A stretch of 64,000 nt of DNA from a virus: positions 1-64,000 of IMG/VR virus record IMGVR_UViG_3300008116_000173; one strand, 5' to 3'. This document shows, piece by piece, positions 1-64,000 of this stretch. Under the pieces are notes generated by a model. It saw only the letters and a list, made by a program, of their open reading frames with translations, was not told where the DNA came from and did not search any database. The position numbers and the translations under genes are program-made. Each line of letters starts with the position of its first letter. The stretch's first letter is position 1.

Positions 1-1161
1 AAAGCTAAAACAATAGCACAAGGTATAGCCGCTACTAAAAAATGGCACAGAGAAAATCCTGAATATACTAATGGTGGTTGGTTAAATCAATATGAACAAG
101 GTGGTATTAATCCTTTAGAAGCTGATATAATTTCAAAAGTTATAATGCAAAGGAATAAAGATAAAGACTTTGTAAAAAGAGCTTATGCTGTTGGTGAATA
201 CCCAGAATCTAATATGTTTCAACGCAATAGCCCTAATGATTTTGGTGAAAAAGAATCACATTTAATGTCTTGGGGAACAGATGATGAAGGACAAGCTTGG
301 ATGTATCCTAGTATTTTTAATCCTAATAATGAAGCTATTAAAGTTCCTAATGAATATGCAGATTATATTTCTTCTATAGGTTATAAAAAAGCTACAGGTA
401 TAAAATATGAAGAAGGTGGTTATGCTGATGATTCTGCAGTGTTAAATACTGAAGGTCAAGAAGTTAACACTATGCAATTTGCATTACCAACAGTACCTAC
501 TTTTAATTTTGGCAATGGTGATGGTGATGGTGAAGATCCTAAAGATAAAAAAAAGTCTAAAGATAAAAAAACTGATACTAGAACAATAGGTCAAAAAAGA
601 CATGATGCATTAGAAGCTGCTAAAACTAAAATCTTAAAAACTGAAAGTCCAGAAAACAAGAAAAAAATGGACATGTTATACAGCACTACTATAGCTGCTG
701 AAAATACATATGGGTATGACCCTAATGCTTATGGTAGAAAAAAACAAACACGTTCACCAATGTCAATTGATAATATTGCATTAGATGAATTGTTTAACCC
801 TAAAGGTGAAAAAAATCGTTATACACTACAACAAAAATTAAATTTTGATTTGTTGAGAAGTTTAGGTTTACCTACTGATAAAGCTAAGTTAAAAGAACTA
901 TTAGAAACAGATGATGCTTATGCTGGATTAGGTGCTGCTAAAACACTTTACTATAATGAAGGCGCTTTAAAAAATTTACCTAATCCTACAGATACTGCAG
1001 CTTATATAAATTTATATTTAAATGAATATAATAAAAGCGGTGCTTTAAAATATCAAAAAAGAAATGAATTAATTGATAATATTACTAATAAGATGAGGGC
1101 TGAAGGTAAACGTAAAACTAAAACTATTAAGCCAGTTGTTAAAAATAAAACTACTAAATAA
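1..1161 (+). CDS. Virion-associated protein, 5' truncated by window edge
   Basis: The reading frame is open from base 1 and in frame with the first internal ATG at 145, so the gene starts outside the window. The visible 386 residues carry a KKWHREN...GGWLNQYEQGG stretch near the left edge that echoes KWHHEMGGLQQFAEAG in the next gene, and an acidic/basic low-complexity linker (GDGDGEDPKDKKK). The stop codon overlaps the next start (TAATG). The position ahead of other virion genes and the shared GG motif suggest a structural or tail-associated protein. I do not recognise a named family; the function is inferred from context only. Confidence 0.6.
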   Translation, partial: KAKTIAQGIAATKKWHRENPEYTNGGWLNQYEQGGINPLEADIISKVIMQRNKDKDFVKRAYAVGEYPESNMFQRNSPNDFGEKESHLMSWGTDDEGQAWMYPSIFNPNNEAIKVPNEYADYISSIGYKKATGIKYEEGGYADDSAVLNTEGQEVNTMQFALPTVPTFNFGNGDGDGEDPKDKKKSKDKKTDTRTIGQKRHDALEAAKTKILKTESPENKKKMDMLYSTTIAAENTYGYDPNAYGRKKQTRSPMSIDNIALDELFNPKGEKNRYTLQQKLNFDLLRSLGLPTDKAKLKELLETDDAYAGLGAAKTLYYNEGALKNLPNPTDTAAYINLYLNEYNKSGALKYQKRNELIDNITNKMRAEGKRKTKTIKPVVKNKTTK

Positions 1162-4100
1162 TGAAATCTAAATTATTAAAATTAGCAAACGTTAAATCTG
1201 AACAGGAATTTTATAAAAAATATCCTACTGAAGATGCTTTTTTAAAAGCTTTTCCTAAAATGAAAAGTGAACTTAAACAGTTTGCTAATGGTGGACCTGG
1301 TGATGGTGACGGTGATTCTAAACGTAAAACTAAATATCCAGTATTAGATGTTAGTAAAATTAAACCTAAAAGTACTGCTGATAGTGTTATAACATGGGCA
1401 CAATTACCTATTGCTCAAGCAGCTATTGCAAGTAGAATGGCTAAGGGTGAATTTAATAATTTATCAACAGATCAATTAAAAGATTCTGTTAACAATATGT
1501 ATAAAAGTTTTGGTGTTAATCCTGACTTATTATATAATTCAGGTAAAACAATGGATTCAGCATTATCATATTATAAAAATGAAAATGGTGATTACGTAGG
1601 TTTTATACCTAAAGATGCTTATGCTCCTAAAGCTTGGAACCCAGAATATATAACTACTCAAACTAGGTCACAAGCTATGCAATCTTCAAAAGGTAAAAAA
1701 GTAAATTCTGATTTTGCAATAATCAATATTAATGATATAACTGGTGATAAAAAACAAGTAACATTACCTGGTAGAGATAGTGAAAGAATAATTGTATCAT
1801 TAAAAGATAAGGATAAAACTAAACCTTTAATGTTAAAAACAAGAAATGATGCTGCTGAAACTAATCTTTTAAATGCTAATCCAAATTTAACAGGTTGGAA
1901 TACTGTAAAAAATTATTATAATGATCCATCATTTAATCAAGAAATAAATGCACTTTCCCCTACATCAGAAAACCCAAATAATAAAGTAACACGTACTTTT
2001 ACTCCTAACTTTATAATGAAGCAAAGAGCATATGGTGGTTTACAAGAATATGCTGATGGTGGTAAAATAATGAAAGATATTGGTGCTGGTGCTTATGGTA
2101 TTGGTGAAGGTATATTAGATACGGCTACTTTTGGTTTAACAGATCAATTAACTGATAAAGGTTATACAGCTTTGCAAAAAGCTGGTGGTACTACTAATGA
2201 AGAAGAACTTAAACAACAAAATGCTATCCGTGGTGGTGGTAATATTGCAGGTGCTGTAGGCACAGCTATATTTACTGGTGGTGCTACTACGGGTGCTGCT
2301 ATAGGTCAAGGTGCTAAAGGTGCTAATGAAATTGTACAAAACACTAATATAGTTCCTGATGAATATAAACAAACTGCAGGTTCAATAATTAACCTTGCAG
2401 GTATGGCTGGTAGTATGGCTGCTGGTTCACCAAGCTCTTTATCAAATCCTGCAGCAACTCAATTTATGAATAGTAATTTTACACAAGGTGTACAACAAAT
2501 GAATAAATATAAACCTTTTATGAATGCCGTAGGTTTTAGAAACGGTGGTATTCAACAATATGTAGATGGTGGTATGGGACCTAATGCTGAAGTAGAAAAA
2601 CAAGAAAACACAGTAGCTCCTGATGGCACTTTTACACAATATAATGGTCCATCACATGAAGATGGTGGTATAGAAACAACTTTAGATCAAGGTGAAATGA
2701 TATTCTCTGATAAATTAAAACCAATAGGTTCTAAAAAAACATATGCTCAATTAAATAAATCGTTTAATACTCAAAAAGAAGATGAGTTATTAAATGACCC
2801 TAAAACAAATGCTGTACAAAAATTAACAGCTGCAATGATGCGTAGAGCTAAATTAACACAATCTATTGCTTTATTCCAAAACCAAGAACAACAGAAAGAA
2901 GCTAAAGTACAAGCTTATGCTGATAAAATGGGTGTTCCTGTTTTAACTCCTAACAGTCAAGCTGAAGAACAAATGGCTAATGAATCACAAGAAATGGGTG
3001 AAGAAATGCCAATGGCTAGAATGGGTGGTATGATTAAACGTGCTGATGGTAGTTATTCTAAACGTGGTTTATGGGATAATATTAGGGCTAATAAAGGTAG
3101 TGGTAAGAAGCCTACTCCTGAAATGTTAAAACAAGAAGCTAAGATTAAAGCTCAATATGCTATGGGTGGTCCTACTGATCCTCCTTTAACTCCAGAAGAA
3201 CTTAAATGGTTAGCTACAAGCTTAAGAGGAATAGAAAGTGCTAAATATTTATCTGGTCGATATCCTGATAATACCATGCCTGGTGGGACAGCGGACAGAA
3301 TTAAAGAATTAACCGGACCACAAAAACTTCAGTTACAAAAGTATATGCAAAATACTGATGTAATAACAGATATGATAGAAGGTATTACTCCAAATATTGA
3401 ATTTTTTAACCCTAAGCCAAAAAATAGTAAATTAGCTATGGGTGGTATGATATATGCTAATGGTGGTAGTTTTGATAACCCTGGTTTTAAAGCATTACCT
3501 GAAGCTGTACAACAAAAGATTATGGCTAACTATGAAATGGGTGGTATGTTGAAAGATACTGAAATGGATTACACACCTATGGAAGGTGAAGAATACATGG
3601 AGTATAAAAAAGGTGGTATATATATTAAACCTGAAAACCGTGGTAAGTTTAGTGCTGCAGCTAAAAGGGCTGGTATGGGCACACAAGCTTACGCTAAACA
3701 CATTTTAGCTAATAAAGAGAATTATAGTTCAACATTAGTTAAACGTGCTAATTTTGCACGTAATGCAGCTAAATGGCATCATGAAATGGGTGGTTTACAA
3801 CAATTTGCTGAAGCTGGTATGTATGGTGATCCACTTAAACCAGCTTGGCAAACATCATCAACACCTACAGCTGCATCAGCTGGTATTGCTAATCAAGGTA
3901 ATACTTTTGTTGCTTCTTCACCAGTTTCAGAACCTAGAAGAAATCTGCTTGCTATTCGTAAATTAGATGAAAGAACTTTTAATAATAATAAACCATCTAA
4001 TAAATTACTTTCAGGAGAAACAAAGCTTAATTTTGGTCCTAAAATTAAACTTGATGACGATAATTGGTCAAAAAATAATTTAACTTTTAATCCTCTTAAA

Positions 4101-4718
4101 TACAAAGGACAATCTAAATCTGAAGGAGAATCTTTTGATTGGCAAAATGCTGCAGGTATTGCATGTGTAGGCTTATTAAGTAATGCTGGTAATATATATA
4201 ATATTGCACGTGGTTTACAAAAACCTGAAGATTGGCAATATGAACGTGCTACAGCACAGTATTTAGATCCTAGTGCTGATTTAGCTGAAAATGCTAGAAT
4301 GTACCAAGAAGCTAAACGTGCTTCTCAATATGCTTCAGCAGGTAATGCTACTAATTATTTAGCTAATACTGCTGCAGGTAGAGCTGCTAAAATGAATGCT
4401 GATAGACTTGTTAGAACTAATTATAGTAATGCTAATGCTCAGATAGCCAATCAGTTAGGTTTATTTAATACACAAATAGCTAATGCTGAAATGAATGCTA
4501 AACAACAAGATGAAGCACAACGCAGAAATTTAATTGGTCAAGGTATGTCAGGTATTGGTGAAAATGTATTAGGTTTCACAGGTGATTTAATGCGTATGAA
4601 TGCTTATAATAATTACTTTGATAATCCTGACTTTAAAAAAACAACTAAAGGTTTACCTACATTAGGTGGTACTAGATCTAGTACTAGAGGTAGTAGTATA
4701 GGTAAAACAGGTGTATAA
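1161..4718 (+). CDS. Large virion structural protein with recurring GG motifs
   Basis: A 1185-aa protein rich in Gly, Ala, Asn and Lys. It carries about a dozen short GG motifs, three of them in a longer form: GGLQEYADGGK, GGIQQYVDGGM and GGLQQFAEAGM. A small basic domain near residues 820-875 (from IYIKPENRGKF through ANFARNAAKWHH) resembles a module I associate with structural proteins of Bacteroidota phages. Residues 300-430 are Gly/Ala-rich and hydrophobic, possibly membrane-interacting. The C-terminal 250 residues are Ala/Asn-rich and probably helical. It overlaps the preceding gene by one base and is followed by the giant virion genes, so a tail, injection or capsid-cargo role is likely. 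The exact role is unknown. Confidence 0.65.
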   Translation: MKSKLLKLANVKSEQEFYKKYPTEDAFLKAFPKMKSELKQFANGGPGDGDGDSKRKTKYPVLDVSKIKPKSTADSVITWAQLPIAQAAIASRMAKGEFNNLSTDQLKDSVNNMYKSFGVNPDLLYNSGKTMDSALSYYKNENGDYVGFIPKDAYAPKAWNPEYITTQTRSQAMQSSKGKKVNSDFAIININDITGDKKQVTLPGRDSERIIVSLKDKDKTKPLMLKTRNDAAETNLLNANPNLTGWNTVKNYYNDPSFNQEINALSPTSENPNNKVTRTFTPNFIMKQRAYGGLQEYADGGKIMKDIGAGAYGIGEGILDTATFGLTDQLTDKGYTALQKAGGTTNEEELKQQNAIRGGGNIAGAVGTAIFTGGATTGAAIGQGAKGANEIVQNTNIVPDEYKQTAGSIINLAGMAGSMAAGSPSSLSNPAATQFMNSNFTQGVQQMNKYKPFMNAVGFRNGGIQQYVDGGMGPNAEVEKQENTVAPDGTFTQYNGPSHEDGGIETTLDQGEMIFSDKLKPIGSKKTYAQLNKSFNTQKEDELLNDPKTNAVQKLTAAMMRRAKLTQSIALFQNQEQQKEAKVQAYADKMGVPVLTPNSQAEEQMANESQEMGEEMPMARMGGMIKRADGSYSKRGLWDNIRANKGSGKKPTPEMLKQEAKIKAQYAMGGPTDPPLTPEELKWLATSLRGIESAKYLSGRYPDNTMPGGTADRIKELTGPQKLQLQKYMQNTDVITDMIEGITPNIEFFNPKPKNSKLAMGGMIYANGGSFDNPGFKALPEAVQQKIMANYEMGGMLKDTEMDYTPMEGEEYMEYKKGGIYIKPENRGKFSAAAKRAGMGTQAYAKHILANKENYSSTLVKRANFARNAAKWHHEMGGLQQFAEAGMYGDPLKPAWQTSSTPTAASAGIANQGNTFVASSPVSEPRRNLLAIRKLDERTFNNNKPSNKLLSGETKLNFGPKIKLDDDNWSKNNLTFNPLKYKGQSKSEGESFDWQNAAGIACVGLLSNAGNIYNIARGLQKPEDWQYERATAQYLDPSADLAENARMYQEAKRASQYASAGNATNYLANTAAGRAAKMNADRLVRTNYSNANAQIANQLGLFNTQIANAEMNAKQQDEAQRRNLIGQGMSGIGENVLGFTGDLMRMNAYNNYFDNPDFKKTTKGLPTLGGTRSSTRGSSIGKTGV

Positions 4719-4746
4719 TATTAAAAATAATAATTAACTTTATAAC

Positions 4747-6795
4747 ATGGCAAATAGATTTGACGTAGGTACTCCTCAAAAGTATGTTAGTATATATCCT
4801 TTTCAAGAATTAGCTGCTATAGGTGAAAAACTTAATGCAAGAGCTGGGCAGGCACAACAAAAAATGTCTGCTATTGAAGATGCTATATCTAAAATGGAAG
4901 TAGAAGATCAAGTTATTACTGAAGGTTCTACACTAGGTGATCAATATACTCCTGGAGTTCAATGGGCTAGTACTGGTTATGGTCAATTTAAAAATAATTT
5001 ATTAAATACTGTAAAAACTGCACATGAAGATTTAACAGCTCTTTGGCAAGCAGGTGAAATAAGTATAAGTGATTTAGAACGTCAAAGTAATATATTAAAT
5101 AAAAATATATTAAAAGATTATAATAAATTAAGTTTAGCTGCTGAAAATAGTAAAGTAATTAAAGAAATTAATAAAAAATACCGTGAAAATCAAGATGTAC
5201 CTAATTCACCATTTGTATTAAATACTTTAGCTAAAGCTGGTAGTGAATTTCTTAAAGATCCATTTGCATTAAATTATGTTGGTGCTCCTATAGCTAAATT
5301 ATTAACTGAAATGGATTATGTTAATAAATATGCATCAGGATTTAAAGATAGTGATATTGCACAATTTCAAACTGCTGCTGATAAAAATGGATATATTGAT
5401 TATGGTAAAATAACTGGTGTTACAGCAGATAGAGTAAAAGCAGTTGCTCAAGATGTAGATACTGATCCTGAAATAGGTTCTCAACTTAAACAACAAGCTT
5501 ATAGAGATGTTGCTAACATGATGGATCCTAATAATTCAAACTTTAATGTTGCTGTTCAAAAACAGTATGAAGGTTATAAAAATCAATTTATACAATCTGT
5601 ACTTGCTAAAGCTGTTGGTCAAACTACAACACATAATCTTAAATTTGATAGATTAGGTGAAACTAAAAAGCTTCAAGATGAAATGAATGCTTTACAAGTA
5701 AGTGGTTTAATACCTGGAGATCCGCAAACAATTAATATGGATTCTGCTTTTAAAGATATAACATCTTATAATGATAAAACAAAATCTCATGTTTTAAATA
5801 GAGATCCTTATATAGTTATGCCTGAAGGTTCACGTCAAAGTGGAAATATATTTTTAAATGAACGTGCTGATGTTTCTTTTTTCAAAAATAAAGAAATAAA
5901 TCAACAAAATGAAAAAATTAAAAAACAATTAGCTGATATAGCAATACAATTAAATCAAAAAGCACCTACAAATAAACAAGAAGCTGAAAAATTACTTAAC
6001 GCATATTTAGAAGAAACTAAATATATTCAAGGACAACCAGTAATGGATCCTAAAGAACAAAAAGTAATATCTGAACAATTTAAAAATAATCCTGAAAAAT
6101 TTAGTATTTATGAAGATGGTTATGGTAAAGAAGCTGTTGCTGCTTTAACTCCTGAAGAACGTAAAACATTTAATGCTTTAACACCAGTATCATTTAAATT
6201 AAATAATGGCACATTTATGACTGTTTATAAAGGTTCATACACAGATAAAAATGGTGCTTTAAAACAAATTTATTTAAGAGATATTGATGATACTAAAAAT
6301 TCTTATGTTGATATTTACGCTAACATAAGAAATAATGCAATGAATATTTATCAATCTAATTTTAAAACTAAACTTGAAAATACAAATTCAGAAGAATATA
6401 AAAAATTAAATGCTTTAAATTATAGTTCTCAAGGAGAAAAAATTAAAAAAATTATATCTGGTGCATATGCTGATCAAACAAAATCACTTTTAAAACCTGA
6501 TGCTTTTATAATAAATGATATGCAACAAGATCGTCAAGGTAATATTTATTATACTATTGTTAAAACTAAAGATGATTCTAAATTAGATCAAAAAAATATT
6601 AAAATACCTGATACAGAACAAATAGTATTTAAAATAGTTAATACAGAGCAAGGTCCTACTATGTATCTTGTTGGTAATATATCTCAAGATCTTTATAATT
6701 CTGTTACAAATAGTTATATAAAAACAAAAGCTGGACAATCTAATTTTCCACAAAAAAAATTAACTGAATATGTTAATTTTAACGATAATGATTAA
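4747..6795 (+). CDS. Virion protein of unknown role, upstream of the RNAP gene
   Basis: A 682-aa protein without an evident catalytic motif. The N-terminal 170 residues are predicted helical (a FQELAAIGEKLNARAG heptad-like start); the remainder is mixed and Lys/Asn-rich. It lies 28 bp after the GG-motif structural gene and 26 bp before the giant RNA polymerase gene, in the same operon. In crAss-like phages the genes beside the virion RNA polymerase encode internal cargo or ejection proteins, so that is my inference for this one. There is no signal peptide or transmembrane segment. Not recognised as a named family. Confidence 0.6.
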   Translation: MANRFDVGTPQKYVSIYPFQELAAIGEKLNARAGQAQQKMSAIEDAISKMEVEDQVITEGSTLGDQYTPGVQWASTGYGQFKNNLLNTVKTAHEDLTALWQAGEISISDLERQSNILNKNILKDYNKLSLAAENSKVIKEINKKYRENQDVPNSPFVLNTLAKAGSEFLKDPFALNYVGAPIAKLLTEMDYVNKYASGFKDSDIAQFQTAADKNGYIDYGKITGVTADRVKAVAQDVDTDPEIGSQLKQQAYRDVANMMDPNNSNFNVAVQKQYEGYKNQFIQSVLAKAVGQTTTHNLKFDRLGETKKLQDEMNALQVSGLIPGDPQTINMDSAFKDITSYNDKTKSHVLNRDPYIVMPEGSRQSGNIFLNERADVSFFKNKEINQQNEKIKKQLADIAIQLNQKAPTNKQEAEKLLNAYLEETKYIQGQPVMDPKEQKVISEQFKNNPEKFSIYEDGYGKEAVAALTPEERKTFNALTPVSFKLNNGTFMTVYKGSYTDKNGALKQIYLRDIDDTKNSYVDIYANIRNNAMNIYQSNFKTKLENTNSEEYKKLNALNYSSQGEKIKKIISGAYADQTKSLLKPDAFIINDMQQDRQGNIYYTIVKTKDDSKLDQKNIKIPDTEQIVFKIVNTEQGPTMYLVGNISQDLYNSVTNSYIKTKAGQSNFPQKKLTEYVNFNDND

Positions 6796-6821
6796 ATAAT
6801 CAATTTATTAAAATTATTTAA

Positions 6822-9800
6822 ATGGGCAAAAAACAAAATATTAAGCAACCTATTATTATTGATGGTGTCAAACTTGGTGGCGTTGAACCAAGTGTAAAAG
6901 ATGTTACAGTATCAGATTATAGTCCAGTATTAACTACATTATCTCCAGATAATACATTTGGTGAATCTAAATATGATCTTGAAAAACCATGGTCTGTTGA
7001 AGAAATACAAAGTGGTGATTATGAACTGTATAGAGGTAAAGCTCAAAATGGTTTTGCACAATTAGGTCTTGGCTTACTTAGAGCTACTGGCAAAGCATTA
7101 CTTGAAGGTGTTAAAACACCTGGTTATTTGTATGCATTAGGTGATGCTATGCGTCCTGGTGTAACATTAGATCAAGCACTTGATAATTCTTTTATTAAAG
7201 CTTTTGAAGGTGTTGAAGAAAGTATGAAAGAAGCTATGCCTGTTTATCAATCTTATAAATCAGGTAGAGGTGGATTAGTTGATAATTTATTTTCAACATC
7301 ATTTTGGGGATCTGAAGGTGCTGATGGTGTAGGTTATATGGCTGGTTTATTTATACCTGGTGCTGGTATAAAAGCATTAGGTATGGCTGGTAAAATTGCT
7401 AAATTAAGCAGGGGTACTAAGATATTAGGTGGTGCTGAAAAGATAGGTGAAATGGCTGAATTAGGTACTATTACATTAGTTAATACTATAGCTGAAGCTG
7501 GTGCTGAAGCTAAAGGATTAGCAGATAATCTTAAAATACAATTTAGAGATAGATTAAATCCTGACTCACCTAATTACAATCCTATTAATCCTAGTACAGG
7601 TCAAGTATGGACAGAAAAAGAAATATCTGAAGCTATAGCTGACAATACAAGAAATTTATTTACTGAAAACTTTGCTTTATTAGTAGGACCTAATTTATTA
7701 ATGAATAAATTTTTATTAGGTCGTTTTGCTAAAGATAAAAAGATACTAGATAGTTTTAGAGATGCTAATGGTAATTTAATATCTAACCCTGTAGTTAAAC
7801 GTAAATTACTTTCTGAATATGGTAAAAAAATAGGTTTAGGTTTAGGTAGTGAAGGTTTTTTTGAAGAAGGTAGTCAATTTGCACTTGAAAATTATCATAA
7901 TAAAAAAGCATTTAATGAAACTAATAAAAACCTTTTAGATGGTTTTATTAATGAATACTATAATGGTTTAAGTAACATTGATGGTCAAAAATCAATAGCA
8001 TTAGGTGCTATACTTGGTGGTTTTGGTGGTGCTATAGGTCAGTACAGACAGAATAAAGCTGAAAGTAAAATGCGTCCTAAAATCAGTAAACTTATTGATA
8101 TGAATTTTGATGGGTTTGCTGCTGATACAGATATTTATGACAGGGATGAAAATGGTAATATTATTAAAGTAAATGTTGAAAAACAATTAGCTTATTTTGC
8201 TAATATGGCTAGTGAAATGAAAGCATCACAATTAGCTGATGCTGCAACATTAGCAGATGATCCTGTATTACATGATCTTATTCAAAGTGATCAATTTGCA
8301 AGGTTTGCTGTACCTTTTATTCAATTAGGTGATGTAGGTTTAGAAATATTAGATGAAAAAATTGATAAAGCATCAGAAACTAGAGAGTTACGTGATAATG
8401 AATTATTAGGTCAAGATAAAACTAAATTTAAATTAGATTTTAATGAACAGCAATGGAAACAGAATCTTAAAAACAGTGCTAAACAATTAGCAGCTGCTTA
8501 TAATGGTTCTATTGAATTAGCTAATAAATTACCTTTTCTTGAAGAAGCTGCTGCTAAAAATCCTAAATATGCAGCTGATTACATTAATGTTTTAGCTAAC
8601 ATGATGTATTTTGAAACATCTAAACAGATGTTTTATGTAGAACAAATAAGTAAACTAAATGCTCAAATTTTAGATATAGATAACAGTGATAAAAGATTTT
8701 TACCACAGAATGAAGCTTTTCGTGAAAAATTTGTTAAACAAATTGAATCATTAGAAAAACTATTATCAGAATCTAAAGAAAATTATAAAATTTTGTTTGA
8801 TGAAAATGAACAAAGTAAAGCATATGATGAATATATAAAAGATAGAAAAGAAGAAGAAAATTTAGCACAACAAGCACAAGCTGAAGTTGATGCTGTTAAT
8901 AATGAATTTGATCCTGTTAATAATCCTCAAGGTGCAGCTAAAGAACAAGCAGCTGCTGCAAGTAATGTTGCTGAAGATCTTAAAAATGAATTTGGTAATA
9001 CACAAACTAATCCACCAACACTTAATGAAATATTAAATCAAAGTCAAGGTGACCGTGCACCTGCACCTACATTAAGTGATGTATTAAATCAAACTGCTCA
9101 ACAAACTCCTGTTTCTACAGATGCTAAGAAAGCTGATATAGAAAAAAATTATTTTATAGTTACAATGTCTGGCTCTAGAACTATTGAGCAATTAAAATCA
9201 GAAAAAAATCCTGATTTTATAGGAGACTATGAATTTTTAGATTTAGGAGATGGTTTAGTAGCATGGAAAACACCTAAAGATCCAAAATCAACAATTCAAC
9301 AATATTTAATTGCAGATACTAAATCAAATAGTAAATTAATACATAAAACATCTAAAGATGTAAAAGGTAATTTTGCAAGAATAAATGAACCTAATGTAAA
9401 AGCAGATGCTAAGTCTAGTAATGATAATTATGAATTAAGATTAAATAGATTAAATGAAGCTATTTCAAAAATTAATAATGCAGAACTAGCTGCTTTAGAA
9501 GGTAGTAAACCTGCTGAACCAATTGCTACTCAAACACCTGTTACATCAACTGTATCTGATGAAGATCAAGATGAAGTATCTAAACAAATAAATAATGTAT
9601 CAGTTTATTCTCATACTGATGATTATGATAATGTTGATAAAATACCTTTAAACTCAATAGAAGGTAAAATAAAACAACTCTGGAATGATTTCAGAATGCT
9701 TTTATTTAAAGGTAAAAAAATAGGTAAACAATATTTATTTGATCGTAATGAAAATGGTTTGCCTAATTATGAAAATAAATCAGGTATTGATGTTACTGCT

Positions 9801-12800
9801 TTAAATAATTTAAGAAAAGGTGATACTGTTAGATTTGAATCACGTCCTTTATCTGTAGATCCAGATGCTATTGCTATATTAGATTTAAATAATAAACTAA
9901 TAGGTTGGGTTAGGGCTTCAGCTAAAAAACAATTAGAACAATTAAAAACAAATAATCAGTTAAATACTGAACAAGCTCAAACACTTCAACAATTTGAAGA
10001 ATGGCGTACAACATTACTTAATAAACTTAAATCAGGTGAAGAAGTATATAGTACAGTTCAAGAAAAAGGTACAGGTAACTTATACACTAAAACTATATTA
10101 TTACCTACAGGTCAACAGATTGTAGATGCTAATATAGATATATTTAATTCATTTAGAGAAAAAGATACCATACAAAGTAAACCTATATTTGTATATGCAA
10201 GTAAAAAAGATGTTACAGGTAGATCAAAATTAGTATTACCTGAAACAACATTTACACCTGAAGAAAATGCAGCTATTCAAAATAGATTAGAAACATTAAA
10301 TAAATATGATTTAAAACCAGGTCGTGTATTTAAATTAATTAAAGATTTAAATGATGAGTGGAGTTTAATGCCATTATATGCTAATAATATTACTGATGAT
10401 ATTTTTAAAGATATAGTTGAAATATTAAAAAATACAGATAATGAATCTGATATTCAAATACTTAGTCGTGATTTAAATAAATATATTTATAGTACTACTA
10501 ATGATAATAAATCAGCACCATTATTAATTAAGAAAAATCAAATTAATCAAATTGTTTTTTATTTAGGTACTAAAAGTTTTACATTAGATGATATAAAATC
10601 AAAACCTGAAATTTGGAAACAAGTTAAAGATATACTTAAAAAACAAAAACAAAATATAGAGGTAGCAAACCTTAATCAATCATTTCAACAACAAGAGTAT
10701 GCTAAAAACAAAACCTTGTTAACAAATGTTAATTTATATGAAGGTGAATATTTTATACAACCTTATGTATCTTACGTAACAGATTTTAAAATTAACATAA
10801 ATCCTAAACCTGTAACTACAACACCAGCTGCAGCTAGTGCTCAACCTAGTACTAATCAACAACAAGTTGATAGGGCTGAACGTTTAAAACGTGCAGCAGC
10901 TAGGTATAAAAATCCAGATACTGAAGGTGCAGCATCAGTTAGACCTGATTATAGTAAATATAATGAAAAGCAATTTAAAGCCTTTTTAAAGAAGAAATTA
11001 CCTCAGCTTAGTATAGCTAACCAAGACCAATTAAATGCTCTTAGAGGGCTTCTAATTGATCCTGTGGGGTATTTTAAAGGTAACCTTATATATTTATTTA
11101 AAGGTGCTGGTAATTTAACAGCTTACCATGAAGCATTTCACGGTGTATTTAGGAATTTATTAACAGTAGCTGAGCGTGAAAATATAATTAATGAAGCTAA
11201 AAGTAAGTATAAAGAACCTACAAAAGAAGATTTAGATAACTTACAAAAACGTTTAAACAATAATTATACTACTGAACAATTAACTTATTTATATTACGAA
11301 GAACAATTAGCTGATGATTTTGCAATTTATACTAATGATAAAAACAACCGTAGCTTACTTAAAAGAATTACAGATGCTATTAGAGCTATATTTGATAAAA
11401 TACTGTCCTATTTTGATTTATTTGAGAGTGCTAATACCTCAAGTATAAATGATGTATTTGATGCTGTAAATGAAGGTAGATTTAAACAAAGACAATCTAT
11501 AAGTAATAATGTAGTTAATTTACCTTTGTTTCAAGAAGGTGCTTATTCACCTAAAGCTAAATTAAATATTGGTTTAGCTGATAGAATTAAAGTTGTATCA
11601 TCATTAGCTGATAACTTTTTAGCTTTATTGAATCAACGTATAGTTAATGATAAATATGCTGATGTAAGTAAAAAAGATTTATTTAATGGTATATATGATG
11701 AATTATACAATCAATTAAATGAAGCTTTTGATTTAAGCGATTCAGATTTACTTGGTAATGTTATATTAAATTATGCTGATTTAATTAATCAGGATGTTAA
11801 AACTAATTTAAAAGAACGTGGTGTACTTGATAATTTTGATTATGAATTTATTAATAGTGAAGAACGTAATCCTGAATCAAAATCAACATTAACTAATGAT
11901 GATAAATTAACATTAGCTGTATCTGAAACTGAAGAAACTCAAATTAAAGAAGGTAAAGATTCTAAAGGATATAGAGAACAAACTTCTATTTCAGGTTTAA
12001 CTACTGCATCTGCACGTATTAAATTATTTTTATCAGCTATACCTGTTTATGAAGAAAATGAAAATGGTGAATTAGTTTATGAAAAAAATGAATTAGGTTT
12101 ACAAAAATATCATGATTTTAAATCATTATATTATTATATAGAAAAGAACTTAATTGATAAATATACTTTTGAAGAACAATTAGCAGTGTTAAAAAATTTA
12201 ACATCTTCTAATCCTGCTTTAATAAGTGTATTAAATAAACTTCAAGTTAATCCGCCCTACATGAGTGCTGAAAGATTTGAAATGTTACAAAATGATTTTA
12301 AAACTAATTTTAGTAAACAACAACTAGTATACACATTAGTTAAACATTCATATAATCCTGCTAATAATACTATTAGTTTTAAAATAATAGATGCTAATAG
12401 AAATAATTTACCTACTAAATTAAAAGAAAGTTGGAAAAATAGTTATACAGTTAATGTATCTGAAAAAGGTTTATCACAACCAATTAAATTAGAAAACACT
12501 CTTAAAAAAGAAATTAAAAAACTTGATAATGAAAATGGTGCTTTAGATGTTGATGTTATCAGTTCATTGCTTAAAACTATTCATATTGATTTAAGTAAAA
12601 AAACTATAGAAGCTAATGCTGATAGTAAAGTATTTGCAAGGGATATAAATGTTGTATTATCATGGTATATTAAAAATAATAATACTAATTATGATGCTGC
12701 TACAAGGATAGCTATTGAAAATTTAATTAAACTTGAAACAGCTGTAATGATAGAAATGCATTCACAATCATTTATTGATGGTGAAGGTAATAATATCTGG

Positions 12801-15800
12801 ACTATACAATTACCATCTGAATTAAGTAAGTTTTTAGCTAAAGTTAAAAATCCTCAAAAACGTGAACGATTTATAAATGATTTCTTTAAAGATGTTTTTT
12901 ATAAAAATTCTAATTTACTTAACGAATTACAACGTAATTCTAAATTTGCTGAAATATTTTCAATATCTTATTTAGATTCATTTAAAGATGAAATAGGTGT
13001 TAAAAAAGGTATTGGATTTACATCATTATCACCAAGAGATTATTTAGCTATGAAAATAGCTTTATTTAATAACCTTGAGGTTAATAGTGAAGATCGTTTT
13101 ACAATGCCTGTAAATAAATATTTATATATTGTACCTGCTGATAAGAGTATGCAAGCCATTGTAGACTCTACATCATTTGATGTTTTCTTTGCACCAAACA
13201 ATATTGAAGTAAGTACCAATAGTAAAATCATTGAGTCGTTTTATAATATATTTTTACAAGAAGCTAAACGTATAAATAAGTTTAATAAAATAAAAAATAG
13301 TTTTTTAACTGAAGGTTCACAATCAAAATTTAAACCTACATTGCTTAATGAGTATGGTGTATTTAGTAAAAAAACATATCAAAGTGATTTAGTACAAAAT
13401 TTATTAAATAAATATAATACTGAAGGTACATTAACTAATGAAGAATATGCACAATTAGCCAATAAAATGGATGGTCAAGCATTTAAATTTAATTATTTAA
13501 ATAATGATTATTTTACATTTGCTAAAAATTTACCACAACAAACTAAAGAGTTAATTAAAAATACATTAGAAAATAGTTTACTTACTGATGATATGCTTGA
13601 AAAATCTTTAGCTGCGCAAAAAAATATAATTAAAAAAGAGTTAGCTTCATTTGTATATAAAACTTATGAAATAACTTTAAAAGAGTGGGAAAGTAAAGGC
13701 ATAATAACTAAAAATAAAAATAATGAATATGTTAATTCATTAGTTCAATTACCTTCTGTAAAAACAACTACTAGTGTAGATCAACGTATTAAAAATTTAG
13801 CATTAAAATATAGTGCTAATTATTTATTACACAATATTGAACTATCTAATATGTTTAACGGTGATGTATCTCAATATAAACCTAATGATTTACAAAAACG
13901 TACTAATCAGTCACAAAGTTTTATGACTGATGGTAAATTTAATAATCCTGTAATAAGAACTAAAGTAAATAAAGATGTTATACATGATTATTCTTTAGAA
14001 TCAGATTATACTAACATGGTTGATGTACTTAAACAATTAGGTGTATCTGATGAACGTATAAATGAAATATTAGATCCATATAAAAAGACTAATGTAACAG
14101 ATGCTCAAGTAATAATTCATCCTGAATTTTTTAAACTTATTCATTATTCACAAGGTACTTGGACACCTGAATTAGAAACAGCTTATAACATAGCTGAAGG
14201 TATAATACCTGGTGATGCTAAAAAAAGTGTACAAACATTATTACGTGGTTTTAAACCATTTTATTTTGGTAAACGTTTTGATCCTGTAACTGAAACATGG
14301 TATTATGAACAAGTTAAATGTTCTATGTTTCCATTATTTAAATCTTATACAGATATTAATCCATTATTTGCTTTAAAACGTGAAGAAATGGAAAAAGATA
14401 ATATAGATATGATAGCTTTTGAATCATCATTCAAAGGTGCTATAGGTTATAGAAGTGATTTTTTAGATGATAATAAAACTATATTAGAATTAGATGTTAA
14501 TAATTTTGGTATTCAACAAGCTAACCCTGATCATACTACTGAAGGTAATGATTCATTACGTCAGCTTAAAATGATTTTACCAGGTACTATTGACACTAAT
14601 GTTAGTTATAATGGTAGATCAGGTGCTGATATATTAGATGAAATATTATCACTTGAAGCTGCTAATTTAAAAACTGATTTAATTAAATTAACTAAATTAT
14701 TAAATAATCCTTCGTCACAAGCTGAGTTTAATAGCTTTATTCAAGAAATGATTACTAAGCGTGGTGCTTATGAAGTATTAGTTAATTTTTTAAGTGTTGA
14801 TGAAAATGGTCAATATATTTACCCATTAGATAGTGGTATAACAAGTACTAAAGTACAAGAATTATTATCTAGTGTATTTACTTCTAAAGTATTAAAACAA
14901 AAATTTAATCATGGTGGTTCATTAGTACAAGCTACTAGTTTAGGTCTTAAGTTTAGTAATTTAAGTGAACAACAAAAAAACCTTACACCTGAATTATTAG
15001 CTAAACAACGTAAATTAGAATGGTTTAAACCAAACATTCAAACTGGTCAAATAGGTTATGCAGAATGTATTATGCCTGCATCAGCTAAAAAATTCTTTGA
15101 TGAAAATGGTTTTTTAAAAGATATAAATAATATACCTGATGCATTAAAAGAATTTATAGCTTATCGTATACCTACTGAAGGTTTACATTCAACAATGGCT
15201 ATTAGAGTAATTGAATTTTTACCTAAAGAATTAGGTAATTTTATATTATTACCTTATCATGTAACTACACAATTTGGTGCTGACTTTGACTTTGATAAAA
15301 TTTATTTCTTTGGTAGAGAATTTACTACAAGTGTAAATAAGAAAACAGGTAAAGTAACTTACAGAATACCTGAAATGAATTATGATGAAACTGAGTATGC
15401 TACTGAACAACGTTATAAAGATTATGTATATTCTGTATTACAAGATAAAAATAATGAACTTTATTATGAAGATGTTATTACTGAATATGAAAAATATTAT
15501 GGTGAACCAATAGCATCATTATCTAAAAATGAAAAAATACAAGTTTTAGTAAGTGAAAACATACTAATGACACTAGATAAATTTAGTAAACGACCTATAG
15601 AAGAACAAAATACTAAAGCAGCTAGGAATAATCGTATAGTTGATAATTATCTTAATATTATTACATCTATTGAAAACTTAACTAATATTATTGCACCTTC
15701 AAGTTTTAAAGACATTGCTGATTTTAAAAATAATTATTTTGGTGAAAATGAAAAAGTTAATTTCTTTGCTGATTTTACACAAAATAATTATAAAAATCGT

Positions 15801-18473
15801 AACCATACAGGTAGGATATTAAAAGGTATATGGGCTTTACATTTAACAGGTCATTCATATGCTCGTATATCAGGTTTATCAACTAAACAAAATGTAAATG
15901 CTCAAGGTTTTGTAGATTATGGTAATTCAGTTAATCTTGAAGGTGGTATTACTGAAGGTAATAATCATAGAAATGATTTTTCAAGATTATATAATGATGA
16001 AGGTAAATTAATAGCTCGTGAGTTAGGTAAAGTGATGGCTGCTGTATTAGATGACCTTAAAAATCCATTACTTGAAAGTTTAAATATTAACCAATATACA
16101 ACACATGCGTTAGCTGCTATTCTTAGGGCAGGTTATTCTATGGAAACTATGTTATTGTTTTCAAGTCAACCTGCAATAACTAAGTTTTCACAACAGTCTA
16201 TAGATAATTCAAGTGCTTTATCTAAAAAAACTGAACGTTTTGACATTGAAAATTTAAAAGTATCTTATATTAAAATATTAAAAGATATCTATAATAAATA
16301 TGAATATCAAGATAATCCTGATATTAAAAGACTTATGGATACTTTAAATACAAATATACCTATTACAAATGCTGAATTAAAGGATATTTTAACTAATTTT
16401 ACTAATGACGCTAATGGTAATTTAATTAATAAAGTTACTGGTAAAAAACCTAGTGTTGAACAAGCTATGAAATACTATCATGTTCAGGTTAATGTTTTAA
16501 AACAAATGGAAAACTTAATTGCAATAGGTGATCAGTTTAAAAACTTAAATAATTTTTATACTATAAATAAAGAAGTAGGACCTCAAATAGAAGATATTAT
16601 TGAACAACAAGATTTGTTAGTTCAAATATCTAAAGATGATATATTACGTGATTATGAAATTGATTCAATGGCTACTTTATATCAAACATGGGATACTCAT
16701 TTAAATGCTTTAGATTACTTTTCTAAATACTTTCCTTATAGTAGTGAGCTATACATGGGTATTAAAAGTCAAATAGCTTTAATTCAAAAAAATAAAAGTA
16801 TTAGCGGTATTAAAACTGATGACCGTAAATTAATAAATAACTTTATTAGGACTTATTTAGATTATTCTTTTGAGAAGTTTGTTGATATACCATCTCAATC
16901 TGAAGAATTATTAAGATCATTCCCATCAATGGTTAAACAAATTACTAAAGGTACATCAGGTTTAAAGATAGATGATATATCATATGAAGAATTAAGTAAA
17001 AATCCTTTTATAGCTAATATTGAAGTTAAATTCAATAAAAAAACTGGTTTAAATCAAATTCAATTAAAAAGTGGTCAGTTAATACCTCAAGTAAAAGATA
17101 GTATCTCTAATGGGCTTATATTGCTTTATAACAATAAAAAAACAAGAGGGTTAGCTGAAAATTTTGTTAAATATGCATTTTTAACTAGTGGTTTTTATAC
17201 TGGTGTTAATATGTATTCAAATCTTATAGATCCAAGTATATTAAAAGCTATGGAGTATACAAATTATAGGATGCAAACAACTAATGATTTAGTTAATGGT
17301 ACTTTTACATTAGAAGTTGATAATAATAGATTAATAGATCAATTAGTTAGAAATTATCCTTATAACTTTACTAATATATTTGATAGTAATTTATTTGATG
17401 AATCAACTAAAAATGGTTTACCTAATAAATTAACACTTAATGAAGAAGCTTTAAATGAAGCTAATATGAGTGGTTATATGTTTGATACTAAAATTGGTAT
17501 TTTAACACCACGTTATATAATGGTACGTCAAAAAGATGCTGAATCTACTAAAAAAGAAGGTTTAACATTATATAAATTAGAAAATAATAATGAAGGTTTT
17601 AAATATGTTAAAATAAATGAATTAGGTAAAAAAGGATTTTTAATAGAAGTAAATCCTTTAGAAGATATTGTTAATAGTGTTGTTAACAGAAATTTAGAAA
17701 AAATACCTGATGCTATACTTCAAGATCCACCTGATGGTGTTGAAAATGATATGATGCCTGAATTAAGTATGTCAAAAGATACTGAATATGATATGGAAGC
17801 TAGTATACTTGGTAAATCACAAGTTGAATTTGATGCTATAGATAAAGCTATTGCTGCTAAATCTATTACTCAACCTATAGTACAACCTACTGAAAGAAAA
17901 ACTTATTCAGGAAAAGTAACAAGTTTACAGCCTAATCAAATATTTGTATTTGGAAGTAATCCTCTTGGTATTAATGGAAATCCTTCTAAAGGCACAGGAG
18001 GAGCAGCTTTAGTTGCGTATAATATTGCAGGTGTTAAACAAGGTGAAAAAATGGATAATAAGTTATCTGATTCAGGAAAAGCTTGGGGAATTACAACAGT
18101 AAAAGCTCCAGGACAAAAAAGAAGTAAAACTCCTGAACAAATAACAGAAGGTATTAAAAAATTATATGAATATGCTAAACAAAATCCAACCAAAGAATTT
18201 TTAATTTCTGATTATTCAGGAACAAATCTTAATGGTTATACAGGTCAAGAAATGGCAGATATGTTTGTTAATGCAGGATCAATACCTTCTAATATAGTAT
18301 TTAATAACAACTTTGATAAATTAATTACTACTCAACCTACTACTCAACCTACTGCACAAGATAATCAAATATTAAATTCACCACAATTTAAAGAATTTTA
18401 CAATAAAGAATTAGAAAGTAATCCTAATTTAACTGTAGAAGAAGCTTTAGATTATTATAAAAAATGTAAATAA
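6822..18473 (+). CDS. Giant virion protein with crAss-like RNA polymerase
   Basis: A 3883-aa polypeptide. Residues 2819-2830 (GADFDFDKIYFF) contain a DxDxD motif, D2821/D2823/D2825. This matches the metal-binding loop of the single-chain multisubunit-type RNA polymerase that crAss-like phages (for example phi14:2) package to transcribe early genes. Upstream, HEAFH at 1436-1440 plus E1493/E1494 about 55 residues later looks like a zincin-type metalloprotease site. A hydrophobic Gly/Ala segment lies near 150-240. The C-terminus (about 3690-3830) holds an IFVFGSN (3707-3713) ... GTGGAA domain of the macro-like A1S_2505 type, with different codon use. The probable role is injected cargo: early transcription plus accessory activities. 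Polymerase identity rests on motif and context. Confidence 0.85.
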   Translation: MGKKQNIKQPIIIDGVKLGGVEPSVKDVTVSDYSPVLTTLSPDNTFGESKYDLEKPWSVEEIQSGDYELYRGKAQNGFAQLGLGLLRATGKALLEGVKTPGYLYALGDAMRPGVTLDQALDNSFIKAFEGVEESMKEAMPVYQSYKSGRGGLVDNLFSTSFWGSEGADGVGYMAGLFIPGAGIKALGMAGKIAKLSRGTKILGGAEKIGEMAELGTITLVNTIAEAGAEAKGLADNLKIQFRDRLNPDSPNYNPINPSTGQVWTEKEISEAIADNTRNLFTENFALLVGPNLLMNKFLLGRFAKDKKILDSFRDANGNLISNPVVKRKLLSEYGKKIGLGLGSEGFFEEGSQFALENYHNKKAFNETNKNLLDGFINEYYNGLSNIDGQKSIALGAILGGFGGAIGQYRQNKAESKMRPKISKLIDMNFDGFAADTDIYDRDENGNIIKVNVEKQLAYFANMASEMKASQLADAATLADDPVLHDLIQSDQFARFAVPFIQLGDVGLEILDEKIDKASETRELRDNELLGQDKTKFKLDFNEQQWKQNLKNSAKQLAAAYNGSIELANKLPFLEEAAAKNPKYAADYINVLANMMYFETSKQMFYVEQISKLNAQILDIDNSDKRFLPQNEAFREKFVKQIESLEKLLSESKENYKILFDENEQSKAYDEYIKDRKEEENLAQQAQAEVDAVNNEFDPVNNPQGAAKEQAAAASNVAEDLKNEFGNTQTNPPTLNEILNQSQGDRAPAPTLSDVLNQTAQQTPVSTDAKKADIEKNYFIVTMSGSRTIEQLKSEKNPDFIGDYEFLDLGDGLVAWKTPKDPKSTIQQYLIADTKSNSKLIHKTSKDVKGNFARINEPNVKADAKSSNDNYELRLNRLNEAISKINNAELAALEGSKPAEPIATQTPVTSTVSDEDQDEVSKQINNVSVYSHTDDYDNVDKIPLNSIEGKIKQLWNDFRMLLFKGKKIGKQYLFDRNENGLPNYENKSGIDVTALNNLRKGDTVRFESRPLSVDPDAIAILDLNNKLIGWVRASAKKQLEQLKTNNQLNTEQAQTLQQFEEWRTTLLNKLKSGEEVYSTVQEKGTGNLYTKTILLPTGQQIVDANIDIFNSFREKDTIQSKPIFVYASKKDVTGRSKLVLPETTFTPEENAAIQNRLETLNKYDLKPGRVFKLIKDLNDEWSLMPLYANNITDDIFKDIVEILKNTDNESDIQILSRDLNKYIYSTTNDNKSAPLLIKKNQINQIVFYLGTKSFTLDDIKSKPEIWKQVKDILKKQKQNIEVANLNQSFQQQEYAKNKTLLTNVNLYEGEYFIQPYVSYVTDFKININPKPVTTTPAAASAQPSTNQQQVDRAERLKRAAARYKNPDTEGAASVRPDYSKYNEKQFKAFLKKKLPQLSIANQDQLNALRGLLIDPVGYFKGNLIYLFKGAGNLTAYHEAFHGVFRNLLTVAERENIINEAKSKYKEPTKEDLDNLQKRLNNNYTTEQLTYLYYEEQLADDFAIYTNDKNNRSLLKRITDAIRAIFDKILSYFDLFESANTSSINDVFDAVNEGRFKQRQSISNNVVNLPLFQEGAYSPKAKLNIGLADRIKVVSSLADNFLALLNQRIVNDKYADVSKKDLFNGIYDELYNQLNEAFDLSDSDLLGNVILNYADLINQDVKTNLKERGVLDNFDYEFINSEERNPESKSTLTNDDKLTLAVSETEETQIKEGKDSKGYREQTSISGLTTASARIKLFLSAIPVYEENENGELVYEKNELGLQKYHDFKSLYYYIEKNLIDKYTFEEQLAVLKNLTSSNPALISVLNKLQVNPPYMSAERFEMLQNDFKTNFSKQQLVYTLVKHSYNPANNTISFKIIDANRNNLPTKLKESWKNSYTVNVSEKGLSQPIKLENTLKKEIKKLDNENGALDVDVISSLLKTIHIDLSKKTIEANADSKVFARDINVVLSWYIKNNNTNYDAATRIAIENLIKLETAVMIEMHSQSFIDGEGNNIWTIQLPSELSKFLAKVKNPQKRERFINDFFKDVFYKNSNLLNELQRNSKFAEIFSISYLDSFKDEIGVKKGIGFTSLSPRDYLAMKIALFNNLEVNSEDRFTMPVNKYLYIVPADKSMQAIVDSTSFDVFFAPNNIEVSTNSKIIESFYNIFLQEAKRINKFNKIKNSFLTEGSQSKFKPTLLNEYGVFSKKTYQSDLVQNLLNKYNTEGTLTNEEYAQLANKMDGQAFKFNYLNNDYFTFAKNLPQQTKELIKNTLENSLLTDDMLEKSLAAQKNIIKKELASFVYKTYEITLKEWESKGIITKNKNNEYVNSLVQLPSVKTTTSVDQRIKNLALKYSANYLLHNIELSNMFNGDVSQYKPNDLQKRTNQSQSFMTDGKFNNPVIRTKVNKDVIHDYSLESDYTNMVDVLKQLGVSDERINEILDPYKKTNVTDAQVIIHPEFFKLIHYSQGTWTPELETAYNIAEGIIPGDAKKSVQTLLRGFKPFYFGKRFDPVTETWYYEQVKCSMFPLFKSYTDINPLFALKREEMEKDNIDMIAFESSFKGAIGYRSDFLDDNKTILELDVNNFGIQQANPDHTTEGNDSLRQLKMILPGTIDTNVSYNGRSGADILDEILSLEAANLKTDLIKLTKLLNNPSSQAEFNSFIQEMITKRGAYEVLVNFLSVDENGQYIYPLDSGITSTKVQELLSSVFTSKVLKQKFNHGGSLVQATSLGLKFSNLSEQQKNLTPELLAKQRKLEWFKPNIQTGQIGYAECIMPASAKKFFDENGFLKDINNIPDALKEFIAYRIPTEGLHSTMAIRVIEFLPKELGNFILLPYHVTTQFGADFDFDKIYFFGREFTTSVNKKTGKVTYRIPEMNYDETEYATEQRYKDYVYSVLQDKNNELYYEDVITEYEKYYGEPIASLSKNEKIQVLVSENILMTLDKFSKRPIEEQNTKAARNNRIVDNYLNIITSIENLTNIIAPSSFKDIADFKNNYFGENEKVNFFADFTQNNYKNRNHTGRILKGIWALHLTGHSYARISGLSTKQNVNAQGFVDYGNSVNLEGGITEGNNHRNDFSRLYNDEGKLIARELGKVMAAVLDDLKNPLLESLNINQYTTHALAAILRAGYSMETMLLFSSQPAITKFSQQSIDNSSALSKKTERFDIENLKVSYIKILKDIYNKYEYQDNPDIKRLMDTLNTNIPITNAELKDILTNFTNDANGNLINKVTGKKPSVEQAMKYYHVQVNVLKQMENLIAIGDQFKNLNNFYTINKEVGPQIEDIIEQQDLLVQISKDDILRDYEIDSMATLYQTWDTHLNALDYFSKYFPYSSELYMGIKSQIALIQKNKSISGIKTDDRKLINNFIRTYLDYSFEKFVDIPSQSEELLRSFPSMVKQITKGTSGLKIDDISYEELSKNPFIANIEVKFNKKTGLNQIQLKSGQLIPQVKDSISNGLILLYNNKKTRGLAENFVKYAFLTSGFYTGVNMYSNLIDPSILKAMEYTNYRMQTTNDLVNGTFTLEVDNNRLIDQLVRNYPYNFTNIFDSNLFDESTKNGLPNKLTLNEEALNEANMSGYMFDTKIGILTPRYIMVRQKDAESTKKEGLTLYKLENNNEGFKYVKINELGKKGFLIEVNPLEDIVNSVVNRNLEKIPDAILQDPPDGVENDMMPELSMSKDTEYDMEASILGKSQVEFDAIDKAIAAKSITQPIVQPTERKTYSGKVTSLQPNQIFVFGSNPLGINGNPSKGTGGAALVAYNIAGVKQGEKMDNKLSDSGKAWGITTVKAPGQKRSKTPEQITEGIKKLYEYAKQNPTKEFLISDYSGTNLNGYTGQEMADMFVNAGSIPSNIVFNNNFDKLITTQPTTQPTAQDNQILNSPQFKEFYNKELESNPNLTVEEALDYYKKCK

Positions 18474-21460
18474 TAATAACTTATAAATTATGTCACAAAG
18501 TTGTTTTAATTTTAGTCTTAACGAAAATAAAAGAATAGCTGAAGATTTTGGAGAAATAGAAACTCAAAAATTAATTGAGTTGTATTTTCCAGATAAAAAT
18601 CCTGCTAGTTATAATGAATTTATAAGTAATGATAAAGTAAAAGAAGCTTTAGGTTTAAAAGGTATAACTGAAGCTAACAAACTTTTAAATACTAATTATA
18701 AAAAAGAAATTAGTAATCAACAATTAATTAATTTAAAAAGTATTATTAGTCAAACTAATAATAAATTAAAAGGTGAAAATAAAAACATAGTATATAAATT
18801 ATACAATGTTAAACAATTAGGTGAATCTGATAATTATACTTGGGGTATACGTGAAATAAAAGGTAATTTAGATGTTGATGCTAAAATTGAAAGAGCTTTA
18901 ACTAGAGGTAAAACTGAACAAGCTAAAAATTTAAAAAATTTAAATGATAATAATCAATTAACATTATTTCAATTATCTAATAAACAAATTATTAAACCAG
19001 GAGTACAAGAACTATTTGATTCTAATCCTGAATTAGCTAATCAAGTATATGAAGCTTTAGGGTTTAAAAATCAAACACCTAAAAGATTAACTAAATCTGA
19101 TAGAACTTTATCTAAGTATATATCTATTGGAAAATCTGAATTTGAAAAAGCTCAAAAAGAAGCCAATACCAAAAGTTCTGATTTTAATCATAATGGATTT
19201 AGATGGTATGAATCTGAGGATGAGTTATTTGGTGGAAAAGATTGGAGAAAAGATGAATTACCACAAAGTAATAGTGGAACTTTTGAGGATGATTACTATA
19301 AGTTACAAGTAGAATTTTCTCAAAAAGCAAGAAGTTTTCATCCAGAAGATTTTGATGAAATGGGTTTTGAGTTATTGTATGATTTACCTCAAGATGAATT
19401 ATTTCAAGCTATCAGATATTGGTATAAACCTTTAGAAGGAATTGAATTTACAGAATTAGCTGATATATATGACCCAAATTCTTCTTATAATAAAAAACAT
19501 CCAGAAGATATTAAATCTAAAGATGCTTCTGATTTAAGAAAGTTTATTGAAAAAGAAATAGGAATTAAAAATAAACTATACCCTTCCTTAAACAACCAAA
19601 TAACCCCACAACAAAAACAAAAAGCTCTACAACTATACTCTCAATACTTAGATACTATATTTCCTGAAAGAACAAATATTGTTTATTCTACATCAACACT
19701 AGATGATGGAAGTAATTTTTTAACAGATGATATAAATTATTCAAAAAAATATAAAGGTATTACAAAACCATATATTGTAAATTTAAAAAATTCTTTAAAA
19801 ACTAATTATGGTATTAATATTGCAATTTCTAATATATTATTTGAAGAAAATCCTAATATAGATGTAATTTATGGTAAAGAAGGAGAAAGAATAAGTTATA
19901 AAGATATATGGGCTGAAATTCAACAAGATCCTGATTTAACACAAAATGAAGCTATAAAATTATTATCATCTAGACCAACAAGAAATATTAATGTTTTTGT
20001 TGTTAAAAATAAATCAGAAAAATATGAATTAAATACTAAACAAGATATTGAAAATTTTAAAAATTTTATTAATAAAGAAAATAAATTAAATAATTTTGAT
20101 TTAGATATTGATGAAAATCTAACAAAAAAAGAAAAATTAACAAAATTTTTTACTCAATTTGGTTTTAAATTTGAAGAAGGAGATTTATCAACAGATTTAT
20201 TAAAAAAAATAATATATGTTAATAAAAATGATATTGAATTATTTATTAATAATTCTGTAAAAGCTTTAAGTCAACTTTTATTAGCTAATACTAATATAGA
20301 TTTTAATAAACTTAAAAATTTAATTGAAAATACTGAAGAATTTAAAAGTTTATTAAATAATTCAACAACTGAATTTAAAAATAATTATTATCATATAAAC
20401 AGTGGTAATAAAATTCCAATTAATGATTATAGAATTTATCAAAAAGATTATGAAAATATAAAAAAACAAGTAATTGAAAAATATTTAAAAGAATCTTTAT
20501 TAGATAATAAAAATTTAAAACCTTTACACAAATTAATTATTGATTTTATTAATTGGTTAAAAAATTTATTTGAAACTGCTACAAATTTAAAAGATATTAC
20601 TGATAGTTTAATACAACAAGTTTTTGAAAATCAAAAAGAAATTATTATTAATTCTAATCTTTTAAAAAATAAAGAAAAAGTTAATTTAAATAAAGCTTTA
20701 AAAGAAACTAAACATGGTAAAAATATAATTAAAATATTTGGTGATTTTGGTTTAATTCTTACTGGTAGTATAAGTGCATCTGAACAAGGTACTATTTGGA
20801 GAAAAATTGGTAAACTTTTACACGATATTGATTGGATTGTACCTAAAGATTTTAATAAAGATTATTTACAAAAATTATTTGATGAATTTCCTGGAGCAAC
20901 ATTAATAAGACAATTTGATAGTCCTGGTTATTACACAAGAACATATGTTGTTCCACCAAAAGGATACACTATTGCTAATTTAGAATATTTTGAAAAAGAA
21001 AAATATAATGAAAAATATATTAAACAATATGATTTGTTAGATCAAAATAATAAAATAGTTAATAATTATAGAAGATATTATGATGTAACACCTGAAGGAA
21101 AAGTTTACGAAACAAAAGAAGTTTATAATGAAAATTTACAAAATGTTGATGTAAATTTAGATCCTGTATTAGTTGATTTTTTTGAAAATAAACAAAATTT
21201 AGAATTTAAACCTTATACTGTAAATGTAGAAGGTGTTAAACTACAATTATCAAATTGGTTATCTTCTTTTTCTGAAAAATTAAGATACGGTAGAGCTAAA
21301 GATTTATTAGATTATGCTTTATTTATACCTAATGATTTAAATCAATCAAAAGATAATAAATCATTTCAATTAGAACCAACAATACAAAAAGATCCTACTG
21401 AAATTATTCAACAAGTTGATACTTTATTAAATGATTATATTAATAACAATAATATAAAAG
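17880..21460 (+). other. Compositionally distinct effector-domain module
   Basis: Across the 3' end of the 3883-aa gene and the first half of the 2056-aa gene, glycine codons change from nearly all GGT to frequent GGA, and word use changes with them. Both flanks keep the GGT-rich style. The segment contains the macro-like FGSN domain, an ADP-ribosyltransferase-like stretch and a nucleotidyltransferase-like domain. The contrast suggests that this part was acquired or exchanged separately from the conserved virion-protein backbone. The boundaries are approximate and were judged by eye. Confidence 0.5.
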
Positions 21461-24400
21461 TTGAATTTAAAGATAGGGTTTTAGATGATAATGGTAATGA
21501 TGTTGTAGCTTTTTACAATAGTGTTAAAAAAGTTATTGAGATTAATCAAAATCAACGTGATAGTAAAACATTACCTGAAGAATTAGCTCACCATTTACAT
21601 TTAGCTTTAGGTAAAGATCATATACTTGTTAAACGTGCTTTTAACCTATTAAATAGGGTTGATTATAAAGCTATGTTAGGTCAAGAATATGTTGACTTAT
21701 ATAAAAATAATACAGATTTATTAAAATTTGAAATATTAGGTAAATTAACTGCAGCAGCAGTACGTGGTGAAAAGATACCTTTACAAATGAATACTGTTGA
21801 AGGTAATAAGCTTTGGGATACTATTAAACGTATGATTGATGCTGTTATAAAGTTATTTAAACCTGATGTAAATGTTCAAAAAGAACTTGATAATTTAAGT
21901 AATCAATTTGCTAATATGCTTAAATCAGGTGTTAAAGTTGATAGTGAAAAATCAATTAATGCTAAATTATATCAAACTAATAAAGATTTAATTAATTTAA
22001 GTTCTAAAATTAAACCTGCTTACGTTTATTATACAACATTATCAACAGCACTTAAAAAGAAACAAAAACAATTTAGTGCATTATCTGAAGAATATAAAAT
22101 TATTCAAAATCAAATTAATACTATTGATATATCATTAAGAGAATTAATTCAAAATGAAAATGAATTACCTTTAATTAATCTTGTTGAAGAAACTATAACA
22201 ACTGTAGCTCAAAACATTAATGATTTTGAAATTAATTATTCTAAAGGTATAATGCCTTCAGAAAAAAATATTATTGAAGCTGTTGAAATACTTAAAAAGT
22301 TTTCAGGATTTCCTGGTACAGAAAGTAAAATTAATGCTTTAAAAGCTAGATTAATTAATTTTATTAAACCTTATTTAGCAAATAAAGCTTCTGAGGTATT
22401 AGGTAAACCTGTTACTGAGGAAGATATATCTGCTGTAACAAGTGATATTAATGTACTTGAAAAGAATTTTGGTACATTAGCAAGAACTGAATTTACATTA
22501 TCACGTATGCTTGGTTTATTAATTAAACAAAAGCAAAATACTATAGAACGTGAAAATAAGCAAGCTTTTGAACAAGTACAAGCTGCTACTAATAAATTAA
22601 AAGATTGGGCAGCTAGCAAAGGTATGTCTTTAGAGCAAGCTTTTGATGTATTACAACAAGAATACAGAGGTACTAGAATATTAACTAAAGAATATACTAG
22701 TGAATTTTATAAGTTAATTAATGATACTTATAAATTAGATCCTGAAAAAGCTAAAGAAGCACGTGCTAAAATAGCTATTTGGGATGCTGCTAATAAAAAA
22801 TGGATACCTAAATCTACTAAGTATAATAATCCAAATTACCAATTAATACATAAAAAAGGTAATGAAGATTTATTAAACTATTATAATTTCTTTAAAGATC
22901 AAATTCAAAAAATATCTGATAATACATTACCTATTGAATTAGATGATTATTTTATACCTAATGTGTATGAAGAAACACTTTTAGATATATTAAAAACTGA
23001 AGATGCTGTTGGTGATAAATTAAAAGATAGTGTTATCCATATATTAGAATTTAATCCATTTGAAAAAATGGGTACTGTTGATAAGCAGATGGATGTTATT
23101 TATGATGCTGATTTGATTGGTGATAAAATACCTTTAAAATACATTCAAGCACTACCTGAAGATAAGAAATCTAAAAATTTAAGTGCAGCATTATTAAAAT
23201 TCATGTATTTTGCTAATAGTTATAATCACATGAATGAAATATTACCTATTGCTAACTTAGTTCAGGAAACTATAACAGACCCTGATACTAGTAAAATACT
23301 TCAATATGGTAACCCTAACTTAAACGTTGCTGCTAAATCTAATATAGTTGACATGGTTAAAACTATAAAAGAAATGCAGATTTTAGGTAAGATGCGTAAA
23401 GAGAATGAAATGTTTAATGTATTAGGTTATAAATTAAACTATGGTAAATTAATTGATTTTGGTTTACAGTACACTTCTAAAATACGTTTAGGTTTAAATC
23501 CATTTGCTGCATTAGCTAACGTTGCTGTAGGTAACTTAGGTAATATTATTGAAGCTGCAGGTGGTAAATACTTTACATTAAGTGAATATTTTAGTGCTTT
23601 AGGTACCTTTACAACTGAAGCTAAAAAAGTAGATGGATTGATTAATCTATTTAACCCTTTGATGGAAATGGATGATTATGAAAATCTTAAAAAATTAGGT
23701 GTTGGTTCTAAAGAATACCGTGAAAAAATAAATGGTTTGTTATATGCACCTACACGTATGGGTGAAAAACAAATGCAAACTACTACTATGATTGCTATAT
23801 TAAAGCATAAAAAAGTTGACATTAAAGATAAAAAAGGTAATGTAACTGGTAGTATATCAATGTTAGATGCTTTTGATAGTAATGGTAAATGGGATACTGC
23901 TAAAATGGGTTATGAATTAAATGAACAAGAAATTAATAAAATAACCAATAGAGTACATGGTGTTAACCAAATGATTCATGGTAGGTATTCAGCTAAAGAT
24001 GCTGCTGCAATGCAACAATATGCTATGTATAGGGCTTTAATGCAATTTAAAAAATGGATACCAGCTGCTGTTGAACAACGTTTTATGGCTAGACGTTATG
24101 ACCCACTATTAGATGAAGAAACTGAAGGTAGGTATTGGGCTTATGCTAAAGGTCTTAGACTTATGATGGCTAAATTAAAAAATGATGCCAAAAAGATTGA
24201 AGAAAATAAGTTTACTGAATTAGATTGGTATAACATGCGTAGAAATGCTATGGAAGTACTAATGATAGGTTTAATGTTTGGTTTAACTACTTTCCTTAAA
24301 GCTGGTGATGATGATGATGAATTAAAGCGTAATGCAAGTTATAAGACTTATATGCGCCTTTTAAACAGCGTTAGTGGTGATTTAATGCAATGGTATTTAC

Positions 24401-24660
24401 CAGGTACATTTTTAGATAAAGCTATGGTATTACCTGTAACTAAAACATTAAGGTCACTTGAAAGAACTATACAGTATACACCTTATATGTTTGGTGATTA
24501 TACTAGTGATGCTTCAGGTACTTATGAAGCTGGTGAACGTAAAGATGAAAATAAATTCTGGAGTAATTTCTTTAATAATGTACCTTTTGGTAGTACTACT
24601 GCTGACATGTACAGAACATGGTTTAAAGATGATGTAAGTTACATACCTCGTAATAGGTAA
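18490..24660 (+). CDS. Giant virion protein with ART-like and NTase-like domains
   Basis: A 2056-aa protein starting 16 bp after the RNAP gene. Around residues 396-500, NIVYSTS, NFLTDDINYSKKY, PYIVNL and DVIYGKEG resemble phage ADP-ribosyltransferase-like modules (tentative). Residues 745-800 carry GS (759-760) followed by DID (779-781), the signature of minimal nucleotidyltransferases. At 1030-1035, EELAHH occupies the place of a zincin helix but lacks the first His. The C-terminal 600 residues resemble conserved crAss giant virion proteins and include a hydrophobic helix (MEVLMIGLMFGLTTFL) followed by an acidic DDDDE patch. The likely role is injected cargo or transfer-channel protein. The first half differs in codon use from the second. 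Confidence 0.7.
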   Translation: MSQSCFNFSLNENKRIAEDFGEIETQKLIELYFPDKNPASYNEFISNDKVKEALGLKGITEANKLLNTNYKKEISNQQLINLKSIISQTNNKLKGENKNIVYKLYNVKQLGESDNYTWGIREIKGNLDVDAKIERALTRGKTEQAKNLKNLNDNNQLTLFQLSNKQIIKPGVQELFDSNPELANQVYEALGFKNQTPKRLTKSDRTLSKYISIGKSEFEKAQKEANTKSSDFNHNGFRWYESEDELFGGKDWRKDELPQSNSGTFEDDYYKLQVEFSQKARSFHPEDFDEMGFELLYDLPQDELFQAIRYWYKPLEGIEFTELADIYDPNSSYNKKHPEDIKSKDASDLRKFIEKEIGIKNKLYPSLNNQITPQQKQKALQLYSQYLDTIFPERTNIVYSTSTLDDGSNFLTDDINYSKKYKGITKPYIVNLKNSLKTNYGINIAISNILFEENPNIDVIYGKEGERISYKDIWAEIQQDPDLTQNEAIKLLSSRPTRNINVFVVKNKSEKYELNTKQDIENFKNFINKENKLNNFDLDIDENLTKKEKLTKFFTQFGFKFEEGDLSTDLLKKIIYVNKNDIELFINNSVKALSQLLLANTNIDFNKLKNLIENTEEFKSLLNNSTTEFKNNYYHINSGNKIPINDYRIYQKDYENIKKQVIEKYLKESLLDNKNLKPLHKLIIDFINWLKNLFETATNLKDITDSLIQQVFENQKEIIINSNLLKNKEKVNLNKALKETKHGKNIIKIFGDFGLILTGSISASEQGTIWRKIGKLLHDIDWIVPKDFNKDYLQKLFDEFPGATLIRQFDSPGYYTRTYVVPPKGYTIANLEYFEKEKYNEKYIKQYDLLDQNNKIVNNYRRYYDVTPEGKVYETKEVYNENLQNVDVNLDPVLVDFFENKQNLEFKPYTVNVEGVKLQLSNWLSSFSEKLRYGRAKDLLDYALFIPNDLNQSKDNKSFQLEPTIQKDPTEIIQQVDTLLNDYINNNNIKVEFKDRVLDDNGNDVVAFYNSVKKVIEINQNQRDSKTLPEELAHHLHLALGKDHILVKRAFNLLNRVDYKAMLGQEYVDLYKNNTDLLKFEILGKLTAAAVRGEKIPLQMNTVEGNKLWDTIKRMIDAVIKLFKPDVNVQKELDNLSNQFANMLKSGVKVDSEKSINAKLYQTNKDLINLSSKIKPAYVYYTTLSTALKKKQKQFSALSEEYKIIQNQINTIDISLRELIQNENELPLINLVEETITTVAQNINDFEINYSKGIMPSEKNIIEAVEILKKFSGFPGTESKINALKARLINFIKPYLANKASEVLGKPVTEEDISAVTSDINVLEKNFGTLARTEFTLSRMLGLLIKQKQNTIERENKQAFEQVQAATNKLKDWAASKGMSLEQAFDVLQQEYRGTRILTKEYTSEFYKLINDTYKLDPEKAKEARAKIAIWDAANKKWIPKSTKYNNPNYQLIHKKGNEDLLNYYNFFKDQIQKISDNTLPIELDDYFIPNVYEETLLDILKTEDAVGDKLKDSVIHILEFNPFEKMGTVDKQMDVIYDADLIGDKIPLKYIQALPEDKKSKNLSAALLKFMYFANSYNHMNEILPIANLVQETITDPDTSKILQYGNPNLNVAAKSNIVDMVKTIKEMQILGKMRKENEMFNVLGYKLNYGKLIDFGLQYTSKIRLGLNPFAALANVAVGNLGNIIEAAGGKYFTLSEYFSALGTFTTEAKKVDGLINLFNPLMEMDDYENLKKLGVGSKEYREKINGLLYAPTRMGEKQMQTTTMIAILKHKKVDIKDKKGNVTGSISMLDAFDSNGKWDTAKMGYELNEQEINKITNRVHGVNQMIHGRYSAKDAAAMQQYAMYRALMQFKKWIPAAVEQRFMARRYDPLLDEETEGRYWAYAKGLRLMMAKLKNDAKKIEENKFTELDWYNMRRNAMEVLMIGLMFGLTTFLKAGDDDDELKRNASYKTYMRLLNSVSGDLMQWYLPGTFLDKAMVLPVTKTLRSLERTIQYTPYMFGDYTSDASGTYEAGERKDENKFWSNFFNNVPFGSTTADMYRTWFKDDVSYIPRNR

Positions 24661-24684
24661 TTCAATATCAATGCAGGTAAAAAA

Positions 24685-24714
24685 AAGGGTTAGCTCACTT
24701 AAGAACTAACCCTT
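24685..24714. terminator. Bidirectional intrinsic terminator between convergent blocks
   Basis: A 9-bp perfect stem, AAGGGTTAG / CTAACCCTT (24685-24693 with 24706-24714), has a 12-nt loop. On the minus strand it is followed by eight U (24679-24686 complement), and on the plus strand by an AU-rich tract with six U. It lies in the 75-bp gap where the plus-strand virion operon and the minus-strand replication operon converge. Confidence 0.8.
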
Positions 24715-24735
24715 GATTTATTTTTTATTAATTAA

Positions 24736-24927
24736 TTAAAACGTACTTAAATAATTTTTAGCAGCTTTAAGTGTATCAAATGTAATACGCTTACTAACAC
24801 CACTAACACATTTACGCACAGTATATTTACCACTTATTTGTTTGTAAATATTCTTTGCTATACGTTGATCTTGCTTTAGGTTTGTAACCTTGGTTTTAGA
24901 TTTACCCTTGTTTGTTTGTTTTTTCAT
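24736..24927 (-). CDS. Small basic protein, possible AP2/Arm-like DNA-binding
   Basis: A 63-aa, strongly Lys-rich protein, the last gene of the minus-strand block, directly before the terminator. The C-terminal half (YTVRKCVSGVSKRITFDTL then AAKNYL) follows the three-strand-plus-helix pattern of AP2- or Arm-type DNA-binding domains, with a basic disordered N-terminus. DNA binding is inferred from charge and pattern only. Confidence 0.5.
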   Translation of the reverse strand: MKKQTNKGKSKTKVTNLKQDQRIAKNIYKQISGKYTVRKCVSGVSKRITFDTLKAAKNYLSTF

Positions 24928-24936
24928 AGTTTATAT

Positions 24937-25167
24937 TTAATCTTTAAATTTATTGACTATACTGTCCCAACTAACCCAAATCTTATTATTATCATCACAC
25001 AAGTAAAATAAACCATCATATTCAAGAAATACAACAGATTCTTTAGTTGCTTGGGAATGTGCTAAAACTTGGTTGTTTTCATCATGTACTACAAGTACAT
25101 TATAGTTTTCATTAACACCTTTATCATTAGGTATTTGAACTACGTCTTTAAATATATTAAATTTCAT
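24937..25167 (-). CDS. Hypothetical protein
   Basis: A 76-aa acidic protein with alternating hydrophobic residues (NVLVVHDENNQVLAH; VVFLEYDGLFYLCDD) that suggest a small beta-sheet fold. It lies between MazG and the small basic gene, with 1-9 bp spacing, so it is cotranscribed. No family recognised. Confidence 0.5.
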   Translation of the reverse strand: MKFNIFKDVVQIPNDKGVNENYNVLVVHDENNQVLAHSQATKESVVFLEYDGLFYLCDDNNKIWVSWDSIVNKFKD

Positions 25168-25168
25168 A

Positions 25169-25495
25169 TTATCTATTATCTCCAGAGCCTTGTATTACAC
25201 CTCTGTTCATCCTATCTTTTAATTTAGCTATATTATTTTCTGCAATAGCATTCATATCAAGTCCTAAATCTCTAGATAAGGCAGCTATATACCAAAGTAC
25301 ATCACCTATTTCTTTACCAATCTCTACCACACTAGCAGGTGAATATACGCCATTATTATCCCGTAATACTTTTTTAATCTTACCTAAAACTTCACCAGCT
25401 TCATTGCTAAGACCTAAAGCAGGGTAAATAATTTTGCTATTGTCACTGTAAACAGCTGTCTGTGCAGCTTCATTTTGATATTCGTTAAACGTCAT
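25169..25495 (-). CDS. MazG-like nucleotide pyrophosphohydrolase
   Basis: A 108-aa protein with the all-alpha NTP-pyrophosphatase signature: E32-A-G-E35 on one helix and E62-I-G-D65-VLWYIAAL on the next, the acidic residues that bind Mg2+. MazG-type enzymes hydrolyse (d)NTPs to (d)NMP and PPi. Single-domain phage versions are proposed to clean up non-canonical nucleotides or blunt (p)ppGpp signalling. The start overlaps the end of the exonuclease gene by 4 bp. With the reductase and dNTP-hydrolase-like genes upstream it forms a nucleotide-pool module. Confidence 0.85.
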   Translation of the reverse strand: MTFNEYQNEAAQTAVYSDNSKIIYPALGLSNEAGEVLGKIKKVLRDNNGVYSPASVVEIGKEIGDVLWYIAALSRDLGLDMNAIAENNIAKLKDRMNRGVIQGSGDNR

Positions 25496-26445
25496 TTTGT
25501 TTCTTTTATTACTGCAAAGCTAGCATAAGCTCCACATTTTTTACATTGTTTTTGTATTTTTAACACACCTGTAGCAGTTATACGTTTTTTACAATATGCT
25601 AAATCATTATTACCACATTTAGGGCAAGTATGTTTATCATGACCACGTAATACACCTACATGTGTTTTAGCTGATACATAATTTTCAAGTTTCTTAAATA
25701 CACGTTCTAATAATAAAACATCATTACAACAATATTTAATCATCTTGCTTAAGGCTGTAGGATCATTATTTTCAATAATCTTTTTCCACAATTCAAACCC
25801 ACCTGTATCTATTTTCTTCCCTACTTTAAGTATTTGACCTATGTAGTCCAACCTGTTAGAGTTAAATTTAAACTCTTTACGGGCTATTTTAAGTGTATCT
25901 ATACTGGTTATAGAAGGCATGTTTCTAATACCATGATATAAACACCTGGTTTTGAACCACTTAATATCAAACTTATCTGAATTATGACCTACAATCTCAT
26001 CAGCATCCATTATAATTTTATAGAACTGATGGATCATTTCATAATCATCACCTTTATTCCAATGTAAAGAATGTACTTTATTTTCATGTTCCCATTTGTA
26101 ACATATACAAATAATGGCTCTTTCCTTAATAATATTTTGGTAACCTACATTAAGGTTATAACCAATAGTCCATGAATAAACAACATTAGGGCTTGTTTCA
26201 ATGTCAAAATATAGGCGTTTTAAGCTATTTTTAGGCATTTTAAAGACACTTTGTTGTTCAGGTATACTTTTACTTGGTTTAGATTTAGTAAACGATTTAA
26301 AGTTATCCTGAGCTGTTTTTTTAGCTATTACAATATCATTTAGTGACCACCTAGGCCACATTGATTTTATAAACTTTACGTTTTTCTTGAAATAGCCTGG
26401 TCTATCCATTAGCCATTTATATATAACTAATTGATTTTCAGTCAT
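25492..26445 (-). CDS. DEDDy 3'-5' exonuclease with C-terminal zinc ribbon
   Basis: A 317-aa protein with an RNase H-fold exonuclease domain at about 75-260: ExoI FDIETS (D81, E83), ExoII GHNSDKFD (D160), ExoIII Y238-x3-D242. The tyrosine in ExoIII puts it in the DEDDy subgroup. The C-terminus carries a zinc ribbon, CPKC (274-277) and CKKC (301-304). The N-terminal 70 residues are a basic helical extension. It is probably a processing or proofreading exonuclease separate from the one built into the family B polymerase. It overlaps the next gene by 8 bp at its start. The layout resembles YprB-type ribonuclease-H-like proteins. Confidence 0.8.
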   Translation of the reverse strand: MTENQLVIYKWLMDRPGYFKKNVKFIKSMWPRWSLNDIVIAKKTAQDNFKSFTKSKPSKSIPEQQSVFKMPKNSLKRLYFDIETSPNVVYSWTIGYNLNVGYQNIIKERAIICICYKWEHENKVHSLHWNKGDDYEMIHQFYKIIMDADEIVGHNSDKFDIKWFKTRCLYHGIRNMPSITSIDTLKIARKEFKFNSNRLDYIGQILKVGKKIDTGGFELWKKIIENNDPTALSKMIKYCCNDVLLLERVFKKLENYVSAKTHVGVLRGHDKHTCPKCGNNDLAYCKKRITATGVLKIQKQCKKCGAYASFAVIKETK

Positions 26446-26905
26446 TTGTTTTTGTTTTATATACTACATTACGGTCATCAACACCTTTATTTGTTTTTTG
26501 ACTATCTAAAATCATCATAATACTGGCTGCTGCATTAGCCAAATGATTAGTACCAATCTCATCAATATCTTCCCCACGTAACCATTGGTTTAAATGACGC
26601 ATAGCTGCTGCTATATAACGCCTGTAATTAGTACCATGACTATAATTAAATACCCCATATTTTTGAGCACCTTTTGAAAATACTATTGCTATTTCTAATA
26701 ATGCTTCTTGTGGTATTAATGTAAAGTCAGGTTTATCATGATCAAATTTTATAGTTTCTTTAATTTCTACAGTATTTGAATTACTATATGTAGTATTTGA
26801 TTTATAATTAGGATAATATTCTCCTATTTTAGGTGCAGAAACCCTATTTTCTAGGGCTTCTGTTCCATTTGCTGGTCTATTTAGTTTATTAAAGTCAAAT
26901 TCCAT
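26438..26905 (-). CDS. dATP/dGTP diphosphohydrolase N-terminal-like protein
   Basis: A 155-aa protein. Residues from about 50 follow the phage domain found at the N-terminus of dATP/dGTP diphosphohydrolases: KFDHDKPDFTLIPQEAL, then KGAQKYGVFNY, then AAMRHLNQWLRGEDID and HLANAAASIMMI. The histidines and acidic residues on these helices are the presumed metal ligands. Such proteins act on dNTPs, for example by removing particular purine dNTPs. It sits between ribonucleotide reductase and an exonuclease, consistent with nucleotide-pool control. The first 50 residues are low complexity. The exact substrate cannot be read from the sequence. Confidence 0.75.
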   Translation of the reverse strand: MEFDFNKLNRPANGTEALENRVSAPKIGEYYPNYKSNTTYSNSNTVEIKETIKFDHDKPDFTLIPQEALLEIAIVFSKGAQKYGVFNYSHGTNYRRYIAAAMRHLNQWLRGEDIDEIGTNHLANAAASIMMILDSQKTNKGVDDRNVVYKTKTND

Positions 26906-26918
26906 TCGGCAAATATAA

Positions 26919-28769
26919 TTATTTTATTTCACATGCACCACCTGCGCAAGCAGCTTGGTCAGTAAAATTTGTACCATCCTCATTTTCAATGACTTTAGTT
27001 AAGTCAATCTCTTTTAAACTTGAGCTAAGTTTATCAAAAACAGCCTTAGTACAGTTTTCAAATGGTGCTTGTATATAGCTACCATTATCATAAGGTAATA
27101 CACTTATACCGTTATATGTGTGTTTATTATGCCACATCCAATCTCCTACAATAATCCATTCTTCAGGTTTAATAGACACTGTTGCACTAACGTTATTTGT
27201 ATTATCACCTTTTCTGTGACCATTTCTAACCCACTCTAGATTAAATTTGCTAATACGATCTAATAACTGCATAGCACTTTCAGTTCTTAATATAGAACCT
27301 TGTGGTGCTTCTTGAGGTATAGTTATAATAGCAGTATCTGATCTTAACTGGTCATCTTCTATAAGTTCAGGATGATGTATTGCTAAGTGAAAGTATAAAG
27401 GATCATTTTTCATAAGCCTAATACGACGTAAATAATAATCATTATGCCATGCATGAATACCACTAGATGTACCTAATACACAACTTGTAGTGCCACTAGG
27501 TTTAATAGTTGTTACACGTGCAGCTTCATTAATATGTAATATAGCAGCATAATGTTTATTAGTTGCTTTAGCAAGTTCAGCAGCTAAGTTTAAATCATAA
27601 TTTAAAATAGTACCTGAACCAATACCAGTCATACCAACACCAATTAATGCATCTTCTTCAGTTGTTTTTTTCCATATGCTGCGCAGATAATGAAAATCTG
27701 TAAAGCCAGCCTGTAATGTACCAAAGAATGCTGCTGTTGATACCCTTGTATTTAAATCATCTTGTGACGTTATATCACTTACATTTACTTCACATAAATT
27801 ACAAAATTGGTATGGACGTAAAGCAATCTCACAACATGGGTTAGTACCCCAATCTAAATTATTAGTCCAATATACACCTGGTTCTCCACTACCTGATAGT
27901 TCTATCTTCTTCCAAATATTTTTAAATTCTTGTTCTGTTGTTGTAGCTCTATCTAAAACTACAGAGTTATTTGCTCTACCACGTTGGGCATTTAATTCCC
28001 ACCATGCACCAAATTTACATTCTAGCATTTCCTGGTCATCATGTGAAAATAAGCTAATCATTGCTGAACGCCTAATACCACCTGATAACACAGCATCTGC
28101 TATGTGACACATTAAATCATGACAATCAATAGGTTTTAGTTTATCACCGTTTTCCTTACGTTCAAATATACTTTCCATATGTGCTAAACATATTTTTAAT
28201 GGTTCAGGTCCTGGTGCTTTACCACCAGCTGTAACCAAACGCACACCTTTATGACGTATATCTGAAAAATTAAATTTAGGTTTATATTGTGTATAACCTA
28301 AATATGATTTAACAAGTGCTTTAATAGCATCAGCCCAACCTTCTAAAGAATCACCAATGATGAATTTCTTTTCCTTAATAGGTTTTTTAATAGCTGGTAA
28401 TTGGTCAACATGTTGTTTTTGTACTGAAAAACCAACACCAGTACCACCTAATAATAAGAACATGGCTTCACTGAATGCTTTATAATTATCTACAGGAAAA
28501 TATGCACAATTATATATCCTGCTTTCGTTTTTAAATATAGGTAAACCTGCAAATTGCATAGCACGCATACTTGGTAATATTTGTTTATTACGCACTAATA
28601 ACATTTTGGTTGTGATATCCTCAGTTAATTGAGGATACCGTTCAACCATCATGTTCTCATACCTATCACAAATTTCCTGCCAAGTTTCTCTACGACTAAA
28701 CTCAGGTTTAAATTTTGCATACTTGTTAAAAATTGTAATTTCTGATAAAATTTGATTACTGATTGTCAT
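26919..28769 (-). CDS. nrdJ: B12-dependent class II ribonucleotide reductase
   Basis: A 616-aa protein that reduces ribonucleoside triphosphates to dNTPs using adenosylcobalamin as radical source. Visible hallmarks are YNCAYFP near residue 88 (first redox Cys), NPCCEIAL and FCNLCEV in the middle (radical Cys and partner Cys), PSGTTSCVLGTSSGIHAWH (phosphate-binding loop), and a C-terminal CAGGAC motif (the CxxxxC swinging thiols), as in the monomeric Lactobacillus leichmannii enzyme. It is about 120 residues shorter than that enzyme. No small-subunit or activase gene is nearby, as expected for class II. It needs host or environmental B12. Confidence 0.93.
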   Translation of the reverse strand: MTISNQILSEITIFNKYAKFKPEFSRRETWQEICDRYENMMVERYPQLTEDITTKMLLVRNKQILPSMRAMQFAGLPIFKNESRIYNCAYFPVDNYKAFSEAMFLLLGGTGVGFSVQKQHVDQLPAIKKPIKEKKFIIGDSLEGWADAIKALVKSYLGYTQYKPKFNFSDIRHKGVRLVTAGGKAPGPEPLKICLAHMESIFERKENGDKLKPIDCHDLMCHIADAVLSGGIRRSAMISLFSHDDQEMLECKFGAWWELNAQRGRANNSVVLDRATTTEQEFKNIWKKIELSGSGEPGVYWTNNLDWGTNPCCEIALRPYQFCNLCEVNVSDITSQDDLNTRVSTAAFFGTLQAGFTDFHYLRSIWKKTTEEDALIGVGMTGIGSGTILNYDLNLAAELAKATNKHYAAILHINEAARVTTIKPSGTTSCVLGTSSGIHAWHNDYYLRRIRLMKNDPLYFHLAIHHPELIEDDQLRSDTAIITIPQEAPQGSILRTESAMQLLDRISKFNLEWVRNGHRKGDNTNNVSATVSIKPEEWIIVGDWMWHNKHTYNGISVLPYDNGSYIQAPFENCTKAVFDKLSSSLKEIDLTKVIENEDGTNFTDQAACAGGACEIK

Positions 28770-29322
28770 AATGTAAGTTTTGTTTTGTTAGTTCATGTAA
28801 TGGTTTGTAAATTTCGTAGTTTAAGTCAGGAGAATCCAATACCTCACTGATAAGTTTAGTTTCAACACCAAGCCTATCAGCTATTTGTTTTCTTTTGAAT
28901 TCTTGAGGATATAACGTATTATAAGCTGTTACTTTATACGTATCTTTTATAGATGTTCTACCATATGCTTTTACAATTAAGCTTTTATAATTAGTAGATG
29001 TTTTACTGTATTCTCCTTTTATGATTTTGTTAAAATCAGATTTGAAGTTATCAGGAATTGTAAAATACAATAGAATTTCTTCACTTGTATCTTCATATTT
29101 ACTGTAATCTCCATTTTCGTTAATAGTTGCTAAAAACCTATCAAACCCACTTATCTCTTTTTCTTCAGGTTTAGAACAAACTAATACAACACTATTGCTA
29201 TCATAAATATATGTATTTATATAATTATTTGGTAATAATGTTGATTTCAAACCAAACATTGGTAGTATAAATGTATGGCACTTTGTTGCTTTATTTCCTA
29301 TAAGTTCTATTCTTTTATTCAC
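28756..29322 (-). CDS. Hypothetical protein in replication operon
   Basis: A 188-aa protein overlapping the reductase gene by 14 bp and the flap-nuclease gene by 8 bp, so it is tightly coupled to DNA metabolism. It has no catalytic motif I recognise. The C-terminal third is charged and helical (KRKQIADRLGVETKLISEVL), which could be a helix-turn-helix-like segment. Confidence 0.55.
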   Translation of the reverse strand: MNKRIELIGNKATKCHTFILPMFGLKSTLLPNNYINTYIYDSNSVVLVCSKPEEKEISGFDRFLATINENGDYSKYEDTSEEILLYFTIPDNFKSDFNKIIKGEYSKTSTNYKSLIVKAYGRTSIKDTYKVTAYNTLYPQEFKRKQIADRLGVETKLISEVLDSPDLNYEIYKPLHELTKQNLHYDNQ

Positions 29323-30064
29323 ACACTTCTATTTTTAGTACATTATTTAGTTTTATATTCTTAACATCCACATTCTCAATTAGTTTTAAACTTAAATAAT
29401 TTGTATAGAATTGTTTTATCCCTTCATATTCACCAAAATGCATAACATATTCATTAAAAATACAATCCCTCCAACTTAAAGTTTCAGGTTTATTATTTTT
29501 AATATTTTTAACATATGCTAAACCTTTACCAGGTAAACCTTTAATATTGTCTACACGGTCACCTATAATCATACTTGACCAGAAATATTCTTCAATATCT
29601 TGTATGCTATTATTGACATATACACTAGATTTAGGGTTAAAACCTATTTCTAGCGAATATAAGACATCTTTATCAGGTGATACAACAATGTGTTCATATT
29701 CAGGATAAGTAGCTTTAAATGACATTACAAGGTCATCTGCTTCATATCCTTCAATGAACATAAATTGATGTTTATTAATTAAATAATCTTTGACTTCAGC
29801 TAAATACTTAGGCATGTCAGTATATTTTCTATTAGCCTTATAGTCAGGATTAACTGTATATCTAAAACATTTACCCACAGTCATAAAACCACAATATAAA
29901 TCACCAAATAAATAGTTATTTATATTAGTTATAAGACTGTCACACTGAATTATACAATCTTCCAGTGTTTTTTCAGGTTCATCTTTTTTATTGTGGCATA
30001 CGTAAAAAGGTATAAAATCAGCGTCATAGCTGATTACTTTTAGTTTATTGCTTGATTCTTCCAT
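29315..30064 (-). CDS. 5'-3' exonuclease / flap endonuclease (T4 RNase H-like)
   Basis: A 249-aa protein with the FEN family's ordered acidic motifs: SYDADF (D14, D16), EGYEADDLV, VSPDKDVL, and GDRVDNIKGLPGKG, which combines metal-binding aspartates with the helix-hairpin-helix DNA-binding loop. Enzymes of this family remove RNA primers and 5' flaps behind the replication fork. The length is close to the bare nuclease domain of T5 D15 exonuclease, and there is no polymerase fusion. Neighbouring primase, helicase and polymerase genes fit a role in Okazaki fragment maturation. Confidence 0.9.
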   Translation of the reverse strand: MEESSNKLKVISYDADFIPFYVCHNKKDEPEKTLEDCIIQCDSLITNINNYLFGDLYCGFMTVGKCFRYTVNPDYKANRKYTDMPKYLAEVKDYLINKHQFMFIEGYEADDLVMSFKATYPEYEHIVVSPDKDVLYSLEIGFNPKSSVYVNNSIQDIEEYFWSSMIIGDRVDNIKGLPGKGLAYVKNIKNNKPETLSWRDCIFNEYVMHFGEYEGIKQFYTNYLSLKLIENVDVKNIKLNNVLKIEVCE

Positions 30065-30246
30065 TCATCAAACCCTTCTAAGCCATACCTGTTTATTAAC
30101 TGACGTTTAAGCTCAAATAGCTCCTCCTTAGTTTCAAGGAATACAGCTCTGTTTTGACCTAAACGTTCAAGTGTATTTATTGCAAATAAAGATTTGTCTA
30201 AAGTTTTGACAATCTTTATAAGTTCATATGATGATACTTTAAACAT
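30040..30246 (-). CDS. Hypothetical small helical protein
   Basis: A 68-aa charged protein, overlapping both neighbours (25 and 8 bp). Heptad-like Leu spacing (ELFELKRQLINRYGLEGF) suggests helices. It ends with the start of the flap nuclease gene inside its 3' end, so it may be translationally coupled. No family recognised. Confidence 0.5.
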   Translation of the reverse strand: MFKVSSYELIKIVKTLDKSLFAINTLERLGQNRAVFLETKEELFELKRQLINRYGLEGFDEWKNQAIN

Positions 30247-30700
30247 AGTACATGTTTTTTATTTTATCTATTGTTTTTAACACGTTGGTTTGATTGTTAG
30301 GCTTAAACAATGTAACTTTAAAACCATTTTGTAACAAATGTAATTTAAACCATTTCCATTTTAAAGGAAATGCATCATTTGGATAACCCTTACATTCAAC
30401 AATCCAACCTTCTTTCTGCTCATTAATGCAGGCAAAATCAGGTAAATAAGTTATTGCCCTGATATTACCACTAGCTATGTCATATAATTTATCTTTTTTT
30501 ACCTCAAAGGAAGGATATGTAAATTCAAATGCAGGTAATAATGTAAACTTTAAAGTTTCATACTGAAAGTTAGTTATACCTGATTCTATTAACTTATTAT
30601 AAGTAAACAATTCAAGTTTAGATTTAAATACTAAACCATTTGCTTCTAGCTTTGTGGCATTTTTAATTTTGCCTTCACTACTCTTTTTATATTTCACCAT
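30239..30700 (-). CDS. DUF1064-like PD-(D/E)XK nuclease
   Basis: A 153-aa protein. The pattern FKSKLELFTYNKL, then TYLPDFAC, then WIVECKGYP, then KWKWFKLHLL fits the DUF1064 phage family, with a restriction-endonuclease-like core: the D of PDF, E-x-K of ECKG and the following basic helix. Such proteins are considered phage Holliday-junction or branch-resolving nucleases. It overlaps the preceding gene by 14 bp in the replication operon, which fits processing of recombination intermediates before packaging. Confidence 0.75.
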   Translation of the reverse strand: MVKYKKSSEGKIKNATKLEANGLVFKSKLELFTYNKLIESGITNFQYETLKFTLLPAFEFTYPSFEVKKDKLYDIASGNIRAITYLPDFACINEQKEGWIVECKGYPNDAFPLKWKWFKLHLLQNGFKVTLFKPNNQTNVLKTIDKIKNMYYV

Positions 30701-31097
30701 CTTTAATTTCCATCATCAACCTATCAAAAACTAACACATAGTCAGGTTTAAGGTAATATTTATTTAAGTTCTTAGTTACCAAAACACCATGACTACTAGG
30801 TGTTAATTCATCAATTTTTATAACAAAACTTTGTAGATTGTCAAGATGAATATCAATATTTAGACTTTCAATGAGTTGCAGTTTGTCACTTTCAAAGTTA
30901 CAAATCTTAACATGATCAGCATCCATACTTAGGTTTTGGCCTGTTTTTAAAATATATGATGAATTATCATCATTAGATATAATATAAACATCAAAAGTAT
31001 TTTCATCAGATAATAATACTTTTATAAAATTCCTAAAACCTTGTATAGTCCAGTTATCTGTTACTTCAAAAGATACTCTAAATTTACCATTTGTCAT
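30687..31097 (-). CDS. Hypothetical protein
   Basis: A 136-aa protein with alternating hydrophobic strands and few conserved-looking polar motifs. It overlaps the primase gene by 4 bp (ATGA) and the nuclease gene by 14 bp, so it belongs to the replication operon. No recognised family. Confidence 0.5.
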   Translation of the reverse strand: MTNGKFRVSFEVTDNWTIQGFRNFIKVLLSDENTFDVYIISNDDNSSYILKTGQNLSMDADHVKICNFESDKLQLIESLNIDIHLDNLQSFVIKIDELTPSSHGVLVTKNLNKYYLKPDYVLVFDRLMMEIKDGEI

Positions 31098-32089
31098 TTT
31101 AATTGATTTAGTTTGTTAGTTATTTGTTTTTTAGCTTTATTAAAACCATATAAATTTAAATAATCGCTAATGTCCTTAGCATCGTCAATAAAGAAATACT
31201 TAAATCCATAAGTGTCAGATATAAGTTTTGTATTTTTCCTACCTTCTGAGTCATTGTCATAATTTATTATTATTTCTTTAAAACGTTTAAGCAATTTATT
31301 TACAACTTCAGGTTTTAATTTGTTGGTTTCACCTTGTAAAGATATAGCATTATAATTAAATAACCTATAAACCATACAATCTTTTAAACTTTTTGTCAAA
31401 ATTAGTTTATCACCAACCCAATCTAATTGGTCAAATCCTTCAATATAATCTGCTTTACCATCAAATAGCCATTTAAACCGTTTATTTTTTTCATAAGGTT
31501 TATATATCTTATAACGATATTCATCGTTAGAATTAAACCTATATGCGTATATAGGGTTATTTAAGGTTTCAGCAAACTTGTATAAATTATCATCTTTATG
31601 TAAAATGTATGATGAACATGCACTTACATTATAATAATCTAACATAGTTAAAGGTATTTTATATTTATCCCAATATTCAAAGTCAATTAAACTAAAAGGT
31701 CTTTTTTCAATCTCAATTTTTATTTTAGGTTTTTCATATGCGATGTGTTCCATAACAACGCTTTTATATTCTTTTAAATCTAACGACCTGATTTTAAAGT
31801 CATTAGCTATAATATTAAGACATTCTTTATATGTACACCCATATTTTAACATAATATAATCATAAACAGACATCTTTGCAGAGCTATTACCAAAATCCTT
31901 ATAATATAATTTACCTCTATAAGGCCCTATTACACAACTTGGATTTTTATCATTATATAATTCAGATTTGAATTTTTTATTTATTTCCTTAAAGTTATGA
32001 CAATAATACCTCCATAAATCATACCCTGAGATTTTAGATTCTATTTCCTGTGAAGAAATAGGTTTATAATTATCTTTTAGACTAAACAT
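31094..32089 (-). CDS. DnaG-type primase with degenerate zinc domain
   Basis: A 331-aa protein. The N-terminal 100 residues follow the DnaG/phage primase zinc-domain layout (KFKSELYNDKNPSCVIG; YYKDFG) but lack paired zinc cysteines. Residues 220-300 form a Toprim domain: LILTKSLKDCMVYRLF, ALSLQGE-type spacing and NYDNDSEGRK (D-x-D). The usual first Toprim glutamate is replaced within TKSLKD, a variant I associate with phage primases. It makes RNA primers for the family B polymerase next to the DnaB helicase. A strong terminator separates it from the SSB-like gene upstream. Confidence 0.75.
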   Translation of the reverse strand: MFSLKDNYKPISSQEIESKISGYDLWRYYCHNFKEINKKFKSELYNDKNPSCVIGPYRGKLYYKDFGNSSAKMSVYDYIMLKYGCTYKECLNIIANDFKIRSLDLKEYKSVVMEHIAYEKPKIKIEIEKRPFSLIDFEYWDKYKIPLTMLDYYNVSACSSYILHKDDNLYKFAETLNNPIYAYRFNSNDEYRYKIYKPYEKNKRFKWLFDGKADYIEGFDQLDWVGDKLILTKSLKDCMVYRLFNYNAISLQGETNKLKPEVVNKLLKRFKEIIINYDNDSEGRKNTKLISDTYGFKYFFIDDAKDISDYLNLYGFNKAKKQITNKLNQLK

Positions 32090-32097
32090 AAAATAAA

Positions 32098-32140
32098 AAA
32101 GTAGTGTAAAATACTATTAACTAATACTTTACACTACTTT
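32098..32140 (-). terminator. Intrinsic terminator after SSB-like gene
   Basis: A 13-bp perfect stem (32098-32110 with 32128-32140; AAAGTAGTGTAAA / TTTACACTACTTT) with a 17-nt loop, followed on the minus strand by a U-rich tract. It lies directly downstream of the SSB-like gene and 9 bp before the primase start, so it probably attenuates rather than fully stops transcription into primase, flap nuclease and reductase. Confidence 0.8.
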
Positions 32141-32150
32141 AAAATTAAAA

Positions 32151-32735
32151 TTAGAATGGCATATCTTCAGCTGTAGTAGCTGTTGTTGCAAACAATTTAA
32201 CATCTTTACTCTCATCAAACTTGAGATAAGATTGAGATGCTGGTATGCTCATAGACTCAGAACGATCTAAACTAGCATAAACAATACCATTTTCTTTAGT
32301 TTGCTCACCAATAAATTTAGCACGGAATGGTTTACCAATCAATAAGCTTGATAATTTATTAACCAATTGTGCATACATTTTATCAGGATTAGTTTCACTT
32401 GGAGATACTAATTCAATATTTTCAGCTTCTTGTTTAGAAATGTTATTTGTAGAAATAATCAAATTAATCAAGTTCTTAGCTGTAATAGTCCAAGCAGTAG
32501 TCTGCTTGCCTTCAGCACGTGTATTTGATAAATACATACGTGAAGAGTTACCAACTTCATCAAGATTGTTAACAGTCTTAAGTTGTATATACGGTGTTTG
32601 TTTTACACTTGATTTACCAAATAAAATTTCAGTAATCTTAACATTGTCATAAATACCAGGACGCTGATATCTAACTTTGTTTGGTTGTGTTGATTGTTGA
32701 CTGTTTGAATTTTCTTGTTTTAAGTTAAAGTTCAT
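32151..32735 (-). CDS. Putative single-stranded DNA-binding protein
   Basis: A 194-aa protein with a low-complexity Gln/Asn/Ser N-terminus, a central beta-rich region (residues about 20-165) and an acidic C-terminal tip, AEDMPF. The tip resembles the DDDIPF-type tail that bacterial SSB proteins use to recruit partners. The gene sits directly after RecA-like ATPase and helicase genes and has its own terminator, consistent with the high output expected of SSB. No OB-fold signature can be proven by eye, so the call rests on tail plus context. Confidence 0.6.
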   Translation of the reverse strand: MNFNLKQENSNSQQSTQPNKVRYQRPGIYDNVKITEILFGKSSVKQTPYIQLKTVNNLDEVGNSSRMYLSNTRAEGKQTTAWTITAKNLINLIISTNNISKQEAENIELVSPSETNPDKMYAQLVNKLSSLLIGKPFRAKFIGEQTKENGIVYASLDRSESMSIPASQSYLKFDESKDVKLFATTATTAEDMPF

Positions 32736-32756
32736 ATATTTTTATATTTTAAGTTA

Positions 32757-33485
32757 TTATTTATAGATTTTATCCCAATGAGTTACAATTTGACCATTTA
32801 CTTCTTCAGCCAGTACAATCTCTTGATTTTTTAAATGGTCAGGTCTGGCACCACAAGTTACTTCCTCATTAGTTTTAAAGCTGATTACAGTTTGATTATC
32901 ACGTCTAAACACATAACCAATGGCATCAGCACCAGCGCATATTAATGATTTAATTTTACCAGTCAAATCAATATTTGCAGCCATTACTAATTCACCACTA
33001 TCATCTACTTGTTTGTCTTTTATATGACCTACAAGGATAATGTGTTCAGCTAATGAATCAATATAATCTAGCACTTGAAAGAATGCTTCACGCAGATATA
33101 AATAACCAGCGCCATTAGGTAATTTAAGTACATCATCACCTGTAAATCTACTACCCATAGCTGTGTCTTTATATAATTTTAAAGCAAGCGGTTTAACCAT
33201 ATCTTCTAAAGCTGTGACAGTGTCAATAGCTACATATTTATATGGTCTATTATTAAGCTTAATTTGCTCACCAACAGCTTTTAATTCAGTAAGGGTATTA
33301 ACCTTTACTTTTAAAGCTTCAACGTAATCTGAGCCATCTTCCAAGTCAATAATTAAATTGTTATCTAAACCTGCAAGAGCTGTAGTCTTGCCAGTTTTAG
33401 GTTTTGAGTAAATAACCAAGCGTTTTGGGTTTACTCGTTCTGCCTTAAGTTTTTTAGTAGGCAATTTTATAGTTGTTTCTGTCAT
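32757..33485 (-). CDS. RecA-fold AAA_24/Sak4-like ATPase
   Basis: I chose the ATG at 33485 because it overlaps the helicase stop as ATGA; an upstream in-frame ATG at 33506 would add seven residues. The P-loop YSKPKTGKTTAL is near the N-terminus, LIIDLEDGSDYVEAL follows, and Walker B is VAIDTVTALED. A later IILVGHIKD strand matches the motif-3 position of RecA-like phage ATPases. Sak4-type proteins help single-strand annealing and recombination with SSB, and an SSB-like gene follows immediately. The family is also annotated simply as phage nucleotide-binding protein, so recombination is an inference. Confidence 0.8.
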   Translation of the reverse strand: MTETTIKLPTKKLKAERVNPKRLVIYSKPKTGKTTALAGLDNNLIIDLEDGSDYVEALKVKVNTLTELKAVGEQIKLNNRPYKYVAIDTVTALEDMVKPLALKLYKDTAMGSRFTGDDVLKLPNGAGYLYLREAFFQVLDYIDSLAEHIILVGHIKDKQVDDSGELVMAANIDLTGKIKSLICAGADAIGYVFRRDNQTVISFKTNEEVTCGARPDHLKNQEIVLAEEVNGQIVTHWDKIYK

Positions 33486-34558
33486 ATCATATTTCTTTCT
33501 AACCAACCTTGTGACATTTCATCAGCAGGTGGTAGTTCTTTAAATGCCCCTGCTTTTGGCAAAAATAATAAACCAATAGCTATGTTGTCCCTACTTAGCC
33601 TATTTTTTATTATTTTTAATAATCTGAATGAATCTTTTAGATTATATGGTGCTGCAAACTTATTAATATTATAATTAAGTGAGCTTTCCATATCCATTTT
33701 ATAGGCATTCATTAGACCTAATACTACATCAGCATCTGTATAAGGGTTAGTTGTATCTTTAAAGTCTGACTGTTGTGGAGATATGTCAATACCTTTAAAT
33801 TTCTGTCGTTCTATAGAACTTAGACCCTGATTGAATTGCTGTAGCCATATAAAGGTCATTTTAAACATATTTCTAGCAATTACAGAATACTCAGATATCT
33901 TGTCAATATTTTGTTTTAATGTAAATCCTATATTATTTCTTGATTCTAGTTTAGCTATAGCTAAGTGATCACCAACAACAATGTTGTATTCTTTAGGATT
34001 ATGTAAATCAAATCTAACAATACGTTCTTTTGTATTCCCAAATTCATCTGTATAGGGTTCCTTAATAAATGTCCCACGATCTTTCATAAAATCCCACCAG
34101 TATTTATACATACCTGTAGGATTCTCCGCTTCCCATATAAAATGAATTCTGCTAAAAAGTTTTTCAACTGTTTCAACTTCACTAAAAACTAATAGTTGTT
34201 CTTCCTGACTTAACCTATATTTACCATAACCTTTTATACGTTCAGGTGGTATTACAATATTGTATTTTTTGTATATCAGTATGGACAGCCAATTAGCTTT
34301 CTTTGACATCTCATCAATTTCCCATGAATAATAAATGATGTTTATAGGTATACCTTTAGTATCTGCATCCTCAATAGCATTGAGTATCCAAAAGTCTAAG
34401 AATGTAGTCTTGGCACTACCTGATAAACCACCAATTAAATAATAACAGGCTCTTTGTGTTTTAAATATATAATCATTTATTCTGTCTAAGCCGTTACTTA
34501 AACCTTCGTAATCACCAGTTAAACCAGCGTATATTCTTTCTTTTAGATTAGATTGCAT
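33482..34558 (-). CDS. DnaB-like replicative helicase (SF4)
   Basis: A 358-aa protein with the RecA-fold core of hexameric helicases. Walker A is GGLSGSAKTTF (43-53), an IIYYSWEID strand (motif 1a position) follows, a Walker-B-like NIVVGDHLAIAK comes mid-protein, and a TFIWLQQFNQGLS strand (motif H3 region) precedes a DS...QQSDFKDT loop. The N-terminal DnaB domain is absent, so it is a core-only phage helicase. The stop overlaps the RecA-like gene (ATGA) and its start overlaps the upstream gene by 11 bp. It unwinds the fork with the primase encoded just downstream. Confidence 0.85.
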   Translation of the reverse strand: MQSNLKERIYAGLTGDYEGLSNGLDRINDYIFKTQRACYYLIGGLSGSAKTTFLDFWILNAIEDADTKGIPINIIYYSWEIDEMSKKANWLSILIYKKYNIVIPPERIKGYGKYRLSQEEQLLVFSEVETVEKLFSRIHFIWEAENPTGMYKYWWDFMKDRGTFIKEPYTDEFGNTKERIVRFDLHNPKEYNIVVGDHLAIAKLESRNNIGFTLKQNIDKISEYSVIARNMFKMTFIWLQQFNQGLSSIERQKFKGIDISPQQSDFKDTTNPYTDADVVLGLMNAYKMDMESSLNYNINKFAAPYNLKDSFRLLKIIKNRLSRDNIAIGLLFLPKAGAFKELPPADEMSQGWLERNMI

Positions 34559-35138
34559 CTACATTAGTTATTTTACTTATATTATAATCATTACTATCAT
34601 TATTTGTTATATCGTCAACATATAACAAATAGTTTTTCTGATTTAACCAAACAGATAGGTCTTGCATATACATCTCAGAATTAGCCCTTATTTTCTCTTG
34701 GTGATATAATTTAGCAGCTTTACATAATATGTCATGAGTTGTTTCCAAAAGTAATTTGTTGTATAGTTCTTTAGCCCGTTTTAAATTACCGTGTAACCTC
34801 CTTGGTACACCATTGTGCGTATGCACTATTTTAGGATAAAAAGATCTAAATTCATCAAAATTACTCAACCCAGTTTTATCTTCTTTCATAAGCTCTGTAG
34901 CTTTCTGGGTAAGTGATAAGGACTCAAAAAATATTAAATTGTTTTTAGCACGCTTTATATTTAGAAAACCTTTATTTTCTAATATATTAAATATATCACT
35001 AGGAAATGTTACATTATTCCTATAGCTATGCAATAAATTCTCATCATTTTTATAAACACAATATATTATAAAATATTCTTCAAAACTTAATCTCTGCTCT
35101 AATATTGTCTTTACATCTATGATAAGTTTTTCATCCAT
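34548..35138 (-). CDS. Hypothetical protein upstream of helicase, possible loader
   Basis: A 196-aa, mostly helical protein. The C-terminal half has FRSFYPKIVHTHNGVPRRL and a Lys/Arg helix (NLKRAKELYNKLL), then YMQDLSVWLNQKNYLLY. The latter resembles the PTL-type peptide of phage replication-initiation proteins that dock to helicases. It overlaps helicase (11 bp) and the upstream gene (8 bp). A helicase loader or initiator role is inferred from position and this weak resemblance. Confidence 0.5.
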   Translation of the reverse strand: MDEKLIIDVKTILEQRLSFEEYFIIYCVYKNDENLLHSYRNNVTFPSDIFNILENKGFLNIKRAKNNLIFFESLSLTQKATELMKEDKTGLSNFDEFRSFYPKIVHTHNGVPRRLHGNLKRAKELYNKLLLETTHDILCKAAKLYHQEKIRANSEMYMQDLSVWLNQKNYLLYVDDITNNDSNDYNISKITNVDAI

Positions 35139-35373
35139 AATTTACTCCTACGTGTTTTAAAGTTAAATGTAAATCTTCCATTTCAAGCTCTATTAAAGAT
35201 TTATAATAATCTTGTAAATCCCTTGTATTTGCTTGAAAATTGAATTCAAATTTAAGTTTTTCTACGGCAATTTCCAAATTTATATTGCCATATTTAGAAA
35301 ATATTAGGGGCATGTAAACCCCTAATATAATTTGTTTTTGTGCTTGATTAAGCAACAATTTGTTTTCCAGCAT
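35131..35373 (-). CDS. Hypothetical small protein
   Basis: An 80-aa helical protein that overlaps the putative loader by 8 bp. A Leu/Ile-rich first half (QKQIILGVYMPLIFSKYG) could be amphipathic. It lies between the amidotransferase cassette and replication genes. No family recognised. Confidence 0.5.
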   Translation of the reverse strand: MLENKLLLNQAQKQIILGVYMPLIFSKYGNINLEIAVEKLKFEFNFQANTRDLQDYYKSLIELEMEDLHLTLKHVGVNYG

Positions 35374-35383
35374 GTTACATGTT

Positions 35384-36061
35384 TTACATACTAATTTCTC
35401 TTAACGCTTTGTCAAAAGATTTGTTAATTTCATGACCTCCACGGTCCCATACATGTTGTCTAAAGCCATTATTTGAATGATAACATCCATCAACTTTAAT
35501 ATAACTACCAATTAAAAGTATTCCCTTTTCAGGATGTAAGATACATATCTTATCAGAACCTATTATATTTTTGGTTAATTTATCAAATAATTTACTGTTA
35601 TCATAAGCCATATCCAACATGCCATTTACAGCCAACACATATCTTGTGAAGGCATAAGTGTCAGAAAACTTAGGATTTAATTTAACATACTCACTTATAT
35701 CATAAAATATACCATTATGAACCATACACGGTTTATCTGTAACAACATCTGTTGCTATTATTTCTAAATGGTTATCTGATATAACAAAAGGATGTGTATT
35801 TTCATCACTATTATCACCTTGAGTACCAAACCTATGATGTAATATTAAATGATCATTACTTGTTAAGTTCAAATCAGAAATATCACGTATCATGCGTTCA
35901 GCATTAAAGTAACCTTTCTTAACACCTATTGTATTAGCATTGCCTTTTTTATACATAAAACCACTACCATCAGTATTAGTTTTCATGCCTTGTATAATAT
36001 AACGGCTAATATTTCTAATATTCTTTTCAACCCCTTGAGGTATTACACTAATTAAACACAT
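35384..36061 (-). CDS. Class II glutamine amidotransferase (Ntn), small form
   Basis: A 225-aa protein. Removal of Met1 would expose Cys2, the N-terminal nucleophile of class II glutamine amidotransferases. Further family positions are GSGFMY, HHRFGT (75-80, the substrate-carboxylate arginine R77), HPF (90-92) and VHNG (114-117, oxyanion loop). The family hydrolyses glutamine and channels ammonia to a partner. No acceptor domain is fused, so the ammonia probably goes to one of the ligases upstream. It starts 1 bp after the amidoligase stop and is the last gene of the cassette to be transcribed. Confidence 0.88.
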   Translation of the reverse strand: MCLISVIPQGVEKNIRNISRYIIQGMKTNTDGSGFMYKKGNANTIGVKKGYFNAERMIRDISDLNLTSNDHLILHHRFGTQGDNSDENTHPFVISDNHLEIIATDVVTDKPCMVHNGIFYDISEYVKLNPKFSDTYAFTRYVLAVNGMLDMAYDNSKLFDKLTKNIIGSDKICILHPEKGILLIGSYIKVDGCYHSNNGFRQHVWDRGGHEINKSFDKALREISM

Positions 36062-36062
36062 T

Positions 36063-37616
36063 TTATAAGTTTTTTAAGGATATATTATTATCTAATTCAT
36101 TATCAACATACTCATCATTTTCAGTAAATTCAGCATCATTAAACTTAGCTATACGTTTATCAACCCAAGCTATAAGTTTATTTGCTTTCTGTCCATATAC
36201 TTCAGTAAGTATTTTTGCTAATGATAGATTACTATTTTCATAAATAAAACGTTTATGATTTTCAACAATATCTACTAAAGCCATACAGATTAACAACCAG
36301 TTTTTAATCTTAATATAAGATGTAGAACCAGGTGCTGGTCTGAATTCAATAGTATAAATCTTGTTTTTCCTAGTATTAAATAATGCAGGTACAAAATTTA
36401 CCCAGCAATAACGTGCTGAATCATGATCATAACCACATTTATAACCTTTAGGATGGTCATTCTTTTTATTTACTTTTTTACTAGGATTATTATTTGCGCT
36501 AACATATCTAACAATAGCTTCATAAGTAACATCTATAGCATAATTCCTATTAAAGCTTTGTAAGTCTTTAATATTAAAATTTATCATAGGACGACTATCT
36601 AAGAATCTACAATATGTATTATTACGACGAGATTTAGGTAACATTGTAAATATCTCACGTTGTAATTTATGATACAAATAATACATTAAAACAATATTTT
36701 CTTTGTTAAAGTTAATATTGGATAAATGCACATGCACACCACATTGATGATTTACTAAACAACGTTTAGTTAACTCATTACAAAGCTTTTTTAGTTTAAG
36801 TAAACCACGGTCACCCATTAATACATCAGTAACATATTCCTTACCATAAGGATGATTGTTTTCAGCATCACGTAATGAACCATCATGAACACTAGAACAA
36901 TTTAATGGTGCTAGTACATGTGCAGGTACTAAACCACTAATAGTTTCTATTTCTAAACCAAAACTATAACGTTTACCATAAGTATTATGATATGTTGTAG
37001 GTAGATTGTTATTATCACTTGGTGCATTAAATTTAATACCATCAACACGCATTTGTTTTACAAATGGTTCAATTTCAGATTTAAGTTTAAATATACCTGT
37101 ATAATAATCTTCAGCGTAAAATTTATTAAAAGTTGCATTAGCAAGTAAACTTGGTTTACCTAGATATGGTTTATTAGATTGTATACGTATATAACCTAAT
37201 CTAAAAGCTTGATCATGATCACAAGTATACTTTATTTCAGAATCAATTATAGGATAATTCTCAATAACAGCTGTTGCATTAAATTTAATAATATAACGAT
37301 CTGATTCAAAATAATCTGTTACAATATTAGGATCATCAGGCCTAGCATAAGAATCATGAAGTTGTATTAAATCATTTGAATATTCTACAACTTCACCTGT
37401 ATATAACATTACCTCATTTTCATCTAAATCAGGTTCATAAGGATTATTGTCATCATCATGTACTTCTGTATACTCATCTTCTGAAGGGTTAAACCAAAGA
37501 TCATCAAGAGTTGTAGATATTATATCAGTAGATGTGGGTACTACATCTGGTTCAGGAGCATCTGGTTCAGGTGGTGTTAAATTTTCAGGTATTGAATGAT
37601 TTGGAATTATTGGCAT
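36063..37616 (-). CDS. Amidoligase (COOH-NH2 ligase, PF12224-like)
   Basis: A 517-aa protein. Residues 215-500 match amidoligase enzymes of the glutamine-synthetase fold: FGLEIET (219-225), HDGSL (244-248), a CGVHVHLS metal/ATP strand (292-299) and IEFRPAPGS (423-431). These enzymes join a carboxylate to an amine using ATP. The N-terminal 210 residues are unusual: a Pro/Asp-rich acidic leader, then an uncharacterised region (100-160) that I cannot assign. It is sandwiched between two glutamine amidotransferase genes with 1-2 bp gaps, so ammonia or a peptide amine is a plausible second substrate. The target is unknown: peptide, cell wall or modified nucleotide. Confidence 0.85.
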   Translation of the reverse strand: MPIIPNHSIPENLTPPEPDAPEPDVVPTSTDIISTTLDDLWFNPSEDEYTEVHDDDNNPYEPDLDENEVMLYTGEVVEYSNDLIQLHDSYARPDDPNIVTDYFESDRYIIKFNATAVIENYPIIDSEIKYTCDHDQAFRLGYIRIQSNKPYLGKPSLLANATFNKFYAEDYYTGIFKLKSEIEPFVKQMRVDGIKFNAPSDNNNLPTTYHNTYGKRYSFGLEIETISGLVPAHVLAPLNCSSVHDGSLRDAENNHPYGKEYVTDVLMGDRGLLKLKKLCNELTKRCLVNHQCGVHVHLSNINFNKENIVLMYYLYHKLQREIFTMLPKSRRNNTYCRFLDSRPMINFNIKDLQSFNRNYAIDVTYEAIVRYVSANNNPSKKVNKKNDHPKGYKCGYDHDSARYCWVNFVPALFNTRKNKIYTIEFRPAPGSTSYIKIKNWLLICMALVDIVENHKRFIYENSNLSLAKILTEVYGQKANKLIAWVDKRIAKFNDAEFTENDEYVDNELDNNISLKNL

Positions 37617-37618
37617 AA

Positions 37619-39142
37619 TTAAAGTTTTTGATCCATTGTTAATAATTGATAATGCATTGTTTCAGCATTTGTTTTTAATTGTTTAAGTGTTTCACAAACA
37701 TCAAAAGTATCATCACATTCACCTTTACTGAGTATGGTAATTAACATTTGTAATTCAACATCAAGATTTGTAAAAAATGAATCTGTTTTTGTTAGTACTT
37801 CTTCAATGTCAAGTTCAGTATCAGCATCATTAAAATCATCATGATTAACCATTGGTGTAGTATTATGTTTGGTTATATCTTTTACTACAGGATGCACAGT
37901 TGTAGGTGTATTATAAATATCATAAGCATCATAATAACCTTCATAATAACCATCTGTTGAAGTATAATCATTAACAGCTGTATTATTATTTTTATATGTT
38001 CTTATTTCTAAGTCTGTAGCAGCTCTGAAATAACGACGGTCTGCATTACAAATATCTTTTTTAGTATTGTAATTTTCAAGACTTAAGATGTTATTATTGA
38101 CTTTAGTAATTGTTACAAGTTCATCAACATCAATAACAACTTCTTTCTTATCATCAACAATATCATATAAAGATACTGCAGTGTCCCATATTTCAAGATA
38201 ATCATTTGTATTAAAATAAGATTTGTGATATATTTCTACTGGTGAATTATCTTCATCTTTTTGTTTAACCTCTAACATACCAAATTCTGTTGCACCACAT
38301 ATAAAATAAAATTTATCTTGTATGAGTTTGAATTTACGTGTAGTAGAAGTATCATTAAAGTTTGCCCTTAACCAAGAATTAACTAATTCATTAGGTTGTA
38401 CAAAACTATTATAATAACCACTGTTTGTATTATAGTTACCATATGTAGTATTATTATAACCAGTATTAATAAAAGGACGTTTGTAAGGTGTATTATTAAT
38501 TTTAACAGTTTTTTCAACAATACCATCACATATTGTGTATACTGTATCTACTTTAAATTCTTTAACACTTTCACAACCAATATAAATTAATGATTCTTTA
38601 ATAGATGATATATACATACAACCATCAATCATACCTCTAAATAAAGGACGTTCTGTATTCCTAAAAACAAATAATTTATTAGGCATAGTAGTTTTATGCA
38701 TAATAATTGCTGCAGGACCATCAATTTCCTTTAACACACTAATGTTATCTTGTTTACTTATTGCACCACATATAACGTCACTATCTACAGAATATTCCAT
38801 AGTTGACAATTCATACTTATGTGCTAAATCTAAGTGATTTTTAAGTGTACCATTGTGTTGAAGATACCAATCCCCTCGTTTGAAGGGATGAGTATTTTCA
38901 AGTGTATTTAAACCAATGGTTTTAGCTCTAACGTGAGCCATTAGAATTGTGTCAGGTATTAATTTAAAGTTATTATGAATAACTACATCAGAACCCTTGT
39001 TTAAGGTCCTATTATGCCCATTTAAGGGACTATAAAAACCAGTAGCATCTTCACCACGTTCTAAAGAATTCCATAATGTTAATAATTTTATTTTCTCAAT
39101 ATCAAATGGTTTGGTACCACTGTAACCTAATTGTCCACACAT
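37619..39142 (-). CDS. Class II glutamine amidotransferase, long form
   Basis: A 507-aa protein. The N-terminal 200 residues are a complete Ntn amidotransferase: Cys2 (MCGQLGYSG), GEDATGFY, AHVRAKT (R72), HPF (85-87) and QHNG (95-98), followed by an SDVI acidic strand. Residues about 230-507 are a separate, Asn/Thr/Asp-rich region without a recognisable fold, so this is not simply glutamine phosphoribosyl- or asparagine-synthase-like. It sits between two different COOH-NH2 ligase genes with 1-2 bp spacing and is a paralogue, not a copy, of the 225-aa amidotransferase at the end of the cassette. Confidence 0.85.
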   Translation of the reverse strand: MCGQLGYSGTKPFDIEKIKLLTLWNSLERGEDATGFYSPLNGHNRTLNKGSDVVIHNNFKLIPDTILMAHVRAKTIGLNTLENTHPFKRGDWYLQHNGTLKNHLDLAHKYELSTMEYSVDSDVICGAISKQDNISVLKEIDGPAAIIMHKTTMPNKLFVFRNTERPLFRGMIDGCMYISSIKESLIYIGCESVKEFKVDTVYTICDGIVEKTVKINNTPYKRPFINTGYNNTTYGNYNTNSGYYNSFVQPNELVNSWLRANFNDTSTTRKFKLIQDKFYFICGATEFGMLEVKQKDEDNSPVEIYHKSYFNTNDYLEIWDTAVSLYDIVDDKKEVVIDVDELVTITKVNNNILSLENYNTKKDICNADRRYFRAATDLEIRTYKNNNTAVNDYTSTDGYYEGYYDAYDIYNTPTTVHPVVKDITKHNTTPMVNHDDFNDADTELDIEEVLTKTDSFFTNLDVELQMLITILSKGECDDTFDVCETLKQLKTNAETMHYQLLTMDQKL

Positions 39143-39143
39143 A

Positions 39144-39953
39144 TTAAATTAATTGTTTAATGTTAGTAATATTTAAATTATAATCTTCAATAATATCGGT
39201 AGCTATCCGTTGATTGCATGAATTAACAGCATCAATTATATCACCAGGGTTAGTAATAATACCACCTTGATTAACAAAATTAATAGCTGCTTGTGTTTGG
39301 TCATAAACCCAGCTTATAAGTTGGTCATTTTGTATAAAATAACTACTTAATACACGGTATTCTACACCATATTTCTTCATCCTAAAATCACCAGCTTTAC
39401 CATACATTTTCCTACGTTCATTATCTGGGTCAATAAGTACACTAGGTACACCTAGGAATAAATCCATAGCCCTGATAATATCAATAGAAGTTTGATCATT
39501 AGGATTATCATAACCCACATGAATATGCATACCAGTAGTACGTAATGTATAATCACTACGATCTACCTGATGTTCTTCAAATGACCATGCATCATATGAT
39601 TTACTACAACCCATATGCTGAGCTGCAGGATTGCTTAAATCATCTTCATTAAAACGTGCTGAAGCTACATAATGAGGTATTAATTCTAAAGGCTTTAATA
39701 CTGTTTCAGTAATATAATTCTTTACAAAATTAATACTATTAATAAATTCAGTTTTAGTTGTAGCTGGCGGTATTGTAAATTCTAATGCCACGTTATCTTC
39801 TTGTAAAGAATAGCCTATATTTTCTTCATTAATAGGGATAGGTTTTTCTTTTGTACCACCAACTAAACCACATACAGGTACATATTTACCATAAAGTGGT
39901 GAGTATAAAAATAATTCAGGATCTGTACCAATTTTTGCGTTATTAATTTTCAT
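39144..39953 (-). CDS. phiEco32-type COOH-NH2 ligase (type 2 amidoligase)
   Basis: A 269-aa protein with ordered motifs of the phiEco32-like COOH-NH2 ligase family: GTDPELFL (9-16), QEDNVALEF (51-59), GMHIHVGY (141-148), RRKMYGKAGDFR (180-191) and EYR (198-200). The fold is distantly related to glutamine synthetase and predicted to form amide bonds with ATP. It is a different family from the PF12224-like amidoligase two genes downstream, so the phage carries two distinct peptide-bond-forming enzymes plus an ATP-grasp. Family membership is clear; the substrate is unknown. Confidence 0.85.
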   Translation of the reverse strand: MKINNAKIGTDPELFLYSPLYGKYVPVCGLVGGTKEKPIPINEENIGYSLQEDNVALEFTIPPATTKTEFINSINFVKNYITETVLKPLELIPHYVASARFNEDDLSNPAAQHMGCSKSYDAWSFEEHQVDRSDYTLRTTGMHIHVGYDNPNDQTSIDIIRAMDLFLGVPSVLIDPDNERRKMYGKAGDFRMKKYGVEYRVLSSYFIQNDQLISWVYDQTQAAINFVNQGGIITNPGDIIDAVNSCNQRIATDIIEDYNLNITNIKQLI

Positions 39954-39958
39954 AGTTT

Positions 39959-40525
39959 TTAAATTAGTTTGTTAAAAATTTTAATTAAGCCACCACGTTT
40001 ATTTACATATTGATCTACAATAGCATATGATTGAGCTAAATAAGGTTCTAAAAGTAAATTAGCAGTATTATCAGCACTAACACTATATGTTACACATGTA
40101 TAACCAAATAAATCAGCTAAATCTTCAGCAATAGTTAATCCTAATTCAAAATATTCAGGATGTTTATTGCTGCCATACATACCATTTAATTCCATATTGT
40201 TAATAACTGCAGTTGAACAATTACCAAATAATTCATTTACATTAAATCTTATATTTGATAATGGTCTATATTGTTCATATTCACTTTTAGTTTCATAAAA
40301 ATAAATACGAAACTCATTATCAATAAAATGTGCATGAATAGTATTATTAGCTTTACTTATAACTCTTATATGTTTAGGCTTTATAATTTTACTATATTTT
40401 TCCTGAATTAATTTTGTAGCTAAAGATTCAATATAAAGATCTAATGCTTTTAAAAACATAGGTGCTTTGTGAGCATCCATACCACCATAATTTGATTTGA
40501 TGTTTTTTATTTCATTTCTTTCCAT
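39959..40525 (-). CDS. Unknown conserved-context protein in amidoligase cassette
   Basis: A 188-aa protein between the ATP-grasp and the type 2 amidoligase, overlapping the ATP-grasp start region by 19 bp. It is mixed alpha/beta with a helix then strand (GLTIAEDLADLFGYTCVTYS). I do not recognise a family. A weak GNAT-like rhythm at the C-terminus is not enough for a call, although acetyltransferase-like amidoligases are known in such clusters. Its fixed place suggests a role in the same pathway. Confidence 0.5.
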   Translation of the reverse strand: MERNEIKNIKSNYGGMDAHKAPMFLKALDLYIESLATKLIQEKYSKIIKPKHIRVISKANNTIHAHFIDNEFRIYFYETKSEYEQYRPLSNIRFNVNELFGNCSTAVINNMELNGMYGSNKHPEYFELGLTIAEDLADLFGYTCVTYSVSADNTANLLLEPYLAQSYAIVDQYVNKRGGLIKIFNKLI

Positions 40526-41367
40526 TTTAAAATAATTAAATTTGTTAATTGTTGTAAATAATGTTTATGTGTTAATGTACCAAATGATGGTGCGCTACAA
40601 CTTTCAATAATAATATATTCACAAGATTTTCTTCTTTGACCTTTACTATTAGTTGCAGATTGTACTTTTACATCAAAAGCGCCTATATCTAAACCTAATT
40701 GTTTTAAAGCTTTAACACAATCCTGTATAATATCATTAAAATTAATAGGTTCATCAAATTTTTCATTGTCTTGTAAAATCCATACACAGTTATCATCATG
40801 TCTTTGAAAACGTTTATTTTCAGGTGTATCATTTTTTAACATTTTACGACAGGTATAAAAACAACCATTTTCAGTAACATGTAAACGATATTCACGAGAA
40901 TATGTATAGAATTTCTCAAATATATAATTACTTAAGTCCTTATCAGCCATCCATGCTTTTAGTTCTTCTGGTGTATTATGTTTTACATTACCAGTACCAC
41001 GTGAACCATGTATATGTTTAGATAACATAGGATATGGTAAATCATTAATAGATACTGAAATATTAAGTTTTTTATCTAAAAACATAATTTCTGAATTAGC
41101 ACTATTAAAAGTATACCAATCTGCTGTTTTTATATTGGCTTGGTTAAAACATTGTTTCATTAGAAACTTATTAGCACTATTAATTATACCTTGTATAGAA
41201 TTTATTTCTACTTGAGGTTTAAATATAGCACCACTTGTTGTAGAACCTAAGCGTATAACAGATCTGAATCTAAATAAAGGTAATTCACTACGTAAATTAC
41301 TATGACTAGGATGTCTACTAAATACTTTTGGTCTAAAAGCTGTTAATTTTTTCTTTTTAGTAATCAT
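40507..41367 (-). CDS. ATP-grasp ligase, phiEco32/YheCD-like
   Basis: A 286-aa protein. Motifs in order: IRLGSTTS (38-45), which I associate with YheCD-like and phiEco32-like ATP-grasps; SKHIHGSRGTG (116-126), the nucleotide-binding lysine plus glycine loop; EKFYTYSREYR (151-161); GAFDVKV (229-235); and IIIESCSAPSFG (252-263), where the E coordinates Mg-ATP. ATP-grasp enzymes ligate a carboxylate through an acylphosphate to an amine or thiol. The linked amidoligases and amidotransferases suggest assembly or amidation of a peptide-like product or conjugate. It shares 4 bp with the gene upstream. Confidence 0.85.
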   Translation of the reverse strand: MITKKKKLTAFRPKVFSRHPSHSNLRSELPLFRFRSVIRLGSTTSGAIFKPQVEINSIQGIINSANKFLMKQCFNQANIKTADWYTFNSANSEIMFLDKKLNISVSINDLPYPMLSKHIHGSRGTGNVKHNTPEELKAWMADKDLSNYIFEKFYTYSREYRLHVTENGCFYTCRKMLKNDTPENKRFQRHDDNCVWILQDNEKFDEPINFNDIIQDCVKALKQLGLDIGAFDVKVQSATNSKGQRRKSCEYIIIESCSAPSFGTLTHKHYLQQLTNLIILKWKEMK

Positions 41368-42134
41368 AAAAGTTTAAGGTTTTTTTGGTCTATCATAAAA
41401 AGATAATTTTTAGATTTAATCTGACAATATGTTGTAGAAGATACTTTACGTATATCACTTACAACATAATCAGTTTTTACATTTAAAGGAAGACGACCAG
41501 GATTAATTATATTAACTTTACTACCTACAACTATTTTAGTAATTTTAGGTAAAGAATAACCTTTAAATAATTGTATAAAATTAGGTTCAACTAATTCTAA
41601 ATCAGAAGCTACAAATTTTAAACTTTTATTAATTTCAGGGTTATATACTTCAGCAATAGTTTGTGTTTCACCTGTTTCTTTACAAACATAATTGGTTAAA
41701 ACTTTTGTAATTACAAATTGTTTACCAACCATACTTTGTTTGACATTTGTATATTTAAAAAGCTCACTAGATTTTTTAAAATCTACAACTTTAAATATTA
41801 AATTATCAAGTAAATTTTTATAACCTGAAAGTTCAAGATGTGCAAATTGTATAGTATTATTAAAATTTATTAATGAATCAGTTCTAAATCTATGTATAAA
41901 ATCTTTTAACTCAAATAATCTATAATTTTTAGTAGAATTATCTAAAATTATTATAAAATTTTTCTCTTGATATTCAGGTTTAAATCTTATAATAAAAGCA
42001 TTATAACCTTGTATTAAACTATTATGTATATGACGATAAGCACCTGTTGCATATCTGACATATTCTACACGTGTATCTGTTAAAATTAATCGTTTTATAT
42101 GTTCTGTTAAGTTATTAAAATTGTTCATAATCAA
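41364..42134 (-). CDS. Hypothetical protein with SH3/KOW-like repeats
   Basis: A 256-aa protein between DNA polymerase and the amidoligase cassette, overlapping both (20 bp with the polymerase gene, 4 bp with ATP-grasp). The C-terminal 120 residues show two beta-barrel-like segments (SMVGKQFVITKVLT... and VVGSKVNIINPGRLP...) with the rhythm of SH3/KOW domains. The N-terminal 120 residues are mixed. The overlap pattern makes it the first gene of the cassette or the last of the polymerase unit. No catalytic motif seen. Confidence 0.5.
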   Translation of the reverse strand: MIMNNFNNLTEHIKRLILTDTRVEYVRYATGAYRHIHNSLIQGYNAFIIRFKPEYQEKNFIIILDNSTKNYRLFELKDFIHRFRTDSLINFNNTIQFAHLELSGYKNLLDNLIFKVVDFKKSSELFKYTNVKQSMVGKQFVITKVLTNYVCKETGETQTIAEVYNPEINKSLKFVASDLELVEPNFIQLFKGYSLPKITKIVVGSKVNIINPGRLPLNVKTDYVVSDIRKVSSTTYCQIKSKNYLFMIDQKNLKLL

Positions 42135-44034
42135 ATAATGTTAATTGTTTATCAATAATTAAATTTATTTCTTTATAACATTCTGTTACATAAAAATTAT
42201 AATCAATATTATATTGAGCAATTGGTTTTGCTACATATGTATTAAATATAGTTACTGTGTAACCTTTGTTAATTAATTCTGTAGTACCTTTTTTATAATG
42301 TTTTATAAATACAGCACCTTTGTTAGATATATAATATCTGACATTTTTTTGTTGTTTTTCTCTAATGATTTGTTCACCATTTAAATAATGAATTTCACTA
42401 TGGTCACCTTCCCTGAATTTCTGTCTACCACAAAAATCATAAATATTGGTATGGTTTAATATTGTAGTTTCTACAGGTGTATTATTTACAAAATACTCTT
42501 GTAATGCTAAAGGTATAATCCTAAATGAATTATCCTTATGATAAGCTGGTTCACTACCAACTACTTTATCTACTTCAAACCTACCTTTATTTTTAATTTT
42601 ACCTTTAGTAGATACAGCAATATAATTATTAACATCAGCAATAATCATTTTACTGTAATTCACATATTCAAGATTTAATTTAGTTTTAACTTCCCAATCT
42701 TTACACAATTGATAATATAAAGCTTCATCTGACTTTTTAAGTTTTACAGTAATACCATCAGTATTAACTTGTAAAACAGTCAGGTTACTTATAGTATCAA
42801 CTAATGTTTCAGCAAGCAAGCTTAATAACAATTGACCATTTAATGTTATACTCATTGTAAACTTTGGGTCATATAAAAAGCTGTTAACATCATTAGATTT
42901 ACCATATACACTATTAGCAGCAAGCTTAAATCCATCAGATAACACCATATTACCTGCTTTTTTAGCCTGCATACGTAAATCAATAATACCTTTATATACT
43001 TCAACAAAGTCCTGACCTAAATGCTCAGGGTAAAATCCATTAGTAATAGCTAAATTAGGGTATAGTGAACCCACATCAGCATCAATAATAATAGTTTCAT
43101 TATCAGCTTCATACACACCAGGTTTAATACAACCATGAATACCACCAGTACCATAATCATACTTAAAACCTTTATAAACAACAGATTCTGCAAAAGCACC
43201 TTTAGTATTATTTATGGTAGTTTGTTTAAAAGTATGTAGTAATGTGTTAAATTCTACAGAGTTAAACGTAATGTAAGGTAAAATAACGTCATTTAAGGCT
43301 ATTTTTAGCCTATCTGAGCGTAGTTTTTTAACTTCATGTGTGTCAGTATCAGTTTTATCACAATAAAGCTTTAAAATCAATTGTTCGCCTATTTTACTAT
43401 CAGACCAGTTTAAGCATGGTATGTTATAGGTGTTCATTAAAGATTTGCGTAATTCAATTTTAGGTAATGATTTCTTATAAAATTCATAAGTAGCCATAAC
43501 ATCATTAAGGTTATAGGCTAATATACCTGCAATTTCTTCAGCTGTAATATTAGTTCTGGTATGTTCTATTGGCATTTCCATAACATTAGGGTAGTTCATG
43601 CTAATCTCTAAGGATTTTAAGCTTGTACTCCTGGCTTTGTTATTATAATGCCATAGTTTAAATAGATCTAATTGAGGTATTAATACTTCAGAGTGTTTAA
43701 CTGCTACAACATTGTGGAATTTATCTTGTATTTGTTCCTGTATAATTTGTTGAGCTTTAAGGTAAAGGCCATCAACGATTTCATAAGGGTTATTTTTAAC
43801 TCTATAACTCCTTGTTGTTATCAATTTATGAATAACAGGATAGTCAAAATTAACATTATTAAAACCTATGTGGCCTTTACATATTTTCAAATGCTTTAAC
43901 AGTTCTTTACAATCATTCCTATCCTTATGTATAACATATTGCACAGTTTCATGTGTATCAATGTTATACGCTGTATAGGTAAAACAACTAGCTAATGTTT
44001 CAATATCATATACCCATACATTTCTGTTATCCAT
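42115..44034 (-). CDS. Family B DNA polymerase
   Basis: A 639-aa replicative polymerase. The 3'-5' exonuclease motifs are ExoI YDIE (D10, E12), ExoII NNVNFD (D64) and ExoIII YNLND (D178). Polymerase motif A is DVGSLYPN (catalytic D320), motif B KLAANSVYGKS (370-380), motif C VNTDGITV (D426), where the usual DTD is TDG. It is compact for the family and lacks an obvious terminal-protein-priming insertion. With DnaB-type helicase and DnaG-type primase further down the operon it forms the replisome. Many crAss-like phages carry a family A enzyme instead, so this phage belongs to a polB-bearing group. Confidence 0.93.
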   Translation of the reverse strand: MDNRNVWVYDIETLASCFTYTAYNIDTHETVQYVIHKDRNDCKELLKHLKICKGHIGFNNVNFDYPVIHKLITTRSYRVKNNPYEIVDGLYLKAQQIIQEQIQDKFHNVVAVKHSEVLIPQLDLFKLWHYNNKARSTSLKSLEISMNYPNVMEMPIEHTRTNITAEEIAGILAYNLNDVMATYEFYKKSLPKIELRKSLMNTYNIPCLNWSDSKIGEQLILKLYCDKTDTDTHEVKKLRSDRLKIALNDVILPYITFNSVEFNTLLHTFKQTTINNTKGAFAESVVYKGFKYDYGTGGIHGCIKPGVYEADNETIIIDADVGSLYPNLAITNGFYPEHLGQDFVEVYKGIIDLRMQAKKAGNMVLSDGFKLAANSVYGKSNDVNSFLYDPKFTMSITLNGQLLLSLLAETLVDTISNLTVLQVNTDGITVKLKKSDEALYYQLCKDWEVKTKLNLEYVNYSKMIIADVNNYIAVSTKGKIKNKGRFEVDKVVGSEPAYHKDNSFRIIPLALQEYFVNNTPVETTILNHTNIYDFCGRQKFREGDHSEIHYLNGEQIIREKQQKNVRYYISNKGAVFIKHYKKGTTELINKGYTVTIFNTYVAKPIAQYNIDYNFYVTECYKEINLIIDKQLTLFDYEQF

Positions 44035-44036
44035 AT

Positions 44037-44216
44037 TTAGTTTTTATTTATATTTTTAGTTTCTTTAATAAGTTCATTAGCATCTCTAAGTGCTAATTCA
44101 TAACCTTTTAAAAAACCTATAACATATGCACTTCTTTCAACTTCAGTATTATCTTCCATACCATAAGTTTGTACAGCTGCATATTTAGCTGCTGATTTTA
44201 ATTCTTCTAAATTCAT
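44037..44216 (-). CDS. Small helical protein (59 aa)
   Basis: Read directly from the sequence: an ATG at 44216 opens a 59-codon frame ending in TAA at 44037, filling the gap between the polymerase and the next gene. The product starts MNLEELKSAAKYAAVQ and continues with VIGFLKGYELALRDANELI, an amphipathic helical pattern with normal codon use for the phage. The start overlaps the upstream stop by 4 bp, typical of this operon. Function unknown. Confidence 0.6.
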   Translation of the reverse strand: MNLEELKSAAKYAAVQTYGMEDNTEVERSAYVIGFLKGYELALRDANELIKETKNINKN

Positions 44217-44518
44217 AATTTATCTATTAAACATGTTGATTTGTTGTGTGAATTAGCATAACCACCACAATAAGGGCATTTAACTTCTAAAGGACCTGTA
44301 ATAGAAGCATATACTTTACCTTGATATAATGGTACATTATGATAATATTCAGGATGTGTAAATTCATCTATATAATTGTAATCTACTCTTACATTATCTA
44401 AATGTGTTTGTGCTTCATTAAGTGCTGGTATTTCAGTAAAATGTACTTCAAACCTTTGTTTGTTGTATTCATCTTCAATAAACCAGTTATCTTTAATTTT
44501 ATGTAATCTACCTTTCAT
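44213..44518 (-). CDS. Hypothetical protein with C-terminal zinc-knuckle-like pair
   Basis: A 101-aa, beta-rich protein. The last 25 residues hold CPYCGGYANSHNKSTC, a C-x2-C...H...C arrangement that could bind zinc. It overlaps its neighbours by 4 bp on both sides. No family recognised. Confidence 0.5.
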   Translation of the reverse strand: MKGRLHKIKDNWFIEDEYNKQRFEVHFTEIPALNEAQTHLDNVRVDYNYIDEFTHPEYYHNVPLYQGKVYASITGPLEVKCPYCGGYANSHNKSTCLIDKL

Positions 44519-44721
44519 AGTTTTTCTATTTCTTGTTTGACTTTAGTCCAAAATTCATATCCTCTATCAGCACCCATGTAACCTAATACTTCATTACAAG
44601 TTATTAAAGCACATTCTTTAGCATTTTCTAGCGAAAGAGTGGTGTATTGAGCTTGCTCCCATTTAATTCCGAGATATCCAAACTTTTGACATAGTTGGAG
44701 TGCTTTTTCTCTTGGTGTCAT
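44515..44721 (-). CDS. Hypothetical small protein
   Basis: A 68-aa helical protein (KALQLCQKFGYLGIKW; NAKECALITCNEVLGYM). The pattern resembles small phage proteins of unknown role that begin with 'MTPxEKA' and keep a helical ALxxVDEII-type core. It overlaps the phosphoesterase gene by 4 bp. Confidence 0.5.
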   Translation of the reverse strand: MTPREKALQLCQKFGYLGIKWEQAQYTTLSLENAKECALITCNEVLGYMGADRGYEFWTKVKQEIEKL

Positions 44722-45398
44722 ATTTCAAATATATTTCCGTTATATGTTAAACCTAAATCAAATCTTCTATCAGTTACTCCTGCTGCATTACTAAATGTAA
44801 TACCATAGTCAGGTAAATATCTGAATCCAGTATTGATTATATCTTCAAAGTTGTGAATGTGTCCTGATAAAAAGTATTTTGGTTTAATTCTATCCAAAAC
44901 ATGTTTGCGCAAAGCACCATCACCACAAAACTCTAATACATTTTGTCTATTTCGAGATAAATCCAATATACCTTTGCATGGACCATGCACTGCAACTATA
45001 TCCATTCCTTCAGGTATTTGTTCCCAAACACGGTTTATAGTTTCTCTTGATTTCATAAAAGCCCAATTACCAAATGTTGGTGTGAATGGACTACCAAATA
45101 TCTTTATACCATTTACATCCATCCAATCGTGATTGAGTAAATGAATGCCACGAGATATAAAATCAGATACTTTAACCAAACCACGTTCAATTGAAGTATC
45201 ATGATTACCTGGAATGAAGATTTTGTTTGGTATAGGTACTTGTTCATACCAATCTATAAACTTACGAACTTCATTTTCATTAGGAAATGGGTCTTTGTGA
45301 TTACTACAATCGCCTGTATGAATAACCAAGTCAATATCTTCAGGTATAACAAGTCGGAGGTGAAATCCGTGTGTATCTGATATGTGCCAAATTTTCAT
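44718..45398 (-). CDS. Calcineurin-like metallophosphoesterase
   Basis: A 226-aa protein with the full dimetal set: SDTHG (D8, H10), HTGDCSNH (D30), PGNHD (N65, H66), VAVHGP (His near 139) and SGHIHNFE (near 178-185). It belongs to the metallophosphoesterase superfamily, which includes Mre11-like nucleases, cyclic nucleotide phosphodiesterases and nucleotide or RNA repair enzymes. No extra domain or signal peptide is present, so it acts in the cytoplasm. Its position near the polymerase suggests nucleic acid metabolism, but the substrate cannot be read from the sequence. Confidence 0.88.
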   Translation of the reverse strand: MKIWHISDTHGFHLRLVIPEDIDLVIHTGDCSNHKDPFPNENEVRKFIDWYEQVPIPNKIFIPGNHDTSIERGLVKVSDFISRGIHLLNHDWMDVNGIKIFGSPFTPTFGNWAFMKSRETINRVWEQIPEGMDIVAVHGPCKGILDLSRNRQNVLEFCGDGALRKHVLDRIKPKYFLSGHIHNFEDIINTGFRYLPDYGITFSNAAGVTDRRFDLGLTYNGNIFEI

Positions 45399-45400
45399 AA

Positions 45401-45661
45401 TTACATATAGTTTTGATTATAGTATTCTTCAAATGTTAAAGATTCAGTATTACCTTTAACCATATTAAATGCTGATTGACCACCTGCAATAAAAGATTTA
45501 TGCATTTGTTGTTTACTTTTAGTAAGTGCTTTATTAGCAAGTAAACGCCAATTACTATTTAATTCAAAACTTGACATTTTATTAAGTTCATCAATAAACC
45601 ATTGTACAGCTAATTGTTCACAATCAGTTTCTGTATCATGTGCTTGGCAAGGTGTTTTCAT
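45401..45661 (-). CDS. Hypothetical protein
   Basis: An 86-aa protein 2 bp before the phosphoesterase gene. An amphipathic first half (CEQLAVQWFIDELNKM) suggests helices, with an acidic, aromatic C-terminus. No family recognised. Confidence 0.5.
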   Translation of the reverse strand: MKTPCQAHDTETDCEQLAVQWFIDELNKMSSFELNSNWRLLANKALTKSKQQMHKSFIAGGQSAFNMVKGNTESLTFEEYYNQNYM

Positions 45662-45857
45662 TTGATTCTTGTGTTTTAAGTGATTCTTCTCTAAGTTTAT
45701 GACTAGCTACATCTAAAAATGCATTTAAATATGTACCACGTATACGTTTACTTTCATATAGTTGTTTTAATTCATCTAATGATAAAGCCATGTATTCATG
45801 GTATTTTTTAACATATGCATTATATTTTGCTATTTTATCTTTTTTAGTGAGTTTCAT
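45636..45857 (-). CDS. Hypothetical small basic protein
   Basis: A 73-aa Lys/Tyr-rich helical protein, overlapping both neighbours (26 and 14 bp). No family recognised. Confidence 0.45.
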   Translation of the reverse strand: MKLTKKDKIAKYNAYVKKYHEYMALSLDELKQLYESKRIRGTYLNAFLDVASHKLREESLKTQESNENTLPST

Positions 45858-46107
45858 AGATTTTCCATTTTATTTTTAAGTTTTTATTTTGTGTTAGCAT
45901 ATTACCTATTATATTTTTAGTTTCATTTTTAGATAATGAGCCTATAAACTTTTTAAAATATAACACATTAAATAATATATAATACCTATAAACATCACAA
46001 TCACTGTAGCGTAAATCTAAGTATATAAATTCTTTAACTAAAATGGTATCAGACTTTTTTAATAAATTTTGTTTTAATTTATTTAATATTTTAATCATTT
46101 GTTTCAT
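45844..46107 (-). CDS. Hypothetical small basic protein
   Basis: An 87-aa Lys/Tyr/Phe-rich protein with a hydrophobic middle (YRYYILFNVLYFKKF). It could associate with membrane or nucleic acid. It is coupled to the next gene by a 14-bp overlap. No family recognised. Confidence 0.45.
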   Translation of the reverse strand: MKQMIKILNKLKQNLLKKSDTILVKEFIYLDLRYSDCDVYRYYILFNVLYFKKFIGSLSKNETKNIIGNMLTQNKNLKIKWKIYETH

Positions 46108-46300
46108 TTTGATTTAGTTTAGGTAGTTTAAATCTATTATTATTTCTATCAATATGCCCATTGTTATAATCATCTATACGTTGAGCAAGTTCCATTTTTT
46201 TGGCTTGTAAAATTGTTTTGTATGCATCTTCAATAGGCATACTTAAAAATGGCTTAATTTCTTCAATTAGAAATTCTACTGCTGTTTGTTTATTTTTCAT
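46091..46300 (-). CDS. Hypothetical small protein
   Basis: A 69-aa helical protein (TAVEFLIEEIKPFL then AKKMELAQRIDDYNNGH). The EFLxEEI and AKxMEKEQI patterns recall small conserved phage proteins often seen in early regions. Function unknown. Confidence 0.5.
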   Translation of the reverse strand: MKNKQTAVEFLIEEIKPFLSMPIEDAYKTILQAKKMELAQRIDDYNNGHIDRNNNRFKLPKLNQNETND

Positions 46301-46487
46301 TGCGTATATTTTTTAAAGTATTTCGAATAAATTGTGTATTTTCACCCCAATACATTTCGCATTTACCATCATTGATTGGTGGTTCTACAAAATATGATTG
46401 GTAATATTCATTTGCTTTAACTGTGAATCTATAGCAAGAGTCTTTAATAGAACATCCTTCACCATTACATTTAGTTATATCTGCCAT
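46290..46487 (-). CDS. Small cysteine-containing protein
   Basis: A 65-aa protein with CNGEGCSIKDSCYRF and a later KCEMYW, four cysteines spaced C-x4-C-x5-C...C, a plausible single zinc site. Such small cysteine proteins are common in phage early regions; function unknown. Confidence 0.5.
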   Translation of the reverse strand: MADITKCNGEGCSIKDSCYRFTVKANEYYQSYFVEPPINDGKCEMYWGENTQFIRNTLKNIRNEK

Positions 46488-46517
46488 TGTTTTGTTGTTT
46501 TACAATTTATTTTAGTT

Positions 46518-47375
46518 TTAAAATATGTATCTAATTGTATTCCAAGGTATTATACTATCATGTAATTCTTTAAACTGTTCAATAAACTCAGTTTTTAAAT
46601 AATGTTTATACCTTATATTTTTACCACCATATTGTGATATTTTATCTTCTTGAATATCTGGTTGCCATAATAATTCTTCACCAGGTATATTATTAATGAT
46701 ATTATATTGATGTTTATTAACATTATGTGTAAGGAATATAACTTCACATTTAACCATGTCTTTATAATCAACATAATCATTAACCATTTGAAATAAATAT
46801 TCATAATCTTCAAGCCAATTATGATATACTACGACAGGACTAAAATTAATATGTACATCATAACCAGCATCAATAAATGCATCAATAGCTTTAATTCTAT
46901 CTATTATTTCAGATGTATTAGGTTCTAATATATCAGATATATTTTGTGGCATAAGACTAAATCTAATCCTTACTTTAAATTCAGGATCAAATGTTGTTAA
47001 TGTAGGATTAACATATTTAGTAGCAAATGAACCAAAAGCTTTGGGATGTTCTTTAAAGAATTTAAATATATATTCCCATTTGTGGTATTTAGCATGTAAT
47101 GCAAAATCTTCATTACATGATATGTCATAAGTAATGTATTCTGAATGTGTTTGATTAGGTTTTGATACGTCAGCTAAAAACCAGACGTGATTATTTATAG
47201 CATCAAGTATTTGACTTGCATTATTAGCTATATCTAACCCATCTGGTTTATGCCTTTTCATATAACAATAACCACAATTGTACAGACATCCATAACCAAA
47301 ACTAGGACTAATATAATCAGTTGACCTACCACTAGGTCTGATTATCATTGATTTTCTTGTTAATTGTTTTAACAT
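46518..47375 (-). CDS. Radical SAM protein, spore photoproduct lyase-like
   Basis: A 285-aa protein. C30-x3-C34-x2-C37 (GCLYNCGYCY) binds the SAM-coordinating 4Fe-4S cluster. The TIM-barrel strands match the SPL family: YDISCNEDF, IRFSLMPQ, a RIKAIDAFIDAGYDVHINFSP strand-helix pair, then a W-x4-Y helix. The cysteine of DISCNED could be the hydrogen-atom donor, comparable to C141 of Bacillus SPL, but that needs alignment. SPL-type enzymes reverse thymine photoproducts. A phage copy in an anaerobic host could repair its DNA, or it could be a divergent radical SAM enzyme with another substrate. Confidence 0.8.
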   Translation of the reverse strand: MLKQLTRKSMIIRPSGRSTDYISPSFGYGCLYNCGYCYMKRHKPDGLDIANNASQILDAINNHVWFLADVSKPNQTHSEYITYDISCNEDFALHAKYHKWEYIFKFFKEHPKAFGSFATKYVNPTLTTFDPEFKVRIRFSLMPQNISDILEPNTSEIIDRIKAIDAFIDAGYDVHINFSPVVVYHNWLEDYEYLFQMVNDYVDYKDMVKCEVIFLTHNVNKHQYNIINNIPGEELLWQPDIQEDKISQYGGKNIRYKHYLKTEFIEQFKELHDSIIPWNTIRYIF

Positions 47376-47390
47376 AATTTATTTTTTAGT

Positions 47391-47457
47391 AGTCAGGGCA
47401 GGTCCGAGCTGCATCTCTCATCTACTATGATGAGGCGTTACCTTACGCCACCTGACT
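47391..47457 (-). tRNA. tRNA-like cloverleaf, possibly degenerate tRNA
   Basis: On the minus strand a 7-bp acceptor stem (AGTCAGG / CCTGACT) encloses T8-G9, a perfect D-arm (GCGT-AAGGTA-ACGC with GG), an anticodon-like hairpin (CTCATC-ATAGTA-GATGAG) and a T-arm-like hairpin (GCAG-CTCGGAC-CTGC). The total is 67 nt. The anticodon loop is 6 or 8 nt depending on pairing and the T-stem has only 4 bp, so no confident anticodon is readable. CCA is not encoded. It lies alone in a 93-bp gap between two genes. Confidence 0.45.
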
Positions 47458-47468
47458 AACATTATTGA

Positions 47469-47657
47469 TTACTCAATAATTTCTTGTTTATTAATTACTT
47501 TAACTAACATTTTACCTATCCCCATCCATGATGAAGGTGCAAATTCATTTTTATCTGGATTTGTGGTATTAGTAGGTATAAATAATACCCAACCTACTAC
47601 TGATAATGCAGCTAAAAATGTTAATAATAGCCATATAATAAAACACCATTGTTTCAT
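47469..47657 (-). CDS. Small membrane protein
   Basis: A 62-aa protein with one strong N-terminal transmembrane segment (CFIIWLLLTFLAALSVVGWVLFI, residues 5-27) and a polar tail of about 35 residues. It could be a superinfection-exclusion, host-takeover or lysis-related membrane peptide; nothing distinguishes these. It sits 12 bp downstream of the tRNA-like element relative to the minus-strand genes. Confidence 0.55.
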   Translation of the reverse strand: MKQWCFIIWLLLTFLAALSVVGWVLFIPTNTTNPDKNEFAPSSWMGIGKMLVKVINKQEIIE

Positions 47658-47658
47658 A

Positions 47659-47934
47659 TTAGTATGTTATTATAACTTGGTTATTATTAATAGTTAAAGA
47701 TTTAATATTAAAACGTAATTCACGTGTTGTTGTATTTGATACAACAGGTGTAATACGGCTTATAGTACGTTTAGATGATACATTATTCATCTTATGTAGT
47801 TTTGATGCTATACTGCTATAAGTACGTTTATATGTAAGCATATGCATTTTAATAGCATTTAAACGTGATTTACCTTTAAGTGTATTGATAATGTTTAATT
47901 GTTTTATTTCTGAATTTGTGAATTGTTGACGCAT
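47659..47934 (-). CDS. Small basic protein
   Basis: A 91-aa, Lys/Arg/Thr-rich protein. The first half is helical with an HTH-like rhythm (SEIKQLNIINTL... RTYSSIASKLHKM). It is the first gene after the 47963-47992 terminator, and its start codon lies within a 19-nt repeat also found at 49462, which may be a control element. A DNA-binding role is possible but unproven. Confidence 0.5.
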   Translation of the reverse strand: MRQQFTNSEIKQLNIINTLKGKSRLNAIKMHMLTYKRTYSSIASKLHKMNNVSSKRTISRITPVVSNTTTRELRFNIKSLTINNNQVIITY

Positions 47935-47962
47935 GATTATGTATAATTAATAATTAATAAAA

Positions 47963-47992
47963 AATAGGGTAGTATATTTCAACTACCCTATT
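47963..47992 (-). terminator. Intrinsic terminator after 152-aa gene
   Basis: An 11-bp perfect stem, AATAGGGTAGT / ACTACCCTATT (47963-47973 with 47982-47992), has an 8-nt loop and is followed on the minus strand by six U. It separates the 152-aa gene from the 91-aa gene. Confidence 0.8.
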
Positions 47993-48001
47993 ACGTGATT
48001 A

Positions 48002-48460
48002 TTATGCATTTAAAGCAACTGTCCTAGTTGCAGCTTGAAATGCTTTAATTTCAGCGGTATTATTATGCTGAATTAATGTATCAACTACACTTAAATCATC
48101 AACATATTCAGTACGACGATAAATAGGTTGACCATTAAATGTACAAGTTGGTGCATTTTCAGCATTACCAGCACGTTTAAGTTGTGAACCTAATTCTTTA
48201 GTTAGTGTTTCAACCACAATGATATTACCACTCATTTCCATACCTGGTACAAGAAATGTTTTAGCTTTTTCATAAGCTTCTAAAGATATAGATTTTAAAG
48301 CTGTACGTACTTTAACGCTAGCAACGCTAGATGACATATCTACAACTTGTTGTTCTAGACGTAAATAGCCATAAACTTTACCATCTTTACCTAAAGATTC
48401 ATTAGCTGTGAATACTGTGCCTGTTGAAGGATTTACTGTTAATTTTACATTTGATTTCAT
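48002..48460 (-). CDS. Beta-rich protein, probably well expressed early
   Basis: A 152-aa protein without cysteine-rich or catalytic motifs; alternating strands at the N-terminus (VKLTVNPSTGTVFTA; KVYGYLRLEQQVVDM). It has its own strong terminator directly after the stop and lies near the divergent start of the early block, so abundant early expression is likely. An OB-fold or nucleic-acid-binding role is conceivable but not shown. No family recognised. Confidence 0.55.
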   Translation of the reverse strand: MKSNVKLTVNPSTGTVFTANESLGKDGKVYGYLRLEQQVVDMSSSVASVKVRTALKSISLEAYEKAKTFLVPGMEMSGNIIVVETLTKELGSQLKRAGNAENAPTCTFNGQPIYRRTEYVDDLSVVDTLIQHNNTAEIKAFQAATRTVALNA

Positions 48461-48506
48461 AATTTTTGTTTTTTAATTGTTTTTGATTGGTTAGTTAATT
48501 AATTGA

Positions 48507-48914
48507 TTAGTTTTTTTGATAACGATATATATTTTTGTGAGGTACTGGTTTTAACTCACCTAATATGATATCTGGTTTATTTCTTTCAAGAAATATGTTT
48601 ATTACATTAGGTACACTATCAGGATTAATCAGTAATGATACTGTATTATAACCTGGATGTGTAAATTCCATATGACAAAACATATTAGGGTCAACCCAAG
48701 TACTAAATTGATTACTAATTTTAATACCTGCTTGTTTACTATTGAATATGCCATCTATTGTGTATAGTTTAACATACACAGAATCAGTTTCAATTAAATT
48801 ATAATCTAGATATACTTTAAATGATAAAGTTTTATCAGTTAATTTAGGTGAACTGTCCTGTGCATGTAAAACTGACCCTAAAACAATAACCATGGCAGTT
48901 ATTATGTTTTTCAT
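48507..48914 (-). CDS. Secreted protein with signal peptide
   Basis: A 135-aa protein beginning with a classic signal peptide, MKNIITAMVIVLGSVLHAQ: a basic start, a hydrophobic core and an AxA-like site (HA-Q) as in Bacteroidota exported proteins. The mature part is a small beta-rich domain. No lipobox is present, so it should be periplasmic or secreted. A phage-made exported protein early in infection could act on the host envelope, for example by blocking superinfection. The start overlaps the upstream 41-aa gene (ATGA). Confidence 0.65.
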   Translation of the reverse strand: MKNIITAMVIVLGSVLHAQDSSPKLTDKTLSFKVYLDYNLIETDSVYVKLYTIDGIFNSKQAGIKISNQFSTWVDPNMFCHMEFTHPGYNTVSLLINPDSVPNVINIFLERNKPDIILGELKPVPHKNIYRYQKN

Positions 48915-49036
48915 ATTTGCACAAATATTCTAATTGCTTGGAATACAAGATATGCAAATGTAAATGTCAATATTGCTACTGTTACACCAAATGTTGCATC
49001 TTCATGTTTAGTGTAGATTTGTTTGATTTTTTTCAT
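48911..49036 (-). CDS. Small membrane protein (41 aa)
   Basis: Read directly: ATG at 49036, TGA at 48911-48913 overlapping the next start. The product starts MKKIKQIYTKHEDATFG and has a single hydrophobic helix (VTVAILTFTFAYLVFQAI). The ATGA coupling to the secreted-protein gene and a typical codon pattern support a real gene. Function unknown; possibly envelope-directed. Confidence 0.55.
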   Translation of the reverse strand: MKKIKQIYTKHEDATFGVTVAILTFTFAYLVFQAIRIFVQI

Positions 49037-49042
49037 AGTTTA

Positions 49043-49144
49043 TTATATTATTTTGGTTATAATTATTATCAGTGATGATGATAATATAAAAATGACAGCA
49101 GTAAGACCTATTACTGCTATCATTTTAAGTTGTTGCTTAGACAT
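49043..49144 (-). CDS. Small membrane peptide (33 aa)
   Basis: Read directly: ATG at 49144, TAA at 49043-49045. The product starts MSKQQLKMIAVIGLTAV and is almost entirely one transmembrane helix (to IIIITKII). It overlaps the end of the upstream gene by 8 bp. It is short, but coupling on both sides makes it plausible. Confidence 0.45.
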   Translation of the reverse strand: MSKQQLKMIAVIGLTAVIFILSSSLIIIITKII

Positions 49145-49397
49145 AAGTTTCTATGTACCAAGATTGTACTTGTGGAAATACAGGATGATCTGTATATGCT
49201 TCACTGTTATTAGGGTGAACCATATCAAACCAATAATCACTGTAACCACCCTCCCAAATGTATTGTTGTAACCTATAGGCTGCATTAGGATCTTTATCTA
49301 ATTGTTCTTGCATATCATCAAGAAAATCCATAATAGGTGATTTTAAATTGTTTGATGATTGTACATCAATAGCTGTGTTAATTTGTTGTGTTGTCAT
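49137..49397 (-). CDS. Hypothetical protein
   Basis: An 86-aa acidic protein rich in Gln, Asp, Tyr and Trp (MDFLDDMQEQLDKDP; YRLQQYIWEGGYSDYWF). It overlaps the following 33-aa peptide gene. No family recognised. The upstream 100 bp contain promoter-like AT-rich sequence (TTATATTTCATTA on the minus strand at about 49422-49434). Confidence 0.5.
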   Translation of the reverse strand: MTTQQINTAIDVQSSNNLKSPIMDFLDDMQEQLDKDPNAAYRLQQYIWEGGYSDYWFDMVHPNNSEAYTDHPVFPQVQSWYIETYV

Positions 49398-49493
49398 GGT
49401 TATTGTTTTTTAGTTTATGTTAATGAAATATAACATTACGCTATGTAATATTATAATGTGTATGATTATGTATAATTAATGAAAAGTGAAACA

Positions 49494-49516
49494 GTGGGTT
49501 AGAAGACCCACTGCAA
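49494..49516 (-). terminator. Hairpin overlapping the end of the first early gene
   Basis: CAGTGGGT and ACCCACTG form an 8-bp stem with a short loop that contains the stop codon of the 76-aa gene. On the minus strand it is followed by a U-rich but interrupted tract (TTTCACTTTTC). It is probably a weak terminator or a 3'-end stabiliser. Confidence 0.5.
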
Positions 49517-49729
49517 CACATTAGTACCGTCTGTGTGTAACACAAACTCACCATTCTCATTAACTACAGGTGTAGTACTCTTAGGTTCAAAGTCTGTTAG
49601 TATGTCACCAACAGCATTTCCTGGGTTAGCACACCAAGCAAATGTATAGCCAACGCTATATTTAGATGTTTTAGCACCTACTAACATTGTTTTACCTGTT
49701 TGTGATAATTTAAATACTTTAGCTTCCAT
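49499..49729 (-). CDS. First gene of early block, hypothetical protein
   Basis: A 76-aa protein, the first minus-strand gene at the divergent junction, so probably among the earliest transcribed. A beta-rich pattern (MEAKVFKLSQTGKTMLVGA; GYTFAWC). It has its own 3' hairpin. The position suggests a host-takeover or regulatory role, but no family is recognised. Confidence 0.55.
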   Translation of the reverse strand: MEAKVFKLSQTGKTMLVGAKTSKYSVGYTFAWCANPGNAVGDILTDFEPKSTTPVVNENGEFVLHTDGTNVLQWVF

Positions 49730-49828
49730 GATTTTTGTTTTTTAAGGTTTAGGTGGCAGTACTACCCTTCCTGCCAAAGTTTAGTGGGGGTATGTAGTTG
49801 GGGGAGGTCACTAACAACATGCATATAA
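49730..49828. promoter_or_regulatory. Divergent control region with hairpin and G-runs
   Basis: The first 99 bp between the minus-strand early block and the plus-strand block (the next open frame begins at 49829). It contains a hairpin GGCAG / CTGCC (49755-49759 with 49771-49775) and two G5 runs (49786-49790, 49800-49804) in otherwise AT-rich DNA. It probably holds the minus-strand early promoter and 5' leader and possibly a replication or protein-binding site. No exact promoter could be pinned down. Confidence 0.5.
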
Positions 49829-50011
49829 TTTTTCAAAAAAACTAAAGGTAAAGGTCAATGTATTTTAGTAATTGATTATAGTGAGGAGCATGATTTAAAA
49901 TGGGTAGTTATACAGGATGATACAGGTGAGGTATGGGCTTGGCCTAATGATAAGGTTAGGGGTTTTAAGAATGTAACTATGGGTAGAAACAGTGTTAGTA
50001 AAATAAGTTAA
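49829..50011 (+). CDS. Small protein lacking a clear start (possible frameshift)
   Basis: An open frame from 49829 to TAA at 50011 encodes about 60 residues ending QDDTGEVWAWPNDKVRGF then KNVTMGRNSVSKIS, a pattern I associate with small conserved proteins of Bacteroidota phages. An in-frame TAA precedes it and no ATG/GTG/TTG lies near the beginning. An ATG at 49819 is one base out of frame, and the T5/A7 runs between them could hide a one-base error, a real frameshift or a non-standard ATT start. The gene lies 7 bp before the next. Confidence 0.5.
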   Translation, partial: FFKKTKGKGQCILVIDYSEEHDLKWVVIQDDTGEVWAWPNDKVRGFKNVTMGRNSVSKIS

Positions 50012-50018
50012 TTTATAT

Positions 50019-50291
50019 ATGAGCAATGATGAATTTCAAATGAAAGGTTTTTGGGATAAGAAACCTACACAAAGTAAGGTTTTTAAACCTAATGAGATTA
50101 TTGGTTTTTTAATGGTTAATGGCTCTTGGGCTGTTTATTTAAAGGAAGGTGTTAGGCGTAAAAGGTATGTCCAAAACCCTGAGTTTGAAAACTTTACACA
50201 GATTAATCAGGAATTAATTAATTATGAATTATGGCAAAAGTATTATAAGGTTATATTAGGGGTTGATGACTTTAGTCATAACATTGAATAA
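50019..50291 (+). CDS. Hypothetical protein
   Basis: A 90-aa, aromatic and charged protein (GFLMVNGSWAVYLKEGVRRK). It belongs to the small-gene cluster that opens the plus-strand block. No family recognised. Confidence 0.5.
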   Translation: MSNDEFQMKGFWDKKPTQSKVFKPNEIIGFLMVNGSWAVYLKEGVRRKRYVQNPEFENFTQINQELINYELWQKYYKVILGVDDFSHNIE

Positions 50292-50342
50292 TTTTTTAAT
50301 AATTTATAGCTCATATATCAAAATTTATTGTATATTAATAGT

Positions 50343-50486
50343 ATGGTAAGGGTTAACATTGTTAACATCACCTCTGAGGGCCAAAAGGTAGTTAAGAGGT
50401 CAGACATTGGGTTAGTAGGTATAAATAATACTGAGGTTGTCCCCAATACCTTACAAAAAGGACCTTATAAGGAAAAAGGTAGATAG
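50343..50486 (+). CDS. Small protein (47 aa)
   Basis: Read directly: ATG at 50343, TAG at 50484-50486. The product begins MVRVNIVNITSEGQKVVKRS and continues IGLVGINNTEVVP, a beta-rich small-protein pattern seen in similar places in other Bacteroidota phages. It is preceded by AT-rich promoter-like sequence and directly followed by a structured noncoding stretch. Confidence 0.55.
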   Translation: MVRVNIVNITSEGQKVVKRSDIGLVGINNTEVVPNTLQKGPYKEKGR

Positions 50487-50640
50487 CTGGAGCACAAGGT
50501 AAAGGTACCCTCCTGAATTAACAGGGTTAAAGCTTCCAGATAGGTTTAAATGACCTAGGGCTAAATACTGATCTACTATAATCCTAAAGGTTAAAATCGC
50601 TTAGTGGTAACATTAAGTCAAAAAAGGCAGTTTCTGCAGG
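50487..50640 (+). ncRNA. Candidate structured RNA / leader
   Basis: A noncoding stretch richer in G+C than its surroundings with successive hairpins: CTGGAGC/GCTTCCAG (50487-50493 with 50532-50539, one bulge) enclosing ACCCT/AGGGT (50507-50511 with 50523-50527); TAGGT/ACCTA (50541-50545 with 50553-50557); GCAG/CTGC (50627-50630 with 50634-50637). It begins right after a stop codon and ends before a promoter-like site. No U-tract follows, so it is not an ordinary terminator. Strand and function are inferred. Confidence 0.4.
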
Positions 50641-50702
50641 GGTATGTTTTATCTTAAAAAATATAAGGGATAGTTATATAACATGTGTTATTATATATTA
50701 AA

Positions 50703-50740
50703 TTTGTAAGATATAATAATATATGTTATATTTAACATTA
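50703..50740 (+). promoter_or_regulatory. Promoter-like site before the terminase operon
   Basis: TTTG (50703-50706), 20 bp spacer, TATATTTA (50727-50734), resembling the Bacteroides -33 TTTG / -7 TAnnTTTG promoter. The 15-mer TTATATTTAACATTA (50726-50740) is repeated exactly before the scaffold gene at 58469-58483, also with an upstream TTTG. It lies 16 bp before the start of the 120-aa gene. Confidence 0.6.
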
Positions 50741-50756
50741 AAAGGGTAAAAGTAAT

Positions 50757-51119
50757 ATGGAATATAAAATACCAGTTAATAGCCAGAATTATTTTAAGGC
50801 TATGCTGACCGTTTTAAATTTTAATTTGAATCTGTCAGAATTGGAAATGGATATACTCTGTGCCATGATGAATAATGGTTTGATAGAGGTAAACATTGAC
50901 ACTAGGGAAATTATTAGGAAGGTGCTTAATAAGGATAAGTTCATGACTAATAATTATATTAAACGATTAAGGAATAAAAATGTACTTTTAGATAAGCCTA
51001 ATGCCAATAGGGTGTATTATATTAATCCAGCTATATTGAACATTATGAATGATATGAAAGTGAGTTTTGAATTTATTATAGCAGATGAAAATAACACAAT
51101 TCAGGATCAGCAAGATTAA
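50757..51119 (+). CDS. Winged-helix-like DNA-binding protein
   Basis: A 120-aa protein, first in the packaging operon. Residues 10-95 show the helix-helix-recognition-helix rhythm of winged HTH proteins: LSELEMDILCAMMNNGL, NIDTREIIRKVL, NNYIKRLRNKNVLL, then a short wing (NRVYYINPAIL). The acidic tail ends in Gln/Asp. It may regulate the operon or take part in terminase-site recognition. It overlaps the next gene by 35 bp. Confidence 0.6.
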   Translation: MEYKIPVNSQNYFKAMLTVLNFNLNLSELEMDILCAMMNNGLIEVNIDTREIIRKVLNKDKFMTNNYIKRLRNKNVLLDKPNANRVYYINPAILNIMNDMKVSFEFIIADENNTIQDQQD

Positions 51120-51267
51120 TGAAGAAGACTTTGAAGAAGTACTTAATGAGCTTACAATGGGTTTTAGGAAGTATCGTAATAAAAATGTAGGTTTTAATTA
51201 TACATTGGAGCATGACGATAAGACTATAACTATTAAGTTTGTAGAGTTAGATGAGTCCGTTAATTGA
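51085..51267 (+). CDS. Hypothetical small protein
   Basis: A 60-aa charged protein with a C-terminal beta hairpin (FNYTLEHDDKTITIKFVEL). It overlaps both neighbours (35 and 17 bp). No alternative in-frame start removes the overlap. Function unknown. Confidence 0.5.
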   Translation: MKITQFRISKINEEDFEEVLNELTMGFRKYRNKNVGFNYTLEHDDKTITIKFVELDESVN

Positions 51268-51505
51268 TGATATATTAAATGAAATGAAAGCTGAATTTGG
51301 GATAACTAAATTTGAGCTTGAAAAAATAATTGACTCCCAGTTTAAGATGCTTGCACAAACTATTGAAAGCAGGGAAGTTAAAGAAGTACATATTAAGAAT
51401 GTAGGTAAATTTAAACCAACAACGTATTTAATAGCTTATAAGGATGGCAGAGTTAAAAGCAAAAATAAAGGAAATAATACAGGGGTGGAAGAATCACCTC
51501 AGTAA
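51251..51505 (+). CDS. HU/IHF-like DNA-binding protein
   Basis: An 84-aa protein with the bacterial DNA-binding-protein pattern: an N-terminal helical pair (ELEKIIDSQFKMLAQTI) then the beta-start VKEVHIKNVGKFKPT, matching the conserved ...LGxF... turn of HU/IHF. The usual proline-tipped arm is shortened and ends in a basic tail (GRVKSKNKGN). IHF-like proteins are common next to terminase genes in crAss-like phages and may bend DNA for packaging or transcription. The start overlaps the upstream gene by 17 bp. Confidence 0.7.
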   Translation: MSPLIDDILNEMKAEFGITKFELEKIIDSQFKMLAQTIESREVKEVHIKNVGKFKPTTYLIAYKDGRVKSKNKGNNTGVEESPQ

Positions 51506-51734
51506 TCCTTCTGTTGATATAACTAGGTTAGCTGATACAAGGATGCAGTTGTGTGGACGTTGTTCTTTAAACATAGGTAACTTTTGTTCTAAGAATAAGG
51601 AAGGGTATGCTTTAACTAAGTTCATGTATAATGGGGAACAAAGATCCCCAGGTTATAAATACAAAGGGTGTGGTTGTTATTTACCTGCTAAAACCAAATC
51701 ACCAACCTCTTCTTGTCCTTTAGGTAAATGGTGA
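51444..51734 (+). CDS. Conserved cysteine-rich phage protein
   Basis: A 96-aa protein. After a helical N-terminus (IKEIIQGWKNHL) it has CGRCSLNIGNFC, YKGCGCYLPAKTKSP and CPLGKW, the C-x2-C ... C-x-C ... C spacing of a small zinc-binding protein that recurs next to the HU-like gene in Bacteroidota phages (family recalled, not searched). It overlaps the HU-like gene by 62 bp, an unusually long overlap. Function unknown. Confidence 0.65.
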   Translation: MAELKAKIKEIIQGWKNHLSNPSVDITRLADTRMQLCGRCSLNIGNFCSKNKEGYALTKFMYNGEQRSPGYKYKGCGCYLPAKTKSPTSSCPLGKW

Positions 51735-51750
51735 TATAAAAGTAAATACT

Positions 51751-52041
51751 ATGAGGTTGCATGAATTTGAAATAATAAGCGATGTTCAGTCAACAACTTC
51801 TAAACCAAAGATATTGACCAAGAACGATAAAATTAAAAAGTTATTTAACCTTGATGAAATAACTGCTGAGGAGTTTATAGATGGTAAGACAGGTAAACAT
51901 GTTAAGAAGTACTGTGTTATACATGATTTAAACAATACAGCATATAAGGTTAATACACCATATGAAACTGTTAAAAATATAATACTTAATAAAACTTTTA
52001 TGGTGCAAGGTTTTGCATCTAAAAGTAAAAATAAAAAATAG
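51751..52041 (+). CDS. Hypothetical protein
   Basis: A 96-aa basic protein, beta-rich in the middle (KYCVIHDLNNTAYKVNTPYETVK) with a Lys-rich tail. It lies in the pre-terminase small-gene cluster. No family recognised. Confidence 0.5.
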   Translation: MRLHEFEIISDVQSTTSKPKILTKNDKIKKLFNLDEITAEEFIDGKTGKHVKKYCVIHDLNNTAYKVNTPYETVKNIILNKTFMVQGFASKSKNKK

Positions 52042-52043
52042 TT

Positions 52044-52322
52044 GTGAAGATACCTAAGAAATTACAAATACTAGGCAAGACTGTGGTTATACAACAACCA
52101 TGGAGAATTAGTAAGCAAGATCATAGGGGTGAGTTTGATTATATTAAGGGTATTATTAAGGTTAAACGTAGTTTACCTAAAGAAGAAAAAGAAACTATAT
52201 TTTTACATGAATTGACACATGCTGTTTTAGATTATTTAGAATATGATGAGTTGTCAAAAGATGAAAAGTTTGTAGAGCGTTTTTCAAAAGGTTTACATCA
52301 AGCATTAACAACAATGGAATAA
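52044..52322 (+). CDS. Small HExxH metallopeptidase-like protein
   Basis: A 92-aa protein starting with GTG at 52044, directly after the upstream stop. HELTH (FLHELTHAVLDYL) gives a zincin motif, and a downstream helix (KFVERFSKGLHQAL) supplies a possible third ligand. The N-terminus IPKKLQILGKTVVI is the beta strand seen in small phage metallopeptidase-like proteins. It may process a virion or host protein, or be a toxin-like ImmA relative. Confidence 0.75.
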   Translation: MKIPKKLQILGKTVVIQQPWRISKQDHRGEFDYIKGIIKVKRSLPKEEKETIFLHELTHAVLDYLEYDELSKDEKFVERFSKGLHQALTTME

Positions 52323-52323
52323 T

Positions 52324-52554
52324 ATGGAAGAAAATAAAACACTTGAAGAAAAAAACATAATTGAAAAGCATACCTTCGATAAGCAATTTAAACTAAGCGT
52401 AGCTTTAATTGACCTTGAAAATAGGATTAAAGATTTAGACGTTAGAACCAGGGCATTAGAAGAAGCTATGCATTTTTTTGTTCAATGGTATAATGAAAAA
52501 GAAAGAGTAGACATATTGGTGCCAGAGCACTTAAAAGAGTATACGAAAAAATAA
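52324..52554 (+). CDS. Hypothetical coiled-coil protein
   Basis: A 76-aa, Glu/Lys-rich helical protein (LIDLENRIKDLDVRTRALEEAMHFF), 1 bp after the metallopeptidase-like gene. Probably a small coiled coil. No family recognised. Confidence 0.5.
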   Translation: MEENKTLEEKNIIEKHTFDKQFKLSVALIDLENRIKDLDVRTRALEEAMHFFVQWYNEKERVDILVPEHLKEYTKK

Positions 52555-52557
52555 TTT

Positions 52558-52878
52558 ATGAGTAAAAAACAGGGCGTAAAAGTAGAAGAAAGTCAAAAAG
52601 GTGTTGTACCCAACCCTAACAAAACCATATCTATGAGTTTATTAGAATCTTATAGAAGGGTATTGTATGAAATAAAGATATTTTTTGACTCTATAGAGTT
52701 TGATAAGATTGAAGAATTAGAACTCAAGATTAAAACCGCTAAGTCTATACTTGATGCTGGCAAAGTATTAGGTGACAATATTAGTTCTTTGGATGTGCTT
52801 GAAGAAAAAGTAAAGCGTGAAGAAAAAGAAAATTCAGTACGCAGAGGTGGTGCTGAAACAAGTATGTTTGAATTGTAA
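52558..52878 (+). CDS. Possible small terminase subunit
   Basis: A 106-aa, strongly charged helical protein that ends 2 bp before the large terminase gene, the usual place of TerS. A central helix (DKIEELELKIKTAKSIL) could oligomerise. There is no clear HTH. The assignment is positional only. Confidence 0.4.
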   Translation: MSKKQGVKVEESQKGVVPNPNKTISMSLLESYRRVLYEIKIFFDSIEFDKIEELELKIKTAKSILDAGKVLGDNISSLDVLEEKVKREEKENSVRRGGAETSMFEL

Positions 52879-52880
52879 AT

Positions 52881-54896
52881 ATGTCATCTAATACACAATA
52901 TGTACCACAGGTAGATAAGTTTGAGAATACCGATGAGTTTAGACAGTTAGCAATACTGTTTGAACAAAAAGGGTATTATACAGATTTACCTAAAGGTACT
53001 CCTCAGTATAAAGAGTTTTGGGTAGAAGAAGATAGGAAATGTAGGTTTGGTGTAACTAATTCAAAAGGGATTAGTATAACAGGTATACATTATTTTTACT
53101 TGAATTATATTCAGATTAAAGCTGAAGATGAATCTACAGGTAGGAAGAAGATGAAGTTCCCAAGATTTTTGGATATTGATTATGATTATTTTCATTTAGT
53201 TGAAGCGTGCAGAAGATTAAAAAAAGGTCTTATATTTTCTAAACCACGACGTACTGGGTTTAGTTATAAGAATGCTGCATTAATGACACATGAATATAAT
53301 TTTTATAGAGATTCTAAATGTGTTATAGGTGCTTATTTAGAACGTTTGTCTACAAACACAATGAACATGGTTTTAGACAATATGAACTTTTTAAATGCCA
53401 ACACAGAATGGCGTAAACAACGTAATCCTGATACAAAGGATTTTGTTAAGTCCAGGTTTGAAGCATCTGTAGATGGTGTTAAAGTGTGGCGTGGTTACAT
53501 GTCTGAAGTAACCAAGTTAACATTTAAAGATAACCCATTTGCATCTGTTGGTTTGAGTGCTAGTGTATTTATATTTGAAGAAGCTGGTACTTTGGTAAAC
53601 CTAAAAGAATCTTATAATATGTCAGAGCCGTGCTGGAAAGATGGTGAGAATATGATAGGTGTACCTATTGTATTTGGTACTGGTGGTGATATGGAAGGTG
53701 GTACAGCAGACTTTGCATACATGTTTAATAACCCAAAACAATATAACTTGTTAGAGTTTACAAATGTGTGGGAAGATGGTAAATCACATACTAGTTGTGG
53801 TTGGTTTATACCAGCTACACGTGGTAGGTTAGGTTTATACAAAAATAAACGCATGGTAGATGTGGATGGTAATTCTGATCAGGAATTAGCATTAGAATCA
53901 ATTATGAGTTTACGTGAAGCTAAAAGATCAGGGCATGATAATAAGGCTTTACAAGATGCTATAACACAGTATCCATTAACACCTAGTGAATCTTTTTTAA
54001 GGAACGCAGGCACAGTATTTTCAAGTATGGAGATGAATGAATGGTTAGCTAAACTTGAAACTACACCTTCTTTAAGGGATGATAAAAAGAAAGTTGAATT
54101 ATACTTTGATACAAATAACAAGCTTAAAGCTAAAATAAACCCAGATCTGCAGGATATTATAAATTATCCTTTGCAGAAGTCAGATAACAAAGAGGGTTGT
54201 GTTGTATTGTATGAGGATCCTGTAGATAACCCACCATTTGGGTTGTATATTGCAGGGTGTGACCCATATGATCAAGATAAAGCACAACACAGTGAATCAT
54301 TAGGTTCATTCTTTGTGTACAAAAGGTTTATGACTAATGCTCATACCTACGATCATATTGTAGCTGAGTATACAGGTAGACCTGAAAGAGCTGATGATTT
54401 TTATGAAACATGCAGACGTTTATGCATATATTACAATGCTAAGTGTTTGTATGAAAACCAGCTTAAAGGTTTAAAAGGTTATTTTGAAATGAAGAACAGC
54501 CTGCATTATTTGTGTGAACAACCACAGATAATTAAGGATATTGTTACTAATTCAAAAGTGAGCAGGGGATATGGTATTCATATGGCTATACAAATTAAAG
54601 ATCAATGTGAATTGTATTTAAAACAATGGTTATATGAAGAACGTGAGGATATAGATGGAAAAAAAATATTAAATTTACATACTATAAAATCTATACCACT
54701 GCTTAAAGAATTAATTACATATGACAGACAAGCTAACACGGATAGAGTTATAGCTTTTATGTTATGTATATTACAATCCAAAGAATTACATAAAATTCAT
54801 TTGGAAGAAACACAACCTAAAACTATTTTAGAAATGGACCCTTTCTTTTCAAAGCGTTTGTTTCAAAAAAATACATACAATAAAATTAAATACTAA
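52881..54896 (+). CDS. terL: Terminase large subunit
   Basis: A 671-aa packaging ATPase/nuclease. GIHYFYLNY precedes a Walker A-like KPRRTGFSYK (121-130), Walker B is VFIFEEAG (229-236), and the C-terminal nuclease starts at YIAGCDPYDQDK with metal-ligand aspartates and a later VAEYTGRPE strand. The layout matches crAss-like TerL, which cuts concatemeric DNA and drives it through the portal. The upstream small genes and downstream portal gene complete the packaging unit. Confidence 0.93.
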   Translation: MSSNTQYVPQVDKFENTDEFRQLAILFEQKGYYTDLPKGTPQYKEFWVEEDRKCRFGVTNSKGISITGIHYFYLNYIQIKAEDESTGRKKMKFPRFLDIDYDYFHLVEACRRLKKGLIFSKPRRTGFSYKNAALMTHEYNFYRDSKCVIGAYLERLSTNTMNMVLDNMNFLNANTEWRKQRNPDTKDFVKSRFEASVDGVKVWRGYMSEVTKLTFKDNPFASVGLSASVFIFEEAGTLVNLKESYNMSEPCWKDGENMIGVPIVFGTGGDMEGGTADFAYMFNNPKQYNLLEFTNVWEDGKSHTSCGWFIPATRGRLGLYKNKRMVDVDGNSDQELALESIMSLREAKRSGHDNKALQDAITQYPLTPSESFLRNAGTVFSSMEMNEWLAKLETTPSLRDDKKKVELYFDTNNKLKAKINPDLQDIINYPLQKSDNKEGCVVLYEDPVDNPPFGLYIAGCDPYDQDKAQHSESLGSFFVYKRFMTNAHTYDHIVAEYTGRPERADDFYETCRRLCIYYNAKCLYENQLKGLKGYFEMKNSLHYLCEQPQIIKDIVTNSKVSRGYGIHMAIQIKDQCELYLKQWLYEEREDIDGKKILNLHTIKSIPLLKELITYDRQANTDRVIAFMLCILQSKELHKIHLEETQPKTILEMDPFFSKRLFQKNTYNKIKY

Positions 54897-54913
54897 CTTA
54901 ATAATAAAGAAAA

Positions 54914-57442
54914 GTGGCTTTACCTATACAAAAGTTACCTTTTAAGAAAAAGGATGATGATTGGAAAAAAGATACTATGGACTACTTTGAACGTATGTCA
55001 TACAGTTCTGTAGCATCTAACCGTACAACCAATTATAATAAAAAAATTAACTATGACCTGTTTAATGGTCGTTTTAACAAAGCTGACTTAGAATATGTTT
55101 GTAATCCTTTAGGGCTTACAGAAAATGAATTCCCAGCTACACTGCAGCATTATGATATTGCATCTCCTTCTCTTAACCTTCTTATAGGTGAAGAAACTAA
55201 AAGGGGTGATAATTTTATAGTAGTTTCAGAAAGTTTAAGCGATATTAATCGTAAACAAGAACAGTTAAAAAATACTATAGTAGCTGCATTACAGCAGAAA
55301 CTAATGGGTGAGATTGATCCAAGTACTATTGATCCTAACAATCCTCCACCCACCCCAGAACAAATTGTTAAATACCAAAAGCATAACATTACAGATCTTA
55401 TAGAGTCACAAGCTAATAAGATACTTAAGTTTTTACGTAAGAATTTAAATACCAAAGAGATATTTAAAAAGGGATGGAAAGATGCTTTAATAGCTGGTGA
55501 AGAAATTTACTGGACAGGTATATCTAATGATGATGTTACACTAAGACGTTGTAACCCATTAAACGTTACTGTAATACTTGATGGTGATACAGATTATGTA
55601 GATGATGCTTTAGCTGTAGTAGAAGTACGTATGTTAGCTCCTGCTAGTATTATTGATGAGTTTGGTAGTGATTTAACACCTGAACAAGTTGAGAAGATTG
55701 AAGCATTATCTAAACGTTTTACATCAGGTTATAACTTAGTTAATAACAGTCCTACATTTACATTAGATAAAACAGCTGGTGTAGTTGATACAGGTTTATC
55801 AAACTTCTCAACAATTAACACTACTGCAGGTGCATTTAATTCTGAATTACTACGTGTAGTACGTGTAGAATGGAAATCATTTAAAAAGCTTTACCATTTG
55901 ACATATTTAGATATGGAAACAGGGTTACCTGTTGAACAAATTGTAGATGAATCTTTTGATATTAAAGTATTTAAAGGTTTTAATGATACTGCTAAGGTTG
56001 AAGAGTTTTGGATTAATGAAGCATGGGAGGGTATTAAGATTGGTGATAGTATTTATGTAAATGTACAACCTAAACCTAATCAACGTAGACGTATGGATAA
56101 CCCATACTATTGTAAATTAGGTTATACAGGTTTAATTTATAATGCTACTAACAGTGTATCAGTATCTCTGTTAGATCGTATTAAACCATATCAATATTTA
56201 TACAACATTATATCTTACAGGTTAGAATTAGCATTTGCTAGTGATCAAGGTAGGATATTCCTTATGGACTTAGCTCAAGTACCTAGGTCTGAAGGTATGG
56301 ATATTGAACGCTGGATGTATTATTTGAAAGCTATGAAGATAGCTTTTATTAACAGCTTTGAAGAAGGTAAAAAAGGTGTAGCTACTGGTAAGTTATCAAA
56401 CTTTAATCAGTTTCAATCTATTGATTTAAGTTTAGCTAATCAAATTAATCAGTATATACAAACTTTAGATTACATTAAATCTCAAGTAGCATTTATCAGT
56501 GGTGTATCACCACAACGTTTAGGTTCTATTAACACAAGTGAACTTGTAGGTAATGTAGAACGTTCAGTAAATCAATCTGCGTTGATTACAGAGTATTTAT
56601 TTGACTCTCATGATGAAGTTAAACGTAGGGTATATATGGCACTTGTAGAATGTGCTAAAATGGCTTATAGGGATGGTAAAAAAGTACAATTTGTACTTGA
56701 TGATATGGGTATAGAATTATTAGATGTACCTGAATTACAACTTGAAAATTCTGAATTTGGTGTTTATATTTCCAATGCTACAAAAGATCAAACAGTTGTT
56801 CAAACGCTTAAACAATTGGCTCAAGCAGCTATTCAGTCTGATAAAGCTGATTTGTCTACTATTATTGACACCATTGTTAATGACAATCCTAGGGACATCA
56901 TTAGGTTGTTACAGAATAATGAGCAGGCTAAACAACAGCGTGATGCACAATCTGCACAGCAACAACAACAAATGCAACAGCAACAGTTAGAAATGCAAAT
57001 GCAGATGAAGCAACAAGAGATGAATCTTAAACAATATGAAGTTGATAGTAATAATCAAACTAAGATTCAGGTTGCTGAGATAAATGCTATGCGTAGTATG
57101 ACAGGTCCTAGTGATGTTAATGAAAACAAAATACCTGATCCTATGGAAGTAGCTAATGCATCATTAAAAGAACGTGAGATAGCATCTAAATCATTTAGTG
57201 AGCAAGCTAAACTAATGCAGGATTCAAATAAACACAATAAACAAATGCAACTTAAAGAAAAAGAGATGCAGATGAAAAAAGATATTGAAGATAAAAAACT
57301 TGAAGCTATTAAAATACAAAATCAAAATCAAATTGAATTAGCTAATAAAAAAGCACAACTTGATAAAGAAATGGCTAATAAAAAACTTGAACTTGAAAAA
57401 TTAAAAATAAAAGCATCAAATAATAATAAAACTAAAAAATAA
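54914..57442 (+). CDS. Portal protein
   Basis: An 842-aa protein starting with GTG at 54914, 17 bp after terL. The order terminase-portal, the length, LLIGEETKRGDNF near residue 90 and the long mid-protein region match crAss-like portals, the dodecameric channel at the head vertex. The C-terminal 170 residues are a Gln/Lys/Met-rich coiled coil, probably the internal barrel. It is followed 5 bp later by the ferritin-like gene. Confidence 0.88.
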   Translation: MALPIQKLPFKKKDDDWKKDTMDYFERMSYSSVASNRTTNYNKKINYDLFNGRFNKADLEYVCNPLGLTENEFPATLQHYDIASPSLNLLIGEETKRGDNFIVVSESLSDINRKQEQLKNTIVAALQQKLMGEIDPSTIDPNNPPPTPEQIVKYQKHNITDLIESQANKILKFLRKNLNTKEIFKKGWKDALIAGEEIYWTGISNDDVTLRRCNPLNVTVILDGDTDYVDDALAVVEVRMLAPASIIDEFGSDLTPEQVEKIEALSKRFTSGYNLVNNSPTFTLDKTAGVVDTGLSNFSTINTTAGAFNSELLRVVRVEWKSFKKLYHLTYLDMETGLPVEQIVDESFDIKVFKGFNDTAKVEEFWINEAWEGIKIGDSIYVNVQPKPNQRRRMDNPYYCKLGYTGLIYNATNSVSVSLLDRIKPYQYLYNIISYRLELAFASDQGRIFLMDLAQVPRSEGMDIERWMYYLKAMKIAFINSFEEGKKGVATGKLSNFNQFQSIDLSLANQINQYIQTLDYIKSQVAFISGVSPQRLGSINTSELVGNVERSVNQSALITEYLFDSHDEVKRRVYMALVECAKMAYRDGKKVQFVLDDMGIELLDVPELQLENSEFGVYISNATKDQTVVQTLKQLAQAAIQSDKADLSTIIDTIVNDNPRDIIRLLQNNEQAKQQRDAQSAQQQQQMQQQQLEMQMQMKQQEMNLKQYEVDSNNQTKIQVAEINAMRSMTGPSDVNENKIPDPMEVANASLKEREIASKSFSEQAKLMQDSNKHNKQMQLKEKEMQMKKDIEDKKLEAIKIQNQNQIELANKKAQLDKEMANKKLELEKLKIKASNNNKTKK

Positions 57443-57447
57443 AAACA

Positions 57448-57981
57448 ATGGCTTTAGATATAAACAGTTTTAAAAAACAAAATACAGGTAAAAATCCTAT
57501 GATATCTGATGAGGTAATCAGTTATTTAAACATGCGTATTGAACAAGAAGAGTTATCTTCAAGGATGTATTTATCCATGAGTATGTGGTTAAATAACAAA
57601 GGTTATACTGGCGCAGCATCTTTATGGAAAAAATATTCACAAGAAGAATTAGCACATTCTGATTGGTCACGTGAATATTTATTAGCTATGGGTGTTCAAC
57701 CTGATACTCCTGCTTTAAAATCACCTTCACAAAATTATCAAGGTTTACCTCAAATTATTAAACTTTCATATGAACATGAAATAACTATTACTAAGCAATG
57801 TAAAGAATTAGCTAGTAACGCTATGAAAAAAGGTGATTTTATGTTATTTGAATTAGCTGGTAAATTTTTAAAAGAGCAAATTGAAGAACATGATAAGATG
57901 CAAAACTGGATGGATAAGTTAGATGCTTTTGGTACAGATCAAATTGCTCTGCGTCTTTTAGATAATGAAATGGCTGGATAA
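57448..57981 (+). CDS. Ferritin (non-haem, diiron)
   Basis: A 177-aa protein with a full bacterial ferritin core. Aligned by eye to E. coli FtnA, the ferroxidase ligands are E34 (EELSS), E67 and H70 (QEELAH), E111 (YEHEIT), and E143/Q144 with E147 (KEQIEEH), all kept. The spacing gives the four-helix bundle plus C-terminal helix E. Bacterial ferritins form 24-mers that oxidise and store iron. The gene sits in the head operon between portal and scaffold, 5 bp after portal, and has phage codon use. It might limit iron or oxidative damage in the infected cell, or join the virion; the sequence does not decide. Confidence 0.9.
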   Translation: MALDINSFKKQNTGKNPMISDEVISYLNMRIEQEELSSRMYLSMSMWLNNKGYTGAASLWKKYSQEELAHSDWSREYLLAMGVQPDTPALKSPSQNYQGLPQIIKLSYEHEITITKQCKELASNAMKKGDFMLFELAGKFLKEQIEEHDKMQNWMDKLDAFGTDQIALRLLDNEMAG

Positions 57982-57995
57982 TAATAAATAAAACA

Positions 57996-58406
57996 ATGAT
58001 TGATATAAACAAACCAATAGGACAACCAAAAGGTAAATCCTCAAGTAAAGCTGAAGAGTTTTTTGGTAAACTTTTCCAATTAAGAGATCAAATTCATCTC
58101 ACCCATCTCAAAGTATCAGGACCAGGATCATATGCTGCCCATAAGGCTTTAAATGAGTTTTATGATGGGTTATTGGATCATATTGATACTTTAATTGAAA
58201 GTTATCAAGGTAAATATGGTATTATTACTGTAAATATACCTGCTTCATCTGCAGTAGAACCTGAAATGGCACTTGAAATGTTAGCTAAATTAACTGATGA
58301 TGGTAATGCATACATTATGTTCAAAGAAACATGGATACAAAACCAAATTGATGAAATTAGTACGTTAACATACCAAACTTTATACAAACTGAAAAACCTG
58401 GCATAA
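57996..58406 (+). CDS. Dps/ferritin-fold-like protein (DUF5856-like)
   Basis: A 136-aa protein. HLTHLKVSGPGSYAAHKALN then FYDGLLDHIDTLIE parallels the Dps/ferritin-like pattern (HWxVxGxxFxxxHxxF, then YDxxxxxxDxxAE): H37, H49, D61, D64 and E68 are candidate ligands. A protein of this type is often found near crAss-like head genes. It is too short for a full four-helix bundle with helix 4 clear, so the iron-binding role is uncertain. It is the last gene before a hairpin and new promoter. Confidence 0.6.
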   Translation: MIDINKPIGQPKGKSSSKAEEFFGKLFQLRDQIHLTHLKVSGPGSYAAHKALNEFYDGLLDHIDTLIESYQGKYGIITVNIPASSAVEPEMALEMLAKLTDDGNAYIMFKETWIQNQIDEISTLTYQTLYKLKNLA

Positions 58407-58432
58407 TAAAACGCCATATGTTTTATTACGTA
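58407..58432 (+). terminator. Hairpin downstream of the Dps-like gene
   Basis: TAATAAAAC / GTTTTATTA pair over 9 bp with a 7-nt loop (GCCATAT) right after the Dps-like stop. The following sequence has only a short U-run (ATTTTAG), so this is at best a weak terminator or processing site before the scaffold promoter. Confidence 0.45.
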
Positions 58433-58443
58433 TTTTAGAAAGT

Positions 58444-58483
58444 TTTGTAAATTATATAACAAGAAGTATTATATTTAACATTA
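58444..58483 (+). promoter_or_regulatory. Promoter-like site before scaffold/capsid operon
   Basis: TTTG (58444-58447), 22-bp spacer, TATATTTA (58470-58477). The 15-mer TTATATTTAACATTA (58469-58483) is identical to 50726-50740. The start codon of the scaffold gene follows 7 bp later. Confidence 0.6.
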
Positions 58484-58490
58484 TAACAAC

Positions 58491-59696
58491 ATGGCAAAAA
58501 GTAAAAGTACAGAAGAAACAGCAGGAACAAGTCCTTTTGGAGGGTTTAAAATTCTACAAGGTGAATTTCCACCCCCACCTGCAACTGATGATATTCAGGA
58601 TGGTGATGATGTAGCATTAGTTGATAAAACTGATGATGCAGAAGAAGAACAAACTGATGATCAAAAGCAAAGGATGCTTGAAGCTGACAAGAAGCTAGAA
58701 AAAGTAGCTGAAAAAGCAGCTAAAAATTCTAAAAAAACTGAAGATGTTGCTCAAGATGAAACAGATGAAGAAGCTGAAGATGAAGTTGAAGATGATACTG
58801 ATACTGATAATCTGGCAGATGAGTCTGATGATGACAACACTGAGTCACCGCTCAAAGAATTTGCTAAATCTCTTTACAACAAAGGGGTTTTGGATTTTGA
58901 TGATAGTGATGAAGAGTTTGAAGACAGTGAAGAAGGTCTTGAAAAACTGGTTAACAAGACTGTAGAAAACAGGATTAATGATTGGGTATCCAATTTACCT
59001 GATGAATACAGTAAATTTTTAGAGTTTGTTCAAAATGGTGGTCAACCTAAAGATTTCCTTAATGTATATTACGGTAATCACTCTTGGGAAAACTACAAAG
59101 TAGAAAATGAAAGTCAACAAATAGTAGCTGTTGAAGAGTCCCTAAGACTTACAGGTGAAACTGAAGAAGATATTAGGGATATGGTTGAAGAATGGCGTGA
59201 TAATGGTACTTTAGAAAAACGTGCTAAATCAGCTTTAACTAAACTTCAACGTATAGAAGCAAGTCAAAAACAAGAACTTGTAGAAATACAAAAACAACAA
59301 GCTGCAAAACAAAAAGCTGCACAAAAACAATACTGGGATAATTTTAAAAACAGTTTGTTTGAACGTGAAGACATTAAAGGGTTTAAATTAACTCCTAAAA
59401 TGAAAGAACAGCTTTGGCATCATATGACTGCTATAGATAAGTCCACTGGTAAAACAGGTTATCAGATGGCAGTAGAGCAGGATAATGAAGCTTCACTGTT
59501 GTTTGCTTTACAATCAATGTTAGGTTTTGACATTAAGAAACTTGAAAAACAAGTTGAAAGTAAAGTAAGTAACAAATTCAGCAAAATGCTGAAAAATTAC
59601 AATAAATCATCTAAAGAGAAAATTTCTTCAGGTGGTACACAAGATTTTGGTGGTGGGAATAATCCATTCTCAGGCTTTAAATCTGTTAAACTTTGA
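58491..59696 (+). CDS. Probable capsid scaffolding protein
   Basis: A 401-aa protein immediately before the major capsid gene. The N-terminal 140 residues are extremely acidic (DDTDTDNLADESDDDN) and helix-forming, the middle is a coiled coil (KQELVEIQKQQAAKQKAAQKQ), and the C-terminus is basic (KNYNKSSKEK then GGGNNPFSGF), the usual order of capsid scaffolds whose C-terminus binds MCP. It has its own promoter-like site. No protease is fused. Confidence 0.8.
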   Translation: MAKSKSTEETAGTSPFGGFKILQGEFPPPPATDDIQDGDDVALVDKTDDAEEEQTDDQKQRMLEADKKLEKVAEKAAKNSKKTEDVAQDETDEEAEDEVEDDTDTDNLADESDDDNTESPLKEFAKSLYNKGVLDFDDSDEEFEDSEEGLEKLVNKTVENRINDWVSNLPDEYSKFLEFVQNGGQPKDFLNVYYGNHSWENYKVENESQQIVAVEESLRLTGETEEDIRDMVEEWRDNGTLEKRAKSALTKLQRIEASQKQELVEIQKQQAAKQKAAQKQYWDNFKNSLFEREDIKGFKLTPKMKEQLWHHMTAIDKSTGKTGYQMAVEQDNEASLLFALQSMLGFDIKKLEKQVESKVSNKFSKMLKNYNKSSKEKISSGGTQDFGGGNNPFSGFKSVKL

Positions 59697-59726
59697 TATC
59701 TATAAACAATATAAAAATAAAACAAA

Positions 59727-61187
59727 ATGCAATTATCTGATTTACAGATAAGTACTGGTAACTGGCACACTGGCCTAACCCAGGCAACTCACTTATCTAA
59801 CTTCTTTTTAACTGAGCCAGCATTGGCTTCTGAAGTAATCACTCGTGTATATAACAAGATGAATGGTTACAAAAATGCATTGTCATTCCTTACTTCTGGT
59901 ACTGGTCGTACTAAAGGTTTGGATAACATTGTATATCGTTGGCCTTTAATGGGAGATAGCCAAAAAGCTGTTCCTATTTCTGTTGCTCAATCTACCTATG
60001 GTGATGGTGGTTCTACACCTGGTATTGCTAACTCTACATTCCGTGTAGGTTTACCTGAAAAATGGTTTACTATTGGTGATGTATTGGTAGCTGATGACAA
60101 CCAATATTTATTCCGTGTAATGGAAGAGCCTTATCAAGATGGTGTTGATTATGTTTACACTTTGCAATTGATCACTAAAGATCCAGCTGCTTATGTACCT
60201 CAATCACTTCTTGGAATTGGTAAAGAATTATCTAAAGACTACAACGTAGTTGAACATGATCATTCTCGTACTTCTGGTGACACTACTTATGCAACTCCTT
60301 TCATGATGGAGAACTACATGACTACTTTCCGTAAAATGTATGCTGTATCTGGAGCTGCTCAAGCTAAAGTTCTTAAAATAGGATTAATGAACCCACAAGG
60401 TAAAGAAGTATCTTATACTTGGGTTAAATATGCTGAATGGGAATTTTGGGCACAATGGATGGATGAAATGGAAATTGCTTACATCTATGGTAAAGGTAAC
60501 GTGAATAAAAATGGTACTACTGCTATGAAAGGTGCTTCTGGTAACCCAGTTTATACTGGTGCTGGTTTAGAAGAGCAAATTGCTCCTGCTAACAAGCGTA
60601 AGTATACTACTCTTACTGAGCAAGTTCTTCGTGATTTCATGGATGATCTTTCTTATAACGGTACTGAAGATGGTCCACGTGAGTATGTTGCTCTTTGTGG
60701 TCGTCAGTTCATGAACCTTTTTGATCAAGCTATGAAAAAATCTGCTTCTAACTTTACTTTAGTTGACAGCAAATTCATCACTGGTTCTGGTCAAGAACTT
60801 ATCTTAGGTGGTCAGTTCAAAACTTATATCGGTTTGAATGGTGATAAAATTACTTTAAAAGAGTGTCCTCTTTATAATTCAGTTGTACGTAACCGTCAGC
60901 TTCACCCACAAACTGGTAAACCAGCTGAATCTTACAAAGCTACTTTCCTTAACTTCAAGATTAACTCTAACGGAGAATCTAACGTTATGAAAGTTTACCA
61001 TAATGGACGTGAAATGGCTTCTACTTACATTGAAGGATTATGTTCACCTTATGGTATGAAGAAAAATGGTACTTCTAGTTCACCTGTAGATGGATATGAA
61101 TTCCATGTATTAAGTGAGTGTGGTATCATGTTGAAAGATCCTACCGATGCAGGACAATTCATCCTGGATGTTGAATCTATCTCTTAA
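59727..61187 (+). CDS. Major capsid protein (HK97 fold)
   Basis: A 486-aa protein placed between scaffold and connector genes, of the right length for crAss-like MCP. Its codon use differs from neighbours: TTC, AAC, ATC and GAC are common, whereas most genes in the window prefer AT-ending codons. That pattern suggests translational selection for very high expression. A strong terminator follows immediately. It starts MQLSDLQISTGNWHTGL. The HK97 fold is inferred from context and family, not visible by motif. Confidence 0.9.
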   Translation: MQLSDLQISTGNWHTGLTQATHLSNFFLTEPALASEVITRVYNKMNGYKNALSFLTSGTGRTKGLDNIVYRWPLMGDSQKAVPISVAQSTYGDGGSTPGIANSTFRVGLPEKWFTIGDVLVADDNQYLFRVMEEPYQDGVDYVYTLQLITKDPAAYVPQSLLGIGKELSKDYNVVEHDHSRTSGDTTYATPFMMENYMTTFRKMYAVSGAAQAKVLKIGLMNPQGKEVSYTWVKYAEWEFWAQWMDEMEIAYIYGKGNVNKNGTTAMKGASGNPVYTGAGLEEQIAPANKRKYTTLTEQVLRDFMDDLSYNGTEDGPREYVALCGRQFMNLFDQAMKKSASNFTLVDSKFITGSGQELILGGQFKTYIGLNGDKITLKECPLYNSVVRNRQLHPQTGKPAESYKATFLNFKINSNGESNVMKVYHNGREMASTYIEGLCSPYGMKKNGTSSSPVDGYEFHVLSECGIMLKDPTDAGQFILDVESIS

Positions 61188-61204
61188 TTGTTATATAGGC
61201 TTTG

Positions 61205-61227
61205 AAGGGTGTGCCTTAAACACCCTT
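61205..61227 (+). terminator. Intrinsic terminator after the major capsid gene
   Basis: An 8-bp perfect stem, AAGGGTGT / ACACCCTT (61205-61212 with 61220-61227), with a 7-nt loop followed by TATTTTT. It would raise the MCP transcript dose relative to downstream genes. Confidence 0.8.
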
Positions 61228-61269
61228 TATTTTTAAAACAACAACAACAAAAACAACAAAAGTAAAAGT

Positions 61270-62070
61270 ATGAAATTTGAAGGACCTAAGTCTGTAAAGA
61301 TTAAAAAATGCCCAAAAGTAGGATATTTTGGTTTAGTATCTTACCCAAAATCAGTAACAACAATAGGTTGTCAACTTGGTTCAAAAGGTGGTTATAACAC
61401 TGGTTTAACTGAGGATGAAGAACGCTATTTTGAAAAAGCACTTGATTTACAACCCAACCAATTAAATAAACATAGCAAATGGTGGGGTGATGTTTTTAAT
61501 GTTGAATATGCTATACGCTTAAACAACACAAAAACCACTGAATTAATTATGGATAATCCAGTTAATCAGTTAAAATATAAAGTACTTTTATCCCACACAG
61601 ATGTTGCTAACTCTGAGTTGGAAAAAAATAAACCAGGTGTTCAGTTTTACATTGATGATGAAGAACTGAAAGCAAAAGAAGAACTTAAGACTCTTAACTT
61701 TGAACTTGAAGGTATGAAACTAATTATTGGTTTCACACCAGATGAAAAGAAAGGTGCTCTACGCTTATTTGGTAAGATTGGTTTAGATACCATGAGTGAA
61801 GATGTAGCTAGCAGTTACCTAATGCAAGAAATGAAAAGAGATCCTAAGAAATTCTTTGACATAGTCACTGATAAAGAAATGAAAACTAAAATGTTTATTT
61901 CTGAATTAAGTGAACGTAAGATTTTAACACGTACAGGTAATATGTTTAAATATGGTGATGATATCATAGCTAATAGTACATCTGAATGTGTTGAATACCT
62001 TAATGATCCTAAAAATCAATCTGTTAGATTGGCTTTAGAAACTAAATTAAAGAAACATAAAAAAGCGTAA
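61270..62070 (+). CDS. Virion-associated protein downstream of MCP
   Basis: A 266-aa protein, Lys-rich with a helical C-terminus. An extreme A/AC-rich leader (AACAACAACAAAAACAAC) precedes it, typical of Bacteroidota translation signals. The place directly after MCP in crAss-like phages is usually taken by head-vertex or connector proteins, so that is inferred. No motif recognised. Confidence 0.6.
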   Translation: MKFEGPKSVKIKKCPKVGYFGLVSYPKSVTTIGCQLGSKGGYNTGLTEDEERYFEKALDLQPNQLNKHSKWWGDVFNVEYAIRLNNTKTTELIMDNPVNQLKYKVLLSHTDVANSELEKNKPGVQFYIDDEELKAKEELKTLNFELEGMKLIIGFTPDEKKGALRLFGKIGLDTMSEDVASSYLMQEMKRDPKKFFDIVTDKEMKTKMFISELSERKILTRTGNMFKYGDDIIANSTSECVEYLNDPKNQSVRLALETKLKKHKKA

Positions 62071-62075
62071 TAACC

Positions 62076-62453
62076 TTGACAATAGCTGAAGCACATAGAG
62101 CATTTAGGTTTGGTCTTGATAAGATGGATGGTTTAAATTATCCAAACTTCTTACCTGAAGAAATTGATTTACTTTTAAATCAGGCACAAGAACGGATAAT
62201 TAAACAACGTTATGGTAAAAATAATATCAAACGTGCATCATTTGAAGAAGAACAAAAACGGACTGAAGATTTAAAAGAAATCATTCAAACCAGGATTGCT
62301 TTACCTCAAACTCCAGGTATTTATGGTAATTCAGCTAGTAATGCTACGTTTTTTGATTTAACTGATGATCATTGGTTTATTATTTGGGAAAAAGCAATTA
62401 TTAACTGTCCAAGTTGTAATGTAAATAACCAATTACCACCAAGAAATCCTTAA
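62076..62453 (+). CDS. Head-tail connector protein, N-terminal part
   Basis: A 125-aa product starting with TTG at 62076. FGLDKMDGLNYPNFLPEEID, LLNQAQERIIKQRYG and FEEEQKRTEDLKEI match the N-terminal half of a conserved connector/ring-type structural protein of crAss-like and related Bacteroidota phages, normally about 230-280 aa. It stops at HWFIIWEKAIINCPSC then a Pro-rich tail, where the family continues. The next gene supplies the rest. Confidence 0.65.
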   Translation: MTIAEAHRAFRFGLDKMDGLNYPNFLPEEIDLLLNQAQERIIKQRYGKNNIKRASFEEEQKRTEDLKEIIQTRIALPQTPGIYGNSASNATFFDLTDDHWFIIWEKAIINCPSCNVNNQLPPRNP

Positions 62454-62464
62454 ATTAAAATCAT

Positions 62465-62848
62465 ATGGCAATAGGACCTCCTCCTCCTCCAGTAGACCCA
62501 AATCCTCCTGTAAGTGGGATTGAGGTTGAAGTAAGACCAGTAACACATCTGGAACTTGAAAAGATTAAGAATGATCCTTTTAAAGGTCCTGATCAAACTA
62601 AGGTTTTACGTTTGATGTACAAGAATAATGTTGAAATTATTCCTGCAACAGGTTGTACAGCAGTTAGGTATATGTACAGATATATAGCTAAACCAACACC
62701 TGTGTCACTGCAAAATAATGTCACATTTGTATTATCTGAACATATGCATCAAGAAATAGTTGATGAAGCTATTAAGATAGCATTAGAAGGTATAGAAGCT
62801 AAGCGTAATCAAACATTTACACCAATTGTAGATAACCAAAAAGAATAA
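62465..62848 (+). CDS. Head-tail connector protein, C-terminal part
   Basis: A 127-aa product starting with a proline-rich linker (GPPPPPVDPNPP) followed by VRPVTHLELEKIKNDPFKGP, RYIAKPTPVSL, SEHMHQEIVDEAIKIALEGIE. These are the C-terminal motifs of the same structural family whose N-terminal half is encoded 11 bp upstream in another frame. The two probably form a split protein, each with a start and stop, rather than a random truncation. The split falls in the linker. Confidence 0.65.
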   Translation: MAIGPPPPPVDPNPPVSGIEVEVRPVTHLELEKIKNDPFKGPDQTKVLRLMYKNNVEIIPATGCTAVRYMYRYIAKPTPVSLQNNVTFVLSEHMHQEIVDEAIKIALEGIEAKRNQTFTPIVDNQKE

Positions 62849-62860
62849 AAAAATTAAAAA

Positions 62861-63271
62861 ATGGCTAACATAAAAAATATCAAACCTGCATACTTCTTAG
62901 GAAGTTTGCTAACAAATCCTAAAGTTTTAGGTGGTAAAGTAGCTGAGATGATCACTGCTTTAACTGAAAAAAGCACTGTTACACAGGCTACAAGTATATC
63001 AACAGGAGTTACTATCAATGCTCAATCAGGTGTTATTACAACTGTAGCATTATCAACTGCTGCTGATACTGATTGTGGTTCATTTACTGTTACTAACAAT
63101 AAATGTTACTCAAACTCAGTAGTACTTTTAACTGTAGTTAATAGTGGTGCTGGTGCACCTATAGCAACTGTTACATCTGTAAGCAATGGTTCATTCATTG
63201 TTAAATTACGTAATGTACACAGCGCTACTGCACTTAACAGCGTATTAAAATTAAACTATCAAATAATCTAA
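62861..63271 (+). CDS. Putative capsid decoration / fibre-domain protein
   Basis: A 136-aa protein: a short helical N-terminus (LLTNPKVLGGKVAEMITAL) then a compact beta domain rich in Thr, Ser and Val (TQATSISTGVTINAQSGV; ATVTSVSNGSFIVKLRNVHSATALN). This pattern is frequent in small virion surface proteins of Bacteroidota phages and resembles a trimeric fibre or head-decoration domain. Function inferred. Confidence 0.65.
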   Translation: MANIKNIKPAYFLGSLLTNPKVLGGKVAEMITALTEKSTVTQATSISTGVTINAQSGVITTVALSTAADTDCGSFTVTNNKCYSNSVVLLTVVNSGAGAPIATVTSVSNGSFIVKLRNVHSATALNSVLKLNYQII

Positions 63272-63296
63272 ATTATTAATATTAAAACACAAAAAA

Positions 63297-64000
63297 ATGA
63301 ATAACTTACAAAGAGTTCAAAACATCTTCATCAGTAACGGTAGTGCTACTCCTGCTGGTGGTTCTGCTATTACCTCTGTTACACCTGGTGTAATTGGAGT
63401 ATATGGCACTGGTATGGCTGCTTTAACTGCAGGTAATACCGTATCAACTAGCACTAATACTGGTGCAATCTACATGGTAGAAGGTAAAACTGACGCTAGC
63501 GGTGTTAGTTATGTTAAACGTTCATCTAAAATAGATGGAATGTCTATACTTAGCTATCAAGCTGAATCTTATGCTCCTGCTCAACGTCAAGTATGGTCTA
63601 TTGGTTTTAACCGTGCTACTTCAGCTGGTCTTATTGAAGTGAATAATGATGTTAACTATAACTTCAGCATTCGTTTTAAGAATGACAAATGGTTATATTC
63701 AGAACGTCCTGAACTTCTTAATATCAACTTCCAATCTTCAAGTACTGCTACTCAATTAAGCATTGCTACTCAAGTTGCTAACTCTATCAATAACAGTGCT
63801 TACAAAAAGCAAGTTGTTGCTATTGTAGTTGGTGATGGTACTGGTGTTTATGGTGTAACTGGTGCTAGCAACTTTGGTGTTGAAATTACTGCTAAAGATG
63901 TTGATCAGTTCTTTAACAGCACTTATACTCCTAATAAAGTATATTTCTCTGTTCAAGTAAATGATGCTACTGGTTTTGGTACTTCTACAACTTGTACTGA
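63297..64000 (+). CDS. Virion structural protein, 3' truncated by window edge
   Basis: ATG at 63297 opens a frame still open at 64000 (about 234 residues visible). It starts MNNLQRVQNIFISNGSATP and has GQxG-like beta sections. Codon use is MCP-like (AAC, TTC, ATC, CGT frequent), predicting high abundance in the virion, as expected for an auxiliary capsid or tube-like protein. Exact role unknown. Confidence 0.6.
   Translation, partial: MNNLQRVQNIFISNGSATPAGGSAITSVTPGVIGVYGTGMAALTAGNTVSTSTNTGAIYMVEGKTDASGVSYVKRSSKIDGMSILSYQAESYAPAQRQVWSIGFNRATSAGLIEVNNDVNYNFSIRFKNDKWLYSERPELLNINFQSSSTATQLSIATQVANSINNSAYKKQVVAIVVGDGTGVYGVTGASNFGVEITAKDVDQFFNSTYTPNKVYFSVQVNDATGFGTSTTCT

Follow-up and report, generated by a model that had tools for sequence, protein, structure and literature searches.

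Two class II glutamine amidotransferases on either side of an amidoligase in a crAss-like phage cassette

Gene order at the locus

The window, that is, the whole 64-kb stretch of DNA analysed here, comes from the 72.5-kb virus record of a crAss-like phage. PHROG matches are 6681 for its terminase, 6547 for its portal and 11589 for its major head protein. For the terminase there are matches in 157 phage records; those listed, 20 in all, are cr-series gut phages and faecal phages with 35.6-38.4% identity, and the tally of organisms includes crAssphage as well as Bacteroides, Flavobacterium and Cellulophaga phages. One of the cr-series phages, cr108_1, is classed in Crassvirales. The cassette is a tight minus-strand run of seven genes, in which neighbours overlap or lie 1-5 bases apart, arranged in the order P7, ATP-grasp ligase, U188, COOH.NH2 ligase, GATlong, Amidoligase_2 and GATshort (Table 1).

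Table 1. Cassette genes, predicted regions of GATlong and other features of the window
Feature	Position	Strand	Length	Match or basis
P7 (P0007)	41364..42134	-	256 aa	no family match of weight
RimK-like ATP-grasp ligase (P0006)	40507..41367	-	286 aa	phrog_2599, E 1.4e-23
U188 (P0005)	39959..40525	-	188 aa	homologues in the same place in L015, L019, L020
COOH.NH2 ligase type 2 (P0004)	39144..39953	-	269 aa	PF14395, E 6.6e-13; phrog_3815, E 1.2e-67
GATlong (P0001), class II glutamine amidotransferase	37619..39142	-	507 aa	Pfam, alignment, AF2, fold matches
GATlong, Ntn glutaminase domain	residues 1-217			
GATlong, Tyr/Asn/Gly linker	residues 218-249			
GATlong, predicted beta-barrel 1	residues about 250-314			
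GATlong, predicted SH3-like beta-barrel 2	residues about 315-388			
GATlong, predicted disordered acidic stretch	residues about 389-444			
GATlong, predicted helical hairpin	residues about 446-506			
Amidoligase_2 (P0002), between both GATs	36063..37616	-	517 aa	PF12224, E 3e-13, residues 249-448; phrog_2443, E 3.9e-20
GATshort (P0003), second class II amidotransferase	35384..36061	-	225 aa	weak Pfam, catalytic residues, AF2 fold
Giant ORF	6822-18473	+	3883 aa	
Giant ORF	18490-24660	+	2056 aa	
Spore photoproduct lyase-like radical SAM protein	46518-47375	-		PF20903, E 4.9e-22
tRNA-like gene	47389-47457	-		ARAGORN; anticodon unassigned

Homologues of P7 are located upstream of the ATP-grasp gene in L015, L019, L020, L021, L023, L084 and L114. 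The ATP-grasp ligase itself also matches the TIGR00768 rimK_fam model (E 1.2e-7), below that model's cut-off. U188 has no match in Pfam, PHROG or NCBIfam, and its one further homologue match, in L062, lies outside the cassette. Proteins of about 190 aa, which belong to PHROGs 4877 or 11055 or to none, are found near the COOH.NH2 ligase in many cassettes (L008, L010, L011, L012); no PHROG or NCBIfam match is common to them and U188. L124 shows two ORFs for the COOH.NH2 ligase (145 and 127 aa, at 5127 and 5856), with about 0.3 kb between them. Outside the cassette, the two giant ORFs of the window are perhaps a candidate crAss-type virion RNA polymerase region.

Domain structure of the two amidotransferases

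GATlong starts with ATG and its protein begins MCG. The complete N-terminal Ntn domain proposed for this gene in the initial annotation is there, with C2, R72, H85-P86-F87 and H96-N97-G98 all found. Across P0001 and 58 relatives (59 sequences), the alignment shows no variation at R72, P86, H96, N97, G98 and D120, and hardly any at C2. We take C2 to be the N-terminal nucleophile, the arginine to bind glutamine and the Asn-Gly pair to form the oxyanion hole. Pfam detects class II amidotransferase domains only (GATase_6, E 2.2e-14; GATase_7; GATase_4), with the best stretches falling inside residues 61-184 and PF13522 scoring 54 bits against a cut-off of 27, while PHROG 4736 spans residues 1-216. 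The 59-sequence profile matches PurF (E 2.7e-24) and GlmS (E 2.7e-20). GATlong misses the NCBIfam cut-offs for GlmS, PurF and AsnB widely (e.g., 48.8 versus 381 bits), and the EgtC-type model TIGR03442 gives 22.4 bits versus a cut-off of 218.65.

The AlphaFold2 model of GATlong was built with 59 sequences and has a mean pLDDT of 80.8, exceeding 90 in most of the GAT domain and dropping below 50 at residues 226-246 and 389-442. It superimposes on GlmS (VIA Z 26.6, rmsd 2.4 over 213 residues) and, through the GAT domain, on PurF (VIA Z 25.1). EgtC, a gamma-glutamyl hydrolase of ergothioneine synthesis with the class II Ntn fold, is matched as well (Z 22.9, rmsd 2.4 over 201 residues). Since EgtC also fits the model, the fold alone cannot separate ammonia supply from gamma-glutamyl cleavage. 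Judged from alignment and predicted structure, residues 1-217 are a GlmS/PurF-like class II glutaminase domain with glutamine-binding residues.

The C-terminal half had been described as matching no standard partner domain. By sequence this description stands: residues 218-507 searched alone gave no Pfam family over the cut-off (best DUF261, E 0.41), and no PDB sequence matched better than E 0.064 (LicT). By structure it does not fully hold, given that the predicted second barrel appears to resemble a known fold. The predicted barrel 1 has a pLDDT of about 78-85 but falls to 59 across residues 291-300, barrel 2 reaches about 87-93, and residues 446-506 form two helices at about 65-88. Within residues 315-378, barrel 2 matches the LYN SH3 domain (8wff; Z 8.6, rmsd 2.7, 60 residues), and within 319-391 it matches Ephexin4 (7csr; Z 8.8, rmsd 3.3, 70 residues); these Z values, obtained with the barrel inside the full-length model, are barely above the tool's 'common' level. 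They are moderate evidence that the modelled barrel resembles SH3 domains. Profile comparison with hhalign found no mutual similarity among barrel 1, barrel 2, P7 and the C-termini of GATshort proteins. A synthetase in the C-terminal half is not supported, as the Pfam and PDB searches gave nothing significant and the model consists of barrels, disorder and a helical hairpin; the common synthetase domain that would have refuted the reading in the initial annotation did not turn up.

Conservation is distributed very unevenly along GATlong. Identity to the L015 protein is 65% in the GAT domain versus 24-39% elsewhere (barrels 33% and 24%, hairpin 26%). All invariant columns of the 59-sequence alignment lie inside the GAT domain, and beyond residue 204 an eight-member alignment retains only F310 and Y498 as invariant. 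The length of uncut GATlong ORFs, the broken L010 copy being left out, extends from 292 aa (L088) to 852 aa (L047). Near-copies of the gene are present in two further metagenome contigs (99-100% identity). Synonymous/nonsynonymous codon changes number 4/0 in the GAT domain and 2/4 in the remainder relative to L002, and 2/0 and 2/2, respectively, relative to L001. The fast divergence of the C-terminal half suggests a docking arm, and a docking or tethering role would be its simplest reading.

GATshort carries C2, R77, HPF at 90-92 and HNG at 115-117, and an eight-member alignment shows C2, H75, R77, T80, G82, H90-P91, H115-N116-G117 and S133-D134 to be invariant. Its Pfam matches stay below the cut-offs (GATase_4, 14.9 bits versus 23; GATase_6, 14.3 versus 27), and BLASTP at E 1e-5 returned no alignment between GATshort and residues 1-220 of GATlong. 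The AlphaFold2 model (pLDDT 86) fits GlmS (Z 15.2, rmsd 3.4 over 179) and EgtC (Z 14.3); with the fits tied, assignment as GlmS-like or EgtC-like from structure was dropped. A search for close cellular relatives gave 23 pattern matches in cellular genome contigs, none of them a relative. GATshort is a real second class II amidotransferase, distantly related to the first. The operon does contain the two non-identical class II amidotransferases noted initially, one on each side of a single Amidoligase_2. This places one amidoligase between two putative partners that would hydrolyse glutamine or gamma-glutamyl bonds. The anatomy of the locus is secure as far as the sequence and the predicted models allow.

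Cassette neighbourhoods across phages

At E 0.01 or better, 300 of 50,697 phage records match the GAT; ten were examined, and the 300 are not necessarily all cassettes. COOH.NH2 ligase, GATshort and GATlong sequences served as queries for gathering loci, which biases the co-occurrence counts in favour of these three families. Loci holding a complete GATlong ORF number 117, or 75 once near-copies are removed (the broken L010 copy is among the 75). GATlong lies at most 150 bp from Amidoligase_2 in 66/75, from the COOH.NH2 ligase in 36/75, from the ATP-grasp ligase in 24/75 and from GGCT in 7/75, and it is not adjacent to Amidoligase_2 in 9/75. In the available stretches of L013, L128 and L132, GATlong and Amidoligase_2 occur without a detected COOH.NH2 ligase or ATP-grasp ligase. 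In L010 (Pseudomonas phage TL, 6001-7102), GATlong is annotated as two misc features instead of one gene, resembling the N- and C-terminal parts of a LUZ24 protein.

The close spacing of GATlong and Amidoligase_2 in 66 of the 75 loci fits a complex. The chances seem about even that GATlong is a glutaminase subunit feeding ammonia to Amidoligase_2, with its C-terminal half acting as the docking arm. GATlong would hydrolyse glutamine and hand ammonia to the adjacent amidoligase, and the linker, the two barrels, the disordered acidic stretch and the hairpin could serve docking and tethering.

The position of GATshort is strikingly constant. Of 42 locus rows, 40 have it as the next gene after Amidoligase_2, at a spacing of -9 to 19 bp; in the two remaining rows (L101, L105) the contig starts just before GATshort. 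These rows represent 23 records, window included; the L039 and L087 rows, cut ORFs labelled GATshort, were left out. GATshort measures 406-554 aa in 15/23 records, 230-247 aa in 4/23 and 225 aa in 4/23, the stop codon of the 225-aa form being identical in the window, L001, L002 and L097. On the Amidoligase_2 tree (55 rows; two-gene pairs sit on long branches and their placement is unsure), the 12 GATshort-bearing rows and L076 form one group (100/98), so a single gain of GATshort suffices; it would have occurred once, directly behind Amidoligase_2. In L076, an ORF at 7722-8609 occupies the GATshort position; it lacks C2, HHR and HNG and is possibly a dead copy or an unrelated gene. Because its homology is unsupported (0.0 bits with the profile), L076 was scored as lacking GATshort.

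GATshort-type genes also occur in distant phages. A tblastn search with the first 216 residues of the L019 GATshort gave matches at E 0.01 or better in 24 of the 50,697 phage records, five of which were examined. In mycobacteriophage Marvin and OM43 phage MEP402, the GATshort-type gene adjoins an Amidoligase_2 match that is weak and below the cut-off (E 0.001 and 9.4e-4, respectively). A Christensenellales phage has a strong Amidoligase_2 (E 8e-54) about 1.1 kb from its GATshort-type gene. In phage C75C1 (L137, 6001-6897), one 298-aa protein fuses a GATshort-like part (GATase_4, E 9.4e-5; SNG replacing HNG) to GGCT (PF06094, E 2.7e-21, residues 167-285), and Amidoligase_2 (E 3.5e-30) lies about 0.9 kb away. 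The fifth record, MT835576, carries no annotation. COOH.NH2 ligase, RimK-like ATP-grasp and over-cut-off GATase_6 matches were found in none of the five, while the same search was positive for all three families in three cassette phages used as controls.

To compare gamma-glutamyl-cleaving enzymes, 49 cassette records were chosen from about 105, namely contigs of at least 35 kb plus five shorter GATshort-bearing fragments (L018, L021, L022, L023, L037), in which absence is weak evidence; L065, L126, L128, L129 and L135 were left out. GGCT (PF06094) is present in 21/49 records. Our own GGCT profile finds it in 22/48 loci, the extra one being a weak L124 match, and at most 1 kb from a core cassette gene in 19/48. 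A C26-like class I enzyme (phrog_7218) occurs in 35/49 records and in 35/48 loci; 32 of these loci have it no more than 1 kb from a core gene. This gamma-glutamyl hydrolase-like gene is a frequent cassette member (e.g., L009 4562-5194 and L011 4668-5318). GATshort was counted in 12/49 records, at more than 90 bits. Its profile matches 28/49 at E 0.001 or better; the other 16 matches score below 23 bits over the HPF region, in GATlong-sized open frames.

Seven of the 49 records lack matches to both GGCT and C26, namely the window, L018, L019, L020, L021, L023 and L037; the window's 72.5-kb record is possibly incomplete, and among the seven there are four fragments (9.8-22.4 kb). GATshort is present in six of these seven, and the seventh, L020, ends inside GATlong, before the GATshort position. 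Among the 42 records that do have GGCT or C26, six carry GATshort. With kinship ignored, Fisher's test gives p 7.5e-5 without L020 and 4.1e-4 with it. Restriction to records of at least 60 kb gives 2/0 versus 2/18 (p 0.026). Such a distribution supports, without proving, that GATshort took over gamma-glutamyl cleavage in the window's lineage.

A rival reading of GATshort is that, instead of supplying ammonia, it removes gamma-glutamyl groups in an EgtC-like manner, in place of GGCT or C26; the cassette would then make a gamma-glutamyl intermediate that is trimmed later. The mostly close placement of C26 and GGCT to core genes (32/35 and 19/22 within 1 kb) and the C75C1 fusion are in line with it, as is the only NCBIfam match of a C26 member, to gamma-glutamyl-CDP-amidate hydrolase (E 7.9e-5, below the cut-off). 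However, half of the 12 GATshort records also have GGCT or C26, and since these keep such an enzyme and the C75C1 protein has both domains, the relation is not a simple swap. Moreover, the pattern comes mainly from one clade, as five of the seven records (window, L015/L018, L019, L021, L023) stand together on the Amidoligase_2 tree (92/72), with L037 elsewhere in the GATshort group and L020 absent from the tree. The sample also includes the five purposely added fragments, and with records of at least 35 kb only, the counts are 2/0 versus 5/36 (p 0.023, kinship ignored). Finally, the GATshort model fits GlmS and EgtC equally. Trimming by GATshort is possible, though somewhat unlikely.

Rather doubtful is the broader proposal that the cassette needs at least one gamma-glutamyl-cleaving enzyme drawn from three unrelated folds (GGCT, C26 and class II Ntn), GATshort being the sole one in the window's lineage and acting directly on Amidoligase_2. 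If true, the cassette would run a protect-and-remove gamma-glutamyl pathway and not a simple amidation. The initial annotation had offered a heteromeric complex or two ammonia-dependent steps, and this finds partial support: the two GATs with glutamine-binding residues and the adjacency of GATlong to Amidoligase_2 speak for it, but GATshort may instead cleave gamma-glutamyl amides. Ammonia supply and trimming by GATshort can both be partly true.

Possible functions and comparison with known cassettes

GATlong could itself be degradative, as a gamma-glutamyl or amide hydrolase recycling material. The available part of PMC5498523 places the glutamine amidotransferase with gamma-glutamyl cyclotransferase as degradation genes, and the structural match to EgtC points the same way. 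Against this, the GATlong profile is nearest to the ammonia-supplying PurF and GlmS, the gene adjoins Amidoligase_2 in most loci, and GGCT or C26 already covers gamma-glutamyl cleavage in 42/49 records, which makes a degradative GATlong improbable. Auxiliary nitrogen metabolism, moving glutamine nitrogen into host amino acids, was proposed for the amidoligase, amidotransferase, glutathione synthase and GGCT genes of Phage-ZRK32 (PMC10945688, eLife 2024, as far as its accessible text goes), a phage reported to make a Pseudomonas strain grow better when nitrate or ammonium was supplied. We consider this quite improbable for the cassette, since for that strain the authors themselves regard what these genes do as speculation, and since GATlong has none of the synthase domains found in biosynthetic enzymes that use glutamine. 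A divergent catalytic domain that would make GATlong self-contained is very improbable, for although 290 residues have no sequence match and barrel 2 is confidently folded in the model, barrels of about 65-75 residues would be small for a synthetase, only two positions past residue 204 are invariant among eight members, and the ORF varies nearly threefold in length.

Under the preferred reading, in which GATlong supplies ammonia to Amidoligase_2, both glutamine- or gamma-glutamyl-hydrolysing partners and the amidoligase probably form one complex, as far as gene arrangement can indicate. The product may be what the published guess holds, host peptidoglycan changes that block superinfection. The cassette occurs across several phage groups, and in the window version its parts are separate: a single amidoligase stands with two glutaminase-type enzymes, and the searches found no further enzyme that cleaves gamma-glutamyl bonds. 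This separation could help to tell amidation of carboxylates by the cassette from the making and trimming of gamma-glutamyl bonds. Some distant phages have Amidoligase_2 and GATshort without the other ligases, and Amidoligase_2 with one GAT is the simplest, two-gene form.

Iyer et al. 2009 is said to be the usual citation for the amidoligase cassette. In the sections available, PMC5498523 attributes to RIO-1-like podoviruses a 'peptidoglycan modification cassette' of seven genes, names phiEco32, LUZ24 and PaP3 among its carriers and hypothesises that it changes the cell surface against superinfection. The block is also listed in phage UFV-P2 (PMC3890496, in part), and the accessible portion of PMC10580990 again suggests a superinfection role in phiEco32 and, for Marvin, cites the idea of a secondary metabolite. 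The portions of the literature covered by our search contain no biochemical test of the cassette product, and the search gave nothing joining crAss-like with amidoligase or with glutamine amidotransferase.

Compared with GlmS and PurF, GATlong has the glutaminase fold and glutamine-binding residues in common, but where those enzymes carry a fused synthase domain it has small barrels, disorder and a hairpin according to the model. EgtC resembles both phage GATs in having a class II Ntn fold without a synthase domain, as reflected in the structural matches; unlike EgtC, the phage proteins sit in a ligase cassette. The Marvin and MEP402 pairs are like the window in that a GATshort-type protein stands directly beside an Amidoligase_2-matching protein, and unlike it in that searches for the COOH.NH2 ligase, RimK-like ATP-grasp and over-cut-off GATase_6 came back empty for their records.

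The same families occur together in Cellulophaga phage phi14:2, cr108_1, Zobellviridae phages and a LUZ24-like Pseudomonas phage. The window likewise holds the phiEco32/RIO-1-type set, with ATP-grasp ligase, COOH.NH2 ligase, Amidoligase_2 and GAT-II together, so that the RIO-1, HP1, phiEco32, LUZ24 and PaP3 cassettes and the window have the same four protein families in one gene block. HP1 and LUZ24-like cassettes contain GGCT, whereas the window record (maybe incomplete) has no PF06094 or C26 match; GGCT is not strictly defining for the cassette, since 28/49 cassette records have no match to it. The window further differs from these phages in being a crAss-like record and in its additional U188 and P7 genes and a second class II amidotransferase after Amidoligase_2. 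The locus is thus a variant of the known cassette, in which Amidoligase_2 is flanked by two different GATs.
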